Part shown: in pieces, positions 1 through 64,000 of the stretch
How the letters are laid out: every line of letters begins with the position of its first letter
Numbering within the stretch: the first letter of the stretch is position 1
Assembly (NCBI GenBank): GCA_937924755.1
Contig: CALEVZ010000057.1
Location: 1-64,000 of the forward strand
Source: an uncultured bacterium
Lineage (GTDB): Bacteria; Acidobacteriota; Thermoanaerobaculia; Thermoanaerobaculales; Thermoanaerobaculaceae
Length of the DNA stretch: 64,000 nt
Direction: 5' to 3'
Notes under the pieces: generated by a model
Database searches by the model: none
What the model saw: only the letters and a program-made list of their open reading frames with translations
What the model was told of the DNA's origin: nothing
Position numbers and translations under genes: made by a program

Positions 1-201
1 CACGCCTCCCCCCACCACCACCAGCGCCCCGCCGAGCCCGACGCCGACGATGAAGTGCCACACGGAATAGTTCAGAGGCTTGACCCAGAACCACACCCCC
101 GCCGCCCCGCCCCCCAGCAGCCCCAAGGCCACCGCCACGGCGGCGGTGCAGCCGGCGGTTTTTTCGAGGAAAGCCGCTTCGTGCGGGTACTTCTCTTCCA
201 T
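1..201 (-). CDS. Partial small membrane protein, unknown function
   Basis: Only the N-terminal 67 codons lie in the window; the gene runs off the left edge. The ATG at 201 starts a charged segment (MEEKYPHEAAF) followed by an Ala/Gly/Val-rich hydrophobic stretch of about 20 residues, a short polar stretch with aromatic residues, and a second Gly/Val-rich hydrophobic stretch, so two transmembrane helices are predicted. It diverges from the glycosyltransferase to its right. I do not recognise the family, and too little is present to assign a role. Confidence 0.5.
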   Translation of the reverse strand, partial: MEEKYPHEAAFLEKTAGCTAAVAVALGLLGGGAAGVWFWVKPLNYSVWHFIVGVGLGGALVVVGGGV

Positions 202-278
202 GTCTCTGCCCGCCGAGCTTAGCACCCTCGCCAGCCTCCATGCTATGTTTTAGAGTTGCAGTGCCTCACCAAACCGTC

Positions 279-2048
279 ATGTCCGCTCACCCTGCCGCTT
301 CCCGCCCCGAGCGCCCCCAAAAAGGAAGGGATGCCCTCATGCTGGCCGCCCTGGTGATACTGGCGGCGGTGGTGCTGGCCGGCTCGACGGCGGTGCAGCT
401 GAGCGGCTACGCGCTGTACCACGACGAGCTGTGGAACCACCCGGCGGCGGTGAGCCTTCTGGAGGGGAAGTCCTGGCGCGGGAACTATGAGGTCCGCCTT
501 CTCGGCCTGCCTCTGCCGGTCGTCAGTGGTCCTTACCAGGGCAGTCTGAAAACGTACCTGCTGGCCCCCCTCCTGGCGATTTTCGGCACCTCGCCCGCCG
601 CCCTCCGGGGTATCCACTGCGCTCTCGGTCTGGGATACCTGGCCGCCCTGTTCTGGGCGCTGCGCGCCGTCGTGGGGCGGCGCGCCGCCGCTCTGGTGTT
701 CCTCCTGCCCCTCGCCGACCCCAACCTCACCATGTTCGTGCCCACCGACCAGGGGCCGTTCCTGCTGCAGAACTCCCTGCTCGCCATCGCGTTGGGCGCA
801 CTCCTGCGCCTGCTGAGCCAGCCGCAGCCGCACTGGGTGCTCCTGGCGCTGGGAAGCACCAGCCTGGCCCTGGCTGACAAGCTCACCGGCGTGCCCGTGG
901 TGGCGGTGCTGGGAACAGCGGCGCTGACCCTGGGGGCTCGCCTTCTGGGTCGCAGCCCCGGCCGCTGGGCGCTCGCCGCTCTGGTCGCGCTCGCCCCCCT
1001 GGTGCCGCACGGCGCCTACTTCGCCGCTCACGGCCTGGCGGAGTTGGAGGCCAACGTGGGCACCGGCATGGCCCACTCTCCACCGTACCTGCGGCGGCTT
1101 GTCGGGCTGGGCCGAGAACTCACCGGGTATATCGCCGCGGGCGCCGCCATGCCCAAGTCCCTCACCGCGCACCCCACGCCCTCTCACCGTCCGCTGCTGG
1201 TGTGGGTCGCCCTGGGCCTGTCGCTGGCGGGGGGGGCGGCCGCCCTCAGGGGCCGGCGGGAGCCCAGGACAGCGGCCCTGGCAACGTCGTGCCTGCTCGG
1301 CGGGATGGCCGCTCTGGCCGCCGTGCCCGGCCTGAACCGGCCCTGGCACCTCCTGCAGCTGCACCCCCTTCTGGTCATCGCAGCGTTTGCGGGCGGTGCC
1401 GCCCTGACCCGGCTCGCCTCCCCCGGTCGAAGGTGGGTCCCGGCACTGCGCGCAGCGGCCGGCCTGCTGCTGGCCGCCGCCGCCAGTTGGGAAGCACTGC
1501 GCACCGTTGAGCTGCTCCGGTTTCTCGCCGAGCGGCAGGGGGCGCACATGTACTCCCCGGGACTGTACGCCCTCCACCGGGAAGTGGCCGCCCGCCGACC
1601 CCAGCGCCTGGTCTGCCTCAACTACTCCCTGTGCAATCCCCTGTACGTGCTGCTGGCGGGTCGGGTGGAGGTGGTGGACCTCACCTGGGCCCAGCTGTCG
1701 GAGGGAACCCAGGAATACGCCCGACATCTCCTCTCCTCGCCCGGCACGGTGATGGTCTACCGGCGCCTGGCCGGCGCCGCCAAACCCCGCCAGCAGGAGT
1801 ACTTCGACTGGCTCAACCGCACCAGTGACTGGTTGCTCCCCCTCCTGGAGGAGGACGGCTACAGCCGGCAGTTGGTGGCCGACGACACGGGGTGGGAGTT
1901 CGGCCTCGTCACTCTCGGGGAGCGCTCCCACCGAGGGTCGGTCACGCCCCGGGAGGAAACGCCTTCACCCAGTCCAGGACCCCCGCCGCCACCTCCGCAA
2001 AGCGGGCATGCTGCTCGGCCGTCCAATCGCGCCAGTGGGGCTGCCTGA
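279..2048 (+). CDS. GT39-like polytopic membrane protein (putative lipid-linked sugar transferase)
   Basis: A polytopic inner-membrane protein of about 589 residues. After a short basic N-terminus there is one helix (LMLAALVILAAVVLAG), then an extracytoplasmic loop with YHDELWNH, which resembles the Asp-Glu motif in the first loop of PMT/ArnT-type (GT39) transferases. About ten further hydrophobic segments and a soluble C-terminal tail follow. Such enzymes transfer sugars from polyprenyl phosphate at the outer face of the membrane. I chose the ATG at 279; an in-frame ATG at 240 would add 13 residues with no signal-like character. The last 107 bp overlap the convergent sulfotransferase gene, and the Pro-rich tail there is probably a by-product of the overlap. 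The family call rests on topology and one motif, so the substrate is unknown. Confidence 0.6.
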   Translation: MSAHPAASRPERPQKGRDALMLAALVILAAVVLAGSTAVQLSGYALYHDELWNHPAAVSLLEGKSWRGNYEVRLLGLPLPVVSGPYQGSLKTYLLAPLLAIFGTSPAALRGIHCALGLGYLAALFWALRAVVGRRAAALVFLLPLADPNLTMFVPTDQGPFLLQNSLLAIALGALLRLLSQPQPHWVLLALGSTSLALADKLTGVPVVAVLGTAALTLGARLLGRSPGRWALAALVALAPLVPHGAYFAAHGLAELEANVGTGMAHSPPYLRRLVGLGRELTGYIAAGAAMPKSLTAHPTPSHRPLLVWVALGLSLAGGAAALRGRREPRTAALATSCLLGGMAALAAVPGLNRPWHLLQLHPLLVIAAFAGGAALTRLASPGRRWVPALRAAAGLLLAAAASWEALRTVELLRFLAERQGAHMYSPGLYALHREVAARRPQRLVCLNYSLCNPLYVLLAGRVEVVDLTWAQLSEGTQEYARHLLSSPGTVMVYRRLAGAAKPRQQEYFDWLNRTSDWLLPLLEEDGYSRQLVADDTGWEFGLVTLGERSHRGSVTPREETPSPSPGPPPPPPQSGHAARPSNRASGAA

Positions 2049-2760
2049 GCGAGCGGGGGTCCTTCTCGCGCCGGATGTCGGCGGGTGTGGAATTGTCGAA
2101 CGAGGAGTTGATCCGCCGGGAGTCCAGGAAGTGAGCCGGTCCGGGATGCGGCGGCTCACTCACGAAAGCGAGGATCTCACCGCACACGCGCCCGGGAGCG
2201 GCCACCAGCGCGGCGTGCGCCACGGTCAGCATGCGCTCCCCGACAGCGGCCTGGGTGGTGCGCCCGGCCTCCACGTAGTGGACCCAGGTGCGGCAGGCCT
2301 CGTCGAAGTCGCTGGCCCACAGCTCGGCAAAACCGCTGTTGAGCATTGACGCCACCACCTCCCGCCCGTCCCGGAGCAGGTGCACGAACCGCGCGTTGGG
2401 AAAGACGGCCGCCAGCTCCTCCACGATGAAGAGATTCTCCGGCGACGAGTCGACCCACCGCTTGCCCTCCGCGCGCGAGGCGAACAGCTGCGCCGACCCG
2501 ACGCCGACCGCTGCGGCGAACTCTTCCCAACCGATCTGCTGGGTTCGAAGCCAGCCGTTCTCCACCGCCCAGGCCCGCTCCCACGCCAGGCGGGCATGGT
2601 GGCCGCGGAACAAAGGATAGAGGAAGTTGGTCTCCGGCCCAGTCGTCGGGTGGGGGTGCTCGGCCAAGGCCCAGGCAAGCGCCGACGTCCCCGAGCGCGG
2701 GCACCCGACGACAAAGATCAGACGATCGATTCCTTCGGCGGCCACCCTCAACCCCTCCAT
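1942..2760 (-). CDS. Sulfotransferase family protein
   Basis: A cytoplasmic or membrane-associated enzyme predicted to transfer sulfate from PAPS. The N-terminal VVGCPRSGTSALAWAL is the 5'-phosphosulfate-binding loop of the family, and FVHLLRDGREVVASM matches the 3'-phosphate-binding segment (R and S ligands). Length, about 272 residues, fits bacterial Sulfotransfer_3-type proteins. The ATG at 2760 places the PAPS loop near the N-terminus; GTG codons at 2781 and 2802 are alternatives. It diverges from the polysaccharide ABC exporter and converges on the GT39-like gene, so a cell-surface glycan or glycolipid is the likely acceptor (inference). No other sulfate-activation genes are nearby. Confidence 0.8.
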   Translation of the reverse strand: MEGLRVAAEGIDRLIFVVGCPRSGTSALAWALAEHPHPTTGPETNFLYPLFRGHHARLAWERAWAVENGWLRTQQIGWEEFAAAVGVGSAQLFASRAEGKRWVDSSPENLFIVEELAAVFPNARFVHLLRDGREVVASMLNSGFAELWASDFDEACRTWVHYVEAGRTTQAAVGERMLTVAHAALVAAPGRVCGEILAFVSEPPHPGPAHFLDSRRINSSFDNSTPADIRREKDPRSLRQPHWRDWTAEQHARFAEVAAGVLDWVKAFPPGA

Positions 2761-2828
2761 GGCGGCGCGCCGGGTGGCCACTCCTCTGTCGCCGGCGGTC
2801 ACGCAGGCGGGCCCGGAGCACGCCGCCG

Positions 2829-3677
2829 GTGCGGTCTATACTCCCCCGCGTGGCGGCACATCAACCCACCCTGGTGCGCATCGCCGGCCGTCGCGTTCCC
2901 CTCGGCGAGGAACTGCGAGAGCTGTCCAAGCGGCGGGAGTTGCTCCTCAATCTGGTGCGCCGCGACCTCACGGTGCGCTACAAGCGGTCCGTCCTGGGAT
3001 TCTTGTGGACCTTCCTGAACCCCCTCGTGTTCATGCTCATCCTCACGGTCGTCTTCGGCACCCTGTTCGCCGGCGCCGCCGGGCGGGTTCCCGCGTATAT
3101 CCTGCCCGGCTACCTGGTGTTGCAGTTCTTCCTGCAGACCACCACCACCGCCATGACCTCCATGGCCTGGAACGGGCAGATCCTGCGGCGGGTGTACGTC
3201 CCCCCCAGTTTGTTCCCCCTGTCGGTGGTGCTTTCCGGTTTCGTCAACCTGCTGCTTTCCTACCTGCCCCTGGCGCTGGTGATGGCCATCACCGGCGCGC
3301 ATTTCTCGTGGGCGCTGCTGCTGGTGCCGCCGGCGTCGCTGCTGCTGTTCGTCTTCGTGCTCGGGTGTTCCTGGGCGCTCGCGGCGGTGGCGGTGTACTT
3401 CGACGATCTGCGCCTCATGTACCAGGCGGGCGGCTATACCTTCATGTTCTTGACGCCCATCTTCTACCCCTTGGAGATCGTCCCCGAGCGCTTCCGCTGG
3501 CTAATTTACGCCAACCCGCTCTATCACTTTTGCGAGCTGATCCGCACCCCCGTCTTTCACGGCCAACCGGCCCCGTGGCACCACGCCGCCGTCGGCGCCG
3601 CCTGGGCGGTGGCGGCACTGCTGGCGGGCTGGGTGATCATCCGCCGCTTGAGCCCGGGATTCTTCCGCCATCTCTAA
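2829..3677 (+). CDS. ABC-2 type permease for polysaccharide export (Wzm/TagG-like)
   Basis: Membrane subunit of an ABC transporter that exports lipid-linked polysaccharide. The N-terminus carries the family hallmark RRELLLNLVRRDLTVRYKRS followed by LGFLWTFLNPLVFML, then six hydrophobic segments. The 282-residue length is typical of Wzm, TagG and KpsM proteins. The start is a GTG at 2829; a second GTG at 2850 is possible. The ATPase gene follows after 4 nt, so the two form one transcription unit together with the glycosyltransferase after them. Confidence 0.88.
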   Translation: MRSILPRVAAHQPTLVRIAGRRVPLGEELRELSKRRELLLNLVRRDLTVRYKRSVLGFLWTFLNPLVFMLILTVVFGTLFAGAAGRVPAYILPGYLVLQFFLQTTTTAMTSMAWNGQILRRVYVPPSLFPLSVVLSGFVNLLLSYLPLALVMAITGAHFSWALLLVPPASLLLFVFVLGCSWALAAVAVYFDDLRLMYQAGGYTFMFLTPIFYPLEIVPERFRWLIYANPLYHFCELIRTPVFHGQPAPWHHAAVGAAWAVAALLAGWVIIRRLSPGFFRHL

Positions 3678-3681
3678 GCTC

Positions 3682-4437
3682 ATGAAAGTTCTCGATTTCT
3701 CCATGGTCTCCGTGCACTTTCCGGCCCGCCGGGAGATGCAGCGCAGCCTGAAGGAGTTTTTCATCCAGCGGGTGACGGGGCGGCGGGAGGCCGAGGTGTT
3801 CTGGGCGTTGCGGGACGTGGACATGGTGGCCGAGGCCGGGCAGACCTGGGGGGTGGTGGGGCGCAACGGCGCCGGCAAGTCCACCCTGTTGCGGCTGGCG
3901 GCGGGGATCATCTTCCCCTCCACCGGACAGCTGCGCGTCTGGGGGAGCGTGGCGCCGGTGATCGAGCTGGCCGCCGGCTTCGACCGCGAACTCACCGGGC
4001 GGGAGAACATCCTCTTCAACGCCTCCCTGCTGGGCATCCCCGCCCGCGAGGCCCGCCGCCGCATTCCCGAGATCGTCGAGTTCGCGCAGCTGGAGGACGT
4101 CCTGGACGCGCCGCTGCGCACCTACTCCTCGGGGATGATGGCGCGTCTGGCCTTTGCCGTGGCCACCAGCGTGCGCGCCGACATCGTGCTGCTCGATGAG
4201 GTGCTGGCGGTGGGGGACCAATTCTTCCGGGCGCGCTGCGCCGACCGCATCGGGGAGCTGTGCCGGGAAGGCACCACGGTGCTGTTCGTCTCCCATGACC
4301 TCGCCTCCGTGGCCCGTCTGTGCAAACAAGCGATCTGGCTCGAGCGGGGCCGGGTGGCCGCCCTCGGCGACGCAGAAAGCGTCTTGAACGCTTACCGCTC
4401 GTCGGTCCCCTCCCGAGAGTTTCCCGTCGACCCGTGA
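3682..4437 (+). CDS. ABC transporter ATP-binding protein for polysaccharide export (Wzt/TagH-like)
   Basis: ATPase partner of the preceding permease. It has a Walker A motif (GRNGAGKST, about residues 60-68), the signature YSSGMMARLAFA, a Walker B motif (IVLLDEVLAVGD) and a switch His (FVSHD). The N-terminal VHFPARREMQRSLKEFF is typical of the polysaccharide-export subfamily. At 251 residues it lacks the C-terminal carbohydrate-binding extension found on some Wzt proteins, so export is probably not coupled to recognition of a capped glycan end. Its TGA overlaps the GTG of the next gene (GTGA), implying translational coupling. Confidence 0.9.
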   Translation: MKVLDFSMVSVHFPARREMQRSLKEFFIQRVTGRREAEVFWALRDVDMVAEAGQTWGVVGRNGAGKSTLLRLAAGIIFPSTGQLRVWGSVAPVIELAAGFDRELTGRENILFNASLLGIPAREARRRIPEIVEFAQLEDVLDAPLRTYSSGMMARLAFAVATSVRADIVLLDEVLAVGDQFFRARCADRIGELCREGTTVLFVSHDLASVARLCKQAIWLERGRVAALGDAESVLNAYRSSVPSREFPVDP

Positions 4438-5714
4438 AGTGGACCGACAACCCCGTCGGCGTCTGGACGCCGTGGCCGGCGCTGCCTGTCGCCCCTCCTC
4501 GGCGTCACCGCGGGCGGCATCGGGTGGAGGCGGTTCTCCGTACCGTGCGCCACCCTCTGGGGGCTCTCCGCCGCTCCTTCAGCCGCCTTCCTCTCCCCTG
4601 GCGGCGACGGCTCTTCGAGCGTGTGCGGCCCCCCCGCGCCGCCGCCGCCCAGCCCGCTCCCGCCGAGTGGTTGGCCGAGCTGGCCGTCGCCCCGCCCGCG
4701 CGGCCGCTGCTGGTCGTCGACGACGAGCGCCTTTTTGGCGGCGTCGACCCGTGGGCCGTTCTTCCTCTGGGCGGGCTTCCGCCTGCCGGCGACTCCGCCA
4801 CGCTGCGCCCCCACGTCGGCCGGGCGGCCTCGTCGCCCAGCCCCATCGGCTGCGTGGTGAGCTTCACCCCGCATCGAGCCGCCCAGGGCAGGGAGCTGGC
4901 CCGTACCCTCTGCTGGCCCCACGCCTTCGCCGACCCTGCCGGAAGACCCTTGGGCAACGTGCTGGGGTCGGTTTTTCCACGTCTGTCGGTGGTGGTGGTG
5001 GTCTACCGCCACCCCGAACTCACCCGCCTGTGCCTCGAGGCGCTGCGGCGCTTCACCGCCTGGCCCAACCTGGAGATCCTGGTGGTGGACAACGCCTCCC
5101 CCGACGGCGCCGGCGACGTGGCGCGCCGTATCGCCGCCGCCGACACCCGCGTGCGGGTGCTCGGCAACCCCCGCAACCGGGGCTTCGCCGCCGCCGCCAA
5201 CCAGGGGGTGGAGGCCGCCGACGGGCCGTTGATCGCGCTGCTCAACCACGACGTGGCGGTGTCCCCCGGCTGGGAGGTGCCCCTCCTGCAGCACCTCCTC
5301 CGTCACCCGGAGGTGGGCCTGGCGGGACCCGCCACCAACGCCGCCGGCAACGAGGCGCGTCTGCAGGTGAAGTATCTCACATTCTCCGACTTCCTGCGTT
5401 TCACCGAGACCCGCGCGACCCTCGCTTCCCGGCCGTTGCCGCTGCCGGAGCTGGGCTTTTTCTGCGTCGTGGTCCGGCGGCGGGTGTGGGAGGAGCTGGG
5501 AGGCTTGGACGAGGGATACGGCCTGGGGTACTTCGAGGACGCCGACTTCTGCCGGAGGGCGCGGGCGCGGGGGTGGCGCCTGGCGTGCCTGGGGTCGAGT
5601 TTTGTCCACCACTGGCAGGGGGCCGCCTTTGCCACCCTGCCGCGCGGCGAGCTGGAGGACCTGTGGGAGGCCAACCGCCGCCGGTTTCTCCGCCGCCGTC
5701 AACACGCCGGCTGA
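4434..5714 (+). CDS. GT2 family glycosyltransferase (rhamnosyltransferase-like)
   Basis: A nucleotide-sugar-dependent inverting glycosyltransferase of 426 residues. An Arg/Pro-rich N-terminal region of about 175 residues precedes a GT-A domain: LSVVVVVYRHPE, ILVVDNASPDGAGD, NRGFAAAANQG, then LLNHDVAVSPGW as the metal-binding DXD-like segment and GYFEDADFCRRARARGW as the acceptor/catalytic region. The start is the GTG at 4434, which overlaps the stop of the ATPase gene as GTGA. It is the third gene of the exporter operon and so likely extends the exported glycan. Its domain is a clear relative of the C-terminal domain of the giant protein encoded tail-to-tail with it. Confidence 0.85.
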   Translation: MKWTDNPVGVWTPWPALPVAPPRRHRGRHRVEAVLRTVRHPLGALRRSFSRLPLPWRRRLFERVRPPRAAAAQPAPAEWLAELAVAPPARPLLVVDDERLFGGVDPWAVLPLGGLPPAGDSATLRPHVGRAASSPSPIGCVVSFTPHRAAQGRELARTLCWPHAFADPAGRPLGNVLGSVFPRLSVVVVVYRHPELTRLCLEALRRFTAWPNLEILVVDNASPDGAGDVARRIAAADTRVRVLGNPRNRGFAAAANQGVEAADGPLIALLNHDVAVSPGWEVPLLQHLLRHPEVGLAGPATNAAGNEARLQVKYLTFSDFLRFTETRATLASRPLPLPELGFFCVVVRRRVWEELGGLDEGYGLGYFEDADFCRRARARGWRLACLGSSFVHHWQGAAFATLPRGELEDLWEANRRRFLRRRQHAG

Positions 5715-5730
5715 CTACCGCTTGCGGTAG
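5715..5730. repeat. Perfect inverted repeat at the convergent stop codons
   Basis: CTACCGC-TT-GCGGTAG forms a 7-bp palindrome beginning at the first base after the stop of the plus-strand glycosyltransferase. It includes the stop codon of the giant minus-strand gene. No T-tract follows on either strand, so it is at best a weak bidirectional pause or terminator element. Confidence 0.4.
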
Positions 5731-8700
5731 CGGTGGGGCTGCCAGGGACGCCCCCATTTTTCCTCGAACTTCCTGCGGTTGTCCTCGAACAGCTTCCGGT
5801 ACGCCTGGTCGTCCATGCGCCTAAAGGCGGCCCGCCCCTCGTGGTGGACGAAGACATCCTCCACGCACACCACCTCCAGGCCGGCCCGGCGCACCCGCTC
5901 GGCGTAGTCGTCGTCCTCGAACATGCCCATCCCGAAGCGCTCGTCGAGGTCGCCGACTTTCTCGAACACCTGCCGCCGCATGGCCACGCAAAACATGGCC
6001 AGCACGGGGATGGGGAAATACCGGCCGTCGTGCTGGCGGCAGTGGCGCTCGGCCCAGGCGGGCAACTCCTCCAGGGTGCTGTAGCCCACCGGAATCTGCG
6101 CCTCGTTGCCGATCCAGTTGGTGACCGGCCCCACCAGGCCCCACTCGGAGTGGGCCGCCAGGTGCCGGATGAGGCCCTCGAGCCACCCCCGCACCACCAC
6201 CGTGTCGTTGTTGAGCAGCACCAGGTACTCCCCCCCCGCCCGGGCCAGCCCCTGGTTGTTGGCGGCGGCAAAGCCGCGGTTGTCGGGGTTCAGGATCACC
6301 TGGACCCGGGGGTCGGCCGTGGCCAGCTTCTCCAGGTACGCCGGTGTGCCGTCCGAGGAACCGTTGTCCACCACGATCACCTCGAAGCGGGGCCAGGCGG
6401 TGCGGGCGAGCACCGACTCCAGGCAGGCCCCGGTGAGGGGGAGGTTGTTGTAGGTGACCACCACCACCGAGGCCAGCGGGAAGCTCTCCGCCACCGCCGG
6501 GGCGAGGGTTTCCACCCGCTCTCGCCACGTCTGCCGGCGGGCGAAGTCGCGTCGCAGGCGGCTCTTCTCTTCGCTGTCGCTGGCGGCGGCCTCCTCGATG
6601 CGCGCGGCGAACTCCGCCGCCGTCTCGGCGAAGACCACCAGGTCGGGGTGCGGCAGCAGCTCCGGCAGGGGGACCGCCACCAGCGGCTTGCCGGCCGCCA
6701 TGATCTCGTAGAACTTCACCGGGTTGGTGGCCTCGGTCAAGGGGGTGCGGCGGAAGGGGATGATCAGCACGTCCATGCGCTCCAGCCAGCGGGGCAACTC
6801 GGCGTAGGGCTGCTCCCCCACAAGCCGCACGTTGGGCAACCCATCCAGGGGCGAAGTGTCGCAGGTGTAGGTGGAGCCCACCAGGAGAAACCGCCAGTCG
6901 GGGCGCAGGCGGGCCAGCTCGCCCACCAGCCGGGAATCGAACCAATCGGCGATGGCCCCGTAGTAGCCGACGGTGAGGGGTTGCCCGGCCGGCCGCAGGC
7001 TCACCTGGGCGAAATGCTCGAAGTCGCAGGCGTTGGGAACGCGGATGAGCGCCTGCGCCCGCCCCGCCACCTGCCGCTCCAGCCAGGCGGAGGAGACCAC
7101 CACCAGGTCCGCCCCGGCGATGAGGTCCTCCTCCAGGGTCAGCATGGCGGCGTCGTTGGTGGAAAAGCCCGGGTGGTAGTCCATGCAGTCGTACACCACC
7201 GGCACCCCCCAGCGGCGGCCGAGCTCCCGCGCCACCGGCCACCAGAAGGGCAGCTCCACCACCAGGGCCGGGGCGGCCAGCCCCACCTGCCGACGCAGCT
7301 CCTCCAAGCTGGCGCACAGCTCCTCCACCTCGTGGGGGCCCGGCGCGTCCCGGTAGACATTGCGGTCGGGCCCGCGCAGGGAGACCTCCCGGAGGTTGTC
7401 CCCCCTGGGCACCAGCTCCACCGCCGCGCCGCGGCGGCGGAAGCCGATGCGGCAGTAAAACACCCGGTGCCCCAGACCCGCCAGCGCCGTGGCCAACTGC
7501 TGCGGCCGCTGGAAGCGGAACTCCCAGTCGATGATGGGAAAAAAGAGGAAGTCGCCGCGCCCGTCGGGACCAGGGGGAAGCGACTCGTCGTCGGCGACCG
7601 GCTCGGCCGGCCGGGCCGGCCCGGGGGCGAGAGGTGGCGCCGCCGTTGCCTGCGCCGCCGGAGCGGGGGAAGAGGGGGAGCCTTGCCCCCGCAGCCGGGC
7701 CCGCAGGCGCCAGTAACGGCTGGCCAACCGAAACCACCGGGTGGAGGTGAGGCGGGTCAGGGTGTCGGCCAGGCGCTCCACCTCCCGCTGCCGCTCCTCG
7801 TAGCGCTCGACGAGCTCCTGGTGGCGACGCGCCCAGGCCTCGCCCTCCTCGCGAGCCTGATCCGCCGCGGCACGCTGCGTCGACGCTTCCACCTCCAGGT
7901 GGGCCGTCCGCCGTACCTCCTCCTGCCACTGGCCGGCCAGGCGCTCCACCTCCCGCTGCCGCTCCCCGTAGCGCTCCACCAGCTCCTGTTGGCGGCGCTG
8001 CAGGTCGGCCATGGACTGCTGCACCTGCCGGAGAGCGTCCTCCCTTTCGGCTCGCCGCCGCTCCTCCTCCTCCCGGCCCGCCTCGGCCTCCGCCAAGCGG
8101 CGGGCCAGCTGCTCCCCGTGCGCCCGGGGCAGGGAGCGCAGGGGCGCCGTCGCCACGACCTCCAGGAGGGCCTCGGCGCGATGCCCCCATGTGTTGGCGG
8201 CCACGAAGCGGGCGCGTGCGTCCTCGTCCAGAGACAGCCGCCCCGCCGCCAGTTGCCGAAGCACCCCTGCCATCTCCTCCGCCGAGCGGGCCACCCACAC
8301 CCCCGGAACCCCCCGGCACTCCGGCAGCTCGGTGCTCACCACCGGCACCCCCATGGCCAGGTACTCGTACATCTTGAGAGGCGAGACGGCAGCGGTGATG
8401 GCATTGACCTGAAAAGGGATCAGCGCCACGTGCACATTGGCGAAGGCGCCGTGCACCTCCCCGTAGGGACGGGCGCCCAGGTAACCCACCTGGGGGTGGT
8501 CCCCCAGCCCCGATTCGGCAAAAGAGCCGTCCAGGTCCGGGCCCATGAGCATGAGCCGGGCGTGGGGGAAGACATCCAGCAGCGCCGCCAGCAGGTCGTA
8601 GTCGAGCCAGGCGGCGAGGCTGCCGAAATAACCCAGGCGCAGCTCACCGTCGTCACCCGTCGGGAGTGACGGCCGCCGGACGTCGCCCAGGGTCCGCCGA

Positions 8701-10400
8701 ATCCCCGCCGGGTCGGCGGCGTTGGGCAGGTAGAGGGCGTCGGGGCGCACCGCCGCCACCTCTTCCAGCAGCGGGCGCGACACCGCCGTCACCACCGTCG
8801 CTTCGTCCAGCAGGCGCCGGTGCTCGCCGCCCAGGGCCGCGGCGCCGCCGGGGAACACATCCAGGTGGTCGATGACGTCGTAGACCAGACGAAAGCTGCC
8901 AAGGGTGTCGGCGAAGGCGCGGTTGTAGGGCAGGGCCACCACCACCGGATCGGCGAGGGCCGCCCACACCTCGCCGGGCACGTTGGCCACGTACAGGCGC
9001 CTCGCCACGCGGTGAAAACCGGGGCCGAAGCGCCGGCTCGAGGCGGGCTCCCAGAAAAACACCAGGCACCCCGCTTTCGCCAGCGCCAGGGCGAGCTGGT
9101 TGGGCCGCTGAAAGACCTCCGTCTGCCAGTACACCGAGGGCAGAAACAGCACCACCTCCCGCGCGGCGCGGTGGCTGTCCAGGATCCCCTCCAGGCGGCG
9201 CTGCAGCGCGCGTCGACTCAGCTCCATGGTTGCCCTCCCCCCCTCCAGCGGCAGCTGCCTCGTTCGGGCCTTCCCCCGGGGCTCGGCGAGCAATCGCCGG
9301 GCCACCGCGGCGGGCCTGCGGCTGGCCTCCTCCCACCGCTTGGTCGCCACCCCGGGGTGGGAACACTCCAGTCGCTCCACCATGGCGAGGGCCAGGTCCA
9401 TCGCAGTCCAGGCCGCCGGCTCCCTGGCACCGTCGGGATCTGCCAGCTCCTCGAACAGCGCCAACACCTTGGCGTCGTAGGCCACGCCCACCGGCCGCCG
9501 GCCTCCCCGGGCCGCCGCCAGGCAGGCGTGCAGGCGCATCCCCACCGTCAGGTCCGCTGCGGCGCATAGCCAGAAGCGAGAGGCGGTGCTCCAGCCCGCC
9601 GGCACTATCCAGCAGGAAACCTCACCGGCAAGAGCCGCAGCCAGCTCCGCCGCGGCCGCTTGGTCGTCGTCCCGTCCTGCGCCGCGGTGAAATGGCACCA
9701 ACCCCACCCCCAGGGGACGCCGCCCCGCCAGTGCCCGTAGCGCCCCCACCACGGCCTCGGCGGCGGGGACCTGTCCCTCCGGCCAGCGCCGGGGCGCCAA
9801 TGCCACCAGGGTCGCGGAGGGAGGCAGCCCCATCTGGGCCAGCACGGCGGCCCGGTCCACCTCAAGACGGGGGGCGGCCCAGGCAGGATCCGGTACCAAT
9901 TCCACCGTCCCTTTGAAACCGAGCTCCTCTAGCAACAGGGCGGAGGCCCGGTCGCGCACGCTCACCCACGAGGCAGCCGCCAGGGCCTCTCCTACCAGCT
10001 CACGTCCCGCCGGGCTTGCCAGCGGCCCGACCCCCACTCCCCACACCAGGGACGGCACCCCCGCCCCCGCCGCCAGCAGCAGGGGCCAGGAGTAGAAGGT
10101 GATCCCATGGTGGGCCGGGGTGCCCAGGGTGGCCCGGTCCACCCCCCAGTAATCCTGAAAGAGGCCGCCGCCGCCCACCACCACCAGATCCGCTGAACGC
10201 ACCGCCTCACGGATCCCCCTCACGTCCTGCCAGGGCACCGCCGCCGCCGGCACGGCAAGCGGCAGGCCGCCGCTGGTGACGGTCAGCTCCACCTCGCCGA
10301 TCGCCACCTGCAAAGCCGCGTGAATCCCTTGCAGGATGACCTCGTCGCCGGTGTTACCGAAGCCGTAGTAGCCGCAGATGAAAACGTTCGCTTTCGCCAT
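5715..10400 (-). CDS. Giant fusion: polysaccharide pyruvyl transferase, two GT-B glycosyltransferases, coiled coil, GT2
   Basis: One uninterrupted 1561-residue frame. Residues 1-375 form a polysaccharide pyruvyl transferase (CsaB-like) with CGYYGFGNTGDE, DLVVVGGGGLFQD and DLTVGMRLHACLAA. Residues 391-750 form a GT-B domain (WQTEVFQRPNQLA; LGYFGSLAAWLDYDLL; SPLKMYEYLAMGVPVV). Residues 755-885 are a Glu/Arg-rich coiled coil with an internal duplication, ending in TSTRWFRLASRYWRLRARL. Residues 905-945 are an Ala/Pro linker. Residues 948-1305 are a second GT-B domain (WEFRFQRPQQLA; VGYYGAIADWFDSRLV; NPVKFYEIMAAGKPLV). Residues 1309-1561 are a GT2 domain (SVVVVTYNN; VDNGSSDGTP; LLNNDTVVVRGW; FEDDDYAERVRRAG). 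There is no signal peptide, so it should act in the cytoplasm. It probably assembles and pyruvylates a surface polysaccharide. A Met at residue 392 could act as an internal start. Confidence 0.85.
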   Translation of the reverse strand: MAKANVFICGYYGFGNTGDEVILQGIHAALQVAIGEVELTVTSGGLPLAVPAAAVPWQDVRGIREAVRSADLVVVGGGGLFQDYWGVDRATLGTPAHHGITFYSWPLLLAAGAGVPSLVWGVGVGPLASPAGRELVGEALAAASWVSVRDRASALLLEELGFKGTVELVPDPAWAAPRLEVDRAAVLAQMGLPPSATLVALAPRRWPEGQVPAAEAVVGALRALAGRRPLGVGLVPFHRGAGRDDDQAAAAELAAALAGEVSCWIVPAGWSTASRFWLCAAADLTVGMRLHACLAAARGGRRPVGVAYDAKVLALFEELADPDGAREPAAWTAMDLALAMVERLECSHPGVATKRWEEASRRPAAVARRLLAEPRGKARTRQLPLEGGRATMELSRRALQRRLEGILDSHRAAREVVLFLPSVYWQTEVFQRPNQLALALAKAGCLVFFWEPASSRRFGPGFHRVARRLYVANVPGEVWAALADPVVVALPYNRAFADTLGSFRLVYDVIDHLDVFPGGAAALGGEHRRLLDEATVVTAVSRPLLEEVAAVRPDALYLPNAADPAGIRRTLGDVRRPSLPTGDDGELRLGYFGSLAAWLDYDLLAALLDVFPHARLMLMGPDLDGSFAESGLGDHPQVGYLGARPYGEVHGAFANVHVALIPFQVNAITAAVSPLKMYEYLAMGVPVVSTELPECRGVPGVWVARSAEEMAGVLRQLAAGRLSLDEDARARFVAANTWGHRAEALLEVVATAPLRSLPRAHGEQLARRLAEAEAGREEEERRRAEREDALRQVQQSMADLQRRQQELVERYGERQREVERLAGQWQEEVRRTAHLEVEASTQRAAADQAREEGEAWARRHQELVERYEERQREVERLADTLTRLTSTRWFRLASRYWRLRARLRGQGSPSSPAPAAQATAAPPLAPGPARPAEPVADDESLPPGPDGRGDFLFFPIIDWEFRFQRPQQLATALAGLGHRVFYCRIGFRRRGAAVELVPRGDNLREVSLRGPDRNVYRDAPGPHEVEELCASLEELRRQVGLAAPALVVELPFWWPVARELGRRWGVPVVYDCMDYHPGFSTNDAAMLTLEEDLIAGADLVVVSSAWLERQVAGRAQALIRVPNACDFEHFAQVSLRPAGQPLTVGYYGAIADWFDSRLVGELARLRPDWRFLLVGSTYTCDTSPLDGLPNVRLVGEQPYAELPRWLERMDVLIIPFRRTPLTEATNPVKFYEIMAAGKPLVAVPLPELLPHPDLVVFAETAAEFAARIEEAAASDSEEKSRLRRDFARRQTWRERVETLAPAVAESFPLASVVVVTYNNLPLTGACLESVLARTAWPRFEVIVVDNGSSDGTPAYLEKLATADPRVQVILNPDNRGFAAANNQGLARAGGEYLVLLNNDTVVVRGWLEGLIRHLAAHSEWGLVGPVTNWIGNEAQIPVGYSTLEELPAWAERHCRQHDGRYFPIPVLAMFCVAMRRQVFEKVGDLDERFGMGMFEDDDYAERVRRAGLEVVCVEDVFVHHEGRAAFRRMDDQAYRKLFEDNRRKFEEKWGRPWQPHRYRKR

Positions 10401-10476
10401 CGCCCCGTCGCGGGCGAGAGTTTACCAGCCCAGCGGAGCGCTCACTTTCCCTCTTTCTTCACTCCCTCCGGAGGCT

Positions 10477-10496
10477 TACAATTCCCTGCGGGGAGG
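10477..10496 (+). promoter_or_regulatory. Candidate -10 box and ribosome binding site for the subtilase
   Basis: TACAAT at 10477-10482 is a good -10 hexamer, and GGGGAGG at 10490-10496 lies 11 nt before the ATG at 10508. No convincing -35 box is seen at 16-18 nt spacing. If the -10 is real the leader would be only about 20 nt. Confidence 0.35.
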
Positions 10497-10507
10497 CGCT
10501 CTACATA

Positions 10508-13500
10508 ATGATCTCGCGCATCGGCTGGTTCGTCGTGGTTGCAGCACTGCTGTGCCCATCGGCCTGGGCCTCGGCCCGGCAATCCTCGCAGGCGTTCATT
10601 GACCCCTGGGTGGTGGAAAAAACCCACGGAGGGAGCGAAGCCGAGTTCCTTATCGTCCTTCACGCCCAGGCGGACACCGCCCCGGCCCGACAGCTCCAGG
10701 GCAAGGAAGCCAGGGGGGCGTGGGTGATGACCACCCTCCAGGGGGTGGCCGAGGCCACCCAGCCCCCGGTGCTCAAGCTCCTCCAGGAGATGGGGATCCC
10801 CCATCGCTCCTACTGGATCGTCAACATGATCTGGGCCCGCGGCAGCTGGGAGGCGGTCCGGCGCATCGCCGAGCTGCCCGAGGTGGCCAAGATCCTGGCC
10901 AACCCTTCGGTGCCGCTGCAGCGTCCCACCCTCGAAGAGGAGGCTTCTGCCGCCCCCGAGGCCATCGAGTGGGGGATCACCAAGACCGGCGCCCCCACCG
11001 TGTGGGGCATGGGCTACCGCGGCCAGAATATCGTCGTGGCGGGCCAGGACACCGGCTACAAGTGGGATCACCCGGCTCTCAAGAACAAGTACCGAGGGTG
11101 GAACGGCTCCACCGCCGACCACAACTACCACTGGCACGACGCCATCCACTCCGGCGGCGGCGTTTGCGGCGCCAACTCACAGGTGCCCTGCGACGACGAT
11201 TCCCACGGTACCCACACCATGGGCACCATGGTGGGGGATGACGGCGCCGGCAACCAGATCGGCATGGCTCCCCAGGCCAAGTGGATCGGCTGCCGCAACA
11301 TGGACCGGGGCAACGGCACCCCGGCCACGTACGCCGAGTGCTTCCAGTGGTTCATCGCCCCCACCAACCTGGCGGGTGGCAATCCGGACCCCACCAAGGC
11401 CCCCCACGTCATCAACAACTCCTGGGGTTGCCCGCCCAGTGAGGGGTGCACGGATGTGCAGGTGCTCAAGACCGTGGTCGAGAACACCCGCAACGCCGGC
11501 ATCGTAGTGGTGGTCTCGGCAGGCAACGCCGGCTCGTCGTGCGGCTCGGTCAACGACCCGCCAGCCATCTACGACGCCTCCTACTCGGTGGGCGCCACCA
11601 GTTCCACCGACACCATCGCCAGCTTTTCCTCGCGCGGCCCGGTGACGGTGGACGGCTCCAACCGGATGAAGCCGGACATTTCGGCCCCCGGCGTCGGCAT
11701 CCGCTCCAGCGTGCCGAGCGGCGGCTACAGTTCCATGAGCGGCACCAGCATGGCCGGCCCCCACGTCGCCGGCGCGGTGGCCCTGCTGCTGTCGGCGGTG
11801 CCCGGGTGGATCGGCCAGGTCGACGCGGTGGAGGAGCGGTTGAACCTCACCGCCAGCCACGACGTCACGCCCACCGGACAGGTGTGCGGCGGCACCCCCG
11901 ACAACCAGTTCCCCAACAACACCTACGGCCACGGTCGACTGGACATCTACAAGGCCATCAACGAGGCCAACCTCGGCCTCGCTCTGTCGGACACCCCCGA
12001 TCCGGTCGGCATCGGGCAGAACCTCGTCTACACCGCCACCGTCAACAACGGCGGTCCCCGCCCGGCCACCGCCGCCACCCTCACCGTCACCCTGCCCGCC
12101 AGCGTCACCTACGTCAGCGCCACCGGCTGGTGCTCCCTGGCCGGCGTGACCCTGACCTGCTCCTTGGGGAGCCTGCCCAACGGCTTCTCCACCAGCGTCC
12201 AGGTCACCGTCGTTCCCACCGTCGTCGGGCAGATCACCGCCTCGGCCACCGTCACCTCCTCCATGCCCGACTACACCCCGGCCAACAACACCGCCCAGGT
12301 CACCACCCAGGTGGTTGCCGGGGCGCCTGACCTGGCCGCGGGGCTGGCCGCCGCCCCGGATCCGGCCCTGGTGGGAGGACAGCTGATCTATACCATCTCC
12401 GCCGGCAACGTGGGGAGCGGTACGGCCGTGGGTGCGTCGGCGTCCCTGACCCTGCCGGGGGCGGTGAACTTCTCCTCGGCCTCCGCCGGGTGCACTTACA
12501 ACGCCGGGACTGTCACGTGCGGGTTGGGAGACGTCGCTCCCGCTGGCAGCGCCCAACGCACCGTCACGGTCATCCCCACCGTGGTGGGCACCCTCTCTGC
12601 CACCCTCACGGTCACGGTGAGCGGAGACGTCAACCCCGCCAACAACTCGGCCCAGGTCACCACCGCGGTCGTGGAGATGGAACCGGTGGCGCTGGCGCTG
12701 GACGAGGCGCCGCTCGGCAACGGCAACGGCGTCCTGGAGCCCGGCGAGACGGTCATCGTCCGCCCCACCTGGCGCAACCCCTCCGGCGGCGGCGTCACCC
12801 AATCCGCAAGCGCTGTGTCGTTCTTCGGACCTCCCGGCGCCACCTACAACCTCGACGACGCCTCCGCCAGCTACGGCACCATCGCCCCCGGCGGAGAGAG
12901 CAGCTGCACCGACTGCTACCAAATCACCGTGCCGGTGCCGCCCAGTCGGCCGACCCTCCACTGGGACGCCACCTTCAGCGAGCTGCTCACCACCGGCGCC
13001 GCCAAGGCCTGGACCATCCACATCGGCGGTAGCTTCAGCGATGTTCCTCCGGAGCGGTGGGGGTACCGCTTCATCGAGACGATCCTCCACCACCGGGTGA
13101 CCTCGGGGTGCGGCGGCGGCAACTACTGCCCAACCTTGACGGTTTCGCGCTGGCAGATGGCGGTGTTCCTGGCGCGACTGCTGCACCCGGGTGCGCCGTT
13201 GCCCCCCGCCGGCACCGTGCCCGGCCTCGGACCCTACAACTGCGTGGACGGGGGCACCTCGGTGTTCACCGACGTCCCCCCCGCCGACCCCGGCTGTCGT
13301 GCGGTGCACTACACCGTCGCCCAGGGGGTCACCGACACCTGCGGGGCGAACGTCTTCTGCCCAGAAACCCTGGTCTCCCGCCGGAAGATGGCCGAGTTTT
13401 TGGCCCGCGCCCTGGTGGGGGAGCCCGTACCCACGACGGGGACGGTGCCGGGGATGGGCGCGTACCAGTGTGGCGTGGGCGGCGTTTCGGTGTTTGCCGA

Positions 13501-13666
13501 CGTGCCCGCGACCGACGGCGCCTGTCCCCACATTCACTACATCGCCAGCCAGCGCATCACTTCCGGGTGCGGCGGGGGTAACTACTGTCCTGACTTCGAT
13601 ATCCCCCGCGACCAGATGTCAATCTTTTTGACCCGAGCTTTCGGGTTGAAGCTGTACGGACCGTGA
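10508..13666 (+). CDS. Secreted subtilisin-like serine protease (S8) with DUF11-like and SLH-like repeats
   Basis: An exported protease of 1052 residues. A signal peptide (residues 1-23, ending WASA) and a prosegment precede an S8 domain with catalytic D181 (GQDTG), H233 (DSHGTH) and S414 (GTSMAGPH) and oxyanion N303 (VINNSWG). Paired cysteines suggest extracellular disulfides. Two DUF11/CARDB-like beta-sandwich repeats follow (about 485-600 and 603-720; each ends with PANNxAQVTT). Then come a beta-rich linker domain and three SLH-like repeats (about 870-1052), the first and third carrying SGCGGGNYCP and the second a degenerate TCGANVFCP. The triple repeat probably anchors the protein at the cell surface. 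The start is supported by GGGGAGG 11 nt upstream. Confidence 0.92.
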   Translation: MISRIGWFVVVAALLCPSAWASARQSSQAFIDPWVVEKTHGGSEAEFLIVLHAQADTAPARQLQGKEARGAWVMTTLQGVAEATQPPVLKLLQEMGIPHRSYWIVNMIWARGSWEAVRRIAELPEVAKILANPSVPLQRPTLEEEASAAPEAIEWGITKTGAPTVWGMGYRGQNIVVAGQDTGYKWDHPALKNKYRGWNGSTADHNYHWHDAIHSGGGVCGANSQVPCDDDSHGTHTMGTMVGDDGAGNQIGMAPQAKWIGCRNMDRGNGTPATYAECFQWFIAPTNLAGGNPDPTKAPHVINNSWGCPPSEGCTDVQVLKTVVENTRNAGIVVVVSAGNAGSSCGSVNDPPAIYDASYSVGATSSTDTIASFSSRGPVTVDGSNRMKPDISAPGVGIRSSVPSGGYSSMSGTSMAGPHVAGAVALLLSAVPGWIGQVDAVEERLNLTASHDVTPTGQVCGGTPDNQFPNNTYGHGRLDIYKAINEANLGLALSDTPDPVGIGQNLVYTATVNNGGPRPATAATLTVTLPASVTYVSATGWCSLAGVTLTCSLGSLPNGFSTSVQVTVVPTVVGQITASATVTSSMPDYTPANNTAQVTTQVVAGAPDLAAGLAAAPDPALVGGQLIYTISAGNVGSGTAVGASASLTLPGAVNFSSASAGCTYNAGTVTCGLGDVAPAGSAQRTVTVIPTVVGTLSATLTVTVSGDVNPANNSAQVTTAVVEMEPVALALDEAPLGNGNGVLEPGETVIVRPTWRNPSGGGVTQSASAVSFFGPPGATYNLDDASASYGTIAPGGESSCTDCYQITVPVPPSRPTLHWDATFSELLTTGAAKAWTIHIGGSFSDVPPERWGYRFIETILHHRVTSGCGGGNYCPTLTVSRWQMAVFLARLLHPGAPLPPAGTVPGLGPYNCVDGGTSVFTDVPPADPGCRAVHYTVAQGVTDTCGANVFCPETLVSRRKMAEFLARALVGEPVPTTGTVPGMGAYQCGVGGVSVFADVPATDGACPHIHYIASQRITSGCGGGNYCPDFDIPRDQMSIFLTRAFGLKLYGP

Positions 13667-13676
13667 GTCCGCCGAC

Positions 13677-14699
13677 CTAGGCGGGAGGCGCCCCGCCCTC
13701 GCTCGGTCGAAGCCGGGCGAAGGCGGGGCGCAGTTCTATCACCTGCGCCAGCACCCGGCGCGCCCTGGCAATCCAGGTGTGTTCCCGCTCCACCCGTCGG
13801 CGGGCAGCCAGACCGATCTGCCGAAGACGCTCCGGGTCTTTGAGCAGCCTCTGGATCACCCGAGCCAGCCCGGCCGGGGTGCCGTCGAAGGTGACGACCT
13901 CCTCCCCGGGGGTCAGCAGGCCGTCCAGAGGGCAGCGCTCCTCCACCAACGGTGGCACCCCGCAGGCCGCCGCCATGAGGGCCCGCGGCGTGATGCGGTG
14001 GGCGTCCCAGGCGGGGTCCGGGTGCAGCTCCACCCGGGTGGGGTCCAGCACCAGGCGAGCCCGGTTGATTTCCTCGGCGAGGGTGCGCTCGTCGTCCACC
14101 TGGGGCCCCACCGGTACCCGCCAGCGCACCTCCCCCCGGTAAGCCAGCACGCGCACCGTGGCGAACTCGGCCACGGCCGAGAGCAGGGCGTCCCGGTAGG
14201 GGGTCCACTTGCCCACGTAGAGGACATCCCAGCTTTTCCGGGCCGCCACCGGTGGGGCGAACACCTCGGGGTCCGCGGCTAGGGGCAAATACAGGGCCTC
14301 CACACCGTGCTCCCTGTACCCCGCCAGGGAGCCGCAGTCCTGGGTGAAGAAGAGGTCGAAGGCGGGGGCAACCTGAAGGGAGGTCGGTAGAGCCTGGGGG
14401 TCGGAGAGCGCTATTCCCACCAACAAGGGCTTTCCCGGCAGCCGCGAACGACTCTCCGGCGGAATCACCAGCCCCCCACCAAGGCATACCACCACGTGGG
14501 GTGCAAAGGACGCCATCGCCGCCACTGCGGACGGCGGCACCCGCGCCGGAGCCGCCCCCCCCGTGGGGGTGAAGGAGGGATCGTCGGTGGGGACGAAGAC
14601 GCGCGCGTCGGCCACGCTGGAAAAAGCCCGCACCAGGGGGTTGAGATTGTTCCCGTACGGGGGGGTGCGGACGTTCGCCACCAGCGCCACTCGGAGCAT
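13677..14699 (-). CDS. Glycosyltransferase, CgeB-like / group 1
   Basis: A GT-B fold protein of 340 residues. The N-terminal LRVALVANVRTPPYGNNLNP and HVVVCLGGG form the acceptor half. WDVLYVGKWTPYRDALL, the C-terminal ITPRALMAAACGVPPLVEE and a GEEVVTFDG segment match the CgeB-type group-1 family, where the conserved Glu contacts the nucleotide-sugar. No signal peptide, so it is cytoplasmic. It sits between the two secreted SLH-like proteins and converges with the subtilase gene (10 bp between stop codons). Modification of surface proteins or an anchoring polymer is a reasonable guess only. Confidence 0.75.
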   Translation of the reverse strand: MLRVALVANVRTPPYGNNLNPLVRAFSSVADARVFVPTDDPSFTPTGGAAPARVPPSAVAAMASFAPHVVVCLGGGLVIPPESRSRLPGKPLLVGIALSDPQALPTSLQVAPAFDLFFTQDCGSLAGYREHGVEALYLPLAADPEVFAPPVAARKSWDVLYVGKWTPYRDALLSAVAEFATVRVLAYRGEVRWRVPVGPQVDDERTLAEEINRARLVLDPTRVELHPDPAWDAHRITPRALMAAACGVPPLVEERCPLDGLLTPGEEVVTFDGTPAGLARVIQRLLKDPERLRQIGLAARRRVEREHTWIARARRVLAQVIELRPAFARLRPSEGGAPPA

Positions 14700-14708
14700 G
14701 GCGTCACC

Positions 14709-14746
14709 TTAAAAGAGAGGGCCGGGCGGTGGCAACCGCCCGGCCC
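14709..14746 (-). terminator. Rho-independent terminator of the 1757-residue secreted protein gene
   Basis: A perfect 12-bp stem (GGGCCGGGCGGT / ACCGCCCGGCCC, 14719-14746, loop of 4 nt) lies about 46 nt past the stop codon on the minus strand. On that strand it is followed by CTCTCTTTTAA at 14718-14709. It isolates the secreted-protein transcript from the downstream glycosyltransferase gene. Confidence 0.8.
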
Positions 14747-14792
14747 AGTCGAAAAGGTTGTGGGGCGGAGTTTCCGCCGCCCCGGGTTTACG

Positions 14793-17700
14793 TTACGGAC
14801 AGCGCGGTAAGTTCCACGTGCGGGTCACGAACACGGACTGCTGTGCCCGCGTGGTGGTCATCTCCGGACAGTAGTTGCCACCGCCGCAGCCGGTGGTGAT
14901 CCCGCGCCGCGCCAGCTCCTCGATCCACGCATCCGAGTACTTGGCGCAGGTCACGTCGCCGAACATCGTGCCCGTGCAGGCCGGCGGCGTGTAGCCGGGT
15001 GGTTCCTTCGCCTTCAGCAGGAAGATGGCCATCTGCCGACGGGTGACGATCTGGTCGGGGCAGAACCGCAATGGGTTCGTACCGCAGCCGGCGGTGATGC
15101 CCTCGTTGTACAGGGCCTCGATCCAGTCGGCGTTGGGGGTGGTGTCGCAGTCCACGTCGGCGAAGATGCCCTGGCACGGCGGCGGAGCGTAGGTGTTGCC
15201 GAAACGCCCGAGGAGCAGCCAACGCGCCATGTTGGAGCGGGTCATTGGCCCCTCGGGGTTGAAGGTGCCCGCGGCGCCGTGGGTGATCTTCGCCCCCGCG
15301 ACGGCGTGCACGAACTTGTCCGCCCAGTAGCCTGGCGGTACGTCGTCGAACGCCTTGATGAAGCAGACGTTGACGTCGGGCACCGGGGTGGCCGAGTCGT
15401 GCATGGTCATGATCTTGGCCCGGTAGGTCCCCCACCGGTTGGCTCCGTCGGCGATGAAGTGCGCGTCGACAGACAGAACGGAAATGGGGTTCACCACGCC
15501 TTGATCCGGAGTCAGGACAAGCCACGGCAGACCGCCGCCGATGTAGAAGGCGACCCCGAAAGCGCCGACCTCGGCGCCGCCGGGGAAGGGCCCGACGAGG
15601 GTGCTGGCACCGGTCGTCGTGTCGATGACCCGCAGCTCGCCCTGCGAGGTCGTGTTGTTGTAGGCCGCCCAGAGGAGCTGCCCGGCCATCTCGTCGTAGT
15701 CCATGCCCTGGGCGTAGTTGGCGTCGATCCCGAGCGGGCCGACAACCGTGCCGGCGCCGGTGGCGGTATTGATCTTGATCAGCGAGTCGCTGACCAGGTC
15801 AACACCGTACAGATCCCCACCCGGGGTGATGGCGATGTCGATGATGCAGGCGCCGTTGGTGATCGGCCCGATCACCGTGGTCGCCCCGCTGGCCGGGTTG
15901 ACAGTGTAGAGGGTGGAAGAGGTGCCGCACTGGGTGCTCGACGCGTACAGCGTGCCGTCGACGGCCGCGGTCAGACCGGTCCAGCTCTGCCCGCTGACCG
16001 GCGGTGCCGGTCCCACCACGGTCACTGCGCCGCTCGCCGTATTGATGGTGGCGAGTTCGTTGGTCGAGTAGTTGAGGACCCACAGCTTGGAGAAGTCCCC
16101 TTGGCGGAAGTCGCCGGCGAAGAAGTACTCGGGCCGCGGCGACACCACGCTCCACGTGCCGGGGGCCGAGATGTTGGGCCAGTGCACGAAGTTGGAACCG
16201 GGGTAGACGTCCACGCCGTAGGCGGGAACGTTGGAAACCTCCGGCACGCTGCGCGGTGCCGCTGGCACGTTCCTGGGCACGCGCGGCGCCGGTCCGGCGG
16301 AAGGTGCATCACCGCCGCTCGGCCGGTTGCCCTGCACCACCGGCGACAGGTGCGGCCAGCTCGGGGTTAGCGCCGTGGTGATCAGCTGGTAATTGACCGC
16401 CAGGCCGCCCTGGTTCGAGAGGTTGAGGTCCTGGTGATCCTCCTCGGTCCGATAGAGGCGGGCGTACAGGGAGGTCGGGCTGACGGTGAGCCATCCGGTG
16501 GGTAGCGAGAAGTTGATCTGGTAGACGGTGTTGGGCGTCGGCGTCGCCATCTTGACGTCGTTGCCGTAGCCCGTGTGCGACGCCGTGAAGGTGCGCGTCG
16601 CCGGACCGTAGCCGCCCGGCACCGGCGTGAACAGAACGTAGAAGCCGTCCGCCAGGTTGGGATCGGCGGGGGTGGCGATGGTGCGGGTCTCCCCACCCAG
16701 ATCGTGCTCCACCTTGGCGCCGACGATCGGCGCGGCGGTGTTGCCGTCGGTAACGAAGCCTTCCACCAACGTGCCGGGCACGGGGTTGCAGGCAAAGCCC
16801 GTGGGATCGAGCGGCAGCGCCGGCGTCCCCGGCAAGCCGGTCAGGAACTCCACGTCGTCGATGTGGATATCGTTACCGTAGGCGCTAATGGCGTTGAGGC
16901 CGATGTACACGTTGCCGGTGGCGCCAGTCAACTCGACCTGGTGGTACTTCCACCCCACCGAGCCGTCGTAGCGGTTGATGGTCGCGCCGGCGTTGGTCCA
17001 GGTGGTGCCGTCGGGCGAGTACTGCACCTGGATGCGGTCGGCGCTGCCGGAAAAGCCGGTGTCATGGTACATCCACAGGCCCACGAAGCCGGCGCCGCCA
17101 GGCGGAATCGCGTCGGTCGAGGTCTTGTACAGGCGCATGGCGTTGCCCGTACCGACCGACCAAGAGTTGAAGTACGCCAAATTTGGCGGCGAATGCGGCG
17201 GCTGGCCCGCAGGGTGCACGGTGGCCGTGGCCGTCTTCCAGTCGGTGTTGACGTTGGTGCCACCCGTCTGCACCTTCGCCCACCCGGCGGGCAGTGCGGG
17301 CGGCGTGGGCGCATTGAAGTTCTCGACCCACTGCACGGCCGGCGGCGGCGGCGGTACGGCCGGGATGATGGTCCGCACCTCGTCGATCATCCACCACCAG
17401 TTCCACCCCGGCGAGACGAAGCGGAAGCGGATGCGGGCGTTGGCCTGGTTGGCCCACTGCGCGGTGAGATCCGCCTCGTAGGTTTTGGGCCCGCGATCGC
17501 TGACGCTGAAGGTCTTGATCGTCGTCCAGGTGGCGCCGCCGTCATTGGAAATATCCACGTACCCGCGCTGGCTGCCCAGATGGTAGTAGTCGTACTTGAA
17601 CTGGATGCCCACGTTGGGTACGCCGGTCAGGTCGATAATCGGCGAGGTGAGCGTCGTGCCCATGGTCGAACCCGAACCGCAGAGGTCTGAGTCGGCGATG

Positions 17701-20066
17701 GCGAACTTGCCGGTGCCGCCGGTCAGGTTGCTGCGGCCCGACACGTTGGTCCACAGGCAGTTGGGTTTGCCGGAGTCGTGGGTGACCGTCCAGCCGGCTG
17801 GCGGCCAGGCACCCTCGAAGCCCTCGTTGATGCCGCCCGAAAGCTTGCAGATCACCCACTCCGCCGCGCCGTCGTCGACCAGCGCGAAGTTCTCGGTCTG
17901 ACCCATGGCCGACAGGGTGATGCTCCGCATTCCCTGGTTGTAGCCCGGGATCTGCGAGGTCACCACCATGTCGTAGTTGTCGGGCGCCGGCAGGCCGGCG
18001 AAGAAGTAATAGCCGTTGAAGGGGTTGGTGAAGGTGGAGGCGACGACCGTGGGGCCCACCTTGATGTCCACCTTGGCGTACAGCGGCCACCCGTGCGCCT
18101 GACCCACCACGAAGCCGTCCAGCTCGGCGCTGGCGGCGGGCGTCAGGGCGAAGTCCTGAGTGGTCGTGTTGCCGTCGGTGATGACGATGCCGTTGACGGT
18201 CTCGGGGCTGTACCCGAATGCCGAGGCGGTGACGTCGTAAGTGCCCGAAGGCAGGTTCATGGCGTAGCTGCCGTTGGGCTGGGTGATCGCCACGTAGGCG
18301 CCCGCCTGCACCTGCGCGCCGCCGATCGGCGCCAGGCTCGAGGCGTTGACCACGGTGCCGTTGAGCGTGCCGAAGCCGGTCGGGGTGCACCCCGGCATGG
18401 CGAACGCCACCACCCAGGTGTCCCAGTCGAAGCTGCCGGTGTTGGCCACGTACTCGGCGGTGCCCCACAGCGTGCAGCCGTCGGGGTCGGTGTGAATGCT
18501 GGCGTAGTCACCCCAGCGGTTGCCGCCGGTCTGGTAGCCGCCGCCCGCCACCGCGATGCCTTCGGTCTGCATCGTGCCCGGGGGATCGGAGGCCAGCCGG
18601 CCGGTGTAGCCCACCGACGGGTACATGGTGCTCGAGGAGATCGAGTAGACCAAGCCGATGTTGCCGTTCTGGTCCACCGCCGCCGAACCCATCCAGCGGT
18701 GGTGGGCATCCGGCGCGAAAGTACCGCCGTCGTGCACGTACCAACCGCTGCCGGTGTTGCGCAGCTCGTACCAGCGCACCCCGGCGTGGTCGCCGCCCAC
18801 GTCCACCGAGTGGGTCACCACCATCACCTCGTACCCCAACGTGCTCATGAGGTTGCGGTAGTTGAGCGGGAACATGAGGCGGTCGGACAGGGCATCGAGC
18901 TTCTGGGTCGTGCCCTGCTGCGGGATGCAGTTGCGGCTGTACCCGCACAGGTTGGAATCAAAGGACAACCCCGCCGCCGTCAAATTGATGATGCCAGGAT
19001 CGGAAAAGCCCGCCGGGCAGGTGAAGGCCGAGTTGGCGGGCGTCGCCCAGTCCACCGTGAAAGTGCAGATCTGCAGCAGGTCGAAGGGGTTGCCCCAGGC
19101 GTCGTCGTAGAAGGCGACGTTGTAGTTGGGGCTGCCGGGAGGGGGCGGCGCCCCGCCGTCCCAGTGGGTGGGCTGGGGGAACGCCGGCTGCGCCACGGCG
19201 ATCGGGAAGTACTGCGCCCCCACAGTCGGCGAGCCCGCCAGCATGGCGATGCGGTCGAACACCACCGTGGCCGGATTCGCCCCGGGGAACTCATTGACCG
19301 TCATGTAGTAGCCGTCCGGCCACACGCCGAACTTGGGGTAGTCGTTCATGATCGTTGGGCTGTAGAGGTACTCCCACACGTACCAGGATCCCAACGGGTC
19401 GCCGGTTTGCGACACCGCCAGGCACGTGTAGTTGGAGCTCGGCAGCGCAAACTGGCTCATCAGCCAGCGGTCGGCACCGTGGTCGTACAGCACGACGGGG
19501 TCGCCGTCGTTGCTCGTACGGCAGGCCGAGCCCGGCGGCAGCGCCTGCCACAGCGAGTTGCCCGGCCACGGGCCGCCCAGCAGGGTGCCGCTCTTGTCGT
19601 ACACGGCCCACACCAGGTTGATCCACTGGATGTAGTGGTTCGGACCCACCGCCCCTTCGGTGTCCGGGGGCATGACGCGGAAGCCCAGGACTGCCTGGTT
19701 GGTGTCGCTGTTCAGGCTGTTGAACGACACCAAAGGCGCTGGCGCCAAAGTCCCCGTGGAACCAGCCACCCGCCCCTCCCCCTGCGGCCCGCCCGCCGGC
19801 GCCTTGGCGTCGGGGAAGGTGAGCGCCGGCAAGCGCGCCGGATCCACCGGTCGGTTGGGGATTTCCCGCGGCGGACCGGACGGCCCCGGCTGCGCCACCG
19901 GCAGGTCGCGCAGTGGCGGCGTCACCGCGAACGCCGACGGCTGCAGGATCTTCGACGGCCGCACCACCGAGGGCCGCTTGCCGACCTCACCGGCCCCCAC
20001 CGGCAGGGCCAGAGCGGCGGCCAGCAACACCACGGTTGCGACCACACACCATCGCATGATTCTCAT
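14793..20066 (-). CDS. Giant secreted multidomain protein with SLH-like C-terminus
   Basis: An exported protein of 1757 residues and unknown activity. The ATG at 20066 gives a clean signal peptide (MRIMRWCVVATVVLLAAALALPVGAG), and GAGAGGAGGAG lies just upstream; the frame stays open further upstream but without signal-like sequence. A large N-terminal region (about 85-570) resembles a sialidase/exo-alpha-type beta-propeller. It is followed by two carboxypeptidase-regulatory-like modules (about 575-740), an immune-inhibitor-like jelly roll (NEGFEGAWPPAGW), a second jelly-roll module (WVENFNAPTPPALPAGW) and another regulatory-like module. A YVTN/quinoprotein-like propeller follows (ATINTASGAVTVVG, LYTVNPASGATTVIG, IKINTATGAGTVVG), then three SLH-like repeats (about 1590-1757, ITTGCGGGNYCPE). 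No catalytic residues are evident, so adhesion or surface display is the best guess. Confidence 0.85.
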   Translation of the reverse strand: MRIMRWCVVATVVLLAAALALPVGAGEVGKRPSVVRPSKILQPSAFAVTPPLRDLPVAQPGPSGPPREIPNRPVDPARLPALTFPDAKAPAGGPQGEGRVAGSTGTLAPAPLVSFNSLNSDTNQAVLGFRVMPPDTEGAVGPNHYIQWINLVWAVYDKSGTLLGGPWPGNSLWQALPPGSACRTSNDGDPVVLYDHGADRWLMSQFALPSSNYTCLAVSQTGDPLGSWYVWEYLYSPTIMNDYPKFGVWPDGYYMTVNEFPGANPATVVFDRIAMLAGSPTVGAQYFPIAVAQPAFPQPTHWDGGAPPPPGSPNYNVAFYDDAWGNPFDLLQICTFTVDWATPANSAFTCPAGFSDPGIINLTAAGLSFDSNLCGYSRNCIPQQGTTQKLDALSDRLMFPLNYRNLMSTLGYEVMVVTHSVDVGGDHAGVRWYELRNTGSGWYVHDGGTFAPDAHHRWMGSAAVDQNGNIGLVYSISSSTMYPSVGYTGRLASDPPGTMQTEGIAVAGGGYQTGGNRWGDYASIHTDPDGCTLWGTAEYVANTGSFDWDTWVVAFAMPGCTPTGFGTLNGTVVNASSLAPIGGAQVQAGAYVAITQPNGSYAMNLPSGTYDVTASAFGYSPETVNGIVITDGNTTTQDFALTPAASAELDGFVVGQAHGWPLYAKVDIKVGPTVVASTFTNPFNGYYFFAGLPAPDNYDMVVTSQIPGYNQGMRSITLSAMGQTENFALVDDGAAEWVICKLSGGINEGFEGAWPPAGWTVTHDSGKPNCLWTNVSGRSNLTGGTGKFAIADSDLCGSGSTMGTTLTSPIIDLTGVPNVGIQFKYDYYHLGSQRGYVDISNDGGATWTTIKTFSVSDRGPKTYEADLTAQWANQANARIRFRFVSPGWNWWWMIDEVRTIIPAVPPPPPAVQWVENFNAPTPPALPAGWAKVQTGGTNVNTDWKTATATVHPAGQPPHSPPNLAYFNSWSVGTGNAMRLYKTSTDAIPPGGAGFVGLWMYHDTGFSGSADRIQVQYSPDGTTWTNAGATINRYDGSVGWKYHQVELTGATGNVYIGLNAISAYGNDIHIDDVEFLTGLPGTPALPLDPTGFACNPVPGTLVEGFVTDGNTAAPIVGAKVEHDLGGETRTIATPADPNLADGFYVLFTPVPGGYGPATRTFTASHTGYGNDVKMATPTPNTVYQINFSLPTGWLTVSPTSLYARLYRTEEDHQDLNLSNQGGLAVNYQLITTALTPSWPHLSPVVQGNRPSGGDAPSAGPAPRVPRNVPAAPRSVPEVSNVPAYGVDVYPGSNFVHWPNISAPGTWSVVSPRPEYFFAGDFRQGDFSKLWVLNYSTNELATINTASGAVTVVGPAPPVSGQSWTGLTAAVDGTLYASSTQCGTSSTLYTVNPASGATTVIGPITNGACIIDIAITPGGDLYGVDLVSDSLIKINTATGAGTVVGPLGIDANYAQGMDYDEMAGQLLWAAYNNTTSQGELRVIDTTTGASTLVGPFPGGAEVGAFGVAFYIGGGLPWLVLTPDQGVVNPISVLSVDAHFIADGANRWGTYRAKIMTMHDSATPVPDVNVCFIKAFDDVPPGYWADKFVHAVAGAKITHGAAGTFNPEGPMTRSNMARWLLLGRFGNTYAPPPCQGIFADVDCDTTPNADWIEALYNEGITAGCGTNPLRFCPDQIVTRRQMAIFLLKAKEPPGYTPPACTGTMFGDVTCAKYSDAWIEELARRGITTGCGGGNYCPEMTTTRAQQSVFVTRTWNLPRCP

Positions 20067-20341
20067 CGTCTTCACTCCTCCTCTCGCTGTGTCGTGAAGC
20101 ATCTCGTTGTGGCTGATGATCACCGGTCCTGACGTCGCTTTCCACCTCCCAACGGCGACCCGGCACTCAGGCCGCCTTTTTTCTCGGAATCGGCGGGGCA
20201 CGCTTGTTGTCGTGCCTGCCGGGGATCTCCACCAACGGCCACCCCGGCCGGACCGTCCGCGGCCGCAAGGCCGGGCGGTCGCCTCGCTCCGGCGGCTGCG
20301 AACACGATCTCCTTTTTCCAAACCTTGCGTCGTGAACCACG
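20067..20341 (-). promoter_or_regulatory. Long structured 5' leader of the giant secreted protein gene
   Basis: About 275 nt separate the predicted transcription start from the ATG, and no supported gene lies within. On the minus strand several local stem-loops can be drawn: CGGCC-TTGC-GGCCG (about 20260-20273), GGCACG-ACAACAAG-CGTGCC (about 20198-20217) and CCGCC with GGCGG around an A-rich loop (about 20172-20196). I could not match it to a known riboswitch consensus. It ends in a strong purine-rich ribosome binding site. Confidence 0.4.
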
Positions 20342-20347
20342 GTGAAT

Positions 20348-20376
20348 ATTGTGGCCCTCCCCGGGCCTCATGTCAA
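20348..20376 (-). promoter_or_regulatory. Sigma70-type promoter of the giant secreted protein gene
   Basis: On the minus strand, consensus TTGACA (20376-20371), a 17-nt spacer and CACAAT (20353-20348). It starts 24 bp after the lipoprotein stop codon, so the secreted-protein gene can be transcribed independently of that upstream gene. Predicted start is near 20341. Confidence 0.55.
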
Positions 20377-20400
20377 CGACCCGCACGCCGGCGGGAACGC

Positions 20401-21381
20401 TCACCCGCCCGCACCGGTCGTCGCGGCCGCCCGGGTTTCCGCATCGAAGCGGCGGCGCAGCTGGTCGCGCACGGCGAGCAACGCATCGCGTGCCTCCAGG
20501 CCCTGCGTGGCGCCTTTGCCGGCGAAGCGGCGCGCCTGCACGGCCAGACGCTGCCCCAGCACCTCGATGTGCAACTGGAACAGCCCCTCTTCCAGGTGAA
20601 CCTGGCGCGGCAGACGCGCCGCGCCAGCCTCCAGCAACAGCTGCGCCAGACCCGCCGCCTCGGCAGGCGCGGTGCGCCGAGAAGCCGGCCGCACCCCCTC
20701 GGGCAGGCGGTACGCCGAAGCCTGCAGCACCCCGCGCTGCAGGGTGAGCTGCCAGCCGTCCGTCGCGCCCCCGGCGGCCCCCGGCAGACCCGGAGCCAAC
20801 GCGTTGACGGTGAGCACCTGCGGCGCCAGGACGCCCGCGGCGATGAGGCGCAAACCCTCCTCCAGGGACGACACTTCGACGCCCTCCGCCGCCGCCGGCT
20901 GCACCAGCAGGGCGATGTCGCGCAGGAGCTCCTGCAACGGCGGCCGCGGCGGGCGCTTGTTACGCTCGATGACCAGGTGACTCACCTGGTCGATGCTCAC
21001 CAGCAGGCGGCGGTGGATCTCCAGGGCATTCCCCTCCGGCAGCGGGCTCTCCTCCGGCCACGCCGCGACGCCGCGGGCGATGAGGAGGTCGAGGATCGTC
21101 ACCAGCGTCTCGTCGGCGACGCGGAACTGCCGCCTGCCGTTGAGCACCGCCACGCCATCACCGAACACCAGGAGCGAGGAGATCCCCTCGGCCAGGTGAC
21201 CCTCCGCCTCCAGAACGAGCTGCCGCCTGACCTGCGGATTTCGCCTCGCCTCCTCCAAAACCTCATGGAAGGATGGCGGTTTCACCGAACTCTCCAGCGG
21301 CTGCCGCCGCAGCCCGGTGCTGCATCCCAACAACACGACTCCCAAGACCAAAGCCAGCGCCGCAGTTCCCCGTCTCAACAT
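20401..21381 (-). CDS. Putative outer-membrane lipoprotein, unknown function
   Basis: A 326-residue protein with a lipoprotein signal (MLRRGTAALALVLGVVLLGC; lipobox VLLGC, Cys20). The ATG at 21381 has GGGAGGG four nt upstream, so the in-frame codon 15 nt further up is not needed. The mature part is mostly helical, rich in Leu, Ala, Arg and Glu, with no Cys after the lipobox and no motif I can name. It lies upstream of the giant secreted protein on the same strand but is separated from it by that gene's own promoter. Confidence 0.65.
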   Translation of the reverse strand: MLRRGTAALALVLGVVLLGCSTGLRRQPLESSVKPPSFHEVLEEARRNPQVRRQLVLEAEGHLAEGISSLLVFGDGVAVLNGRRQFRVADETLVTILDLLIARGVAAWPEESPLPEGNALEIHRRLLVSIDQVSHLVIERNKRPPRPPLQELLRDIALLVQPAAAEGVEVSSLEEGLRLIAAGVLAPQVLTVNALAPGLPGAAGGATDGWQLTLQRGVLQASAYRLPEGVRPASRRTAPAEAAGLAQLLLEAGAARLPRQVHLEEGLFQLHIEVLGQRLAVQARRFAGKGATQGLEARDALLAVRDQLRRRFDAETRAAATTGAGG

Positions 21382-21555
21382 GTTTCCCTCCCGCAACCGA
21401 GATCGCCGACCCCAGCAAGTATAACGGGGCCGGCACCCAACGCGGCGCCGCCCCGGTTGTCAGCCGGGCCGCTTACCCCGTTGGTCTCCCCGTCCAGCTG
21501 CCCATTTCTCCTCCGGGGCAGGATATGGGATTGTGATCTGCAGCACTGGTCGGGG

Positions 21556-21584
21556 TTGCTCTTCCCGCCCGAGCGCCCTACTTT
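21556..21584 (+). promoter_or_regulatory. Sigma70-type promoter of the 283-residue secreted protein
   Basis: TTGCTC (21556-21561), a 17-nt spacer and TACTTT (21579-21584). The predicted start lies about 32 nt before the ATG at 21623. The site lies in the intergenic region diverging from the lipoprotein gene. Confidence 0.45.
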
Positions 21585-21622
21585 AGGAATATGCGCAGAA
21601 CTCAGTGGAAGGGAGGCGCACC

Positions 21623-22474
21623 ATGAGAATCGCTTCTGTTGGCGTGGCCCTGGTGGTATTCGTGGCCGCCCAGGCCGCAGCCCAGACCGGCGAAGTGGTG
21701 ATTCCGGTGGTGGCGTGGGACGCCCACGGCGTGGGCAGCAACCGCTGGAGCACCGAAATGTACCTTTCCAACACCGGGCCCCAGACTGCCCAGGTGACCG
21801 TAGCGGCGGCGCTGCCCTTGCGGGTGGTGCGGCAAACCCCCTGCATGCCCCCCGTCGCGCCGTTCCAGGTGGCGGCCTACACCACCCGGGTGGTGACCGC
21901 CGCCGAGCTCAACCGTTACCTAGGGTGCCCGGGGCAGTTCGTGGGCGGGCTGGTGCTGGAGACACCGACGGGCATCGTCGTCTCCACCCGGATGACCAAC
22001 CACAAGGTTCTGGGGCAAGCCCCGGAAGAGGAGCTGCTCCAAGGTCTCAGTCAGGAGATTCCGGGTCTGCCAGTGGCATTGCTGCCGCGGCCGGGTGAAG
22101 ACTACATGCTGCCTGCTCTGGGGTGGCATCCCTCGCCGTGCACCGCCACCGCCCAACTGGACAGCTACCTGTACCTGGCGAACCCCAACACCACCCCGGC
22201 CACCGTGACCCTCTTCGACCTGGGCGGCCAGATAGGAAAACTGTCTCTAAATCGCCAAACTGTAACTTTGCCATACACTGTCACCGTTCCCGCCGGTCGA
22301 TTGAGCCAGTTCCTCATCGCCCCGGCGCCCGAGGTGATGCCCGCCGTGTGTGGCAAGCCCGCCGTCTTTGATCTGTTTCTCAGTACCGACGAACCGCTGG
22401 CGGTGCTCGGCTCGGTGGTGGACCGCACCACCCAGGACGCCCGCACCGTACTGCCGGTGCAGGTGCAGCGCTAG
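21623..22474 (+). CDS. Secreted protein of unknown function (W-S/R-T-D/E type)
   Basis: A 283-residue exported protein with signal peptide MRIASVGVALVVFVAAQAAA. The ATG at 21623 follows GGGAGG by 6 nt. The mature protein is beta-rich with NRWSTEMYLSNTGP near its start and VVDRTTQDARTVLPVQVQ at its end. A second protein in the window (47559-48626) has the counterparts WRTDLEVHNPG and VVDNRTGDPVFVPA, so the two appear to share a domain. Such proteins are common in acidobacterial secretomes; no function is known to me. Confidence 0.65.
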   Translation: MRIASVGVALVVFVAAQAAAQTGEVVIPVVAWDAHGVGSNRWSTEMYLSNTGPQTAQVTVAAALPLRVVRQTPCMPPVAPFQVAAYTTRVVTAAELNRYLGCPGQFVGGLVLETPTGIVVSTRMTNHKVLGQAPEEELLQGLSQEIPGLPVALLPRPGEDYMLPALGWHPSPCTATAQLDSYLYLANPNTTPATVTLFDLGGQIGKLSLNRQTVTLPYTVTVPAGRLSQFLIAPAPEVMPAVCGKPAVFDLFLSTDEPLAVLGSVVDRTTQDARTVLPVQVQR

Positions 22475-22481
22475 GGGCGAA

Positions 22482-22742
22482 CTAGACCGGATCCTCGCCG
22501 ACCGTCAGCTCGCCCCCCTCGGCGTGGGCCAGAAGCTCCCTCGCCGCCTCGGCGTAGGGTGCCGGTACCACCACCGCCACCTCGCCCAGACCGTCCAGGG
22601 TGAGGCCGTACACACTGCCCAGCGCCTCCCCCACCAGGCGCGCCGGGATGCCGTTGGCGCGCAGAGCGGCGACGATCGGCTCGGCGTTGATCCGGCCATC
22701 TACCGTCACCAGATGTACCTCACCCTCGGGAATCCGCCCCAT
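22482..22742 (-). CDS. DUF2007-type small protein
   Basis: An 86-residue ferredoxin-fold-like protein matching the DUF2007 (putative signal-transducing) family: HLVTVDGRINAEPIVAALRANGI, a central GLTLDGLGEVAVVVP and an acidic C-terminus. GGGAGG lies 8 nt before the ATG. It is 20 nt downstream of the CDF transporter gene and likely in the same operon. Confidence 0.7.
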   Translation of the reverse strand: MGRIPEGEVHLVTVDGRINAEPIVAALRANGIPARLVGEALGSVYGLTLDGLGEVAVVVPAPYAEAARELLAHAEGGELTVGEDPV

Positions 22743-22762
22743 CGGATTTTCCTCCCATCTTC

Positions 22763-23929
22763 TCAGTATACGTAGCGGGGTTCCCGGTTCACCATCACCT
22801 TGGCCACTTGGGGGAAGCGCTCCTTCAGCTCGTGTACCAGCTGAGCCTTGAGCCGGTCACTCTCTTCGGGGGCAGCCTTGAGGTCGAAGATTACGTAACA
22901 CGGCGCCTGCCGACCGACGATGCGCAGGTCGTGAAAACTCGCCGCATCGGGGCCGCCGCCGAGTTGCTGCGCGAGAAAGGCGGCAATGGCCGGGTAGAGG
23001 GGGTGGCCTCGATCCACCGGGTCCACGTGCACCACCGCCCAGCCACCGAAGCGGGCCATGATCGCCTCCTCGACCCGCTCCGCCAGCTCGTGGCAGGCCA
23101 TAATGTCGCGCTCGGAGCTCACCTCGATGTGCAGAGAGGTCACCAGCAACCCTCCGTAGCAATGCACAATGACGTCGTGCACGGCGTCCACCCCCGGAAC
23201 CGCCAGCGCCACGGCCTTGATCTCCTCCACCAGTCTCGGGGATGGCGCCGCCCCGATGAGGGGGTCGGCTGACTCCCTCACCAGCGTCACGCCCGTCCAC
23301 CCCAGCAGCCCGGCGACCACCAGTCCAGCCGCGCCGTCCAGCCAGGTGACGCCAAACCGCGCCCCCACCAACGCCACGATCACCACCGCGGTGGCCAGCA
23401 CGTCCGAGCGGTGGTGCCAGGCATCGGCGCGCAGCGCGGTGGAGTCGATCTTTCGCCCCAGCTGCAGGGCGAAGCGGGCCAGCCACTCCTTGGCGATCAC
23501 TGTCACGACCAGCACCGCCAGCAGCAACCACGACGCCACCACCTCCTGCGGCGCCAGCAGGCGACGCACCGAGGCCATGGCGAACTCCAACGCCGCCACC
23601 AGCAACAGCACCGCAATGACCAAGGCGGCGACGCTCTCGAGGCGGCCGTGCCCGAAGGGATGCTCCCGGTCGGAGGGGCGAGCCGCAGCGGAAAAACCCC
23701 AGATGACCACCGCCGAGGTCACCAGGTCGGAAAACGAGTGGACCGCGTCGGCGACCAAGGAGATCGAGCCGATGGCCAGACCGGCCACCAGCTTCACCAT
23801 CCCGACGCCGAGATTGACGGCGACGCTGACCCAGCCTTCCAGCACCCCCGCCGCCCGCCGCTCCAGCGCTTTACCCAGTTCGCCTCTGGATTCTGAGACG
23901 CCATTGATAATATTGACGCTTTCTTGCAT
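22763..23929 (-). CDS. Cation diffusion facilitator (CDF) divalent-metal efflux transporter
   Basis: An inner-membrane metal/proton antiporter, 388 residues. TM2 carries the metal site ADAVHSFSD, a cytoplasmic loop has HPFGHGRLES, and TM5 carries WHHRSD, all classic CDF positions for Zn/Fe/Mn-type binding. Six TM helices are followed by a cytoplasmic ferredoxin-like domain (VHDVIVHCYGGLLVTSLHIEV) and a further C-terminal extension of about 100 residues with a second histidine-containing segment. The extension makes it longer than FieF/ZitB. Metal specificity cannot be read from sequence alone. Confidence 0.9.
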   Translation of the reverse strand: MQESVNIINGVSESRGELGKALERRAAGVLEGWVSVAVNLGVGMVKLVAGLAIGSISLVADAVHSFSDLVTSAVVIWGFSAAARPSDREHPFGHGRLESVAALVIAVLLLVAALEFAMASVRRLLAPQEVVASWLLLAVLVVTVIAKEWLARFALQLGRKIDSTALRADAWHHRSDVLATAVVIVALVGARFGVTWLDGAAGLVVAGLLGWTGVTLVRESADPLIGAAPSPRLVEEIKAVALAVPGVDAVHDVIVHCYGGLLVTSLHIEVSSERDIMACHELAERVEEAIMARFGGWAVVHVDPVDRGHPLYPAIAAFLAQQLGGGPDAASFHDLRIVGRQAPCYVIFDLKAAPEESDRLKAQLVHELKERFPQVAKVMVNREPRYVY

Positions 23930-23952
23930 TCTTGAAGGATACCACAGCCACC

Positions 23953-23982
23953 TTGCCCTCGGGAGAAGAACTTTCCTAAAAT
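23953..23982 (+). promoter_or_regulatory. Candidate sigma70-type promoter upstream of HMG-CoA reductase
   Basis: TTGCCC (23953-23958), an 18-nt spacer and TAAAAT (23977-23982). The predicted leader would be about 120 nt. The region diverges from the CDF gene. Confidence 0.4.
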
Positions 23983-24108
23983 GTCACCAGGTCTCCGTCG
24001 GCGGAGCAGGTGTGATGGGGTGGGAAGTGCGGGCGCGGCCGTTGAGTTTGCCGCCGCAGACGGGGCAGTTGGTGTTGTGGGCAAAAGGAGCAACAGAAGG
24101 AGTCTGAA

Positions 24109-25650
24109 ATGCGCATTCCATCGCTGATCTTGAAGCAGCTTTATACCTTCGGCAGCTTGGACAACATTCCCGGGGGGGTGAAGTTCGCCCTCAAGAACCG
24201 GCTTTCCGACGCCAGTCTCACCCGCCTGCTCAAGGTCCGCATTGACAACGAAGAGATCGGACCCGAGCGGCTCATCCTGGACCTGGGGGAAGGCCAGCGC
24301 CTTCCCGCGCACGCCGTCACTCCCGACAACGCCATCCCCTTCCCCTTGCGCAAGACTGTCCAGATCGAGGCGAAAAACGGCCGCCTGCAGGCCGGGCCCC
24401 ACGAGATCACCATCGCCTTCGAGGCAACCCCCTTTGGCAAGCTCTCCTTCACGGTCAAGGACTCCATCGAGGAGCGCAAGCCCAAGCGGCTGGCCATCCC
24501 CTACGACAAGGACAACAACTACACCCCGGAGATCGTCAAAGCCCGCCAGCAGTTCGCCCGCGAGATGACCGGCGTCGAGCTTAAGCACCTGCCCCATTAC
24601 TCTTTCGACCCCGGCATCACCTCCGGCAACATTGAAAACTTCGCCGGCGTCGCCCAGGTGCCCATCGGCTTCGCCGGGCCCTTGCTGGTTCATGGGGAAC
24701 ACGCCAAGGGCGAGTTCATCATCCCCCTGGCCACCACCGAGGGCACCCTGGTGGCCTCCTACAATCGTGGCATCAAGGTGCTCAACATGTCCGGCGGGGT
24801 AACCTGCACGGTGCTCGCCGACTGCATGCAGCGGGCGCCGGTGTTCATCTTCGACTCGGCCCGGGAGGCGAGGGCGTTCAAAGACTGGGTGGACGACCAC
24901 CTGCCCGAGATCCGCGAGGCCGCCGAGGCCACCTCTTCGGTGGCCAAGCTCCTTTACATCGACACCTTCCTGTCCAACAAGTTCGCCTACCTGCGCTTTA
25001 ATTTTTCCACCGGCGACGCGGCGGGGCAGAACATGGTGGGACGTGCCACCTTCGCCGCCTGCTCGTGGATCCTGGAGCAGGTCCCCACGGTGCGCAAGTT
25101 CTACCTGGAATCCAACCTGGCCACCGACAAGAAGCACTCCCAGATCAACATCATGCGCACCCGCGGCAAGCGCGTCACCGCCGAGGCGGTGATCCCGCGG
25201 CAGGTGTTGCAGGAAAACCTGCGGGTGGAGCCCGAAAGCCTGGCCTACCACTGGGGCGTGGCCTCGGTGGGGGCGTTCCTGTCGGGGGCCAACAACAACG
25301 GCTGTCACTCCATCAACGGCATCACCGCCATGTTCATCGCCACGGGGCAGGACGTCGCCAACGTCTCCGAGTCCTCGGCGGGGATCATCTACACCGAGCT
25401 GACGCCGGAACGCGACCTCTATCTTTCCCTCACCATCCCGTCGCTCATCGTCGCCACCTACGGCGGCGGCACCGGGCTGGCCACCCAGCGCGAATGCCTG
25501 GAGCTTCTGGGCTGCTGGGGCAAGGGCAAGGTCAACAAGTTGGCAGAAATCATCGCCGGCGTCGCCCTCGCTGGGGAGATCTCCCTGGCCGGTGCCATCT
25601 CCTCGTTGGAGTGGGTGTCGGCGCACGAGAAGTACGGCCGCAACCGCTGA
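24109..25650 (+). CDS. Hydroxymethylglutaryl-CoA reductase, class I-like, with extra N-terminal domain
   Basis: Predicted to catalyse NAD(P)H-dependent reduction of HMG-CoA to mevalonate, the committed step of the mevalonate pathway. Of 513 residues, about 150-513 form the catalytic domain with E211 (ATTEGTLVAS), D303 (GDAAGQNM), K341 (LATDKK), D415 (GQDVANV) and C-terminal H506 (AHEKYGRNR), so all expected catalytic residues are present. The long segment after TDKK and the C-terminal His resemble class I enzymes. Residues 1-130 are a soluble beta-rich domain (IPFPLRKTVQIEA; GPHEITIAFEATPFGKLSF) I cannot name, in the place where eukaryotic enzymes carry membrane or linker segments. AGAAGGAG supports the ATG. 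No other mevalonate genes lie in the window. Confidence 0.93.
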   Translation: MRIPSLILKQLYTFGSLDNIPGGVKFALKNRLSDASLTRLLKVRIDNEEIGPERLILDLGEGQRLPAHAVTPDNAIPFPLRKTVQIEAKNGRLQAGPHEITIAFEATPFGKLSFTVKDSIEERKPKRLAIPYDKDNNYTPEIVKARQQFAREMTGVELKHLPHYSFDPGITSGNIENFAGVAQVPIGFAGPLLVHGEHAKGEFIIPLATTEGTLVASYNRGIKVLNMSGGVTCTVLADCMQRAPVFIFDSAREARAFKDWVDDHLPEIREAAEATSSVAKLLYIDTFLSNKFAYLRFNFSTGDAAGQNMVGRATFAACSWILEQVPTVRKFYLESNLATDKKHSQINIMRTRGKRVTAEAVIPRQVLQENLRVEPESLAYHWGVASVGAFLSGANNNGCHSINGITAMFIATGQDVANVSESSAGIIYTELTPERDLYLSLTIPSLIVATYGGGTGLATQRECLELLGCWGKGKVNKLAEIIAGVALAGEISLAGAISSLEWVSAHEKYGRNR

Positions 25651-25776
25651 CGGGGCGGCATCGCAGAGCTCCAGCGTCAGGACGGGCCGGCAGACCCCTG
25701 ACGATGAACCGGGCGGGGCGCCGGGTGCAGGTTCCTCTCTCCCACGCTTTTCTCCATGGTGGCATACTGCGGCGCG

Positions 25777-26364
25777 ATGCGGATCGAGGAGTTGCGTTGG
25801 GCCCTGGCCGGGTTCGCGCCGCGGACGCGCGACGACGTGGAGGCGCGGCGCCGGGCGGCGGTGGCGGCCATCTTCCGCCCCGCGGGGGAGGACGTGGAGG
25901 TGCTTCTCATCCGCCGCGCCGAACACCCTCGCGACCCCTGGTCCGGGCACATGGCCTTTCCCGGTGGGCGGATGGACGCTGCGGACCCCTCACCGCTGGC
26001 TGCGGCGATTCGCGAAACCCGGGAGGAGGTGGGACTGAAGCTGGAGCGCGACGCTCGCCTACTGGGCCGCCTCTCCGACGCGGTGACCCTTCGGCGCGCC
26101 GCGGACGCCCCCGCCGCCATCGCGCCGTTCGTCTTCGAGCTGCAGGGTGACCCGCCCCTCAATATCAACCAGGAGGTCCAGGAGACTCTGTGGGTGCCGT
26201 GGTCCTACCTGGCCGACGGCCGCAACCGCTCGGTGTTCCTCTGGCGCCGGCATGCCATCCCCATCCCCATGCCCTGCGTGCGCTTCCAAGGGCGGGTGAT
26301 CTGGGGCCTCACCCTGGGCATGCTCAACGAGCTCATGACCCTGGTTCGGGGACGCCAGGCCTGA
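25777..26364 (+). CDS. Nudix hydrolase (CoA pyrophosphatase-like)
   Basis: Hydrolyses a nucleoside diphosphate linked to another moiety; this layout resembles NudL-type CoA pyrophosphatases. HMAFPGGRMDAAD leads into the Nudix box, with the core RETREEVGL supplying the metal-binding glutamates; the first Glu of the consensus is Asp here. The N-terminal FAPRTRDDVEARRRAAVAAIF and VLLIRRAEHPRDPWSGHMAFPGG fit the NudL subgroup. The ATG at 25777 is preferred; another at 25756 would add seven residues, and neither has a strong ribosome binding site. Its 3' end overlaps the remnant of a convergent pseudogene. Confidence 0.85.
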   Translation: MRIEELRWALAGFAPRTRDDVEARRRAAVAAIFRPAGEDVEVLLIRRAEHPRDPWSGHMAFPGGRMDAADPSPLAAAIRETREEVGLKLERDARLLGRLSDAVTLRRAADAPAAIAPFVFELQGDPPLNINQEVQETLWVPWSYLADGRNRSVFLWRRHAIPIPMPCVRFQGRVIWGLTLGMLNELMTLVRGRQA

Positions 26365-27815
26365 GCGACAGCAACGCCGAATCGGGTTCTCCGAGTTGGG
26401 CCGCCTTCCGCTGCCGCCACTGGCGGATGGCCCCGTACCGTTGGCGGTCGTAGGACAGCTCCTCGCTCATGCCCCACGCCCGGGGGCGGAAATAGGTCCC
26501 TCGCTCTTCGGGGATCTAGTCCTGCTCGGCGTCCAGCCGGTAGAAGCGGGCGGACGGACGGTTCCGCACTGCCGTCACCTCCCGCGACACTTTTTTGCCC
26601 GGCACGCCACCCGCAATGAAAAAGCGGCTGTGTTCGATCTCTTGGAAGATGTGGCGGTTGGGCATGGCTGCACCGATCGCCGCGAGCTGGTAGCGAAAGG
26701 GCGCCGCCTTGGCGGCAAAAAGGTAGTCGGCGAGCTGGACCTCGGCCCGGCCGTCGTCGCCGATCAGCACCACGCCGTTGTACCCGTTCTGCACCTCGGG
26801 GCCCTCCTGGCGAAATGAAGAGATGGCTCCTGGTTGGATCCCGCGGATGACCCACAACAAATGACTACAATCCAACTACCTGAAAGATTCGCTGGATTCG
26901 CATTCTTCCTTTGATATCGGCGCCGTATGCCCCGGCCTCCGCTCGCCGCCCGTCGACGCAGGTCCCGGTGGAATCGCCCCCTTGGCCACGGCGTACACCC
27001 CGATGCCGCTGAACGCAGTCGAACTCTCCGCCTCCACGCCCGTCGTGTTACCTTACCGCAACGAAGCCAGTGATGCCCCCCTGGGCGTTGACGCCCACAA
27101 TGCCCAAACCCCACACCCCGGTCGCGCCCTCCCCGTACACCCCAGTCCCCTGAGAGCTCGCCGCTATCCCCTTGACACCGAATGTGGTGCCGCTGCTCGC
27201 CGTGGCCTTCCCGGATTCCCCCCGGCCACTTTTCGAGGATGACTCCCCCGACACCCCGACGGAGTTGCCTCTGGAAGCGGTGGCTTCCCCCCCAAGGCGC
27301 CGATCCCCGAGGTACCGGCAGACCGCCCGAACACGCCCTCGGCAACGCCGTTGGTGGCCGTGTTCTCGCCGAACATCCCGGTGCCCGAGCGGTTGCCGAC
27401 TCGCCGCGCACCCCGTAGTTCTGACCACCGCCCGCGGTGGCATTCCCGAGAACGCCGATACCCTGGCCACTGGCGTTCTCGCCGTGCACACCCATGGCCT
27501 GACCGCTGGTGGCGCTGTTGACCCCGTGCACTCCCCGCCCCGCAGCTGCGCCACTCCGCCCCCGAACGCTGCCGCCAGCCGAGTTTTCGATGGTGAAGGC
27601 GCTGGCCGCGCTGGCCGTGGTTCCCGTGAAGGGCAGCTTCAACCCTCCCTGCTCGTCGCTGCTCCAGGTCAGATTCCCGCTCACCAGCTCCAGCACCTCG
27701 CCGTTGCTGCCGCCGGAGGCCGACAGCTTGGCGCGGGTGACGGCTCCGTCGGCGATCTTTGCCGAGGTCACGGCGTTGTTGGCGGTATCCGCGGTGTCAA
27801 CTCTGCCATCTCACT
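26333..27815 (-). pseudogene. Decayed gene for a GVxG-repeat secreted/surface protein
   Basis: Minus-strand remnants of one gene lie in three shifting frames. From the 5' side: VDTADTANNAVTSAKIADG and GEVLELVSGNLTWSSDEQGG (near 27815-27640), then GVHGxNxATSGxAxGVHGE-type repeats (to about 27400). A second frame has MFGENTATNGVAEGVFGRS (27376), a third has GVSGESSSKSGRGESG and GVKGIAASSQGTGVYGEG (to about 27050), and the C-terminal domain (FRYQLAAIGAAMPNRHIF, FFIAGGVPGKKVS) returns in yet another frame (26875-26519). An in-frame TAG at 26516-26518 interrupts a continuation (IPEERGTYFRPRAWGMSEEL) that reads on to 26333. The signal-peptide end is missing. The family, common in Acidobacteria and relatives, is recalled from memory. 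Confidence 0.8.
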
Positions 27816-27898
27816 CTGCTCGTCGGGCCGTGGCCCTCCCCCGTGCAACGCCCCGGCCAGACGCGGGGCAGCTGGCGCTTCGCGGCAGGGCCCCCGGC

Positions 27899-28807
27899 TT
27901 AGAGCCGGCTGTTATCACGCAGGGGTTCGACGTCGAGAATAACGCCGGTGAGAACTTCCAGCTCGCGGCGCAACAGGCCGGCGAGATCGAAGTCCACCCG
28001 TCCGGCAGCTTGCAGCTGGGCCGCCCGCCCCACCCACTCGCGCGGCGGGTCTCCCTTGCCCAGGACGCCGATGACCACATGGTTGGAGACCGGGCCGCCA
28101 TTGCCGCTCCCGGCGCCCGAGCGCAGGAGATAGGCGGTGGGAAAGGACCCGGCGATGGTCGCCACCTGGCGCTCGTACAGGTCGTTGACGTGCCTCCCCC
28201 AGATGTTAGAGGCGACCACGCCGCCCGGGCGCAGGCGGGCGCGCAGCAGGCGGAAGAACTCCAGCGTCGTCAGGTGGTGGGGGATGGCGTCGGAGCCGTA
28301 GGCATCCAGGAAGACCACGTCGTACACCTCGCGGGTGCGGCCCAGAAACGTCCGGGCGTCCGCCACCTCCACCTGGGTCAGGAGGGTTGGCACCAGCCCG
28401 AAAAACTCCCGACACACTTGCACCACCTCGGGATCGATCTCGACGATGGTCTGCCGCACGTACGGGAACGAGCGCTGCAGCGCCCGGGTCAGCGAGCCGC
28501 CCCCGAGGCCCACCACCAGCACCCGGCGGGGGCTCGGGTGGAGCGCCATGGCCGCCAGCATGGAGCGCAGGTACGGGAAGACCAGCTCGGCGGGGCGGGT
28601 GCGGCGCATGCACGACTGCAGCACTGCTCCCGGTGGAAACTCCAGGCAGCGCAGGCCGCTCGAAGGGTAGTCGGTGACCCGCACGCGACCGTAGGGGGAG
28701 ACGCGCTCGGCGCGCACGACCCCGCCCGCCGGCTGCGCTTGCACCGACGCGGCGACCAGCGTCAACACGGCAGCCAGCGTCCTCGTCAGTCTGCCCACGA
28801 CAATCAC
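27899..28807 (-). CDS. Spermidine synthase-like protein with N-terminal signal or anchor
   Basis: A SAM-fold protein of about 302 residues. It has motif I (VLVVGLGGGSLTRALQ), IVEIDPEVVQVCREFF, VADARTFL and FLDAYGSDAIPHHLTTLEFF, the usual polyamine-synthase signature in which the catalytic Asp lies in the last segment. The N-terminus (GRLTRTLAAVLTLVAASVQAQ) looks like a signal peptide, unusual for a cytoplasmic aminopropyltransferase but seen in some bacterial spermidine-synthase-like proteins. I prefer the GTG at 28807; a TTG at 28840 would overlap the upstream gene by 17 bp. The substrate is uncertain. Confidence 0.75.
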   Translation of the reverse strand: MIVVGRLTRTLAAVLTLVAASVQAQPAGGVVRAERVSPYGRVRVTDYPSSGLRCLEFPPGAVLQSCMRRTRPAELVFPYLRSMLAAMALHPSPRRVLVVGLGGGSLTRALQRSFPYVRQTIVEIDPEVVQVCREFFGLVPTLLTQVEVADARTFLGRTREVYDVVFLDAYGSDAIPHHLTTLEFFRLLRARLRPGGVVASNIWGRHVNDLYERQVATIAGSFPTAYLLRSGAGSGNGGPVSNHVVIGVLGKGDPPREWVGRAAQLQAAGRVDFDLAGLLRRELEVLTGVILDVEPLRDNSRL

Positions 28808-28823
28808 GCTAGCATCATCAAGC

Positions 28824-29420
28824 TTACCCGCCAAGCCCAACGACCCCGGGTGCTTGCAGCAGGAAAGTGCAATACTCCTCCGTCCAGCGCTCGCGGCAAC
28901 AGCGACAACCCAGGCGGAGGAAGCGGCGGCGAACGTCGTACGCCTCCTCCCACAGCACGCCGGAAAGCACCAGCCAGCCGCCCGGCTGGGTCCGCTGGAC
29001 CAACGCCTCCGCCTGGCTTAGCAGCACCTCCGCCGGCACGTTCGCGGTGACGAGGTTGAAGGAAACCCGGCGGAGAGTCGTCAACTCCCCGGCCACACTG
29101 GACACCCTTGCGGAGGCGCCGTTGAGGCGGGCGTTGTTGGCGGCCAGCCGCGCTGCCCGGGGATCGATATCCACGCAGACACTCCGCGCCGCCCCGAAGC
29201 GCAGCGCGGCCAGGGCCAGCACTCCCGTCCCACACCCCACATCCAGCACCGTCGTCCCATCGAGCGGCGCCAGCGCGGCCAGCACCTCCAAACAGCTGGC
29301 GGTAGTCTCGTGCTCCCCCGACCCGAAGGCTCCCCTGCGCAGCAGCAGGGTTCCCGCCGGCCGGCCGGCAATCTCCGGCAAGGCGAGGAGAACCTCCCCG
29401 CGGGCCCTTGTCGTTGTCAC
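28824..29420 (-). CDS. Class I SAM-dependent methyltransferase (PrmA-like)
   Basis: About 198 residues. FGSGEHETTASCLEVL, VLDVGCGTGVLALAALRFGA, VDIDPRAARLAANNARLNG and ANVPAEVLL parallel the catalytic domain of ribosomal protein L11 methyltransferase (whose motif is GTGxHxTT and NI). The PrmA N-terminal substrate-recognition domain is essentially absent, so the protein is shorter than the family's roughly 300 residues and its target may differ. The GTG at 29420 follows GGGAGAGGAGG and avoids overlap with the divergent gene. It is followed by the spermidine-synthase-like gene. Confidence 0.7.
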   Translation of the reverse strand: MTTTRARGEVLLALPEIAGRPAGTLLLRRGAFGSGEHETTASCLEVLAALAPLDGTTVLDVGCGTGVLALAALRFGAARSVCVDIDPRAARLAANNARLNGASARVSSVAGELTTLRRVSFNLVTANVPAEVLLSQAEALVQRTQPGGWLVLSGVLWEEAYDVRRRFLRLGCRCCRERWTEEYCTFLLQAPGVVGLGG

Positions 29421-29462
29421 CGCCTCCTCTCCCGACGCCCAAAGGCGTGGTACAAGGTCAGT

Positions 29463-30362
29463 ATGACAAAGGCCGCCAGCCTCGCCGCCGCCAATGGCCT
29501 CCTGGCCCTCACCTGCAGCCGGACTCCCCTCCCCGACCCGGCCTGGGTGGCCGAGGTGGAGGCGTGGCGCGCCCGCCGCCCGGCCTCCCTCACCGGCCCC
29601 GACGGCTGGCTCACCCTGGTAGGCTTGCACTGGCTGCAGCCCGGCCGCAACCGTGTCGGCTCAGGGATCGAAGCGGAGGTGTACCTGAACGAGGCCCAAG
29701 TGCCGGCCCACGTTGCCACCCTCGAACTCACCCCCGACCGGCGTGTGCTGCTGGATCCGGTGCCCGGCAGCGGGTTTTTGGTCAACGGCGAGCCCGCCGA
29801 ACTTGGGCCCCTGACCACCGACCGCGGAGAGTCACCCTCGTTGCTATCTCTGGGTCCCCTGCGCATGGTGGTGATCCAGCGGCAAGACCGCTTCGCCCTG
29901 CGGGTCCGCAACCCCGACTCGCCGCTGCGCATCAACTTCCCGGGGCTCGAGTACTTTCCCCTCGACCCGAGGTTGCGTCTCGCAGCTCACCTGGAGCCCT
30001 TTGCCGAGCCTCGCGAGGTCACCGTGCCGGTGGCCCAGGGGCCGCCCCAGCGCTTCCTGGTGTCCGGCGTGGTGCGGTTTTCCCTGAACGGGCGAGCTCT
30101 CTCGCTCCTCCCTCTGGTCTCGTCGCCCGACGATGACGCGTACTTTGTCATCTTCCGGGACGCCACCAGCGGCAAAGAGACCTACGGCGGCGGCCGCTTC
30201 CTAAACGCCGCCGCCCCGCCCTCGGGCTCGCTGGAACTGACCCTGGACTTCAACTTCGCCTACACCCCCCCTGCGCCTTCACCCCCTACGCCACCTGCCC
30301 CCTGCCACCGCCGGAGAAGGTCCTCCCCGTCCCCATTCGAGCCGGCGAGAAGGGGTATGTGA
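29463..30362 (+). CDS. DUF1684 protein with apparent C-terminal frameshift
   Basis: The body matches DUF1684 proteins: an N-terminal exported or lipoprotein-like segment ([10 protein letters not shown]), [22 protein letters not shown], then [18 protein letters not shown] and a [21 protein letters not shown] region ending in LDFNFAY. After that the frame turns into low-complexity Pro/Ser/Arg. Adding one C to the run of seven at 30265-30271 restores the conserved ending ([16 protein letters not shown], then [10 protein letters not shown]), with a stop at 30368-30370. Either the gene is frameshifted or phase-variable, or the base is an assembly error. AAGG lies before the ATG at 29463; the gene diverges from the PrmA-like gene. 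Confidence 0.75.
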
Positions 30363-30412
30363 AGCACTGATGCCCACGCGAGCACCAGCCCCTCGAGCTG
30401 GAAGGACCAAGC

Positions 30413-32764
30413 GTGAATCTTGACGCCGTCCTCGCTCTGGGCATCCTCGGCGTTGCCATCGTCCTCTTCGTCACCGAGCGCATCCGTGCCGATCTGGTGG
30501 GTTTGCTGATCCTCTTTACGCTGGTGACGGGGGGACTCGTCACACCGGAGGAGGGAATCTCTGGCTTCGCCAACCCGGCCGTGGTGACGGTCTGGGCCGT
30601 CTTCATTCTCTCCGCGGGTCTGGCCCGCACCGGAGTCTCCGCAGTCCTGGGAGAAAAGGTCCTGCGCCTGGCGGGAAAGGGCGAGGCACGCTTGCTGGCA
30701 ATCTTGATGACCAGCACTGCGGCACTGTCGGCGTTCATGAACAACATCGGGGTCGCCGCCATGTTCCTGCCGGTCACCAAGGAGATCGCCCGCCGCACCG
30801 GCCGCGCCCCCTCTCGCCTGTTGCTCCCCATGGCGTACGGCTCGCTTCTGGGCGGCATGCTGACGCTCATCGGCACCGCCTCTAATTTGGTGGTCAGCGA
30901 CTTCCTGCGCGAGGCGGGGCTGCGCCCATTGGGGCTGTTCGACTTCGCTCCCATCGGCCTGGCCATCCTGGTTGCCGCGCTGGGTTACACGCTGCTAGTG
31001 GGTCGGCGAACGCTACCGGAGAACTACCCGGCCTCGACGAGCTCCGGCCCCCCAGCCCGACCGCACCGGGAACAGCGGGAACTCTACGGACTGAAGGAAC
31101 GCCTGGCCACCCTGCGCATTCCGGATCGCAGCCCCCTGGCCGGGCTGACCCTGGGGGAGAGCCGTCTGGGTCGAGGGCTCGGGCTGAACGTGTTGAGCGT
31201 GGTACGACGCGGCACTACGCACCACCTTCCAACCCCCGAGTTCGTCCTCAAGGCCGGTGACCGCCTGGTGGTCCTGGGGCAGGTCGAGGCCATCGGCGAG
31301 CTCGGCGGACGTCCGACCCTCACCGTCGAAGCGGCATCGGCGGCGATTTCCTCTCTCACCTCGCCGGGCATCGGCATCGCCGAGCTCGAGGTGCGCTCCG
31401 ATTCGCCGCTGCTCGGCACCACGGTGGCGAAGGCCGAGGTCCGTCGCCGACTGGGGGTCAACGTCTTGGCCCTCGATCGGGGAGGAGCGATCCGCCGCGT
31501 CGATGTGTCCGAGGTAGTCCTCGAACCGGGAGATCGACTCTTGATCCAGGGTGCAGAGGAAACCCTGCAGCAGCTGGCCGGAACTCCCGGATTCCGCCGC
31601 CTGTCGACGCCGGAGGCGGAGCAGTGGGCGATTGCCGATCACCTCCTGCTGCTGCGCCTGCCGGCCGGGTCAGCGCTGGCCGGTTGCCGTGTGGCCGAGA
31701 CGCGCCTGGCCGCCGGCTACGACATTCTCGTTCTCGGCGTCGGGCACACCGGAGAACACTGGCGGGTGGCCACCCCCGACTTGCGCCTGCAGGACGGCGA
31801 CCTGCTCCTGGTGCAAGGAAAGCCTCTCGACCTGGACCTGCTGCACGGCCACCGCACCCTGGTGGTGGAGCGCACCGACGGCCCAGATCTGAGCCAACTG
31901 GAAAACCGCGAGCTGGCCATCGTCGAAGTCATGCTCTCCCCGTACACCTCCCTGGCGGGCAAAACGTTACGGCAGCTGCGCTTTCGTGAGAAGTACGGCC
32001 TCCAGGTGCTGGCCATCTGGCGCGGCCACCGCCCTTACCGCAGCCGCCTGAGCGACCTACCGCTGAGTTTCGGCGACGCCCTGCTCTGTTGGGGGCGGCG
32101 GGAGATGTTCTCGCTCCTCGCCCAGGACCGCGACTTCGTGGTCCTGGACGTTGCCACCCAACAGCCGGCGCGGGTGGAGAGTGCGCCGGTCGCCGCCGGC
32201 ATCATGGCCGGCGTCGTGGCCGTGGTGCTGGCCGGGTGGCTGCCCATCTCCGTCGCCGCAGTGGGCGGGGCCGCCTTTATGGTCCTGTCGCGCTGCCTGA
32301 GCATGGAGGAGGCCTACCGCGCCATCGAGTGGAACGGCGTCTTTCTCATCGCCACCATGCTCCCCCTGGGGATGGCCCTGCAGCAGACCGGCGCCGCAGC
32401 CCAGCTCGCCACCGCCGTCGTGGAGGCTGCCGGCCCCTGGGGCCCCACCGCCATCCTGGCCGGCATCATGGCCCTGACGCTGGTCATCAACCAGTTCATC
32501 CCCAGCGCCGTCAACGCCGTGGTGATGACCCCCATTGCCCTGGCCACGGCCGCCGAACTACAGCTTTCACCTTACCCCTTCATCATGGCGGTGGCGTACG
32601 CCGCGGCGGCCAGTTTCATGACACCGGTATCCCATCCCGTCAACATCCTCGTCATGAGCCCGGGGGGCTACCGCTTCACCGATTATCTGAAAAATGGCTT
32701 CGCCCTCTCACTCATCGTGCTGACCGTAGGCGTCGCCATGCTGCCATGGGTCTTTCCCTTCTAA
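30413..32764 (+). CDS. SLC13/DASS-family permease with four RCK_C (TrkA-C) domains
   Basis: A sodium- or proton-coupled anion carrier of 783 residues. The N-terminal membrane half (about 1-200) has the family motifs SAFMNNIGVAAMFLP and LIGTASNLVVSDFLRE. A soluble central region (about 220-580) holds four RCK_C modules in a row, recognised by the spaced pattern LxxLxLxExxLGxxxGxxVLxxxR and LxxGDRLLxxG (at about 230-295, 320-385, 405-465 and 495-560). The C-terminal membrane half (about 590-783) carries NQFIPSAVNAVVMTP and FMTPVSHPVNILVMSPGGYRF. Homologues usually have two RCK_C domains. The GTG start follows GGAAGGACC. The substrate (sulfate, dicarboxylate or other) is not readable. Confidence 0.87.
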   Translation: MNLDAVLALGILGVAIVLFVTERIRADLVGLLILFTLVTGGLVTPEEGISGFANPAVVTVWAVFILSAGLARTGVSAVLGEKVLRLAGKGEARLLAILMTSTAALSAFMNNIGVAAMFLPVTKEIARRTGRAPSRLLLPMAYGSLLGGMLTLIGTASNLVVSDFLREAGLRPLGLFDFAPIGLAILVAALGYTLLVGRRTLPENYPASTSSGPPARPHREQRELYGLKERLATLRIPDRSPLAGLTLGESRLGRGLGLNVLSVVRRGTTHHLPTPEFVLKAGDRLVVLGQVEAIGELGGRPTLTVEAASAAISSLTSPGIGIAELEVRSDSPLLGTTVAKAEVRRRLGVNVLALDRGGAIRRVDVSEVVLEPGDRLLIQGAEETLQQLAGTPGFRRLSTPEAEQWAIADHLLLLRLPAGSALAGCRVAETRLAAGYDILVLGVGHTGEHWRVATPDLRLQDGDLLLVQGKPLDLDLLHGHRTLVVERTDGPDLSQLENRELAIVEVMLSPYTSLAGKTLRQLRFREKYGLQVLAIWRGHRPYRSRLSDLPLSFGDALLCWGRREMFSLLAQDRDFVVLDVATQQPARVESAPVAAGIMAGVVAVVLAGWLPISVAAVGGAAFMVLSRCLSMEEAYRAIEWNGVFLIATMLPLGMALQQTGAAAQLATAVVEAAGPWGPTAILAGIMALTLVINQFIPSAVNAVVMTPIALATAAELQLSPYPFIMAVAYAAAASFMTPVSHPVNILVMSPGGYRFTDYLKNGFALSLIVLTVGVAMLPWVFPF

Positions 32765-32929
32765 TGCCACACGCGGGGTACCTGCCGGAGCAGGCGGGGG
32801 GGACCCGAGCCGAATTGCCCCCCGGCGCCGGAGGACCCGTCGGCCCTGGAGGCGGCGAGTTGCCGCCCCACCTTCTTCGGTCCCCGCGCCACCTATGGAA
32901 GTGCTACTGTCGGGAAGCTGGAGGTCACC

Positions 32930-35344
32930 ATGACGGCGCTCAACGGCAGAACTTCCCCTCAACAACCCATTCCATCGTGGCGTCGCGGAGCCTGGTTGTT
33001 CATTGCCATCGTGGTGAGTGCCGTGGGGCTGGGCTCCCTGGCCGGACTCTGGTATCTGCGGGGCAGCTTGCCGGCGCTGGACGGTCGGCAGCCGCTGGTG
33101 GGTCTCACCGGCGCCGTGGTGGTGGAACGGGACTCATTGGGGGTACCCACCGTGCGCGGCGGTTCTCTCGTCGACGTGGCCCGCGCCGTGGGGTTTCTGC
33201 ACGGCCAGGAACGCTTCTTTCAGATGGACCTGCTGCGCCGCCGCGCCGCGGGGGAACTGGCCGAGTTGTTCGGCCCACCCGCGGCGGAGTGGGACCTGCG
33301 CATCCGCGCCCATCGCCTGCGGGCCCGGGCCGCGCGCACCGTGGCCGCGCTGGAGGGGCGTGAAGCCAGCTTGCTGCGGGCCTACGCCGCAGGGGTGAAC
33401 AGCGGCCTCGAGGCCTTGCGCCGACCGCCCTTCGAATACCTCCTGCTGCGCACCGCGCCGCGGCCCTGGCAGCCCGAGGACTCTATCCTGGTGGTCCTGT
33501 CCATGTTCGTCGAACTCACCGACGAGACCGGGGAGCACGAGTCCTCCCTGGGAGTGCTCCACGGGACCCTGCCCGCCGAGCTGGCCACCTTCCTGGACGC
33601 CCGGGGCGGGCCCTGGGACGCCCCCATCGTGGGAGAGGCGTTCACGGTGCCGCCCATCCCCGGACCAGACGTACTCGACCTGCGCCAGCAGGGGCCGGGG
33701 AAGGCCGCCGCCACAGCCATCGTCGATGTCCCGGTCGCCGGCTCCAACAACTGGGCGGTGGCCGGGGCGCTGACCGCCCACGGCGGAGCGCTCCTCGCCG
33801 ACGACATGCACCTGGGACTGGCCGTCCCCAACACCTGGTACCGCGCCTCCCTGAGCTGGCCTGGTGCGCACGGTGAGATTCGCGTCACCGGCGTCACCCT
33901 CCCGGGCACTCCGCTGGTGGTGGTGGGCTCCAACGGCCACGTGGCCTGGGGATTCACCAACTCCTACGGCGACTACTCCGATCTGGTGGTCCTCGAGCAG
34001 GACCAGACGCCCGCCCACTACCGCACCCCGCAAGGAATGCAAACTATTGCGAAATATACGGAAATCATCCGAGTCAAGGGCGGTGCCGAAGGCCCGCTGG
34101 AGGTGGAGGAAACCATCTGGGGCCCGGTGGTCGACCAGGACTTTCGAGGAAGGCGTCGTGCCCTGCGCTGGACCGCCCACGACCCCGAAGCCATCAACCT
34201 CGGCTTGGTGGAGCTGGCCGCCGCTGGCAGTGTCGACGAGGCCGTCGAGATCGCCACGCGCACCGGCATTCCGCCGCAAAACTTCGTGGTGGCGGACCGC
34301 AGCGGGCGGATCGGCTGGACGATCATGGGGCGCATCCCCCGCCGGGTGGGGGGCGACGGGCGCCTGCCCACCTCTTGGGCCGACGGTAGCTGCGGCTGGG
34401 ACGGGTTCATCGCCCCGGCGGAAGTGCCACGGATAGTTGACCCCCCCGCAGGGCGCCTCTGGACCGCCAACTCCCGCGTGGTGGACGAGCCCGGGCTGTC
34501 CCTCATCGGTGACGGCGGCTACGTGCTGGGAGCGCGGGCGCAGCAGATCCGGGACCGCCTGCTGGCCATCGAAAACGCCACCGAGGAGGACATGCTGGCC
34601 ATCCAGCTGGACGACCGCGCCATCTTTCTCACCCCCTGGCGGGATCGCCTGCTGGCGGCGCTGACCGTCGACGTGGTGGCCACCCACCCGCGCCTGGCCG
34701 CCCTCCGACCCTTGGTGGCCCAGTGGAGCGGTCGCGCCAGCGTGGAGGACGCCGGCTACCGATACGTGCGCGCCTTCCGCCAGAAAGTCCTTGACCTGGC
34801 CCTCGCCCCTCTGCTGGCGCCCTGCCTCGAGGCTGACAAGCGCTTCCAGTCGAGCGCCCTGACCCACGCGGAGGGGGCGGTGGTGCGACTTCTAGAGGAG
34901 CAGCCGTCGCACCTGCTCGACCCGCGCTTCGCCACCTGGCACGAGCTGCTGGTGCGAGCCGCCGACGAGGCGATCACCGCCGTGGCCGGCAAGAGTGAGG
35001 ATCTGGCCAGCTTCTCCTGGGGGAAGCGCAACACCCTGGCGATGGCCCATCCCTTGAGCCGCGCCGTGCCGGTGCTGGCGCCGCTGCTGGACATGCCGCG
35101 GGAGCCTCTCGCCGGGGACTGGCACATGCCGCGGGTGCAGGGCCCGGCCTTCGGCGCCTCGGAGCGCCTGGTGGTTTCCCCGGGCAGGGAGGAGCAGGGC
35201 ATCTTCCACATGCCCGGCGGACAGAGCGGGCACCCCCTGTCCCCCTTCTACCGCGCCGGCCACGCCGCCTGGGCGCGCGGGGAGGCAAGTCCGTTCTTGC
35301 CCGGTCCGGTGGTTCATAGCCTCACCCTGGTCCCCGCTCCGTGA
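32930..35344 (+). CDS. Penicillin acylase family N-terminal nucleophile hydrolase
   Basis: An amidase of 804 residues in the penicillin G acylase / acyl-homoserine-lactone acylase superfamily. One N-terminal membrane helix (AWLFIAIVVSAVGLGSLAGL, 21-40) would place it in the periplasm. Segments VVVERDSLGVPTVRGGSLVDVARAVGF and HGQERFFQMDLLRRRAAGEL are family hallmarks. Autoprocessing is predicted before Ser272 (VAGSNNWAVAG), the nucleophile. LLADDMHLGLAVPNTWY and the oxyanion-side residues follow. Its TGA overlaps the GTG of murB (GTGA). The natural substrate is unknown; quorum-signal degradation and peptide-amide hydrolysis are both possible for the family. Confidence 0.9.
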   Translation: MTALNGRTSPQQPIPSWRRGAWLFIAIVVSAVGLGSLAGLWYLRGSLPALDGRQPLVGLTGAVVVERDSLGVPTVRGGSLVDVARAVGFLHGQERFFQMDLLRRRAAGELAELFGPPAAEWDLRIRAHRLRARAARTVAALEGREASLLRAYAAGVNSGLEALRRPPFEYLLLRTAPRPWQPEDSILVVLSMFVELTDETGEHESSLGVLHGTLPAELATFLDARGGPWDAPIVGEAFTVPPIPGPDVLDLRQQGPGKAAATAIVDVPVAGSNNWAVAGALTAHGGALLADDMHLGLAVPNTWYRASLSWPGAHGEIRVTGVTLPGTPLVVVGSNGHVAWGFTNSYGDYSDLVVLEQDQTPAHYRTPQGMQTIAKYTEIIRVKGGAEGPLEVEETIWGPVVDQDFRGRRRALRWTAHDPEAINLGLVELAAAGSVDEAVEIATRTGIPPQNFVVADRSGRIGWTIMGRIPRRVGGDGRLPTSWADGSCGWDGFIAPAEVPRIVDPPAGRLWTANSRVVDEPGLSLIGDGGYVLGARAQQIRDRLLAIENATEEDMLAIQLDDRAIFLTPWRDRLLAALTVDVVATHPRLAALRPLVAQWSGRASVEDAGYRYVRAFRQKVLDLALAPLLAPCLEADKRFQSSALTHAEGAVVRLLEEQPSHLLDPRFATWHELLVRAADEAITAVAGKSEDLASFSWGKRNTLAMAHPLSRAVPVLAPLLDMPREPLAGDWHMPRVQGPAFGASERLVVSPGREEQGIFHMPGGQSGHPLSPFYRAGHAAWARGEASPFLPGPVVHSLTLVPAP

Positions 35345-36465
35345 ACACCGCCTTACCAGCCCCGCGCCGTAACGTCCCCCTGGCGCCACACACCACCCTG
35401 GAGCTGGGAGGTCGGGCCGGGTTTTTCCTGGAGATAGCGCGGGAGAGTGAGCTCCTCGAAATGTTGCGCTGGGCGGCGGTGCAGGGATTGCCCGCCGCCC
35501 TGCTGGGGGGCGGCTCCAACGTGGTGGTGGACGATGAGGGTTTTCCCGGCCTGGTGGTGCGCGTCGCCACCCGGGGCATCGAGGTCGCCCGCAGCGACCA
35601 GGAGATTCTCCTCACAGCAGCGGCGGGGGAGCCCTGGGATGAGGTGGTGAGCCTGGCAGTGGGTGAGGGGTGGGCGGGCATCGAGTGTCTGTCGGGCATC
35701 CCCGGCACCACCGGCGCCACCCCCATCCAGAACGTGGGGGCCTACGGCCAGGAGATCGGGCAGGTGTTGCACTCGGTGCGCGCCCTCGATCGCTCCACCT
35801 GGGAGGTGGTCACTCTGCCGAAGGACGAGCTGCAGCTGGGATACCGCACCAGCCTGCTCCGGCGCCAGCCCGCCCGCTGGGCGGTGCTGGCGGTGACCCT
35901 GGCGCTGCGCCCCGGCGGAGAGGCTACCGTACGCTACCGTGAGCTCGAGAAGCTCCTCCTCGCCGGCGGCCGGGACCCCGGTCTGCCGCGGGTGCGGGAG
36001 GCCGTGCTGGAGCTGCGCCGGGTCAAGTCCATGCTCCTCACCCCCGACGATCCTAACCGCCGCTCGGTGGGGTCATTCTTTTTGAACCCCGTGGTGACCG
36101 CGGCGGTTGCTGAAAAAGTGGCGCGCCGAGCCGTTGACCTCGGCGATCTCGCCTGCCCTGACCACCTCCCCCGCTTCCCCTCCCCGCAGGGCCTCGTCAA
36201 GCTTCCCGCCGCCTGGCTGGTGGAACGGGCCGGCTTTCCACGCGGTTTCCGACGCGGGGTGGTGGGAGTCTCCAGCCGCCACGCTCTGGCCCTCGTCCAC
36301 CACGGCGGCGGCACTGCCGCCGAGCTGCTCGCCCTCGCCGGCGACATCGTCACCGCCGTGGAGGAGCGCTTCGACGTGTCGCTCGTGCCGGAACCAACCG
36401 CCCTGGACGGCAGCCCCCTTTCGCTGCCTCGCACCTCCGGCGGCGGAGCCCGCCTCCGCCCCTGA
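35341..36465 (+). CDS. murB: UDP-N-acetylmuramate dehydrogenase
   Basis: Predicted to reduce UDP-GlcNAc enolpyruvate to UDP-MurNAc in peptidoglycan synthesis, using FAD and NADPH. Of 374 residues, the FAD-binding part has LGGGSNVVV and GIPGTTGATPIQNVGAYGQE, YRTS supplies the substrate-binding Tyr/Arg, and S245 in RSVGSFFLNP is the proton donor. LVERAGF and HHGGGTAAELLALAGDI (catalytic Glu) complete the domain. The YRTS pattern and an insertion around LLLAGG suit a type I enzyme. It is translationally coupled to the acylase-type gene, an unusual pairing, and is not in a mur/fts cluster here. Confidence 0.93.
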   Translation: MNTALPAPRRNVPLAPHTTLELGGRAGFFLEIARESELLEMLRWAAVQGLPAALLGGGSNVVVDDEGFPGLVVRVATRGIEVARSDQEILLTAAAGEPWDEVVSLAVGEGWAGIECLSGIPGTTGATPIQNVGAYGQEIGQVLHSVRALDRSTWEVVTLPKDELQLGYRTSLLRRQPARWAVLAVTLALRPGGEATVRYRELEKLLLAGGRDPGLPRVREAVLELRRVKSMLLTPDDPNRRSVGSFFLNPVVTAAVAEKVARRAVDLGDLACPDHLPRFPSPQGLVKLPAAWLVERAGFPRGFRRGVVGVSSRHALALVHHGGGTAAELLALAGDIVTAVEERFDVSLVPEPTALDGSPLSLPRTSGGGARLRP

Positions 36466-36480
36466 CCCTGTCCGCGGCCC

Positions 36481-36610
36481 TGCCGTGTGTCCTTGACCGT
36501 GTCCGTGCCCCTGGGTGCGCGGGCCTCCAGCCCGCCCTCACGGCCGGTCCGCTTTGCCCCGGCCGGAACGGTGTCCGTGTCCGTGCCCGTGTCCGTGTCG
36601 GTGTCGCCCG
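36481..36610. repeat. Intergenic GC-hairpin repeat element, copy A
   Basis: The 36466-36788 gap has no gene. A hairpin GCGGGC-CTCCA-GCCCGC (36519-36535) lies inside a 29-bp core (36512-36540) that recurs inverted at 42685-42713 with one mismatch. It is flanked by GTGTCC / GTGCCC tandem-like tracts (36487-36510 and 36570-36606). Confidence 0.65.
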
Positions 36611-36788
36611 GGCGGCGTGGCCTCGTCGCCCCAGGGCAGCGGGGGCAGTGCTCGGGTTGCCGGGCTGGCCCGGAGCACCGGCCTTGACACCCAGAACTCC
36701 CCGCGATGAACCTTTCACTGATGCGCTTCGTCTAAGAGGGTGTGACACTGCGGGTTGAGCAGCGGCAAACCTGCATGGGAGGCACATC

Positions 36789-37016
36789 ATGGCGTGCGTG
36801 GCACATGAGGTCAGCACAGGGGCGCAGAGGCGAGGCGGGGTCGCCGTCATTGCCGACTGGGGCGATGGGGCGGAGGTGGTGATGGCGCCCCTGAGTGGAG
36901 ATCCCCGCGTGGGCGATCGCTTCAGCTACGGGGGCGTGGAGTGGGTGGTGGTGCGCGCCAAGGACCACCTGCGCGGCCCGGTGGCCGTTCCCGTCGCCTC
37001 CTGGAGCGCTTGGTGA
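36789..37016 (+). CDS. Small protein of unknown function coupled to RidA
   Basis: A 75-residue protein, mostly beta by pattern (GVAVIADWGDGAEVVM; FSYGGVEWVVVRAKD), without signal peptide or cysteine cluster (one Cys at position 3). GGGAGG lies 6 nt before the ATG. Its stop overlaps the GTG of the RidA gene (GTGA), so co-translation is likely. I do not recognise the family; the small SH3-like barrel pattern is suggestive only. Confidence 0.55.
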   Translation: MACVAHEVSTGAQRRGGVAVIADWGDGAEVVMAPLSGDPRVGDRFSYGGVEWVVVRAKDHLRGPVAVPVASWSAW

Positions 37017-37399
37017 GGGAAATCACGGCGATCCGCACCGCGGCCGCTCCAGCCCCCGCCGGGCACTACAGCCAGGCCATCGTTTACGGCGGCCTGGTGT
37101 ACGTGTCGGGCCAGCTCCCCCTCGACCCCGGCAGCGGCGTACCGGTCGGCGGCGATGCCGGCACCCAGACCCGGGCGGCGCTGTCCCACCTGGCGGCCAT
37201 CCTCGTCACCGCCGGTAGCAGTCTCCAGCGCGTGCTACGCACCACCGTCTACGTCAGCGACATCGCCCTGTGGGGCGAGGTCGATGCCGCCTATGCCCAG
37301 GTCTTCGGCAAGTACCGCCCGGCCCGCAGCGTGGTGCCCACGCGAGAGCTCCACTACGGCTGTCTGGTCGAAATCGACGCCATCGCGGCGATCGATTAG
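37013..37399 (+). CDS. RidA/YjgF/UK114-family enamine/imine deaminase
   Basis: A 128-residue cytosolic trimer-forming protein predicted to hydrolyse reactive enamines and imines such as 2-aminoacrylate. HYSQAIVYGGLVYVSGQLPLDP, TQTRAALSHLAAIL, VLRTTVYVSDI and ARSVVPTRELHYGCLVEIDAIA are the family segments; the Arg in ARSVV corresponds to the active-site Arg. The GTG start at 37013 overlaps the previous stop and gives the standard family length. It converges on the HD-type gene with a 4-bp stop overlap. Confidence 0.9.
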   Translation: MREITAIRTAAAPAPAGHYSQAIVYGGLVYVSGQLPLDPGSGVPVGGDAGTQTRAALSHLAAILVTAGSSLQRVLRTTVYVSDIALWGEVDAAYAQVFGKYRPARSVVPTRELHYGCLVEIDAIAAID

Positions 37400-38559
37400 C
37401 CGGGCGAGATCCCGGCCGGGGTGACACCCCGCACCAAGAACTCGGGGTCGTCGCGGAAGTTCATGAAGATGACGATGAACGCCAGTGCCGCCGCCACCAT
37501 CAGGTCCTTGTCGGCATAAAGCTCCTCCAGCTTGCGCTGGCGCGCCTGGGAAGAGGGCGCATCGAAGCGCTCCAGAAACAACCCGTCCAGGCGGTTGGAC
37601 GGGTTGACCCGGGTGACGGCGGAAATGCCGCCGGTGCGGCAATAGGCGAGGGTTTCTGCCAGTAGCTCGTGCTGGCGGCCCGTCTCGGTGACGTGGTAAG
37701 TGAACAGGTGCAGCACCACCCGCTGCGCCTCCCGCATGGAGGCGGTGGCAATGGCGTCGAAGAGCACTTTCACCGTGGCGTCATCGCCGGGGCTCAAGCG
37801 CTGTCGGACCAGGGACAGCACCACGGTGTTCTTGAAGAGTTCGTACAGGCGCCGCGCACCGTCCAGCGGGGCGCGCTGGGGGTGCGGCCGCGCCGGGGTT
37901 TCCGCCGGCATGGCCCGGTGCAGCATGGTGCGAAAGAGGAGGGCGAAGAAATCGACCCCCTCCAGGGGGTCGCGGAAGTCAATCCGCATGTCCAGCGTGT
38001 TGTCCAGACGGTCGGCCAGCTTGACGCGCACTAGCTCCGGAGTGATGGGGGCGCGGTCCAGAACGCGACCGATGTAATGATAGTAGGTCTCTCCATCGGG
38101 ACGGCGGGTGAGCACATCCAGCCGCTCCATCAGGTACCACTCGCTGGAGGGATCGATTTGCCGCAACAGGCCAGCGAGGTGTCCCTCCAGCGCTTGCCAC
38201 TCCTCGTGGGGGAAGTCGGATTCCAGGATGTCTTCGAACTTGTCGTGCAGCAGCTCGGTGAGGAGATCCAGGAGGTTGACCTGCGGCTGCGCCCGCGCCA
38301 GCAGCGCCGTGGCGCGCAGCGGGTGGAGGACGGCGAGCGGGCCCAGGCGCCGCTGTTTACCGCTGTAAGCGCGCTCCAGATAGGCCAGCACGCCTTCCAA
38401 AACGGTCAGTTCGCCGGAGGGAAGTTGTCTCCCGTCGAGGATGGTTTCGATGATCGAGGCGCGCCCCACTCCAGCGGCCGAGAGCTGGTAATTAAGCGCC
38501 GCGGACAGACGGAAAAACTCGTTGAGGTCGTGCAGCACCACAAGAGGTAAGGATAGCAA
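37396..38559 (-). CDS. HD-domain protein, SpoT/MESH1-like
   Basis: About 387 residues. LAVLHPLRATALLARA with LLTELLHDKFEDIL and RVKLADRLDNTLDMR mirrors the HD hydrolase half of RelA/SpoT proteins, where His, the HD pair (here LLHDKFED) and KLADRLxN line the Mn site that removes pyrophosphate from (p)ppGpp. No synthetase, TGS or ACT domain is present. The C-terminal 150 residues are helical with a weakly hydrophobic end (DLMVAAALAFIVIFM). The start is uncertain: TTG at 38559 or GTG at 38541. It lies downstream of the M23 peptidase on the same strand. Substrate inferred only from motif. Confidence 0.6.
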   Translation of the reverse strand: MLSLPLVVLHDLNEFFRLSAALNYQLSAAGVGRASIIETILDGRQLPSGELTVLEGVLAYLERAYSGKQRRLGPLAVLHPLRATALLARAQPQVNLLDLLTELLHDKFEDILESDFPHEEWQALEGHLAGLLRQIDPSSEWYLMERLDVLTRRPDGETYYHYIGRVLDRAPITPELVRVKLADRLDNTLDMRIDFRDPLEGVDFFALLFRTMLHRAMPAETPARPHPQRAPLDGARRLYELFKNTVVLSLVRQRLSPGDDATVKVLFDAIATASMREAQRVVLHLFTYHVTETGRQHELLAETLAYCRTGGISAVTRVNPSNRLDGLFLERFDAPSSQARQRKLEELYADKDLMVAAALAFIVIFMNFRDDPEFLVRGVTPAGISPG

Positions 38560-38573
38560 AGGCCGCCGCGAGA

Positions 38574-39407
38574 TCAGGGGCGGATGTCGGCAAACTCAGG
38601 CGAGCGGGCCAGAAGCAGCGCCGGGTCCACCCGGGCGCCGTGCCAACGAAACCCCAGGTGGAGGTGCGGCCCGGTGGCCCGCCCCGTGGCGCCCACCTTG
38701 CCCACCACCTGCCCGGCCTTGACGTCGTCGCCTTCCTTTACCGTTACCCGGCTCAGGTGAAACACCATCGAGATCAGCCCACCGCCGTGGTCGATGTACA
38801 CGCTCCTGCCGGCAAAGAAGTGATCGCCCACCATCACCACCCGACCGGGCGCCACCGCCAGCACCGGGGTACCCGCCGCCACCTTGTAGTCGATGCCCGA
38901 GTGGGGCGAGCGCGGCTCGCCGTTGAACACCCGGCGAGCGCCGAAATTATCCCCCTTCGCCTCGGCCTGCAGCGGCGCCGCCAGCGGCAGGGTGAAGCGC
39001 GGACGGGTATGCAACTCCCACAGACGTGCCACCTCGGCCGCTTCCCTGCGGGTGCGCTCCAGATCCTGCTTAGACAGGTGCACCTTGCGGTCGTCGACCT
39101 TCAAATGTTGCTCTGGGTAGGGGTAAGGGCCGACCCGCAGGACGGCTGTCTCTTTCCGGTTACCGCGGAGGCGCTCCACGGTCAGCGCGCCGGTGGCTTC
39201 CAGATCCACGGGAAAGTAACACGTTCCCCCGAGAGGCGCCCAGGTGCGCCCGTAGGCCGCGCAGGCGGTGACACCTTCACCCTGCCAGCGCGCCACCCCG
39301 CCAGGCCGTACCGTCACCTGCAGCGGCTGCGTCCCCGCCGCGGCAGAAGTCAGTGCGGCCACTAGCAGCAGCGTGAACCAGACCCGGGACCCCATTGCCG
39401 CTCGCAT
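38574..39407 (-). CDS. M23-family metallopeptidase (LytM-like)
   Basis: A secreted or periplasmic peptidoglycan-active protein of 277 residues. The signal peptide MRAAMGSRVWFTLLLVAALT follows a GGAGG nine nt before the ATG at 39407. An N-terminal beta domain precedes the M23 lysostaphin fold: PHSGIDYKVAAGTPVLAVAPG with zinc ligands H and D, then HGGGLISMVFHLS and the HLHLG ligand/catalytic motif. All zinc-binding residues are present, so it should be an active endopeptidase rather than a degenerate activator. Confidence 0.88.
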   Translation of the reverse strand: MRAAMGSRVWFTLLLVAALTSAAAGTQPLQVTVRPGGVARWQGEGVTACAAYGRTWAPLGGTCYFPVDLEATGALTVERLRGNRKETAVLRVGPYPYPEQHLKVDDRKVHLSKQDLERTRREAAEVARLWELHTRPRFTLPLAAPLQAEAKGDNFGARRVFNGEPRSPHSGIDYKVAAGTPVLAVAPGRVVMVGDHFFAGRSVYIDHGGGLISMVFHLSRVTVKEGDDVKAGQVVGKVGATGRATGPHLHLGFRWHGARVDPALLLARSPEFADIRP

Positions 39408-39535
39408 GGTACACAACCTCCGCTCGGCGCGAGGGAATCGGGGCCGGCGTGGTCACGTTGGGGAGGGGCGGAGGGTTGACCATGGGCAGTCGGGGTGCGG
39501 GGGTGGCGAGCGCCCGCTCCAGTTGGGGCGCGGCT

Positions 39536-40231
39536 ATGGCAGTTCGCCACGTGGTGCCCGAGCTGATGGACGATCCAGCCCTCCCCGCCGCCGAGCATCG
39601 GCTGGCCCTCACCGGGTTGGCGCGGATCAACTTCCTGAGCGCCGCCGCAGGCAGCTTTCGCACCCCCTTGCGCCAGCTGTGCCAGCGGCAGCCCCGGCGG
39701 GCGGTGCGCGTCCTGGATGTGGCCAGTGGCGGAGGCGACGTCGCCGTCCGCCTGGCCCGTTGGGCGCGCCGGCAGGCCCTGCCCCTCACCCTCGCCGGGT
39801 GCGACGTGAGCCCCCGGGCCGTGGAGAAGGCCACAGCGCGAGCCGCACGACATCACATCGACATCAGCTTCTTTACCCATGATGTCGTCAGCAACGGCGT
39901 TCCCTCGGGCTACGACGCGGTGATTTCTTCTCTCTTCCTGCACCACCTTCCTACCTTGCGGGCACAGGAGGTGCTGGCCGCCATGGCCGCAGCCGCCAAG
40001 TTGGTGGTGATCAATGACCTCCTGCGTTCACCCGCGGCCTACGCTCTGGCGTGGGCGGGCACGCGGATACTCTCCCGCTCCCCGGTGGTGCGCTTCGACG
40101 GCCCGGCCTCGGTGCGCGCCGCCTTCACCCTCCCCGAGGTGCGCGCCCTGGCCGACGCCGCTGGCCTGACTGGGGCCACCATCCGCTGGCGGTGGCCGTT
40201 TCGCTTTCTCCTCACCTGGTGGCGGCCATGA
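39536..40231 (+). CDS. Class I SAM methyltransferase of the type III PKS cassette
   Basis: A 231-residue methyltransferase with motif I VLDVASGGGDVAVRLARWA, an acidic loop GCDVSPRAVEKATARA and SSLFLHHLP. The N-terminal RHVVPELMDDPALPAAEHRLAL is typical of a subgroup found next to type III polyketide synthases. I chose the ATG at 39536; one at 39482 would add 18 residues. Its stop overlaps the ATG of the flavoprotein gene (ATGA). A phenolic or pyrone hydroxyl, or a ring carbon, of the polyketide product is the likely target (inference). Confidence 0.75.
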   Translation: MAVRHVVPELMDDPALPAAEHRLALTGLARINFLSAAAGSFRTPLRQLCQRQPRRAVRVLDVASGGGDVAVRLARWARRQALPLTLAGCDVSPRAVEKATARAARHHIDISFFTHDVVSNGVPSGYDAVISSLFLHHLPTLRAQEVLAAMAAAAKLVVINDLLRSPAAYALAWAGTRILSRSPVVRFDGPASVRAAFTLPEVRALADAAGLTGATIRWRWPFRFLLTWWRP

Positions 40232-41394
40232 GCGTCGGCCTCATTGCCGCGGCCACCCGCCAGTGGGATGCGGTGGTGATCGGCGCCGGCCCGGCCGGGG
40301 CGCTGGAAGCGGCTCTGCTGGCCCGCCGCGGTCTCGCCGTTCTCCTCGTTGACAAGGCCCACTTTCCTCGCCCAAAGGTCTGTGGTGGGTGCCTCAACGC
40401 CGCGGCCCTGGCGGCGCTGCAGGCGGCCGGGGTGGGCGACCTACCATGGCAGCTGGGAGCAGAACCGCTCAGTCGCTTGCAGGTCTCCAGTCGGCGGCGG
40501 CGCGCCACGGTCTCACTGCGCCCGGGCGCGGGGATCTCCCGCGGCACCCTGGACGCCGGACTGGTAGCCGCCGCCATCACCGCGGGGGTCGTGTTTCTCG
40601 ATGGCGTTCGCGCCCGGGCGGGACTCGCGACCGATCAGGGTCGCCCCGTTCACCTCAGCCGTGGCAGCGAACAGGTGACGGTACAGGCTCGCCTTGTAGT
40701 GGTCGCTTCAGGCCTCGGACCCTTGCCCGTCGAGGACGCCGACCAGCTGCCCGCCACGGTCGCCCCCAACGCTCGCCTCGGCGCCGGTACCAGCGCTCCC
40801 CACGCCCCCCCGCAGGTGCCGCCCGGCGTCATCGTGATGATGATCGGCGACGGGGGCTACGTGGGCCTTGTCCGGGTCGAAAATGGCGCCCTCAACGTGG
40901 GTGCTGCCTTCGATCCGGAATTTGTCAAGGCAGCCGGCGGACTCGGGGAAGCCGCTGCGACACTGGTCGAGGCCGCTGATGCGCCCTTAATAGGTAACCT
41001 GCTGCGGTCGCTGCGCTGGCGGGGCACCCCTCCCCTCACCTTCCGACGGCGGATCCTGGCGAGGAAGCGACTCTTCGTCCTCGGCGATGCGGCCGGCTAC
41101 GTCGAACCCTTTACCGGCGAGGGCATGGCCTGGGCGCTCACCGGCGCCCTGGCGCTGGCACCCCTGGCTGCGGCCGCCGCCACAAGCTGGAACGAGCAGC
41201 TCCAGCGGCACTGGGAGAGTGAACACGCCCGGCTGGTGGGTCGACGACGACGCCTCTGTCGGGCCGTGGCCTCCGGCCTTCGCCGTCCCTGGTTGACGGC
41301 GCTCAGCCTGCACCTGCTGCGGGTCCTCCCCCAGCTGGCAGCGCCGGCGGTGCGGGCCATCAATGCCCCGCCACGCCGACTGGTCGAACTCTAG
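40228..41394 (+). CDS. FAD-dependent oxidoreductase (geranylgeranyl-reductase / hydroxylase type)
   Basis: A 388-residue flavoprotein. The dinucleotide-binding motif VVIGAGPAGALEAALLARRG lies at 17-36, followed by PKVCGGCLNAAAL (the CGG segment of the geranylgeranyl reductase family) and VLGDAAGYVEPFTGEGMAWAL, the FAD-ribityl motif. No membrane segment. It is coupled to the methyltransferase by ATGA and lies 9 nt upstream of the ketosynthase gene. By analogy with flavoprotein partners of bacterial alkylresorcinol synthases, it may hydroxylate the aromatic product or reduce a chain. Confidence 0.82.
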   Translation: MSVGLIAAATRQWDAVVIGAGPAGALEAALLARRGLAVLLVDKAHFPRPKVCGGCLNAAALAALQAAGVGDLPWQLGAEPLSRLQVSSRRRRATVSLRPGAGISRGTLDAGLVAAAITAGVVFLDGVRARAGLATDQGRPVHLSRGSEQVTVQARLVVVASGLGPLPVEDADQLPATVAPNARLGAGTSAPHAPPQVPPGVIVMMIGDGGYVGLVRVENGALNVGAAFDPEFVKAAGGLGEAAATLVEAADAPLIGNLLRSLRWRGTPPLTFRRRILARKRLFVLGDAAGYVEPFTGEGMAWALTGALALAPLAAAAATSWNEQLQRHWESEHARLVGRRRRLCRAVASGLRRPWLTALSLHLLRVLPQLAAPAVRAINAPPRRLVEL

Positions 41395-41403
41395 GAGACC
41401 TAC

Positions 41404-42480
41404 ATGTCCACGAGAATCCTTGGCCTCGCCACTGCCCTTCCCCCCGCCCGCGTCGCCCAGAGCGATGCCCTGGAGATGGCACTTCCCTTTACCCGTGCCA
41501 CTCCCGAGGAGGAGCGCACCCTGCGGGTGTTGTACCGCCGCAGCGGCGTCAAGTGGCGGGCCAGCGTGCTGCTGGAGCCGGGTGGTCAGGCCCCCAGCTT
41601 TTTCCCGCCTCCCGTCTCAGCCAGTGACCGTGGGCCATCCACCTCGATGCGCATGGCTCGCTATGAGCGGGACGTGGGTCCCCTGGCCCTGGCGGCGGCG
41701 GCCGCCGCCCTCGCCGACGCGGGCCTCCCGCCCCGCGACGTCGGCCAGCTGGTCACCGTCTCCTGCACCGGCTTCTTCGCTCCCAACTACGACGTGGAGG
41801 TGATCAAAGGGCTGGGCCTGCCGCCGTCCACGGGCCGGACCCACGTGGGGTTCATGGGGTGCCAGGGGGCCTTGAACGGTCTGCGCGTGGCCGACGCCTT
41901 GGCGCGGCGGGATCCCGGCCGCGGCGTCCTGCTGGTGGCCGCCGAGCTCTGCTCCCTTCACTATCAGTACGGCTTCGACCCCGATCAGACGGTGGCCAAC
42001 GCCCTCTTTGCCGACGGCGCCGCGGCCGCGGTGGTGGGTTCCCGGGAGGAGGGCCGCGCCTGGCAGCTGGTCGCCAACGGCGCCTGGCTCTTGCCCGATT
42101 GCGCCGACGCCATGACCTGGCGCATCGGTGACCACGGCTTCCTCATGACCCTCTCCGCCCGGGTGCCCGAGCTCATTGCCACTCACCTGCGCCCCGCTCT
42201 CACCGCCTGGCTCGACCAACACGGCCTGACCCTAGAGGACATTCGCACCTGGGCGATCCACCCCGGGGGTCCGCGCATCCTGTCGGCTACCGCCGAAGCG
42301 CTGCGGCTGCCACCGGAGGCAACCGCCGTGTCCCGCGACGTCCTGGCCGAGTGCGGCAACATGTCGTCGCCCACCATCCTGTTCATCCTGGATCGTCTGC
42401 GCCGCTCAGCCGCCCCCCTCCCTGGCGTCGCCCTCGCCTTCGGCCCCGGCCTGTCGGCGGAGGCGGCTCTATTCTTGTAA
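41404..42480 (+). CDS. Type III polyketide synthase (chalcone/alkylresorcinol synthase-like)
   Basis: A 358-residue homodimeric ketosynthase. The catalytic triad is complete: Cys153 (GFMGCQGALNGLR), His286 (WAIHPGGPRIL) and Asn319 (AECGNMSSPTILF). VSCTGFFAPNYDVEVIKGLGLP is the family's N-terminal signature, and GPGLSAEAALF closes the fold. It would load an acyl-CoA starter and extend with malonyl-CoA to a pyrone, resorcinol or phloroglucinol. The three-gene cassette suggests a methylated and oxidised phenolic lipid; the starter and cyclisation mode cannot be read. Confidence 0.92.
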   Translation: MSTRILGLATALPPARVAQSDALEMALPFTRATPEEERTLRVLYRRSGVKWRASVLLEPGGQAPSFFPPPVSASDRGPSTSMRMARYERDVGPLALAAAAAALADAGLPPRDVGQLVTVSCTGFFAPNYDVEVIKGLGLPPSTGRTHVGFMGCQGALNGLRVADALARRDPGRGVLLVAAELCSLHYQYGFDPDQTVANALFADGAAAAVVGSREEGRAWQLVANGAWLLPDCADAMTWRIGDHGFLMTLSARVPELIATHLRPALTAWLDQHGLTLEDIRTWAIHPGGPRILSATAEALRLPPEATAVSRDVLAECGNMSSPTILFILDRLRRSAAPLPGVALAFGPGLSAEAALFL

Positions 42481-42519
42481 TCCTCCCGGGGGGGAGGCGT
42501 AAGCTCGCCACGGCCTCTG

Positions 42520-42790
42520 GTCACTGTCCCGGACACGGTCAGGGAGACGGGGAAGAGAGGCACTCCTGCTTGTCCGAAAGGGGGCGATCAGGGCACGGCA
42601 CGAGTGCCCGGCCTCCCGGGAAAGGGACCCCGACACGGGCACAGGCACGGTCACCGTTGCGGCCGTGGGCGGTCGCACCGTCAATGAGGGCGGGCCGGAG
42701 GCCCGCGCACCCAACGCCAGGGACACGGTCACGGGCACCGACACAGTCCAGGACCTGGACAAGGCCACGGACGGGGACCTGTGGGCGGGT
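42520..42790. repeat. Intergenic GC-hairpin repeat element, copy B
   Basis: The 352-bp gap 42481-42832 between convergent genes has no plausible gene. It holds the 29-bp hairpin core at 42685-42713 (inverted relative to copy A, one mismatch) with ACACGG / GGCACGG tracts on both sides (42632-42656, 42720-42775). A second imperfect inverted repeat uses GGCACTC (about 42560) and GAGTGCC (about 42603). Confidence 0.65.
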
Positions 42791-42832
42791 AGGGTGCCCG
42801 GCAGGTTGAGGCGTTCGTGACGCGGGGTACGG

Positions 42833-44287
42833 TCAGCGCAGCGCCGGGAGGTTGGGTTTGGTGCGGGATGCCTCCACCAGGAAAACGTGGCACGAGTCAC
42901 AGTCGACCGGAATGGTGCGGGCACCGTCGGCAGTACTGAAGTCCCCGCTGTGACAGCGGAAGCAGCCGGGCGATTCCTCGTGGCCGATGTGGTTGGCGTG
43001 GGTCTCCCAGTTGGTCTTCATTTCGGGGAAAACGGAGCGGGCGTACACCTGCGCCGCAGCCGCGGCGGCGCGGTTGACCAGTTCCCCCCGTTGGGCCACC
43101 AGGTCGGCGTGGTTGGCCTGGTAGTACTCCTTCAGTGCCCTCTCAACCCCAGCCACGCCGGCAACATGGGTGGGATAGGTGGCAGTGATGGCGACCATGG
43201 CCTGGCGCTTGAAATAGGGCAGGGTGGCGTATTCGGGTACGGCATCGAAGAGGGCATCCAGCGCCCGATCGGGGGGTGGGAAGTAGTGGCTCGGTCGGCT
43301 GTGGCAGTCGATGCAGTCCATCAGCCGGGCGCGTTTCTCGGCGTCGGGAGGCACCTCCCCGCCACCCCCGGGGGTGTAGATAAAGGTCTCGCCGGCGGGG
43401 GTGGTCAGCTCCACCCACAGCATGTGCTGGCGCTTCTCATCGGCCACGTAACGGATCCGGTTGTCCTGGTTGATGTGCCACCAGTGAATGCCGCCGTGCC
43501 CACCAAGGTCCTGGCTGCCGCCGCCGGTCTTCATGAGCATGATGGTATAGGTCGGCGTGTTGGCCTCGTCCGCGGCGTAGCGAGCAAAGGAGCGCAGCTT
43601 GTCGCCGTGGTGCTTGGCCGGCCAGTGGCACTGCTCGCAGGTCTCCCGCGCCGGGCGCAGGGTGTGAATCGGCGTGGTGATGGGGCGCGGGTAGGTGTTC
43701 CACGCCGTGGCCCACACCTGCCGCAGGCCGTCTACCTTGCTGCGGACGAACCAGGAGGCACCGGGACCGATGTGACATTCCACGCAGGCCACCCGTCCGT
43801 GGGGGGAGTCCTGGTAGGCGGTGTACTCGGGTTGCATGACGGTGTGGCAGGTGACGCCGCAAAAGCGCGGCGAGTCCATGTGTTCCACCGCCAGGAACGA
43901 CGCGGTGCCGAAGATCACCGCGTTGACCACCGTCAAACCCAGGACCACCGCGGCGGTGGTACGCACGTGGGGGTCATTGAAATCCAACCGAGGATAGATC
44001 GGGATCGTCTCGGGTCCTACGCCGGTCCGCCGCAACGCCCGCCGCCGCCGCCACATCCCGAAGGGGATGAGCACCAGGCCGAGGGCAAACACTGCCGGCA
44101 GCACGATGAAGCCGAACACCGGCAGGTAGGGGTTGCGCACCTCCCCCAGGAGGTCCACGGCAATGAAGACGATGATCAGCACCGCCGTGACGGTGACCAG
44201 CCCGATGCCCAAAAGGCTCGTCAGGTTGTTGGCGTAGGTCAGCGCCTTCTTAAGCCCCGAAAACCTGGCGCTCTTCGTTTCGGTCAT
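42833..44287 (-). CDS. Multiheme c-type cytochrome, NapC/NirT-like, membrane-anchored
   Basis: A 484-residue redox protein with three N-terminal helices (about 25-45, 55-78, 110-133) and a periplasmic domain. Five CxxCH heme motifs are present: CVECH (168), CEQCH (217), CIDCH (325), CFRCH and CDSCH. A sixth site has three spacer residues, CGVTCH (143-148), within FCGVTCHTVMQPEY, where NapC/NirT proteins have their first heme; SPHGRVACVECHIG follows the same family pattern. It likely moves electrons from menaquinol to a periplasmic partner not encoded here. The ATG at 44287 follows GGGGAGGGGGG. Confidence 0.85.
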   Translation of the reverse strand: MTETKSARFSGLKKALTYANNLTSLLGIGLVTVTAVLIIVFIAVDLLGEVRNPYLPVFGFIVLPAVFALGLVLIPFGMWRRRRALRRTGVGPETIPIYPRLDFNDPHVRTTAAVVLGLTVVNAVIFGTASFLAVEHMDSPRFCGVTCHTVMQPEYTAYQDSPHGRVACVECHIGPGASWFVRSKVDGLRQVWATAWNTYPRPITTPIHTLRPARETCEQCHWPAKHHGDKLRSFARYAADEANTPTYTIMLMKTGGGSQDLGGHGGIHWWHINQDNRIRYVADEKRQHMLWVELTTPAGETFIYTPGGGGEVPPDAEKRARLMDCIDCHSRPSHYFPPPDRALDALFDAVPEYATLPYFKRQAMVAITATYPTHVAGVAGVERALKEYYQANHADLVAQRGELVNRAAAAAAQVYARSVFPEMKTNWETHANHIGHEESPGCFRCHSGDFSTADGARTIPVDCDSCHVFLVEASRTKPNLPALR

Positions 44288-44369
44288 GCCCCCCTCCCCA
44301 CCGGCAGCCACCGGCCGAATCTATTGTAGATCATTTGCGTAAGAGAGACGAATACTACTTTACTGAATG

Positions 44370-45464
44370 CTATTTTCGATGATCGAAGAATGTCTCAAGT
44401 AGCACCCTCGCCACCGCACCTGCACCATTGGCTGGCGCAGCGGGCGCCCCTGCCGGATCCGCCAGCGCCACCACCTCCTCCACCCACTCCAGCGCCGCCA
44501 ACCGGTGCGGCGGAATCGCCCGGCACGCTCCCCGCTGCCGAAGGTAAGCCTCCAGGACCGGTGACTCGGGAAAGGTGGGGCGGGGCACGTAGGCGAAGGG
44601 CTTGCCCATCCCCACCACCTCCGCCAAGGTGCTGTATCCCAGCTTGCCCACCACCACGTCGGCGGCCCGCACCAAGTCGGGGTGATAGAAACCAGTGCGG
44701 TGGGGCAGCAGCACGAGGTTACCGTTCCGTCGCTCCGCCCCTGTCCCACCGGGAACAACGAAAACGGCCTCGGGATGTGCTCGCAAACGCCCCACACCAT
44801 CCCAGCGCCAGGGGATCCCGCCCATGGTGAGCAGCACCAGTCGCTGTCCGGAGCACACGCCGAGCCGCTGACGCGTGTCCTCGGCCGGCCGCCGGGGGGG
44901 ACGCCAGACAGGGGGCACCTGCACCGCCAGCGGCTCGATGACACACATCGGTTCGGTCTGCACCCGCCGTGACACGCCGCGCAGCACCTCGGTAATAAAC
45001 CGGGCGGCCCTGGCGAACTCCGGATGGCTGTCCCCGTAAGCGGAGTAGATCCAATCCCAGGTGAAGTTTTCCACCACCACCGAGGGCAGCCCGGCGCGCG
45101 CCGCCACCGCCACCCCCAGCGCCGACACGTCGCACGCCACCCCCTGGCAACCCAGGGCCGTCACTGCGCCCGCCAGCTCATCGATGACTTTCTCGGCGTA
45201 GGGGATTTCGCCTTGCAGGCGTCGGGCGGTGGCGCCGAGGTCCTCCTCCAGGGAGGTGGCCTGCACCAGGCCCACATCGCAGGCGCAGGGGTGGTAACCG
45301 AAGGAGATGGACAGCGACTCTTCGAAAAACCACTGCGGGGTGGAGGTGAACAGCTCCACCCTGAGGCCATCGAGGTGGGCCGCCAGCGCCTCGATCACCG
45401 CGCAAGCCCGCGCCGCGTGGCCGAAGCCGTGGGGCGTCACGAAGTAGGCGAGCGCTGTCCTCAC
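44370..45464 (-). CDS. GT28-like glycosyltransferase
   Basis: A 364-residue GT-B protein. The N-terminal YFVTPHGFGHAARACAVIEAL and ACDVSALGVAVAARAGLPSVVVENFTWDWIY match the group related to MurG and to the N-terminal half of plant arabinokinase. The C-terminal LLTMGGIP, VFVVPGG and AADVVVGKLGYSTLAEVVGMGKPFAYVPR form the nucleotide-sugar site. The GTG at 45464 overlaps the stop of the upstream gene (GTGA). The sugar and acceptor are unknown. It ends 82 bp before the cytochrome start, on the same strand. Confidence 0.75.
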   Translation of the reverse strand: MRTALAYFVTPHGFGHAARACAVIEALAAHLDGLRVELFTSTPQWFFEESLSISFGYHPCACDVGLVQATSLEEDLGATARRLQGEIPYAEKVIDELAGAVTALGCQGVACDVSALGVAVAARAGLPSVVVENFTWDWIYSAYGDSHPEFARAARFITEVLRGVSRRVQTEPMCVIEPLAVQVPPVWRPPRRPAEDTRQRLGVCSGQRLVLLTMGGIPWRWDGVGRLRAHPEAVFVVPGGTGAERRNGNLVLLPHRTGFYHPDLVRAADVVVGKLGYSTLAEVVGMGKPFAYVPRPTFPESPVLEAYLRQRGACRAIPPHRLAALEWVEEVVALADPAGAPAAPANGAGAVARVLLETFFDHRK

Positions 45465-46357
45465 ACCGCTGGACCCGGCACCGCCCCCGCCTGTTGCAGC
45501 ACAGCCAGGAACTCGTCCACATCCGGTGGCGTCACGAACAGACCGCGCGCCCCCTCCACCAATACGCCTTCACCCAGGTGGGTCGCTGCCACATACACCC
45601 TCGCTCCACCCATGCGAAAAAGGCCGACGTAGTACCCCGGCACCGCCGTACCCATCAGACGAAAGGTCGAGGAGGGGCGGAAGCGGCGCGCCGTCACCCC
45701 GGTCAGTGGCCAGCGCCGCCGGCGCAGCAGCCCCGCCACCTCCAGCTCCCCGGTTCGTACCACATACCGCAGGCGGTTGGGAGAGATGAAGAAGAGAACC
45801 AGCAGGGCGGGGATACCGAGCACCCCCGCTGCCGCCACCCAAGCCGCAATCGCCAGGCCGTCGCCGGCCGCCACGGCGGTGGGCGCGACGACCAGCTCGT
45901 TGCCGTCCGCCATGGCCTGGCGAAACGCCTTGCGGTCGGGCGGGGTGATCACCAGCGGGCGGTTCAGCTTCGGGGCGCGCACCACCAGCGCCACAGTGGA
46001 ACAGTTGGTGGCCTGCCAGACCGCGCCGATCCCGTCGTAGGTGAAGGACCCGACGCAAAACCCGGGCAGGGCCGTGGCGTGGGTCCGTCGGCCACCCCGC
46101 AGTCGCACCTCCTCCACGTTGGAAACCTCCGCCAGCGCCACCTGCCGCTGCTCGGTGATCACCGAGTAGCGAGCCTGCACCGTGAGCGTTCCACCGGCGA
46201 TGCGGTAGGTGATGGTACGCGGCAGCCAGAACAGGGACGCGGCGAGCAGCATGGCACCGCCGGCGACGACGGTCAAAACGCCGCCCAGCACCGCCCGCGC
46301 CAACCCGCGCCGGCGGGGGGGGCGGACGACGGCGATCGAGGCGGATTCCACTGGCAC
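45461..46357 (-). CDS. Membrane protein with two bacterial PH-like domains
   Basis: A 298-residue protein with one N-terminal helix (LARAVLGGVLTVVAGGAMLLAAS), a first PH-like half (ITYRIAGGTLTVQAR...LVITPPDRKAFRQAM), a second helix (LAIAAWVAAAGVLGIPALLVLFF) and a second half with the same order (LRYVVRTGELEVAG...LFVTPPDVDEFLAVLQ). GFCVGSFTYDG and GYYVGLFRMGG are matching positions, so the gene looks like an internal duplication. The start is the GTG at 46357. It is translationally coupled to the GT28-like gene, suggesting a membrane partner role. Function unknown. Confidence 0.65.
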   Translation of the reverse strand: MPVESASIAVVRPPRRRGLARAVLGGVLTVVAGGAMLLAASLFWLPRTITYRIAGGTLTVQARYSVITEQRQVALAEVSNVEEVRLRGGRRTHATALPGFCVGSFTYDGIGAVWQATNCSTVALVVRAPKLNRPLVITPPDRKAFRQAMADGNELVVAPTAVAAGDGLAIAAWVAAAGVLGIPALLVLFFISPNRLRYVVRTGELEVAGLLRRRRWPLTGVTARRFRPSSTFRLMGTAVPGYYVGLFRMGGARVYVAATHLGEGVLVEGARGLFVTPPDVDEFLAVLQQAGAVPGPAV

Positions 46358-46403
46358 AGTGTACTGCGTGACCGCAAGCGGGGAGCGGGCCGCCGCCTCC
46401 AGC

Positions 46404-46433
46404 TTGCCCTGGCCCGCCCGCGTGCGCTATTGT
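46404..46433 (+). promoter_or_regulatory. Promoter placing the cupin gene on a leaderless transcript
   Basis: TTGCCC (46404-46409), an 18-nt spacer and TATTGT (46428-46433). The expected start point coincides with the GTG at 46440, and there is no ribosome binding site. Confidence 0.4.
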
Positions 46434-46439
46434 CACGAC

Positions 46440-46757
46440 GTGAAGGTGCAGCGTTGGAACCGCGAGCGGCACGGTCCTTTGAACGAGGCCAAGCTGCGCC
46501 GTCGGCTGGAGGAGCTGGGGTACAGCGTGGTGCGGCAGTCCTACCCCCCCGGCACTAGCCTTCCCCCCCATACCCACCAGCAGGACAAGGCCGACGCCGT
46601 GCTGGCCGGCCGGCTGCGCATCGCCATCGCTGGGGAGCGGGTCGAGCTGGGCCCCGGCGATCTCATCGAGATCCCGCGCGGCTGGCAGCATGCCGTCGAG
46701 GTGGTGGGCAACCGGCCCGTCATTGCTCTAGACGGCGTCAAGATCGTTCCCGCCTAG
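46440..46757 (+). CDS. Small cupin-domain protein
   Basis: A 105-residue single-domain cupin. LPPHTHQQDKADAVLAGRLRI is motif 1 with two His metal ligands, and ELGPGDLIEIPRGWQHAVEVVG is motif 2 with the third His. Metal binding is likely but activity unknown. I chose the GTG at 46440; the frame is open upstream but enters the divergent gene. It ends 172 bp before infC. Confidence 0.7.
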   Translation: MKVQRWNRERHGPLNEAKLRRRLEELGYSVVRQSYPPGTSLPPHTHQQDKADAVLAGRLRIAIAGERVELGPGDLIEIPRGWQHAVEVVGNRPVIALDGVKIVPA

Positions 46758-46870
46758 ATGCCAGGCTCACCGCCGTTGCCTCCATTCCCGCCGTCACCTC
46801 CGCAGGGCTGTGATCAAGCCTTGTGTTACCATATGGATCGCACTCCGTCACAGGGGCGTGCAGAAGGGCG

Positions 46871-46887
46871 CGGGCCAGCGGGGCCCG
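46871..46887 (+). promoter_or_regulatory. Stem-loop in the infC leader
   Basis: CGGGCC-AGCGG-GGCCCG can form a stable 6-bp hairpin about 28 nt before the infC ribosome binding site. It has no T-tract, so a translational rather than a terminator role is more likely if it matters. Confidence 0.3.
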
Positions 46888-46914
46888 GCGCGAACTACCG
46901 CAGGAAGAACCGAC

Positions 46915-46932
46915 AAGGAGGCTGCCATAATT
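46915..46932 (+). promoter_or_regulatory. Ribosome binding site that decides the infC ATT start
   Basis: AAGGAGG at 46915-46921 is a perfect Shine-Dalgarno. The next in-frame codons at 8-nt spacing are ATT (46930), preceded by ATA (46927). No ATG, GTG or TTG in this frame lies at a usable distance. Confidence 0.75.
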
Positions 46933-47475
46933 CGAGGGAAACGAGGTTTCAGTGAACCGCCCGACCGGGCACAGCATCGCATCAACAACCGCATCCGCCT
47001 GTCCCCAGTTCGGCTGATTGGCGCCGACGGCACGCAGGTGGGCATCGTCCCGGTGGAAGAAGCGCTGGCGCAGGCACGCGCCGCCGGGCTGGACCTGGTG
47101 GAGGTGGCCTCCGAGGCCCGCCCCATCGTCTGTCGCATCATGGACTATGGGCGCTTCCTCTATGAGCAGGAGAAAAAGGCCCGCGAGGCTCGTCGCAATC
47201 AGACGATCGTTCAGGTCAAAGACGTCAAGCTGCGGCCGGCCATCGACGATGCCGACTTCCTCACCAAGCTGCGCATGGCCGAGCGGTTCTTGAAGAAGGG
47301 CCTGAAGGTGCGCGTGACGGTGATGTTTCGCCGCCGCGAGATGCGCCGCCCAGAAAACGGCTACGAGGTGCTGGCCAGGGTGGTGGAACAGCTCGCCGGC
47401 ACGGCGGTGGTGGAGCAGGAGCCGCCGGAAACTCTGGAGGGGCGCGACCTCACCATGGTGCTGCGCCCCGCCTGA
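46930..47475 (+). CDS. infC: Translation initiation factor IF-3
   Basis: Binds the 30S subunit, prevents premature 50S joining and proofreads the initiator codon. The 181-residue protein has the N-domain INNRIRLSPVRLIGADGTQVGIV, the linker VCRIMDYGRFLYEQEKKAREAR and the C-domain VKDVKLRPAIDDADFLTK and VRVTVMFRRREM. The start is ATT at 46930, the rare codon used for infC autoregulation in enterobacteria and many other bacteria. A longer frame from 46810 has no matching N-terminus and no suitable site. rpmI and rplT, the usual downstream partners, are absent; a secreted-protein gene follows. Confidence 0.95.
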   Translation: MRGKRGFSEPPDRAQHRINNRIRLSPVRLIGADGTQVGIVPVEEALAQARAAGLDLVEVASEARPIVCRIMDYGRFLYEQEKKAREARRNQTIVQVKDVKLRPAIDDADFLTKLRMAERFLKKGLKVRVTVMFRRREMRRPENGYEVLARVVEQLAGTAVVEQEPPETLEGRDLTMVLRPA

Positions 47476-47558
47476 GGATCCCGGCCGTCGTTGTGGGTTA
47501 GATCACCGGCCAGGCACCATCGGCTGCGCTATTCTTCCCTTCTCGTGAGGAGGGAGCC

Positions 47559-48626
47559 GTGATCACCCCGAATCTGGCTCGCATCGCCCTCGCGGCCGCA
47601 CTCGCCGCAAGCACGGCGGCTCTCTTGAACGCCGCCGATCCGCTGTCCATCTCGCCCAACCGCAACCCGGTCGTGCCGGGCGAGGTGGTCACCTTCACCT
47701 TCTCGCCGCCGGTGGTCTTCTCCGGCGACGCCATCACCTTCAATTTCGGCGACGGCACCGAGAGCACCGTTTCCTACTCGGTGGGCTGCGCCGTCATCGG
47801 CGGCTGCGTGGAGGTGACCCACGCCTACGCCGGGCCCGGCGAGTTCACCGTCCGCGGCGAGGGGACGGCCCGCGGGGTCGCCGTTGCCGGCTCCACCACC
47901 ATCACGGTGAGCGTGGCGCCTCCGGATCAGGGGCGCTACATCCTCACCGCCGCCCACCTGCCCGGCTTCGGTGGCACCTTCTGGCGCACCGACCTAGAGG
48001 TGCACAACCCCGGCACCGTGACGGCCTCCTACATCATCGAGCTGCTCGCCCGCAATCAGGGCAACCCCGATCCGCCGCGCGCCAGCTTCACCCTCTCCGA
48101 GGGCCGCAGCGCGACCTACCCGGACATCCTCCAGTCGGTGTTTTCCTTCTCGGGTGCTGCCGCCCTCCGCATCACCCCCATCGAGGGCGATGTGCTACTG
48201 GCTAGCCGTACCTTTAACCAGACCCCCAACGGCACCTATGGCCAGTTCGTGCCGGCCCACACGGCGGCCCAGGCCATCGTCAGCGGCAAGGCCGGTCGCT
48301 TGATCCAACTCTCCCACGACCCCTCGCTGGCCACCGGGTTTCGCACGAATATTGGCTTCGTCAGCGCCTCGGTGGTTCCCATCGACGTGGAGATCCGCTT
48401 CGCCACTGCCATTAGCCGCCACCTCGGAACCCACACATTCCAGCTCAAGCCCTACGAATTCAAGCAGTTCGATAAGGCGTTCGAGCTCGTTACGAGGGAG
48501 GTGGTCACCAGCGGGTACGCCACCGTGCGCACCACCACCACCGGTGGGGTATTCTTCGCCTACGCCTCGGTGGTGGATAATCGCACCGGCGACCCCGTGT
48601 TCGTGCCCGCCGCATTGCTGCCCTAG
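47559..48626 (+). CDS. Secreted PKD-domain protein of unknown function
   Basis: A 355-residue exported protein: signal peptide (about 1-25, ALAAALAASTAALLNA), a PKD-like beta-sandwich (about 27-125, ITFNFGDGTESTVSYSV and VTHAYAGPGEFTV), then a domain starting WRTDLEVHNPGTVTASYIIEL and ending YASVVDNRTGDPVFVPA. The last domain parallels the 283-residue protein at 21623. The GTG at 47559 follows AGGAGGGAG. Surface or matrix adhesion is plausible; no catalytic motif is seen. Confidence 0.7.
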   Translation: MITPNLARIALAAALAASTAALLNAADPLSISPNRNPVVPGEVVTFTFSPPVVFSGDAITFNFGDGTESTVSYSVGCAVIGGCVEVTHAYAGPGEFTVRGEGTARGVAVAGSTTITVSVAPPDQGRYILTAAHLPGFGGTFWRTDLEVHNPGTVTASYIIELLARNQGNPDPPRASFTLSEGRSATYPDILQSVFSFSGAAALRITPIEGDVLLASRTFNQTPNGTYGQFVPAHTAAQAIVSGKAGRLIQLSHDPSLATGFRTNIGFVSASVVPIDVEIRFATAISRHLGTHTFQLKPYEFKQFDKAFELVTREVVTSGYATVRTTTTGGVFFAYASVVDNRTGDPVFVPAALLP

Positions 48627-48643
48627 CGCCGCACACCGCCCCC

Positions 48644-48670
48644 AGCCGTGTCCGTGCCCGTGTGGCCGTC
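48644..48670. repeat. Partial copy of the GTGTCC-type intergenic repeat
   Basis: CCGTGTCCGTGCCCGTGTGG in the short gap after the PKD protein gene matches the flanking tract of copy A, but the hairpin core is missing. Confidence 0.45.
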
Positions 48671-48756
48671 GGGGAATGCGGCGGGCGGCGGGCAGCCCTC
48701 GCCCCAGGTCCCGCCGCGGGCGGGAGGACCACCGCGTTGCCCGAATCCGCATCGTT

Positions 48757-49206
48757 TCAGTTCGGCCGCGGGCCACCGGCGGCCGCCCGCCGCTGCTTGC
48801 GATCGGCAAGATGAAGAATGCGGCGGAGGTCGGCGATCAGGCGCCGGGGGTCGATGGGTTTGGTCACAAACCCCTCGGGAGGGCGCACCGGGCGGTCGTA
48901 GATCAGGCGGCGCAGCTCCGGCCGGCCGGTGACGATGCACACCGGAATCTCGCTCACCGCCGCGTCGCCGCGCAACTCGGCGAGGACCTCGCCGCCGTCC
49001 TTGCCGGGCATGGAAAGGTCGAGGGTGATAAGATCGGGGTGAATGACCCTGGCGGCGTCGACGGCGGCGTCCCCATCCGCCACCGCGAACACCTCCGCCC
49101 CGGCGTCCTCCAGGAGGGTGGTGAGGTAGGTGCGCACGTCCTCGTCGTCGTCCACCACCAGGATGCGCCGCCCTGTGAGGTCCTCCGGGTGTACACGGGC
49201 GCCCAT
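48757..49206 (-). CDS. Single-domain response regulator (CheY-like)
   Basis: A 149-residue receiver domain: RRILVVDDDEDVRTYLTTLL (acidic pocket), LITLDLSMPGKDGGEVL with the phospho-acceptor Asp, a CIVTG Thr and FVTKPIDPRRL with the conserved Lys. There is no output domain, so it signals through protein contact. The ATG at 49206 follows GGGGGCGG; a longer start at 49254 is unlikely. It lies 1.3 kb from a hybrid histidine kinase on the same strand, with the YceI and alpha-oxoamine synthase genes between, so they may belong to one pathway. Confidence 0.85.
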   Translation of the reverse strand: MGARVHPEDLTGRRILVVDDDEDVRTYLTTLLEDAGAEVFAVADGDAAVDAARVIHPDLITLDLSMPGKDGGEVLAELRGDAAVSEIPVCIVTGRPELRRLIYDRPVRPPEGFVTKPIDPRRLIADLRRILHLADRKQRRAAAGGPRPN

Positions 49207-49333
49207 ATCCGCCCCCTTTTCCCCCCACTGAACAATGTAGACCTCCCCTCGCACGGGCGCCAGGAAAGGCGACGCCTCGGAGCACCCGGCGGTGCCCCGA
49301 GGCGAAGGAAAAACGCCGGCGCGGGAGCCGCCG

Positions 49334-49936
49334 CTACGTCCCGGCCACCGCCTTGACCTGCAGGCTGATGCTCACCTGGACGTCGTCGCCGAGCACGAAC
49401 CCACCGGTGTCCAGGGCGCGGTTCCAGACGATGCCGTAGTCCTTGCGGTTCAAGGTGGTCGAGGTCTCGAACCCGGCCTTGGTGTTGCCCCAGGGGTCCT
49501 TCACGGTGCCGGTGAACTCCACCGGCAGCGTGATTTCCCTGGCCACGCCGTGCATGGTCAAAGTGCCGGTGACGTCGAACCGGTTGTCGCCTCTGGGCTG
49601 GATCTTGGAGCTCACGAACGTGATGGTGGGGTACTTCTCCACGTCGAAGAAGTCGGCCGAGCGCAGGTGCTTGTCGCGGTCGGCGTTGCCGGTGTCGATG
49701 CTCGATGCCTGGATGGTGAAGCTCACCTTGGAGGCGGTGGGGTTGGCCTCGTTGGTTTCCACGCGCCCCGAGAAGTCGCGGAAAGAGCCGCGCACCTGAC
49801 TCACCAGATGGCGGATGCGGAAACTCACCTCCGAGTGGGCGACGTCGATCTCCCACGCCTGGGTCTGCTGCGCCAGCGCCGGCGCCGCCGCCGCGATCGC
49901 CACGAACACTGCCAATAACTTCAGAGATTTCAGCAT
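49334..49936 (-). CDS. YceI-family periplasmic lipocalin-like protein
   Basis: A 200-residue exported protein. The signal peptide MLKSLKLLAVFVAIAAAAPALA is followed by WEIDVAHSEVSFRIRHLVSQVRGSFRDFSG and the other YceI hallmarks (DVEKYPTITFVS, LTMHGVAREITLPVEF, DYGIVWNRALDTGGFVLGDDV). The fold binds polyprenoid lipids such as isoprenoid quinones in characterised members. AGGAGG lies 9 nt before the ATG. Its own promoter is not clear. Confidence 0.92.
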   Translation of the reverse strand: MLKSLKLLAVFVAIAAAAPALAQQTQAWEIDVAHSEVSFRIRHLVSQVRGSFRDFSGRVETNEANPTASKVSFTIQASSIDTGNADRDKHLRSADFFDVEKYPTITFVSSKIQPRGDNRFDVTGTLTMHGVAREITLPVEFTGTVKDPWGNTKAGFETSTTLNRKDYGIVWNRALDTGGFVLGDDVQVSISLQVKAVAGT

Positions 49937-50059
49937 GGTTGTCGCCTCCTAATTTTACGAGAGTCCCACCTCACGGCCCTCGGCGCGGCCGGAAGACCAC
50001 AGCGAGGGCGAAGAAACAAAGCCAACTATATTCAACGATTCAACCGAGGGAGAACATTC

Positions 50060-51358
50060 CTAGCCCGAGAAAGCGCCGAGCACCCGAAGCACCTCCTCGA
50101 TGTCCGCCTCGGTGTGGGCGGCGTTGACTTGAAAACGAATCGTCTCGCTGCCGCGCGGCACCACCGGGAAGGTGAGCCCCACCACCAGCACCCCATGGGC
50201 GAAGAAGTGCTGCACCAGGGCACGGGCTCGCGCGGTGTCGCGCACCAGCAGGGGCACCACCGGGTGCGGCCCGGGAATCGACTCCCACCCCAGGCGGGCG
50301 AGGCCGGCGCGGAACTGGGCGATGCGCGCGTGCAGGTGTTCGAGCCGCTGGAGCCCCTCAGAGCCGTCGACGATCTCGAGGGCGGCGAGAGCGGCGGCGC
50401 AGTCGGCTACCCCGAGAGGGTTGGTATAGATGTAGGTGTCCGATTTCTGCCGCACCGCCTCGATCACTTCGGGGCTGGAGGCGACAAAGCCGCCGTTCAC
50501 CCCGAACGCCTTGCCGAAGGTGCCGATGACCACGTCGGCGCGGGCCCCGGTGAATTCCTCGGTGCCGCGGCCGGTGGCGCCGTACGCGCCGATCCCGTGG
50601 GAGTCGTCGATGACCGTCACCAGCCCGGCGGGGAAGCGCTCCCGGTGGGGCTCTAGCCGTCGGTTGATCTCATCGAGCGGCGCGAAGTCCCCCCGCATGG
50701 AAAAGATGCCGTCGAAGATCACCACCACCCGCTCGATCCCCGCCGGCACCTCCTCCAGGCACCGGGTGAGGCCGTCCATGTCGTTGTGGGGGTAAATCGT
50801 CCTGTTCTCCTTGGGGACTCCGGCGATGCGCATGGCGCGGATGATGGAGTTGTGGTTCAGCTCGTCGCCGATCCAAAAGGTGCGCGCGCTGCCGATGGCC
50901 AGCGCCTGGCCCAGATTGGCGGTGTAGGCGGAGTTGAAGATCTTGGCGGCGGGCCGGCCGACGAAGGCGGCGATGCGCGCCTCCAGCTCCACGTGGTGGC
51001 GGAACGTGCCGTCGATGAAGCGCACCGCGCCGGGGCCGACGCCGAACTCGTGGGTGGCGGCGTCGGCGGCGGCGATCAGCGCCGGGTGGTGGGACAGCGA
51101 CAGGTAGCTGTTGGAGTTCATGCGGATGAACTCCCTCTCCGAGCCGGCCAGGCGGTAGCGGGGGCCCCTCTCCCCCGCCGGGGGAACGTAGGCGACGATC
51201 ACCCGCTCGGCGGCCTTGGCCCGCCCTTCGGCCTCGAGCTTCTCCACTTCCTCGGCCAACGCCCGGTTGAGTCTTTCCAGCGACACGCAACACCTCCCCT
51301 CGCTCGGGGCAAGGCTACCACCCTCGGCGCCGGCAGCGCCTGAATCGTCGAGACTCAT
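50060..51358 (-). CDS. PLP-dependent alpha-oxoamine synthase (KBL/AONS/CqsA family)
   Basis: A 432-residue fold-type I enzyme that would condense an acyl-CoA with an amino acid. The PLP Lys is K283 (GTFGKAFGVNGG), with D251 and H254 in VIDDSHGIGAYG and DELNHNSIIRAMRI and PVVPRGSETIRFQVNAAHT as family motifs. The C-terminal motif is closest to 2-amino-3-ketobutyrate CoA ligase, but no threonine dehydrogenase is adjacent. An N-terminal extension of about 75 residues precedes the core. The ATG overlaps the histidine kinase stop (ATGA), so the two are co-translated. The same enzyme family includes CqsA and LqsA, which make alpha-hydroxyketone signals and are encoded beside hybrid kinases. Confidence 0.85.
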   Translation of the reverse strand: MSLDDSGAAGAEGGSLAPSEGRCCVSLERLNRALAEEVEKLEAEGRAKAAERVIVAYVPPAGERGPRYRLAGSEREFIRMNSNSYLSLSHHPALIAAADAATHEFGVGPGAVRFIDGTFRHHVELEARIAAFVGRPAAKIFNSAYTANLGQALAIGSARTFWIGDELNHNSIIRAMRIAGVPKENRTIYPHNDMDGLTRCLEEVPAGIERVVVIFDGIFSMRGDFAPLDEINRRLEPHRERFPAGLVTVIDDSHGIGAYGATGRGTEEFTGARADVVIGTFGKAFGVNGGFVASSPEVIEAVRQKSDTYIYTNPLGVADCAAALAALEIVDGSEGLQRLEHLHARIAQFRAGLARLGWESIPGPHPVVPLLVRDTARARALVQHFFAHGVLVVGLTFPVVPRGSETIRFQVNAAHTEADIEEVLRVLGAFSG

Positions 51359-53292
51359 TTCTCCGCCCGCTCGTCCAGGGCGGCGCGGATCTCCTGCGCC
51401 AGGCGGTGGATCTCGAACGGCTTCTGGAGAAAGCGGACCATTCCGGCGGCGGCGCCCAGCCGTACCGCCTGGTCGGCGGTGTAGCCGGACATCATGATGA
51501 CCGCCAGGCGGGGCCAGCGCTCGACCAGATTGACCGCCAGGTCCACGCCGCTGGCATCGGGCAGCACCAGATCGGTGAGCAACACGTCCGGCTGCGCTGC
51601 GTCGTCCAGGACTGCCGCCTCCCCCGCGCTGCCCGCCTCCGTGACCCGGTAGCCGAGCCCGGTCAGGACTTCGGCGAGCGCCGTACGGATGCCCTCCTCG
51701 TCCTCGACGAGCAGGATGTGCTCCCCTCGCCCGGCCAGCTCCTCGAGCCCCTCCACGGACGGCAGCTCCCCGGAGGGCGTGCGGGGCCGCTCCCTGTCGC
51801 GCGGCAGGATGACGGTAAAGGTGCTGCCCACCCCCACGTCACTGCTCACCTCCACGCTCCCGCCCAGGCCGGTGACGATGCCGTGGACCACGGCGAGCCC
51901 GATGCCGGTCCCCCGCCCCGCCTCCTTGGTGGTGAAAAACGGCTCGAAGATACGGCGACGGATTTCCGGTGGAATGCCGCACCCGCCGTCGCGCACCGCA
52001 AGCCATACCTTGCCCTCCCCAGCGCCGGTGCGCAGCTCGACCACGCCGCCCTCCGGCATGGCGTCGGCGGCGTTGACCACCAGATTGATGAGCACCTGTT
52101 CCAGCTGGCCGCGGTCCGCCCGCACCACCGCCTCGCCGTCCGCGGGCACGACCCGGAGCTCGACGTTTTCCCGCACCAGGCGGCGCAGCATGTTGAGGAC
52201 ACCGTTGATCATCTGATTGACGTCCACCGCCTCGAGGCGCGCCGTGTCCTGGCGGGAGAAGAGCAGCAGCTGTCGGGTCAGCGCCGCCCCGCGCCTAATC
52301 TGGTCACTCAGCTCCTCGCAGCGGGCGCGCAGCGTGGGGGTGAGCGAACCGTCCGATTTCACCAGCATCACCACCGAAGCCATCGCCTGCAGAATGTTGT
52401 TCATGTCGTGGGCGAGGCCACCGGCGAGCTGCCCGAGCGCTTCCATCTTCTGGGCGGCAACCAGCTGTTCCTGCAGCCGACGGGCTTCGGTGATGTCGGA
52501 GAACACCCCGCGCAGTCCGACCGAGGCGCCGTTCTCCCGCACTGGCGTACTCAGCGTCCGCGCCCAGCGGATCTCACCGGAGCCGTTGCGGTAGCGGAAC
52601 TCGTAGGGCCCCAGCCGCTCCTGCAACACCTCGCGAAATCGCCGCTCCACCCCCGCCAAGTCTTCGGGGTAAACGACGGCCGAGAAGTGCTTTCCGGTCA
52701 GCTCTTCCGGGGCGTACCCCATGACCCGGCGGGCCGCCGGGCTGATGTAGGTGAGGATCCCGCCGGCATCGGTGGCAAAGATCACGTCGCTGATGTCCTC
52801 CACCAGGTGGCGGTACTTCTCCTCGCTGGCGCGCAGAGCATCCTCCGCGCGGCGACGCTCGGTGACATCCTCGAGGAAGGCCATCACCAATTGCCGGCCG
52901 CACACGACCACGTGGGCGGTGGAAATGCGCACGCAGCGCCCGCGTCCCGGCGTACCGGCGACCGGCAGCCACCCTTCCACCCCGGCGCGCCCCGCCTGGG
53001 TGGCCAGGGTGTCACGTACGCCGCTCCCCAGGGGACAGCTCTGGCACAACTCCCCCCAGCCGCAGCCGCGCGGGTCGTCCAGCCGGTTGACGCAGCCAAG
53101 CGCCTCGCCGGGGGCGAGCCCGACCATTTCCGCCGGATCGGATCGGCCGGCCAAGGCCGCCGCCGCGGCGTTGGCCAGCACCACGCGGCGCTCGCAGTCC
53201 AGCACCAGAAGCGCCAGCGGCGCGTCGGCGAAAACCGCCTGAATGCCCTCCAGCACTGCCTGGCTCGGTAATCCCTTCGCCCGGTCCCGCAC
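51355..53292 (-). CDS. Hybrid sensor histidine kinase (PAS-PAS-HisKA-HATPase-receiver)
   Basis: About 645 residues without a membrane helix, so probably cytoplasmic. The first PAS-like domain (LEGIQAVFADAPLALLVLDCERRVV) contains a Cys cluster (GCGWGELCQSCPLG). A second PAS domain (YRHLVEDISDVIFATDAGGILTYIS) is followed by HisKA with the phospho-His (LGQLAGGLAHDMNNIL), HATPase (NLVVNAADAMPEG; VRDGGCGIPPE; GTGIGLAVVHGIV) and a receiver domain (ILLVEDEEG; VLLTDLVLPDASG; FLQKPFE). The start is uncertain: GTG at 53292 with GGGGAG 7 nt upstream, or GTG at 53325. The Cys cluster could sense redox or metal. Confidence 0.88.
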   Translation of the reverse strand: MRDRAKGLPSQAVLEGIQAVFADAPLALLVLDCERRVVLANAAAAALAGRSDPAEMVGLAPGEALGCVNRLDDPRGCGWGELCQSCPLGSGVRDTLATQAGRAGVEGWLPVAGTPGRGRCVRISTAHVVVCGRQLVMAFLEDVTERRRAEDALRASEEKYRHLVEDISDVIFATDAGGILTYISPAARRVMGYAPEELTGKHFSAVVYPEDLAGVERRFREVLQERLGPYEFRYRNGSGEIRWARTLSTPVRENGASVGLRGVFSDITEARRLQEQLVAAQKMEALGQLAGGLAHDMNNILQAMASVVMLVKSDGSLTPTLRARCEELSDQIRRGAALTRQLLLFSRQDTARLEAVDVNQMINGVLNMLRRLVRENVELRVVPADGEAVVRADRGQLEQVLINLVVNAADAMPEGGVVELRTGAGEGKVWLAVRDGGCGIPPEIRRRIFEPFFTTKEAGRGTGIGLAVVHGIVTGLGGSVEVSSDVGVGSTFTVILPRDRERPRTPSGELPSVEGLEELAGRGEHILLVEDEEGIRTALAEVLTGLGYRVTEAGSAGEAAVLDDAAQPDVLLTDLVLPDASGVDLAVNLVERWPRLAVIMMSGYTADQAVRLGAAAGMVRFLQKPFEIHRLAQEIRAALDERAEK

Positions 53293-53450
53293 CTTCGTGC
53301 TCCCCGCCCCCCCGGGGGAATCCACCCTTCCTGCCTCGCACACCGCGGCGCACCGCACCACCCTGCGCAGCGTGCTTACGGGCACCCTCCCCCGGGCACG
53401 ATGATTCAACGAGAGTTTATCACGGTGGCAAGCGATGAGACCGAAATGAC

Positions 53451-54101
53451 TTACAGCGTGATCCCGAGGTCGCCGAGATCGAGGGTGGTTTGCGTGGGCC
53501 GCGCCTGGCGGCGTGGGCGGGGCGGGAACCCCTTGGAGACGAACTCGAAGGCGTCGATCTTCTCGAACGACAGGTCGTTGAGGATCGCCTCGTCGCTCGC
53601 CCGGCCGTTGCCGTTGCCGCCGCCCGGCGCCCCCGGCCTCTCGCCGGTGCGCCACAGCGCCACGAACACCCTGGACGGGCTCCCCAGGGCGTCCACCATC
53701 GCCCTGAACAGCACTGGCCGCTCCCGCCGCGTCAGCTCCGCCAGCGCCGCTTCCAGGGCCTCGGCGTCGCTGGCCGCCCCGGAAAGCGGCACCTCCGGAC
53801 CCAGCAGCTGACCGATGCGCAACGGCTGCAGTTCCAGGTAGTACGCCCAGTCCGCCAGGTGCGGCGGGACGTCCTTCTTCCAGGCGTGGTAGCAGAAGTC
53901 GTGGTAGATGAGCGCCAGCGTCAAGAACCGGATTGCCGCCCGGTGGCGGGCCAGCTCGTTCGGGGCGGCGGTCAGGCCCCGCTCGGCGAGCAGCTTCCAG
54001 GTCTGCCTCGCCCACTCCATCTCCGAGGCGCCGAGCACGCGGAACAGCTCCTCGGCGGCCACCTCCAGCTGATCCCAGGTGATGCTCTTGGCGGACGACA
54101 T
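53451..54101 (-). CDS. Conserved-looking protein of unknown function
   Basis: A 216-residue soluble protein. Aromatic/His-rich segments FLTLALIYHDFCYHAWKKD and DWAYYLELQPLRIGQLLG suggest a helical core; a Gly/Asn-rich linker (GGGNGNGRASDE) precedes a C-terminal tail ending LDLGDLGITL. The ATG at 54101 has GGGAGG 7 nt upstream; another ATG two codons earlier is too close to it. It diverges from the M14 peptidase. I do not recognise the family. Confidence 0.6.
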   Translation of the reverse strand: MSSAKSITWDQLEVAAEELFRVLGASEMEWARQTWKLLAERGLTAAPNELARHRAAIRFLTLALIYHDFCYHAWKKDVPPHLADWAYYLELQPLRIGQLLGPEVPLSGAASDAEALEAALAELTRRERPVLFRAMVDALGSPSRVFVALWRTGERPGAPGGGNGNGRASDEAILNDLSFEKIDAFEFVSKGFPPRPRRQARPTQTTLDLGDLGITL

Positions 54102-54139
54102 GCGCATGCCTCCCGCGCCGGGCGCAGAATATTACTTTA

Positions 54140-54153
54140 GCAGATCCATCTGC
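54140..54153. promoter_or_regulatory. Palindrome in the divergent M14/unknown-gene intergenic region
   Basis: GCAGAT-CC-ATCTGC has perfect 6-bp arms in the 121-bp gap between two divergent genes. On the minus strand it abuts a TAAAGTAATAT stretch that could hold a -10 box. It could be an operator; this is a guess from position. Confidence 0.3.
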
Positions 54154-54222
54154 ATCGGGACACGCTAGACTGCCGCCGCTGCGGCGAAGCTGCCCCCACC
54201 GGCGTCGCAGCGGGAGGTGCCC

Positions 54223-56808
54223 ATGCGCATCCGTCTCGTGCTTGCCGGCCAGCTCCTCGCCGCCGCGGCCGCCGCGCAGATCCCCTCGCCGTCGGCGTTT
54301 TTGGGTCGTGAGGTAGGTGCCGATCGCTATCTCGCTCCCTGGCCCGAGGTGGTGCGCTATTTCCAGGCACTGGCGGCCGCCTCCGACCGCGTGGCGCTGG
54401 ACTCCATGGGAACCACCACGTTGGGCAACGACATGCCGCTGGCCATCATCACCTCTCCCGCCAACCACGCCCGTCTGGCGCGCTATGTCGACGTCGCCCG
54501 GCGGCTCGCCGCGCCAGACAGGCTGCCCCCCGGCGAGGCCGAAGCGCTGATCGTCGAGGGCAAGCCCATCGTTCTGGTGACCGGCACCATCCATGCCACC
54601 GAGGTGGCGGCGACGCAGATGGCCATGCTCCTCGCCCACGAGCTGGCGACGACCGAGGACCCCGAAGTGCTGGGGTGGCTCGAGGCGGTGATCCTGTTGC
54701 TGGCTCCCTCCATCAACCCGGACGGGCAACTCATGGTGGTGGACTGGTACAACCGCTACCTGGGCACGGAGTACGAGGGCGGCCGCATGCCGTGGCTGTA
54801 CCACCACTACGCCGGGCACGACAACAACCGGGACTTCTACATGCTGGCCCTGGCCGAGTCGCGCGCCGTCAACGAGGTGCTCTACCACCGCTTTCACCCG
54901 CAGGTCTTTCTCGACCTACACCAGATGGGCTCTCTGGGACCGCGAATGTTCGTGCCGCCGCAGACCGATCCGCTGGCACCCGAGGTCCACCCTCTGGTCT
55001 TTCGCACGGCCGACCTTTTCGGCACCGCCATGGCGCTGCGCCTGGAGGAAGCCGGCCACACCGGGGTGGGCAGCAACATGATTTTCGATTCCTACTGGCC
55101 GGGGGGGACCCGTAACACGGCCTGGTGGAAGAACGTCGTCGGGCTGCTCACCGAGGTGGCCTCGGCGCGCCTGGCCACCCCCATCTTCATCGACCCGGGC
55201 GAGCTGCGCGGCGGCGGCAAGGGGTTCCCCGACTACCAGCGGCGCGCCAACTTCCCCTCCCCGTGGCCGGGGGGGTGGTGGCGCCTGGCCGACATCATCG
55301 CCTACGAGCGGGTGGCCACCCTGGCGCTGCTCGAGGCCGTGGCCATCCACGCCCGCGACGTGCTCCGCAACTTCGCCCGTATGGGCAGCGAGGCGGCAGC
55401 ACGCGGCGCCTCGCAACCGCCCTTCGCCTTTTTGATCCCCCCCGATCAGCACGATCCGGTGGCCGCCGAGCTCCTGGTGGAGCTGCTGCTGCGCCACGGC
55501 GTCCGGCTCGCGCGCGCCGAGGGGGAGTTGCGCGTCGGCCGTCAGGTGTTCCCGCCGGGGACCTTCGTGGTACCGGCGGCGCAGCCGTACCGCGAGTTCC
55601 TCATGACCATGCTGCGCCCGCAGCGCTACCCGGAGGTGACGGCCGAGGCCGGCGGGGCGGTCCTGCCGCCCTACGACGCCACCACCTGGTCGCTGCCCAT
55701 CGCCATGGGGGTGGAGGTTGTCGAAGCGGAGACGCCCCTCGCCGGCGCTACCGCGCCGCTGGCGGCGCTGCCTGCGGTGGCGGCCCCCGTCGGGGAGGCC
55801 GCCGGCGGCTATCTCCTGCCCCACGCCGCCGACACTACGCCGATCGCCGTCAACCGCGTGCTCAAGGCGGGTGGAGACGTCTACTGGCTGATGGAAGCGG
55901 CGGGCGAGATCGCCCGCGGCGACGTGTGGTTCCCCCAAAGCCGCGCCGCGCTCACCCAGCTTGCCGGTGGCGCGGCCGCTCTCCGCCTGGCGCCGCGGCC
56001 GCTCGCCACCGCCCCGGCGGGGCGCGCGCTGCGCCTGGCTGCCCCACGCGTCGGCCTGTACCGGCCGTGGAGCGCCTCCATGGACGAGGGCTGGACCCGG
56101 CTGCTGCTCGATCGCTACGAGTTCAACCACCGCCCGGTGCGCAACGACGAGCTGTGGCGCGGGCGCCTGGAAGGCATCGACGTGCTCATCCTGCCCGATG
56201 TCTCCGCCCCCATCATTCGCGACGGCGTCGCCCCGGAGGGCGGGCGCGATGAGGTCATACCCCCCGACTACCGGGGTGGCATCGGCCGCGAGGGCGGGGA
56301 GGCCATCAAGCGCTGGGTCGAGGGCGGCGGCACCCTGATTGCGGTCAACGCCGCCGCCGAGTACGCCATCGCTCTCTTCGGGCTGCCGGTGAGCAACACG
56401 CTCGATCAGGTCAGTTCCGACACCTTCTCGGCGCCGGGCACGAGCCTGCGCGTGGTGCTCGACACCGAGCACCCGCTGGCGTGGGGGCTGCGCGCCGAAG
56501 AGGTGATCTACGCCGACGACCCGCCGGCATTCGTCACCCGGCTGCCGAGACCCGGCTGGTCGCGGCGGGTGGTGGCCCGCTACCCCGACGACCGCCGCGA
56601 CATCCTGGTGTCGGGCTACCTCAAAGGGGAAACGCTGCTCGCCCGCCGCGCCGCCCTGGTCGAGATCGGAGTGGGGGAAGGCAAGGTGCTGCTGTTCGGC
56701 TTCAAGCCGTGCCATCGCGCCCAGACCCACCGCACCTTCAAGCTGCTCTTCAACGCCCTCTACCTCGCCGGCGCCAAACCCGTCGAGCTTGACTCGAAGC
56801 GGCGGTGA
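54223..56808 (+). CDS. M14-family zinc carboxypeptidase-like protein with C-terminal extension
   Basis: An exported metallopeptidase of 861 residues. Signal peptide MRIRLVLAGQLLAAAAAAQ; zinc ligands H124, E127 (GTIHATEVAATQ) and H233 (FLDLHQMG); substrate-binding NNRDF with R203. The peptidase domain spans about 40-400. A long C-terminal part follows, including a segment resembling a glutamine-amidotransferase-like fold (IDVLILPDVSA; IKRWVEGGGTLIAVN; VLLFGFKPCHRAQT, about 650-850) without an evident Cys nucleophile. GGGAGG lies five nt before the ATG at 54223. The catalytic Glu near the end of the M14 domain was not located with certainty. Confidence 0.85.
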   Translation: MRIRLVLAGQLLAAAAAAQIPSPSAFLGREVGADRYLAPWPEVVRYFQALAAASDRVALDSMGTTTLGNDMPLAIITSPANHARLARYVDVARRLAAPDRLPPGEAEALIVEGKPIVLVTGTIHATEVAATQMAMLLAHELATTEDPEVLGWLEAVILLLAPSINPDGQLMVVDWYNRYLGTEYEGGRMPWLYHHYAGHDNNRDFYMLALAESRAVNEVLYHRFHPQVFLDLHQMGSLGPRMFVPPQTDPLAPEVHPLVFRTADLFGTAMALRLEEAGHTGVGSNMIFDSYWPGGTRNTAWWKNVVGLLTEVASARLATPIFIDPGELRGGGKGFPDYQRRANFPSPWPGGWWRLADIIAYERVATLALLEAVAIHARDVLRNFARMGSEAAARGASQPPFAFLIPPDQHDPVAAELLVELLLRHGVRLARAEGELRVGRQVFPPGTFVVPAAQPYREFLMTMLRPQRYPEVTAEAGGAVLPPYDATTWSLPIAMGVEVVEAETPLAGATAPLAALPAVAAPVGEAAGGYLLPHAADTTPIAVNRVLKAGGDVYWLMEAAGEIARGDVWFPQSRAALTQLAGGAAALRLAPRPLATAPAGRALRLAAPRVGLYRPWSASMDEGWTRLLLDRYEFNHRPVRNDELWRGRLEGIDVLILPDVSAPIIRDGVAPEGGRDEVIPPDYRGGIGREGGEAIKRWVEGGGTLIAVNAAAEYAIALFGLPVSNTLDQVSSDTFSAPGTSLRVVLDTEHPLAWGLRAEEVIYADDPPAFVTRLPRPGWSRRVVARYPDDRRDILVSGYLKGETLLARRAALVEIGVGEGKVLLFGFKPCHRAQTHRTFKLLFNALYLAGAKPVELDSKRR

Positions 56809-56823
56809 GCCTAGGTTCGCGCA

Positions 56824-58479
56824 ATGGCAGCGAAGTTCCTCGCGGTTGTTTTCCTGGCAGTGCCGCTCCTCGACGCGGTCGTCATGGTCTCGCCTCGGCT
56901 GGGCGGCGCCGGCGTCGTTGCCTGGCTTCTTCTGTGGCTCGCTCTGGCAACCAGGGCGGTCGGGGCGGCGGTTTCTTTGCTGGCCACCGCGCGTCGCCGC
57001 CCCGCCGCCGCACTCCCCCTGTTCGCCGCCCTCTTCGTCTTCGCGGCCGTCGTCATCCATCTCAACGACCCGCGCGTCCTCCATCACGAGACGACGCAGG
57101 AAATCGGATGTGCTCTGCGGACGCTCGCCACCTCCCCCAGCCGGGGCTGGGCCGACACCTGCCTGTTCGGCTATCCCACCCGGCAACACCTCCTGCCCGC
57201 CCTTCCCAGCTTGTTTTTGGGCAGGACGCAGACGGCGCTGCACGTGGGCAGCGCGGCGTACCTGCTGGTGGGCCTACTGGTCTTCGCCCACGGTCTCGCC
57301 GGCCAATACGAACAACGGCGCGACGGATTCCCACTCGCCGCGCTGGTGGTGGTGCTGCTCACCCACTTTTATTTCTTCCATCACTTCATGCTCGCCTTCG
57401 AGCAAAGCGTGTATCCGATGCTGTTCACGATGACGGCCACCGGCCTCGTGCTGTGTTTCGAGAACCGCCCGAAATCAATCACCCTGTGGCTCGTCGGGTT
57501 TGCCGTGCTGGCCTCCATCCACGCGTACACCCCGGCTCTGGCCACGGTGGGTCTGGCGTGCCTGTGGCTTCTCTCGACCGCCCGGCGCCCCGACGTGCCT
57601 GCCCCGCTGCGGCGTACGGCGGTGGTGGTGCTTGTCGGTTCCCTCACCTCGCTCGGTCTCTCGTTTGCGTATCGGAGTGAGCAATTCGCCGATCGGACCC
57701 GTTCGATCGTCGAGCTCGCCGCGGATCTCAGGGAAGCGGCGTACCACCTCTTCATTCGTTCGGCGGCCCTGGAGACGTTCACCCCCGCCCTGACGGCAGG
57801 GGTTTTCGCCCTCGCCCTGGCGGCGTGCCTGGCGGGCGCAGCCGGCTGGCGCGGCGCGGCCGTCGCCGCCTGGATTCTCGCCGTTTTTGCGGCGGCCCTG
57901 GTGATGCGCGGCTACACCTGGTATGCGGTGCACTTCCGCCTGCATCGCGCGTTGGTAGCGACTCCCCTGTTGGCGGCCTTGGTGGGCGAGGTCTGGCGGC
58001 GCTGGGCGCCGGACGGCCGGCGAGCGCGTGCCCTGCTCGCGGTGGCGTTGGGAGTCGTGGCGGCTGCCGGTCTGGCTTTGCAGCACACCGTACTGACCAC
58101 CCGGGGCGACGGCCGACAGGCAGCTTTCATCGCCTGGTGGCGGGAGACGGCACCGGTGCCGGCGGGTGCACCGGCCGAACTTTACGTCTTGCCGGCCGAG
58201 CACGAGGGTGGGCTAGTGAATATCGACGACTTCTTGCAGTACTTCGAGCCGGCGGTGAAGTCCCGCGCCCTGCTCGGCGAGACCGACTGCGCGCAGCTGC
58301 GCGCGCGGCTGAAGGCACGCCAGGAGGCAACGCCCGTGCTGGCGCTGACCACCTCTTTGTTGACCTTGCGCGAGTGCGCCGCAGTCGACGTCCCACAACC
58401 GCTGGCCACTTTTTCGTTTAGCACCGACACGCCGCTGATGCTCGTGCCGCTCGACTCCTCGCGGCCGCGCGCCAACTAG
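56824..58479 (+). CDS. Large polytopic membrane protein, unknown function
   Basis: A 551-residue protein with about eleven to twelve hydrophobic segments and a soluble C-terminal domain (PAELYVLPAEHEGGLVNIDDF). HLNDPRVLHHETTQE after the second or third helix has the placement of an acidic loop motif in GT-C glycosyltransferases, and GYPTRQHLLPALPSLFLG resembles the following helix of that fold, but I would not assign the family firmly. It starts 15 bp after the M14 gene and ends 3 bp before the stop of rplQ on the other strand. Confidence 0.6.
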   Translation: MAAKFLAVVFLAVPLLDAVVMVSPRLGGAGVVAWLLLWLALATRAVGAAVSLLATARRRPAAALPLFAALFVFAAVVIHLNDPRVLHHETTQEIGCALRTLATSPSRGWADTCLFGYPTRQHLLPALPSLFLGRTQTALHVGSAAYLLVGLLVFAHGLAGQYEQRRDGFPLAALVVVLLTHFYFFHHFMLAFEQSVYPMLFTMTATGLVLCFENRPKSITLWLVGFAVLASIHAYTPALATVGLACLWLLSTARRPDVPAPLRRTAVVVLVGSLTSLGLSFAYRSEQFADRTRSIVELAADLREAAYHLFIRSAALETFTPALTAGVFALALAACLAGAAGWRGAAVAAWILAVFAAALVMRGYTWYAVHFRLHRALVATPLLAALVGEVWRRWAPDGRRARALLAVALGVVAAAGLALQHTVLTTRGDGRQAAFIAWWRETAPVPAGAPAELYVLPAEHEGGLVNIDDFLQYFEPAVKSRALLGETDCAQLRARLKARQEATPVLALTTSLLTLRECAAVDVPQPLATFSFSTDTPLMLVPLDSSRPRAN

Positions 58480-58482
58480 GAC

Positions 58483-58923
58483 TCACGACTGGCTCCGCCG
58501 CTCCTCCGCCGGTGCGGCTTCGGCGGTACCACCCTTTTTCTTCTCCTTCTTGACCGTGGGGAGCTTGTAATCCACCAGCTCGAGGATCGCCAGCTCGGCG
58601 CCATCGCCCTTGCGAGGGCCCAGCTTGACGATGCGGGTGTAGCCGCCGGGACGACTGGCAAAGCGCGGCCCGATCTCGGTGAACAGGCGCTTGATGAGGT
58701 CCCGGTCGGCTACCCAGCGGCCCACCAGCCGGCGGGCGTGGACGCCGTTGGCCATTCGCGTCCTAGTGATCATCCGCTCGATGATGGGCCTGAGCTCCTT
58801 GGCCTTGGGCAGGGTCGTGATGATCCGCTCGTGCTGGATCAGCGAACGCAGCTGATTGCGAAATAAGGCCCGCCGGTGTTCCGAGGTCCTCCCCAGTTTC
58901 CGTCCGGCCATGTTGTGTCTCAT
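58483..58923 (-). CDS. rplQ: 50S ribosomal protein L17
   Basis: A 146-residue ribosomal protein. MAGRKLGRTSEHRRALFRNQ and LITxxRIxTTLPKAKELRPIIERMIT-like sequence identify L17. The last 28 residues are a Lys/Glu/Ala-rich extension (VKKEKKKGGTAEAAPAEERR) beyond the E. coli length. GGAGG lies 6 nt before the ATG. It is the final gene of the operon; no terminator is visible before the convergent membrane-protein gene. Confidence 0.97.
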   Translation of the reverse strand: MRHNMAGRKLGRTSEHRRALFRNQLRSLIQHERIITTLPKAKELRPIIERMITRTRMANGVHARRLVGRWVADRDLIKRLFTEIGPRFASRPGGYTRIVKLGPRKGDGAELAILELVDYKLPTVKKEKKKGGTAEAAPAEERRSQS

Positions 58924-58938
58924 CGCTATCCTCCAACG

Positions 58939-59883
58939 TTACCTGGGAAGGTCGAAGCGCATCCCCAGCGACAGCCCCATGCCCTCCAGGCGCTCGCGCA
59001 CCTCGTTGAGCGCCTTCTTGCCAAAGCCGGGAGCGGTGATGAGTTCGTCCTCACTGCGGGTGACCAGCTCGCGCACGGTGTGCACCCCGGCGTTGCGCAG
59101 CAGGTTGGTGATGCGACCGCCCAGCTCCAGCGTTTCGATGTCCCGATCCAGAGCATCGTCACTCTGGGGAGCGGCTTCCGCCGCCCCCGACTCCGCCAGC
59201 CGGGTGAACAGCGGCAGGTGATCGGCGAGCAACCGTGCCGCCTGCGCCACGGCGGCCTGGGGCGTCGTGGCGCCGTTGGTCCAGACCTCCAGGATCAATT
59301 TCTCGTAGTCGGTGGCCTGACCGACCCGCGCCGCCTCGACCTTGAAGTTGGCCTTGCGCACGGGCGAAAAGGCGGCATCGAGGACGATGAAACCCACCCC
59401 CAGCTCATCGCTCTTCAGTTCATCCGCGGGAACGTAGCCGCGCCCCCGGCGAATGACCAGCTCCGCGTCCACCTGCCCCTCGTCGGAGAGGGTGGCGAGG
59501 TACATCCCGGGATCCACCACCTCGAGGCTCGACCCACCGTCGATGGCGCGGGAGGTGAGAACTCCGGGACCGCTGCCGCGCAGAGTGGCGCGGACTTCCT
59601 CGGCGCCGTGCACCCGCAGCGGCACCCGCTTGAGGTTGAGAATGAGGTCGGTGACGTCCTCCATGACGCCCGGGATGGAGTCGTACTCGTGGCTGACGCC
59701 GGCAAAACGCACCGCCACCACGGCGGCCCCCTCCACCGACGAGAGCAAGATGCGGCGCAACGAGTTACCGACGGTAACCCCCCAGCCCCGCTCGAAGGGC
59801 TGCGCCGAAAACGCCCCGAAGGTAGCCGTCACCTCGCCCTCCGGAACCACCGAGGCCGGCTTGTGCAGATCCAGACCCGCCAT
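58939..59883 (-). CDS. rpoA: RNA polymerase alpha subunit
   Basis: A 314-residue subunit: the N-terminal dimerisation domain has GWGVTVGNSLRRILLSSVEGAAV, and the C-terminal domain has ITNLLRNAGVHTVRELV and APGFGKKALNEVRERL for UP-element and activator contact. The ATG at 59883 has AAGGAGG 9 nt upstream; a TTG three codons earlier is unlikely. Standard position between rpsD and rplQ. Confidence 0.98.
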   Translation of the reverse strand: MAGLDLHKPASVVPEGEVTATFGAFSAQPFERGWGVTVGNSLRRILLSSVEGAAVVAVRFAGVSHEYDSIPGVMEDVTDLILNLKRVPLRVHGAEEVRATLRGSGPGVLTSRAIDGGSSLEVVDPGMYLATLSDEGQVDAELVIRRGRGYVPADELKSDELGVGFIVLDAAFSPVRKANFKVEAARVGQATDYEKLILEVWTNGATTPQAAVAQAARLLADHLPLFTRLAESGAAEAAPQSDDALDRDIETLELGGRITNLLRNAGVHTVRELVTRSEDELITAPGFGKKALNEVRERLEGMGLSLGMRFDLPR

Positions 59884-59897
59884 GATGAGCAACCTCC

Positions 59898-60524
59898 TTA
59901 CCGCGAGTACAGCTCAACGATGAGCTGCTCCTGGATGGGCAGGCGGATATCCTCACGCTTGGGCTCGGCCAGGACCTTACCCCTGAACCCCTCGGCGTCC
60001 AGCTCCAGCCAGGCCGGCACTCCCCGGCCTTGGGCGGTGTCGAGGGCGTCCACCACGAACACGTTGTTGCGCATCTGCTCTTTGAGCGCCACTTCCATCC
60101 CGGGCCGAACTTGGAACGACGGCACGTCCACGCGCCGGCCGTTGACCCGCACGTGGCCGTGCCGCACCAGCTGGCGGGCCTGTGCCCGCGAGGAGGCGAA
60201 GCCGAGGGAGTAAACCACGTTGTCCAGGCGCAGCTCGAGCAGACGCAGCAGATTGTCGCCGGTCACCCCCTTCTGCCGGGCCGCCTCGGCGAAGTAGCGG
60301 CGGAACTGCTTCTCCAGCACGCCGTAGACCCGCCGCACCTTCTGCTTCTCGCGCAGCTGCAGGCCGTAGGGCTGCATCTTGTTGCGCCGCTTGCCATGCT
60401 GGCCCGGCGCGTAGGAGCGGCGCTCCACCGCGCACTTCTCTTTAAAACAACGCTCCCCTTTCAGGAACAACTTCATGCCTTCACGGCGGCACAACCGGCA
60501 CACCGGCTCGTGATACCTGGCCAC
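59898..60524 (-). CDS. rpsD: 30S ribosomal protein S4
   Basis: A 208-residue primary 16S-binding protein. It carries the zinc-type N-terminus with C9, C12, C26 and C31, so it is the C-plus form. [21 protein letters not shown] and the S4 RNA-binding domain ([24 protein letters not shown]) follow. It starts with GTG at 60524. Confidence 0.98.
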
Positions 60525-60536
60525 GGAACTCCCTCC

Positions 60537-60938
60537 TTACACCCGCCGCCGCTTGGGCGGACGGCATCCGTTGTGCGGGATCGGGGTGACGTCCTTGATG
60601 CTCTTGATCTCCAACCCCGTCGCAGCGAGTGCCCTGATCGCCGACTCGCGACCCGCTCCCGGCCCCTTGATCTCCACGTCCACCGAGCGGACGCCATGAT
60701 CCTGCGCCTGCTCGGCGGCGTTGCGAGCCGCCAGCTGGGCGGCGTAGGGCGTCCCCTTGCGCGACCCCTTGTACCCGATCCGCCCGGCGGAGCTCCAGCA
60801 CAGCGCCCCGCCCGTGGCATCGCAGATGGTCACGATGGTGTTGTTGAACGTTGACTGGATATGCGCCACGGCGTGCGGGACATTTTTGCGCTCGCGCCGG
60901 CGCACCTTTTTCTTCGCCACCTTGGTCGTCTTTGCCAT
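60537..60938 (-). CDS. rpsK: 30S ribosomal protein S11
   Basis: A 133-residue platform protein: [39 protein letters not shown] and the C-terminal [20 protein letters not shown]. The ATG at 60938 ([11 protein letters not shown]) is chosen over a GTG four codons earlier. Confidence 0.98.
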
Positions 60939-60950
60939 CCTCGTGCCCAC

Positions 60951-61337
60951 CTATTTCTTAGTTGCCTTCTTCTTCTTGGCCACGGTCGCCCGGCGGGGGC
61001 CCTTGCGGGTGCGGGCGTTGGTGTGGGTGCGCTGACCGCGCACGGGCAGGCTGCGCCGGTGCCGGATCCCACGATAGGAACCGATCTCCATCAGGCGCTT
61101 GATGTTCATGGCGACGTCCTTGCGCAGATCACCCTCCACGTGGTAGTCGCCGTCCTGCAGGGTGCGGGTGATGCGGCGAATCTCGTCCTCCGAGAGATCC
61201 TTCACCTTGACGCCCAGGTCGACATTCGCCTGCTTTAAGATCTGCGCCGACAAGGAGCGGCCGATGCCGTAGATGTACGTGAGACCGATTTCCACCCGCT
61301 TGTTGGCGGGCAGATCGACGCCAGCGATGCGTGCCAC
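60951..61337 (-). CDS. rpsM: 30S ribosomal protein S13
   Basis: A 128-residue head protein: [33 protein letters not shown] and [20 protein letters not shown] with a Lys-rich tail contacting the P-site tRNA. It starts with GTG at 61337, with GGGAGGG 8 nt upstream. Confidence 0.98.
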
Positions 61338-61354
61338 CTTTCAAGCCCTCCCTG

Positions 61355-61468
61355 TCAGCCCTGCCGCTGCTTGTGTTTGGGGTTCTCGCAGATCACCCGG
61401 ACAACCCCCTTGCGAACGACGATCTTGCACTTGGCGCAGATCTTACGAACCGAAGAACGAACCTTCAT
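61355..61468 (-). CDS. rpmJ: 50S ribosomal protein L36
   Basis: A 37-residue zinc-ribbon protein: [20 protein letters not shown], then [13 protein letters not shown]. Ligands C11, C14, C27 and H32 are present, so it is the zinc-binding form. It sits between infA and rpsM as in most bacteria. Confidence 0.97.
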
Positions 61469-61518
61469 GGCTCTCTACCTTCCTGCCTCTAGAGCACACC
61501 GTTTCAGCCCTTCTCCCA

Positions 61519-61737
61519 TCACTTGTAGCGGTAGACGATGCGACCACGCGTCAGGTCATAGGGTGAGAGCTCCACCAATACCTTATCGCCCGGGAGGATG
61601 CGGATGAAGTGCTTGCGCATCTTGCCCGAGATGTGGGCCAGCACCTCGTGTCCGTTCTCCAGCTCGACGCGGAAGACCGCGTTGGGCAGGCTCTCCACCA
61701 CGGTGGCCATGACCTCGATGGCCTCCTCTTTCGTCAT
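61519..61737 (-). CDS. infA: Translation initiation factor IF-1
   Basis: A 72-residue S1/OB-fold protein that binds the 30S A site: [40 protein letters not shown] and the invariant end [22 protein letters not shown] lies 5 nt before the ATG. Confidence 0.98.
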
Positions 61738-61746
61738 TCCCGCTCC

Positions 61747-62499
61747 TTACGTCCGTTCCAGCCCGAGCACCCAGGGGCCGTTGTGGGTCACGGCCACCGA
61801 GTACTCGAAATGGGCGGAAAGCTTACCGTCCTCGGTCCGGGCTGTCCAGCCGTCTTCATCAATGACGACTCCGGAAGCCCCCTGGTTGATCATCGGCTCG
61901 ATGGCCAGCACCAAACCCGGCCGCAGCTCCGGCCCACGACCGGCGGGACCGAAATTATACACCTGCGGTTCTTCGTGCAGCGCGCGGCCGATGCCGTGTC
62001 CGACGAACTCCCGCACCACCCCGTAGCCGTGACGCTCGGCGTGGGTCTGGATGACCTCGCCAATGTCCGACAGTCGCCGGCCCGGGCGGGCCACGGACAC
62101 CGCCCGCTGCAGGCATTCCCGGGTGACCTCGAGCAGCGCCTGGGCTTCGGCACTGATGGCCCCGACCGGCACGGTGACGGCGGCGTCGCCGTAGTACCCC
62201 TTCCAGATGACGCCGCAATCCACGGAAAGCACATCGCCTTCCTTCAAACGATGGCTTGGCGAAGGGATCCCGTGCACGATCACGTCGTTGACCGAGGTGC
62301 ACAGGGTGGCCGGAAACCCGCGATACCCTTTGAACGCCGGCATCGCACCGTGGCTACGAATGTACTCCTCCGCCAGCTCATCCAGCCGCGCCGTGGACAC
62401 CCCCGGCCTGGCGGCCTCCGCCACCACCTTGAGAGTTTTCAGCACGATGGCGTTGGCCTCGTGCATGAGCTCCAGCTCGGCGGAGGACTTCAGCACCAT
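61747..62499 (-). CDS. map: Methionine aminopeptidase, type I
   Basis: Removes the N-terminal Met from new proteins. The 250-residue protein has metal ligands in LSVDCGVIWKGYYGDAAVT (two Asp), VGHGIG (His), AIEPMIN (Glu) and FEYSVAVT (Glu), plus HGIPSPSHRLKEGD with the catalytic His. The ATG at 62499 overlaps the adk stop (TGATG); a GTG one codon earlier is the alternative. There is no N-terminal extension. Confidence 0.97.
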   Translation of the reverse strand: MVLKSSAELELMHEANAIVLKTLKVVAEAARPGVSTARLDELAEEYIRSHGAMPAFKGYRGFPATLCTSVNDVIVHGIPSPSHRLKEGDVLSVDCGVIWKGYYGDAAVTVPVGAISAEAQALLEVTRECLQRAVSVARPGRRLSDIGEVIQTHAERHGYGVVREFVGHGIGRALHEEPQVYNFGPAGRGPELRPGLVLAIEPMINQGASGVVIDEDGWTARTEDGKLSAHFEYSVAVTHNGPWVLGLERT

Positions 62500-63170
62500 C
62501 ACCGCTTCAGGCGCCCCATGGCCGCGCGCAACTCCTCGAAGATGGCGTCGGGAGAACCCACTCCCTGCACCTCGGCGAGGTTGCCGCGCGAGCGGTAGAA
62601 ACCCAGCAGAGGCGCGGTGCTCTCGTGGTAGACCCGCAACCGCTCCCGGATCACATCCTCACGATCGTCGGCGCGCTGCACCAGGGTGCCGCCGCAGGCG
62701 TCGCAGATCCCCTCCTGCCTGGGTGGGTTGTGCACCACGTGGAAGACGGCGCCGCAGACCGGACAGGAGCGCCGGCCGGTGAGGCGGGCGAGCAGCTCCT
62801 CGTCCGGAACGTTGATGTAGAGCGCCACGTCCACTCGCCGCCCCAGCTCGGCCAACAGGCCATCCAGCAGGGTGGCCTGGGCCAGGGTGCGGGGATAGCC
62901 GTCGAAGACGCACCCCGAACCCGCCTGCTGGGAGTGCAGCCGGCCCATGAGCATCTTGCCCACCAGCTCGTCGGGCACCAACTCGCCGCGCTGCATGTAC
63001 CCCTGCGCCTCGACGCCCAAGGGCGTGGCTCGCTTCACCTCGTCGCGCAGCAGGTCGCCGGTCGACAAATGGAGCAGCTCGAACGCCGCCGTGAGCCGTT
63101 TTGCCTGGGTTCCTTTGCCGCCCCCCGGCGGGCCCAGCAGCACCACGTCCACGGATCGAGCAACCATCAT
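62499..63170 (-). CDS. adk: Adenylate kinase with zinc-type LID
   Basis: Interconverts ATP, ADP and AMP. The 223-residue protein has the P-loop LLGPPGGGKGTQAKRL, the AMP-binding HLSTGDLLRDEV, FDGYPRTLAQA and a LID with two Cys pairs (CPVCGAVFH and CDACGG), which form a zinc site in long-type enzymes. The ATG at 63170 lies 4 nt after the secY stop. Confidence 0.97.
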   Translation of the reverse strand: MMVARSVDVVLLGPPGGGKGTQAKRLTAAFELLHLSTGDLLRDEVKRATPLGVEAQGYMQRGELVPDELVGKMLMGRLHSQQAGSGCVFDGYPRTLAQATLLDGLLAELGRRVDVALYINVPDEELLARLTGRRSCPVCGAVFHVVHNPPRQEGICDACGGTLVQRADDREDVIRERLRVYHESTAPLLGFYRSRGNLAEVQGVGSPDAIFEELRAAMGRLKR

Positions 63171-63174
63171 TTCT

Positions 63175-64000
63175 TCACCCCCTCCGTCCTCGAATACGGC
63201 GGCCCTTGACGAACCCATCGTAGTGGCGCATGACCATCTGCGCCTCGATCTGCTGCACGGTGTCCATGGCCACACCGACGACGATCAGGAGTGAGGTCCC
63301 CCCGAAGAAGAACTTGACGCCCAGACCTTCGGTGAACCAGCGCGGCAGGAAGGCGTCCAGGGTGGGGCCGATGAAGGGAATGGTAGCCACCTTGAAGCCG
63401 GCGATGAGGATTTCCGGCAGGATCGCCACCAAGGCCAGGTACACCGCCCCCACCAGGGTGATGCGCGTGAGCACCGTATCGATGAAATCGGCGGTGCGCT
63501 GCCCCGGCCGGATACCGGGGATGAACCCGCCGTACTTGCGCATGTTCTCGGCGGTATCCTGGGGGTTGAAGATGATCGACGTGTAGAAGTAGCAGAAGAA
63601 GATGATCGACACGATGTAGATGAGGTTATACAGAGGCTCGCCCCAGGCCAGCACACGGGTGAGGTAGCGGGTCACCTCGTTGTCGATCATGGTGCCGATG
63701 GTCTGGGGGAACGACATGATCGAGGCCGCGAAAATTACCGGGATGACGCCGCCGGTGTTGAGGCGCAGCGGCAGGTAGGTGCTCTGCCCCCCGTACATGC
63801 GCCGCCCCACCACGCGCTTGGCGTACTGCACCGGAATGCGGCGTTGCGCCCGTTCCATCATGACGATAGCCGCCACCACCACGAGGGCGAACACCACGAA
63901 CAGCACGGCCACGATGATGGACATGCTACCGGTCCGCAAATCTTCGATCGTATTGAAGATGGCTTGCGGGAGACCAACCACGATGCCGGCGAAGATGATG
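63175..64000 (-). CDS. secY: Protein translocase subunit SecY (C-terminal part)
   Basis: The C-terminal 274 residues of the SecYEG channel; the N-terminal part lies beyond the right edge. ERAQRRIPVQYAKRVVGRRM, LPLRLNTGGVIPVIFA, IIFNPQDTAENMRKYGGFIPGIRPG and a late helix region with GGTSLLIVVGVAMDTVQQIEAQ are characteristic SecY segments covering roughly TM5 to TM10. The end, HYDGFVKGRRIRGRRG, is the basic cytoplasmic tail. Confidence 0.97.
   Translation of the reverse strand, partial: IIFAGIVVGLPQAIFNTIEDLRTGSMSIIVAVLFVVFALVVVAAIVMMERAQRRIPVQYAKRVVGRRMYGGQSTYLPLRLNTGGVIPVIFAASIMSFPQTIGTMIDNEVTRYLTRVLAWGEPLYNLIYIVSIIFFCYFYTSIIFNPQDTAENMRKYGGFIPGIRPGQRTADFIDTVLTRITLVGAVYLALVAILPEILIAGFKVATIPFIGPTLDAFLPRWFTEGLGVKFFFGGTSLLIVVGVAMDTVQQIEAQMVMRHYDGFVKGRRIRGRRG

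Follow-up and report, generated by a model that had tools for sequence, protein, structure and literature searches.

A CsaB-like pyruvyltransferase fused to a coiled coil and glycosyltransferases, a candidate glycan assembler for SLH-protein anchoring in an LpxC-encoding bacterium

One gene in the 64,000-nucleotide stretch of DNA analyzed here (hereafter, the window) joins a polysaccharide pyruvyltransferase (PPT) to glycosyltransferases (GTs) and a coiled coil, and it lies beside genes for secreted proteins that end in SLH repeats. What would such a protein make, and do the SLH proteins bind the product? A sequence-only reading of this DNA had described a 1561-residue open frame of five modules, intact and not in decay. 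Translation of the minus strand from 5715 to 10400 gave an ATG start, zero internal stops and 1561 residues, and profile searches recognized the four enzyme modules, confirming the frame (Table 1). The enzyme is intact as well, and it contains the catalytic motifs known from CsaB and WbbZ.

The N-terminal module scored best, among the NCBIfam PPT models, against CsaB (TIGR03609; 161.7 bits, or 166 in the genome search), which is below the curated equivalog cutoff of 213.1 bits for that model, a value exceeded in only 2 genomes of the class. Its motifs, GYYGFGNTGD, VSVRDRAS, GMRLH, and AYDAK, correspond by motif-based assignment, rather than direct alignment, to Y14, F16, R148, H308, and K328, the catalytic residues of P. 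alvei CsaB (PMC10435577). The predicted structure of the module is a GT-B fold (pLDDT 86), and its neighbors in the PDB are GT-B enzymes and UDP-GlcNAc 2-epimerases, as reported for WbbZ. The module is a pyruvyltransferase of the CsaB kind, and from the family and the conserved residues we infer that the module performs pyruvyl transfer. It belongs to the sole PF04230 protein in the genome.

The group-1/GT4 glycosyltransferase family of Pfam matched the fusion in two stretches (1.4e-20), corresponding to two GT-B modules with 31% mutual identity. Their nearest named family is TuaH of teichuronic acid biosynthesis, whose NCBIfam model likewise matched in two stretches (3.6e-38); the score of 131 bits is so far under the cutoff of 550 that the GT-B substrate cannot be inferred from it. 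One of the two modules lies on the modifying-enzyme side of the protein, that is, between the PPT and the coiled coil. Within the coil, two near-identical 21-residue stretches (7767-7829 and 7935-7997, minus strand) are offset by exactly 56 residues, or 8 heptads, which suggests that the coil grew by in-register duplication. Segments similar to STRWFRLASRYWRLRARLRG, the putative membrane anchor at the end of the coil, also occur in relatives.

Table 1. Positions of the fusion gene, its modules, and neighboring genes in the window
Feature	Position	Strand	Basis
Wzm-like ABC-2 permease	2850..3677	plus	PF01061 8.5e-16
Wzt-like ATPase, 251 aa, without C-terminal glycan-binding extension	3682..4437	plus	galactan-export Wzt model 9.3e-60, under cutoff
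Stand-alone GT2 enzyme	4524..5714	plus	Pfam; 45% identity to the GT2 module of the fusion
Fusion gene, 1561 aa, PPT - GT-B - coiled coil - GT-B - GT2	5715..10400	minus	ORF, Pfam, NCBIfam
CsaB-like polysaccharide pyruvyltransferase module, aa 1-330	9411..10400	minus	PF04230 (PS_pyruv_trans, aa 16-309) 1.8e-24; TIGR03609 2.4e-47; GT-B-fold model; motifs
GT-B module 1, TuaH-like, ~aa 405-747	8160..9188	minus	Pfam, NCBIfam
Coiled coil, ~aa 763-904, containing the 21-residue near-repeat	7689..8114	minus	
Basic-aromatic amphipathic segment STRWFRLASRYWRLRARLRG at coiled-coil end, putative membrane anchor	7686..7745	minus	
GT-B module 2, TuaH-like, ~aa 956-1299	6504..7535	minus	Pfam, NCBIfam
GT2 (GT-A) module, ~aa 1307-1561	5718..6482	minus	Pfam (Glycos_transf_2, aa 1311-1482) 1e-32
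Secreted subtilase, DUF11 and three C-terminal Cys-type SLH repeats, divergent from fusion gene	10508..13666	plus	
GT4-type glycosyltransferase	13677..14699	minus	PF13524 6.9e-21
Large secreted protein, 1750 residues, three C-terminal SLH repeats	14793..20045	minus	

The two SLH-like proteins said to be encoded nearby do exist, the subtilase 107 bp and the large protein 4.4 kb from the fusion, with three repeats each and Pfam SLH matches in both. Full-length relatives of the large protein are encoded on the PPT-cluster contigs of two other genomes, G006 (53%) and G020 (52%), and a profile search counted 13 SLH repeats in the genome as a whole. The description of the locus as a self-contained system was too strong, since export is encoded by other genes and the annotated parts of the window yielded no sugar-nucleotide genes.

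A profile of the Cys-type SLH repeat was built from 13 repeats, some of them taken from the vicinity of PPT genes (alignment A1). Its invariant G25 and R39 are 14 positions apart, the spacing of Gly29 and Arg43, through which SLH domains bind pyruvylated sugar (PMC6081394). Two invariant Cys residues are located between the GxxxG loop and the TRxx motif (A1; window 13001-13663) and probably form a disulfide, which would suit an oxidizing compartment. A phmmer search with the window SLH sequence returned a weak match to Bacillus anthracis Sap. The AlphaFold model of the SLH triplet, computed from a two-row alignment, reached a pLDDT of 39 and was not used as evidence.

The reading that we consider probable combines a glycan assembler, a ruler, and a pyruvyl terminator with Wzm/Wzt export and with SLH proteins held by the pyruvylated glycan. 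In this reading, the fusion protein would be a cytoplasmic, membrane-associated assembler whose GT-B and GT2 modules, judging from their families, elongate a lipid-linked glycan. Its architecture suggests that the coiled coil with its amphipathic end acts as a scaffold, probably as a length ruler, and that the CsaB-like module puts a pyruvate ketal most likely on the non-reducing end of the chain. The adjoining Wzm/Wzt pair would export the chain, and the secreted Cys-type SLH triplets would bind the pyruvylated sugar and so hold their proteins on the cell surface, as co-occurrence and gene neighborhood suggest.

The position of the pyruvate is the first point on which another reading competes. 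For ABC-exported O antigens such as those of Klebsiella O12 and O7, a single polypeptide unites terminator, coiled-coil ruler, and polymerase GTs; in known systems the coil has the terminator at one end and the GTs for polymerization at the opposite end, together with an ABC exporter, and the Wzt ATPase of terminated systems carries a cap-reading module, which is a CBM in O-antigen exporters (PMC11231755). WbbZ provides a precedent for pyruvate as the terminal modification of an ABC-exported glycan (PMC10629545). By analogy, a layout of terminator-like enzyme, coil, polymerase-like GTs, and adjoining ABC exporter fits a terminal cap better than a pyruvate on each repeat. Alternatively, the PPT could place pyruvate on each repeat unit, or on a lipid-linked precursor of the repeat, with the coil as scaffold only and SLH still binding the product. 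We hold this to be unlikely, even though CsaB is the best match of the PPT module, the substrate of P. alvei CsaB is a lipid-linked precursor disaccharide (PMC10435577), and the GT-B between PPT and coil departs from the simplest ruler layout: many relatives combine the PPT-coiled coil-GT layout with a nearby Wzm/Wzt (in seven loci we found the pair close to the PPT gene), and the exporter ATPase of one genome reads best as a protein that recognizes chain ends.

This ATPase, from G054 (L043 7549-9138), is a Wzt-like ABC protein with C-terminal SLH repeats (Pfam SLH 6.5e-9), and its gene immediately precedes a PPT-coiled coil-GT gene. The repeats would place SLH on a protein of the cytoplasm, in the position that exporters use for cap reading. 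A phmmer search of the tail against the PDB gave zero matches, so the SLH assignment rests on Pfam and the local profile, and the class survey gave no clear second case of an SLH-tailed Wzt beyond G054. The Wzt of the window itself ends shortly past the ATPase domain and lacks a C-terminal cap-reading module; capping may therefore not gate export in this host, as in Klebsiella O1 (PMC10629545).

The second point concerns the envelope layer in which a pyruvate-capped glycan would be found. The Gram-positive wall-polymer setting invoked by the sequence-only reading was not supported, and we rejected it: the genome encodes LpxC, the Wzm/Wzt genes adjoin the fusion, and a search for the LCP ligase gave zero PF03816 matches in this genome (96.9% complete, so that the absence is not absolute). 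LCP was found in all positive controls (Thermus, Deinobacterium, Thermotoga, Synechococcus, and B. subtilis). The genome also encodes several Wzy_C/WaaL-type proteins. The presence of LpxC and the failure to find LCP point to an LPS-type diderm without the usual polymer-to-peptidoglycan ligase, and lipid A together with the missing LCP makes the glycan more likely an outer-membrane or LPS-type polymer than a peptidoglycan-bound wall polymer. A peptidoglycan-linked polymer made by the usual route is unlikely; it is simpler to assume a glycan of the outer membrane, of LPS type or other, and the SLH proteins would then sit outside that membrane. In the competing view, the glycan is a secondary wall polymer linked to peptidoglycan, and SLH proteins in the periplasm tether the layers of the envelope, as they do in Thermus and Deinococcus; SLH tethering to pyruvylated wall polymers does occur in other diderm phyla (PMC9388160, PMC10628300). 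Here we find it quite improbable, given the LpxC gene, an LCP that was not found though every control has one, and the adjoining ABC-type exporter. In addition, neither SLH protein of the window combines N-terminal SLH with an outer-membrane barrel: one is a subtilase, the other a large secreted protein, and their SLH repeats are C-terminal.

The third point is whether PPT and SLH proteins belong together at all. The co-occurrence of PPT fusions with Cys-type SLH proteins, on which the sequence-only reading had staked its case, held at the level of both genomes and gene neighbors. SLH matches were present in 18/18 genomes of the class with a clear CsaB-type PPT versus 11/131 others (149 genomes; Fisher 5e-16), counts in which related genomes are not independent and for which the profile drew in part on repeats from the vicinity of PPT genes. 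Two families each show the pattern on their own, with SLH in 6/6 CsaB-type genomes versus 0/11 others in f1 and in 4/4 versus 2/16 in f2. Among the 11 exceptions, G135 and G080 carry a fragmentary or frameshifted CsaB-type PPT, and nine genomes have at least weak SLH matches without a CsaB-type PPT, two of which carry another PPT subfamily. A sample of the phylum (396 genomes, overlapping the class set) gave SLH in 12/13 genomes with a fused PPT, in 1/5 with an unfused CsaB-type PPT, and in 10/378 with neither. At the level of loci, an SLH gene lies within ~6 kb of the fused PPT in 13/17 assessable cases, compared to ~0.85 expected from approximate SLH gene numbers per genome. The genomic data, from co-occurrence and gene neighborhood, thus support the link between PPT and SLH well.

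It is nevertheless conceivable that the fusion makes an ordinary pyruvylated exopolysaccharide or O antigen and that the association with SLH is incidental, both being marks of genomes rich in surface proteins. Some genomes do have SLH without a CsaB-type PPT, one genome with a fused PPT (G172) has no detected SLH, and SLH partners are lacking for many pyruvylated glycans (PMC10629545). We regard an incidental association as very improbable in view of the enrichment among gene neighbors, which includes the one SLH gene that the G006 genome has (~2.5 kb away from its PPT gene, and encoding the relative of the window's large SLH protein noted above), and in view of the SLH repeats on the exporter ATPase of G054. 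The PPT tree argues in the same direction, as it is discordant with the genome families: G007 (f1) pairs with G144 (f5), and G005 (f1) pairs with G137 (f10). A tree that does not follow the genome families suggests that the PPT has spread by horizontal transfer, which would mean repeated joint gain with SLH.

Two of the SLH-containing genomes without a CsaB-type PPT, G024 and G036 (L053 and L052), have a PPT of another subfamily adjoining a GT2 gene, and this enzyme could do the pyruvylating in place of a CsaB-type PPT.

Across the class, CsaB-like PPTs are found in fusion with glycosyltransferases, most commonly in the order PPT, coiled coil, and then at least one GT module (more than 12 genomes). 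The statement that these modules are normally separate genes is therefore right only in part: it fails for this PPT subfamily, in which fusions are the rule. A search of domain orders among relatives showed that the fusion is no one-off, and G023 has the order PPT-GTB-coil-GT2-GT2. An explanation of the long frame as an artefact of assembly (the draft genome has 86 contigs) or as a fusion in decay is scarcely credible and was rejected, since the frame is free of stops, its C-terminal 1161 residues (GTB1-coil-GTB2-GT2) can be aligned over their whole length with a G005 protein (49%, 1211 columns), and G048 shares the full five-module order PPT-GTB-coil-GTB-GT2. The G005 protein has a GT4 module at its N terminus in place of the PPT, indicating that the N-terminal module is exchangeable. 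Its gene (GT-GTB1-coil-GTB2-GT2) is flanked by two PPT-containing frames in one cluster (L049 6408-17485).

In the PPT-domain tree, fused PPTs cluster (2 changes versus a shuffled mean of 13), and the sole exception inside the fused group is a G005 PPT that ends in a short coiled stretch. Genus g81 carries, beside its main PPT fusion, a fusion of a weak PPT-like domain with GT4 (L098 5671-7551, L099 7638-9653, L101 111-2006); this second domain is possibly a degenerate PPT. A gene run of Wzm, Wzt, PPT-coiled coil-GT2-GTB, and a further GT was observed in an Anaerolineales MAG of the Chloroflexota (L037), so the architecture probably crosses phyla.

Compared to the CsaB/SLH anchoring of Bacillus, Paenibacillus, and Thermus, the locus has in common a CsaB-family PPT, SLH triplets that keep the pyruvate-binding Gly and Arg, and the pairing of PPT and SLH at the genome level. 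It differs in the fusion of the PPT to a coiled coil and glycosyltransferases, in SLH repeats that have a conserved Cys pair and are C-terminal on secreted proteins, and in a host that has LpxC and an adjoining ABC exporter but no LCP ligase. With WbbB (Klebsiella O12), ORF6 (O7), and WbdD (O9a) it shares an N-terminal modifying enzyme, a central coil with an amphipathic segment, C-terminal GTs, and adjoining Wzm/Wzt (PMC11231755). Unlike in those proteins, the terminator would be a pyruvyltransferase, an extra GT-B precedes the coil, and the Wzt has no CBM, the place of which is taken by SLH repeats in G054. WbbZ (Klebsiella O1) is also a pyruvyltransferase that acts with a Wzm/Wzt-exported glycan and has the NxGD, RxxxS, and H motifs (PMC10629545), but it is not part of a fusion and falls in a different PPT clade, and neither a coiled coil nor an SLH partner has been described for it.

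Pyruvate-SLH anchoring is already known in Gram-positives and in a few diderm phyla with peptidoglycan-bound polymers. If the terminal-cap reading with outer-membrane display is true, such anchoring would extend to an LPS-making bacterium without the usual peptidoglycan-polymer ligase, and pyruvate would join the list of chain caps set by coiled-coil rulers. The model also gives the Cys-type SLH exoproteins a testable role and predicts that an ABC exporter of glycans can use SLH to read the cap. A broader proposal is possible, although we lean against it as a whole: in LPS-bearing members of the phylum, secreted proteins would be retained through SLH at the end of an outer-membrane polysaccharide that bears a pyruvate cap, the fused PPT-coil-polymerase would add this cap, and some exporter ATPases would check the same cap with their own cytoplasmic SLH before export, so that one domain family would read the mark on both sides of the envelope.

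Elsewhere in the window, at 24109-25650, this bacterial genome carries a gene for HMG-CoA reductase, an enzyme of the mevalonate pathway.
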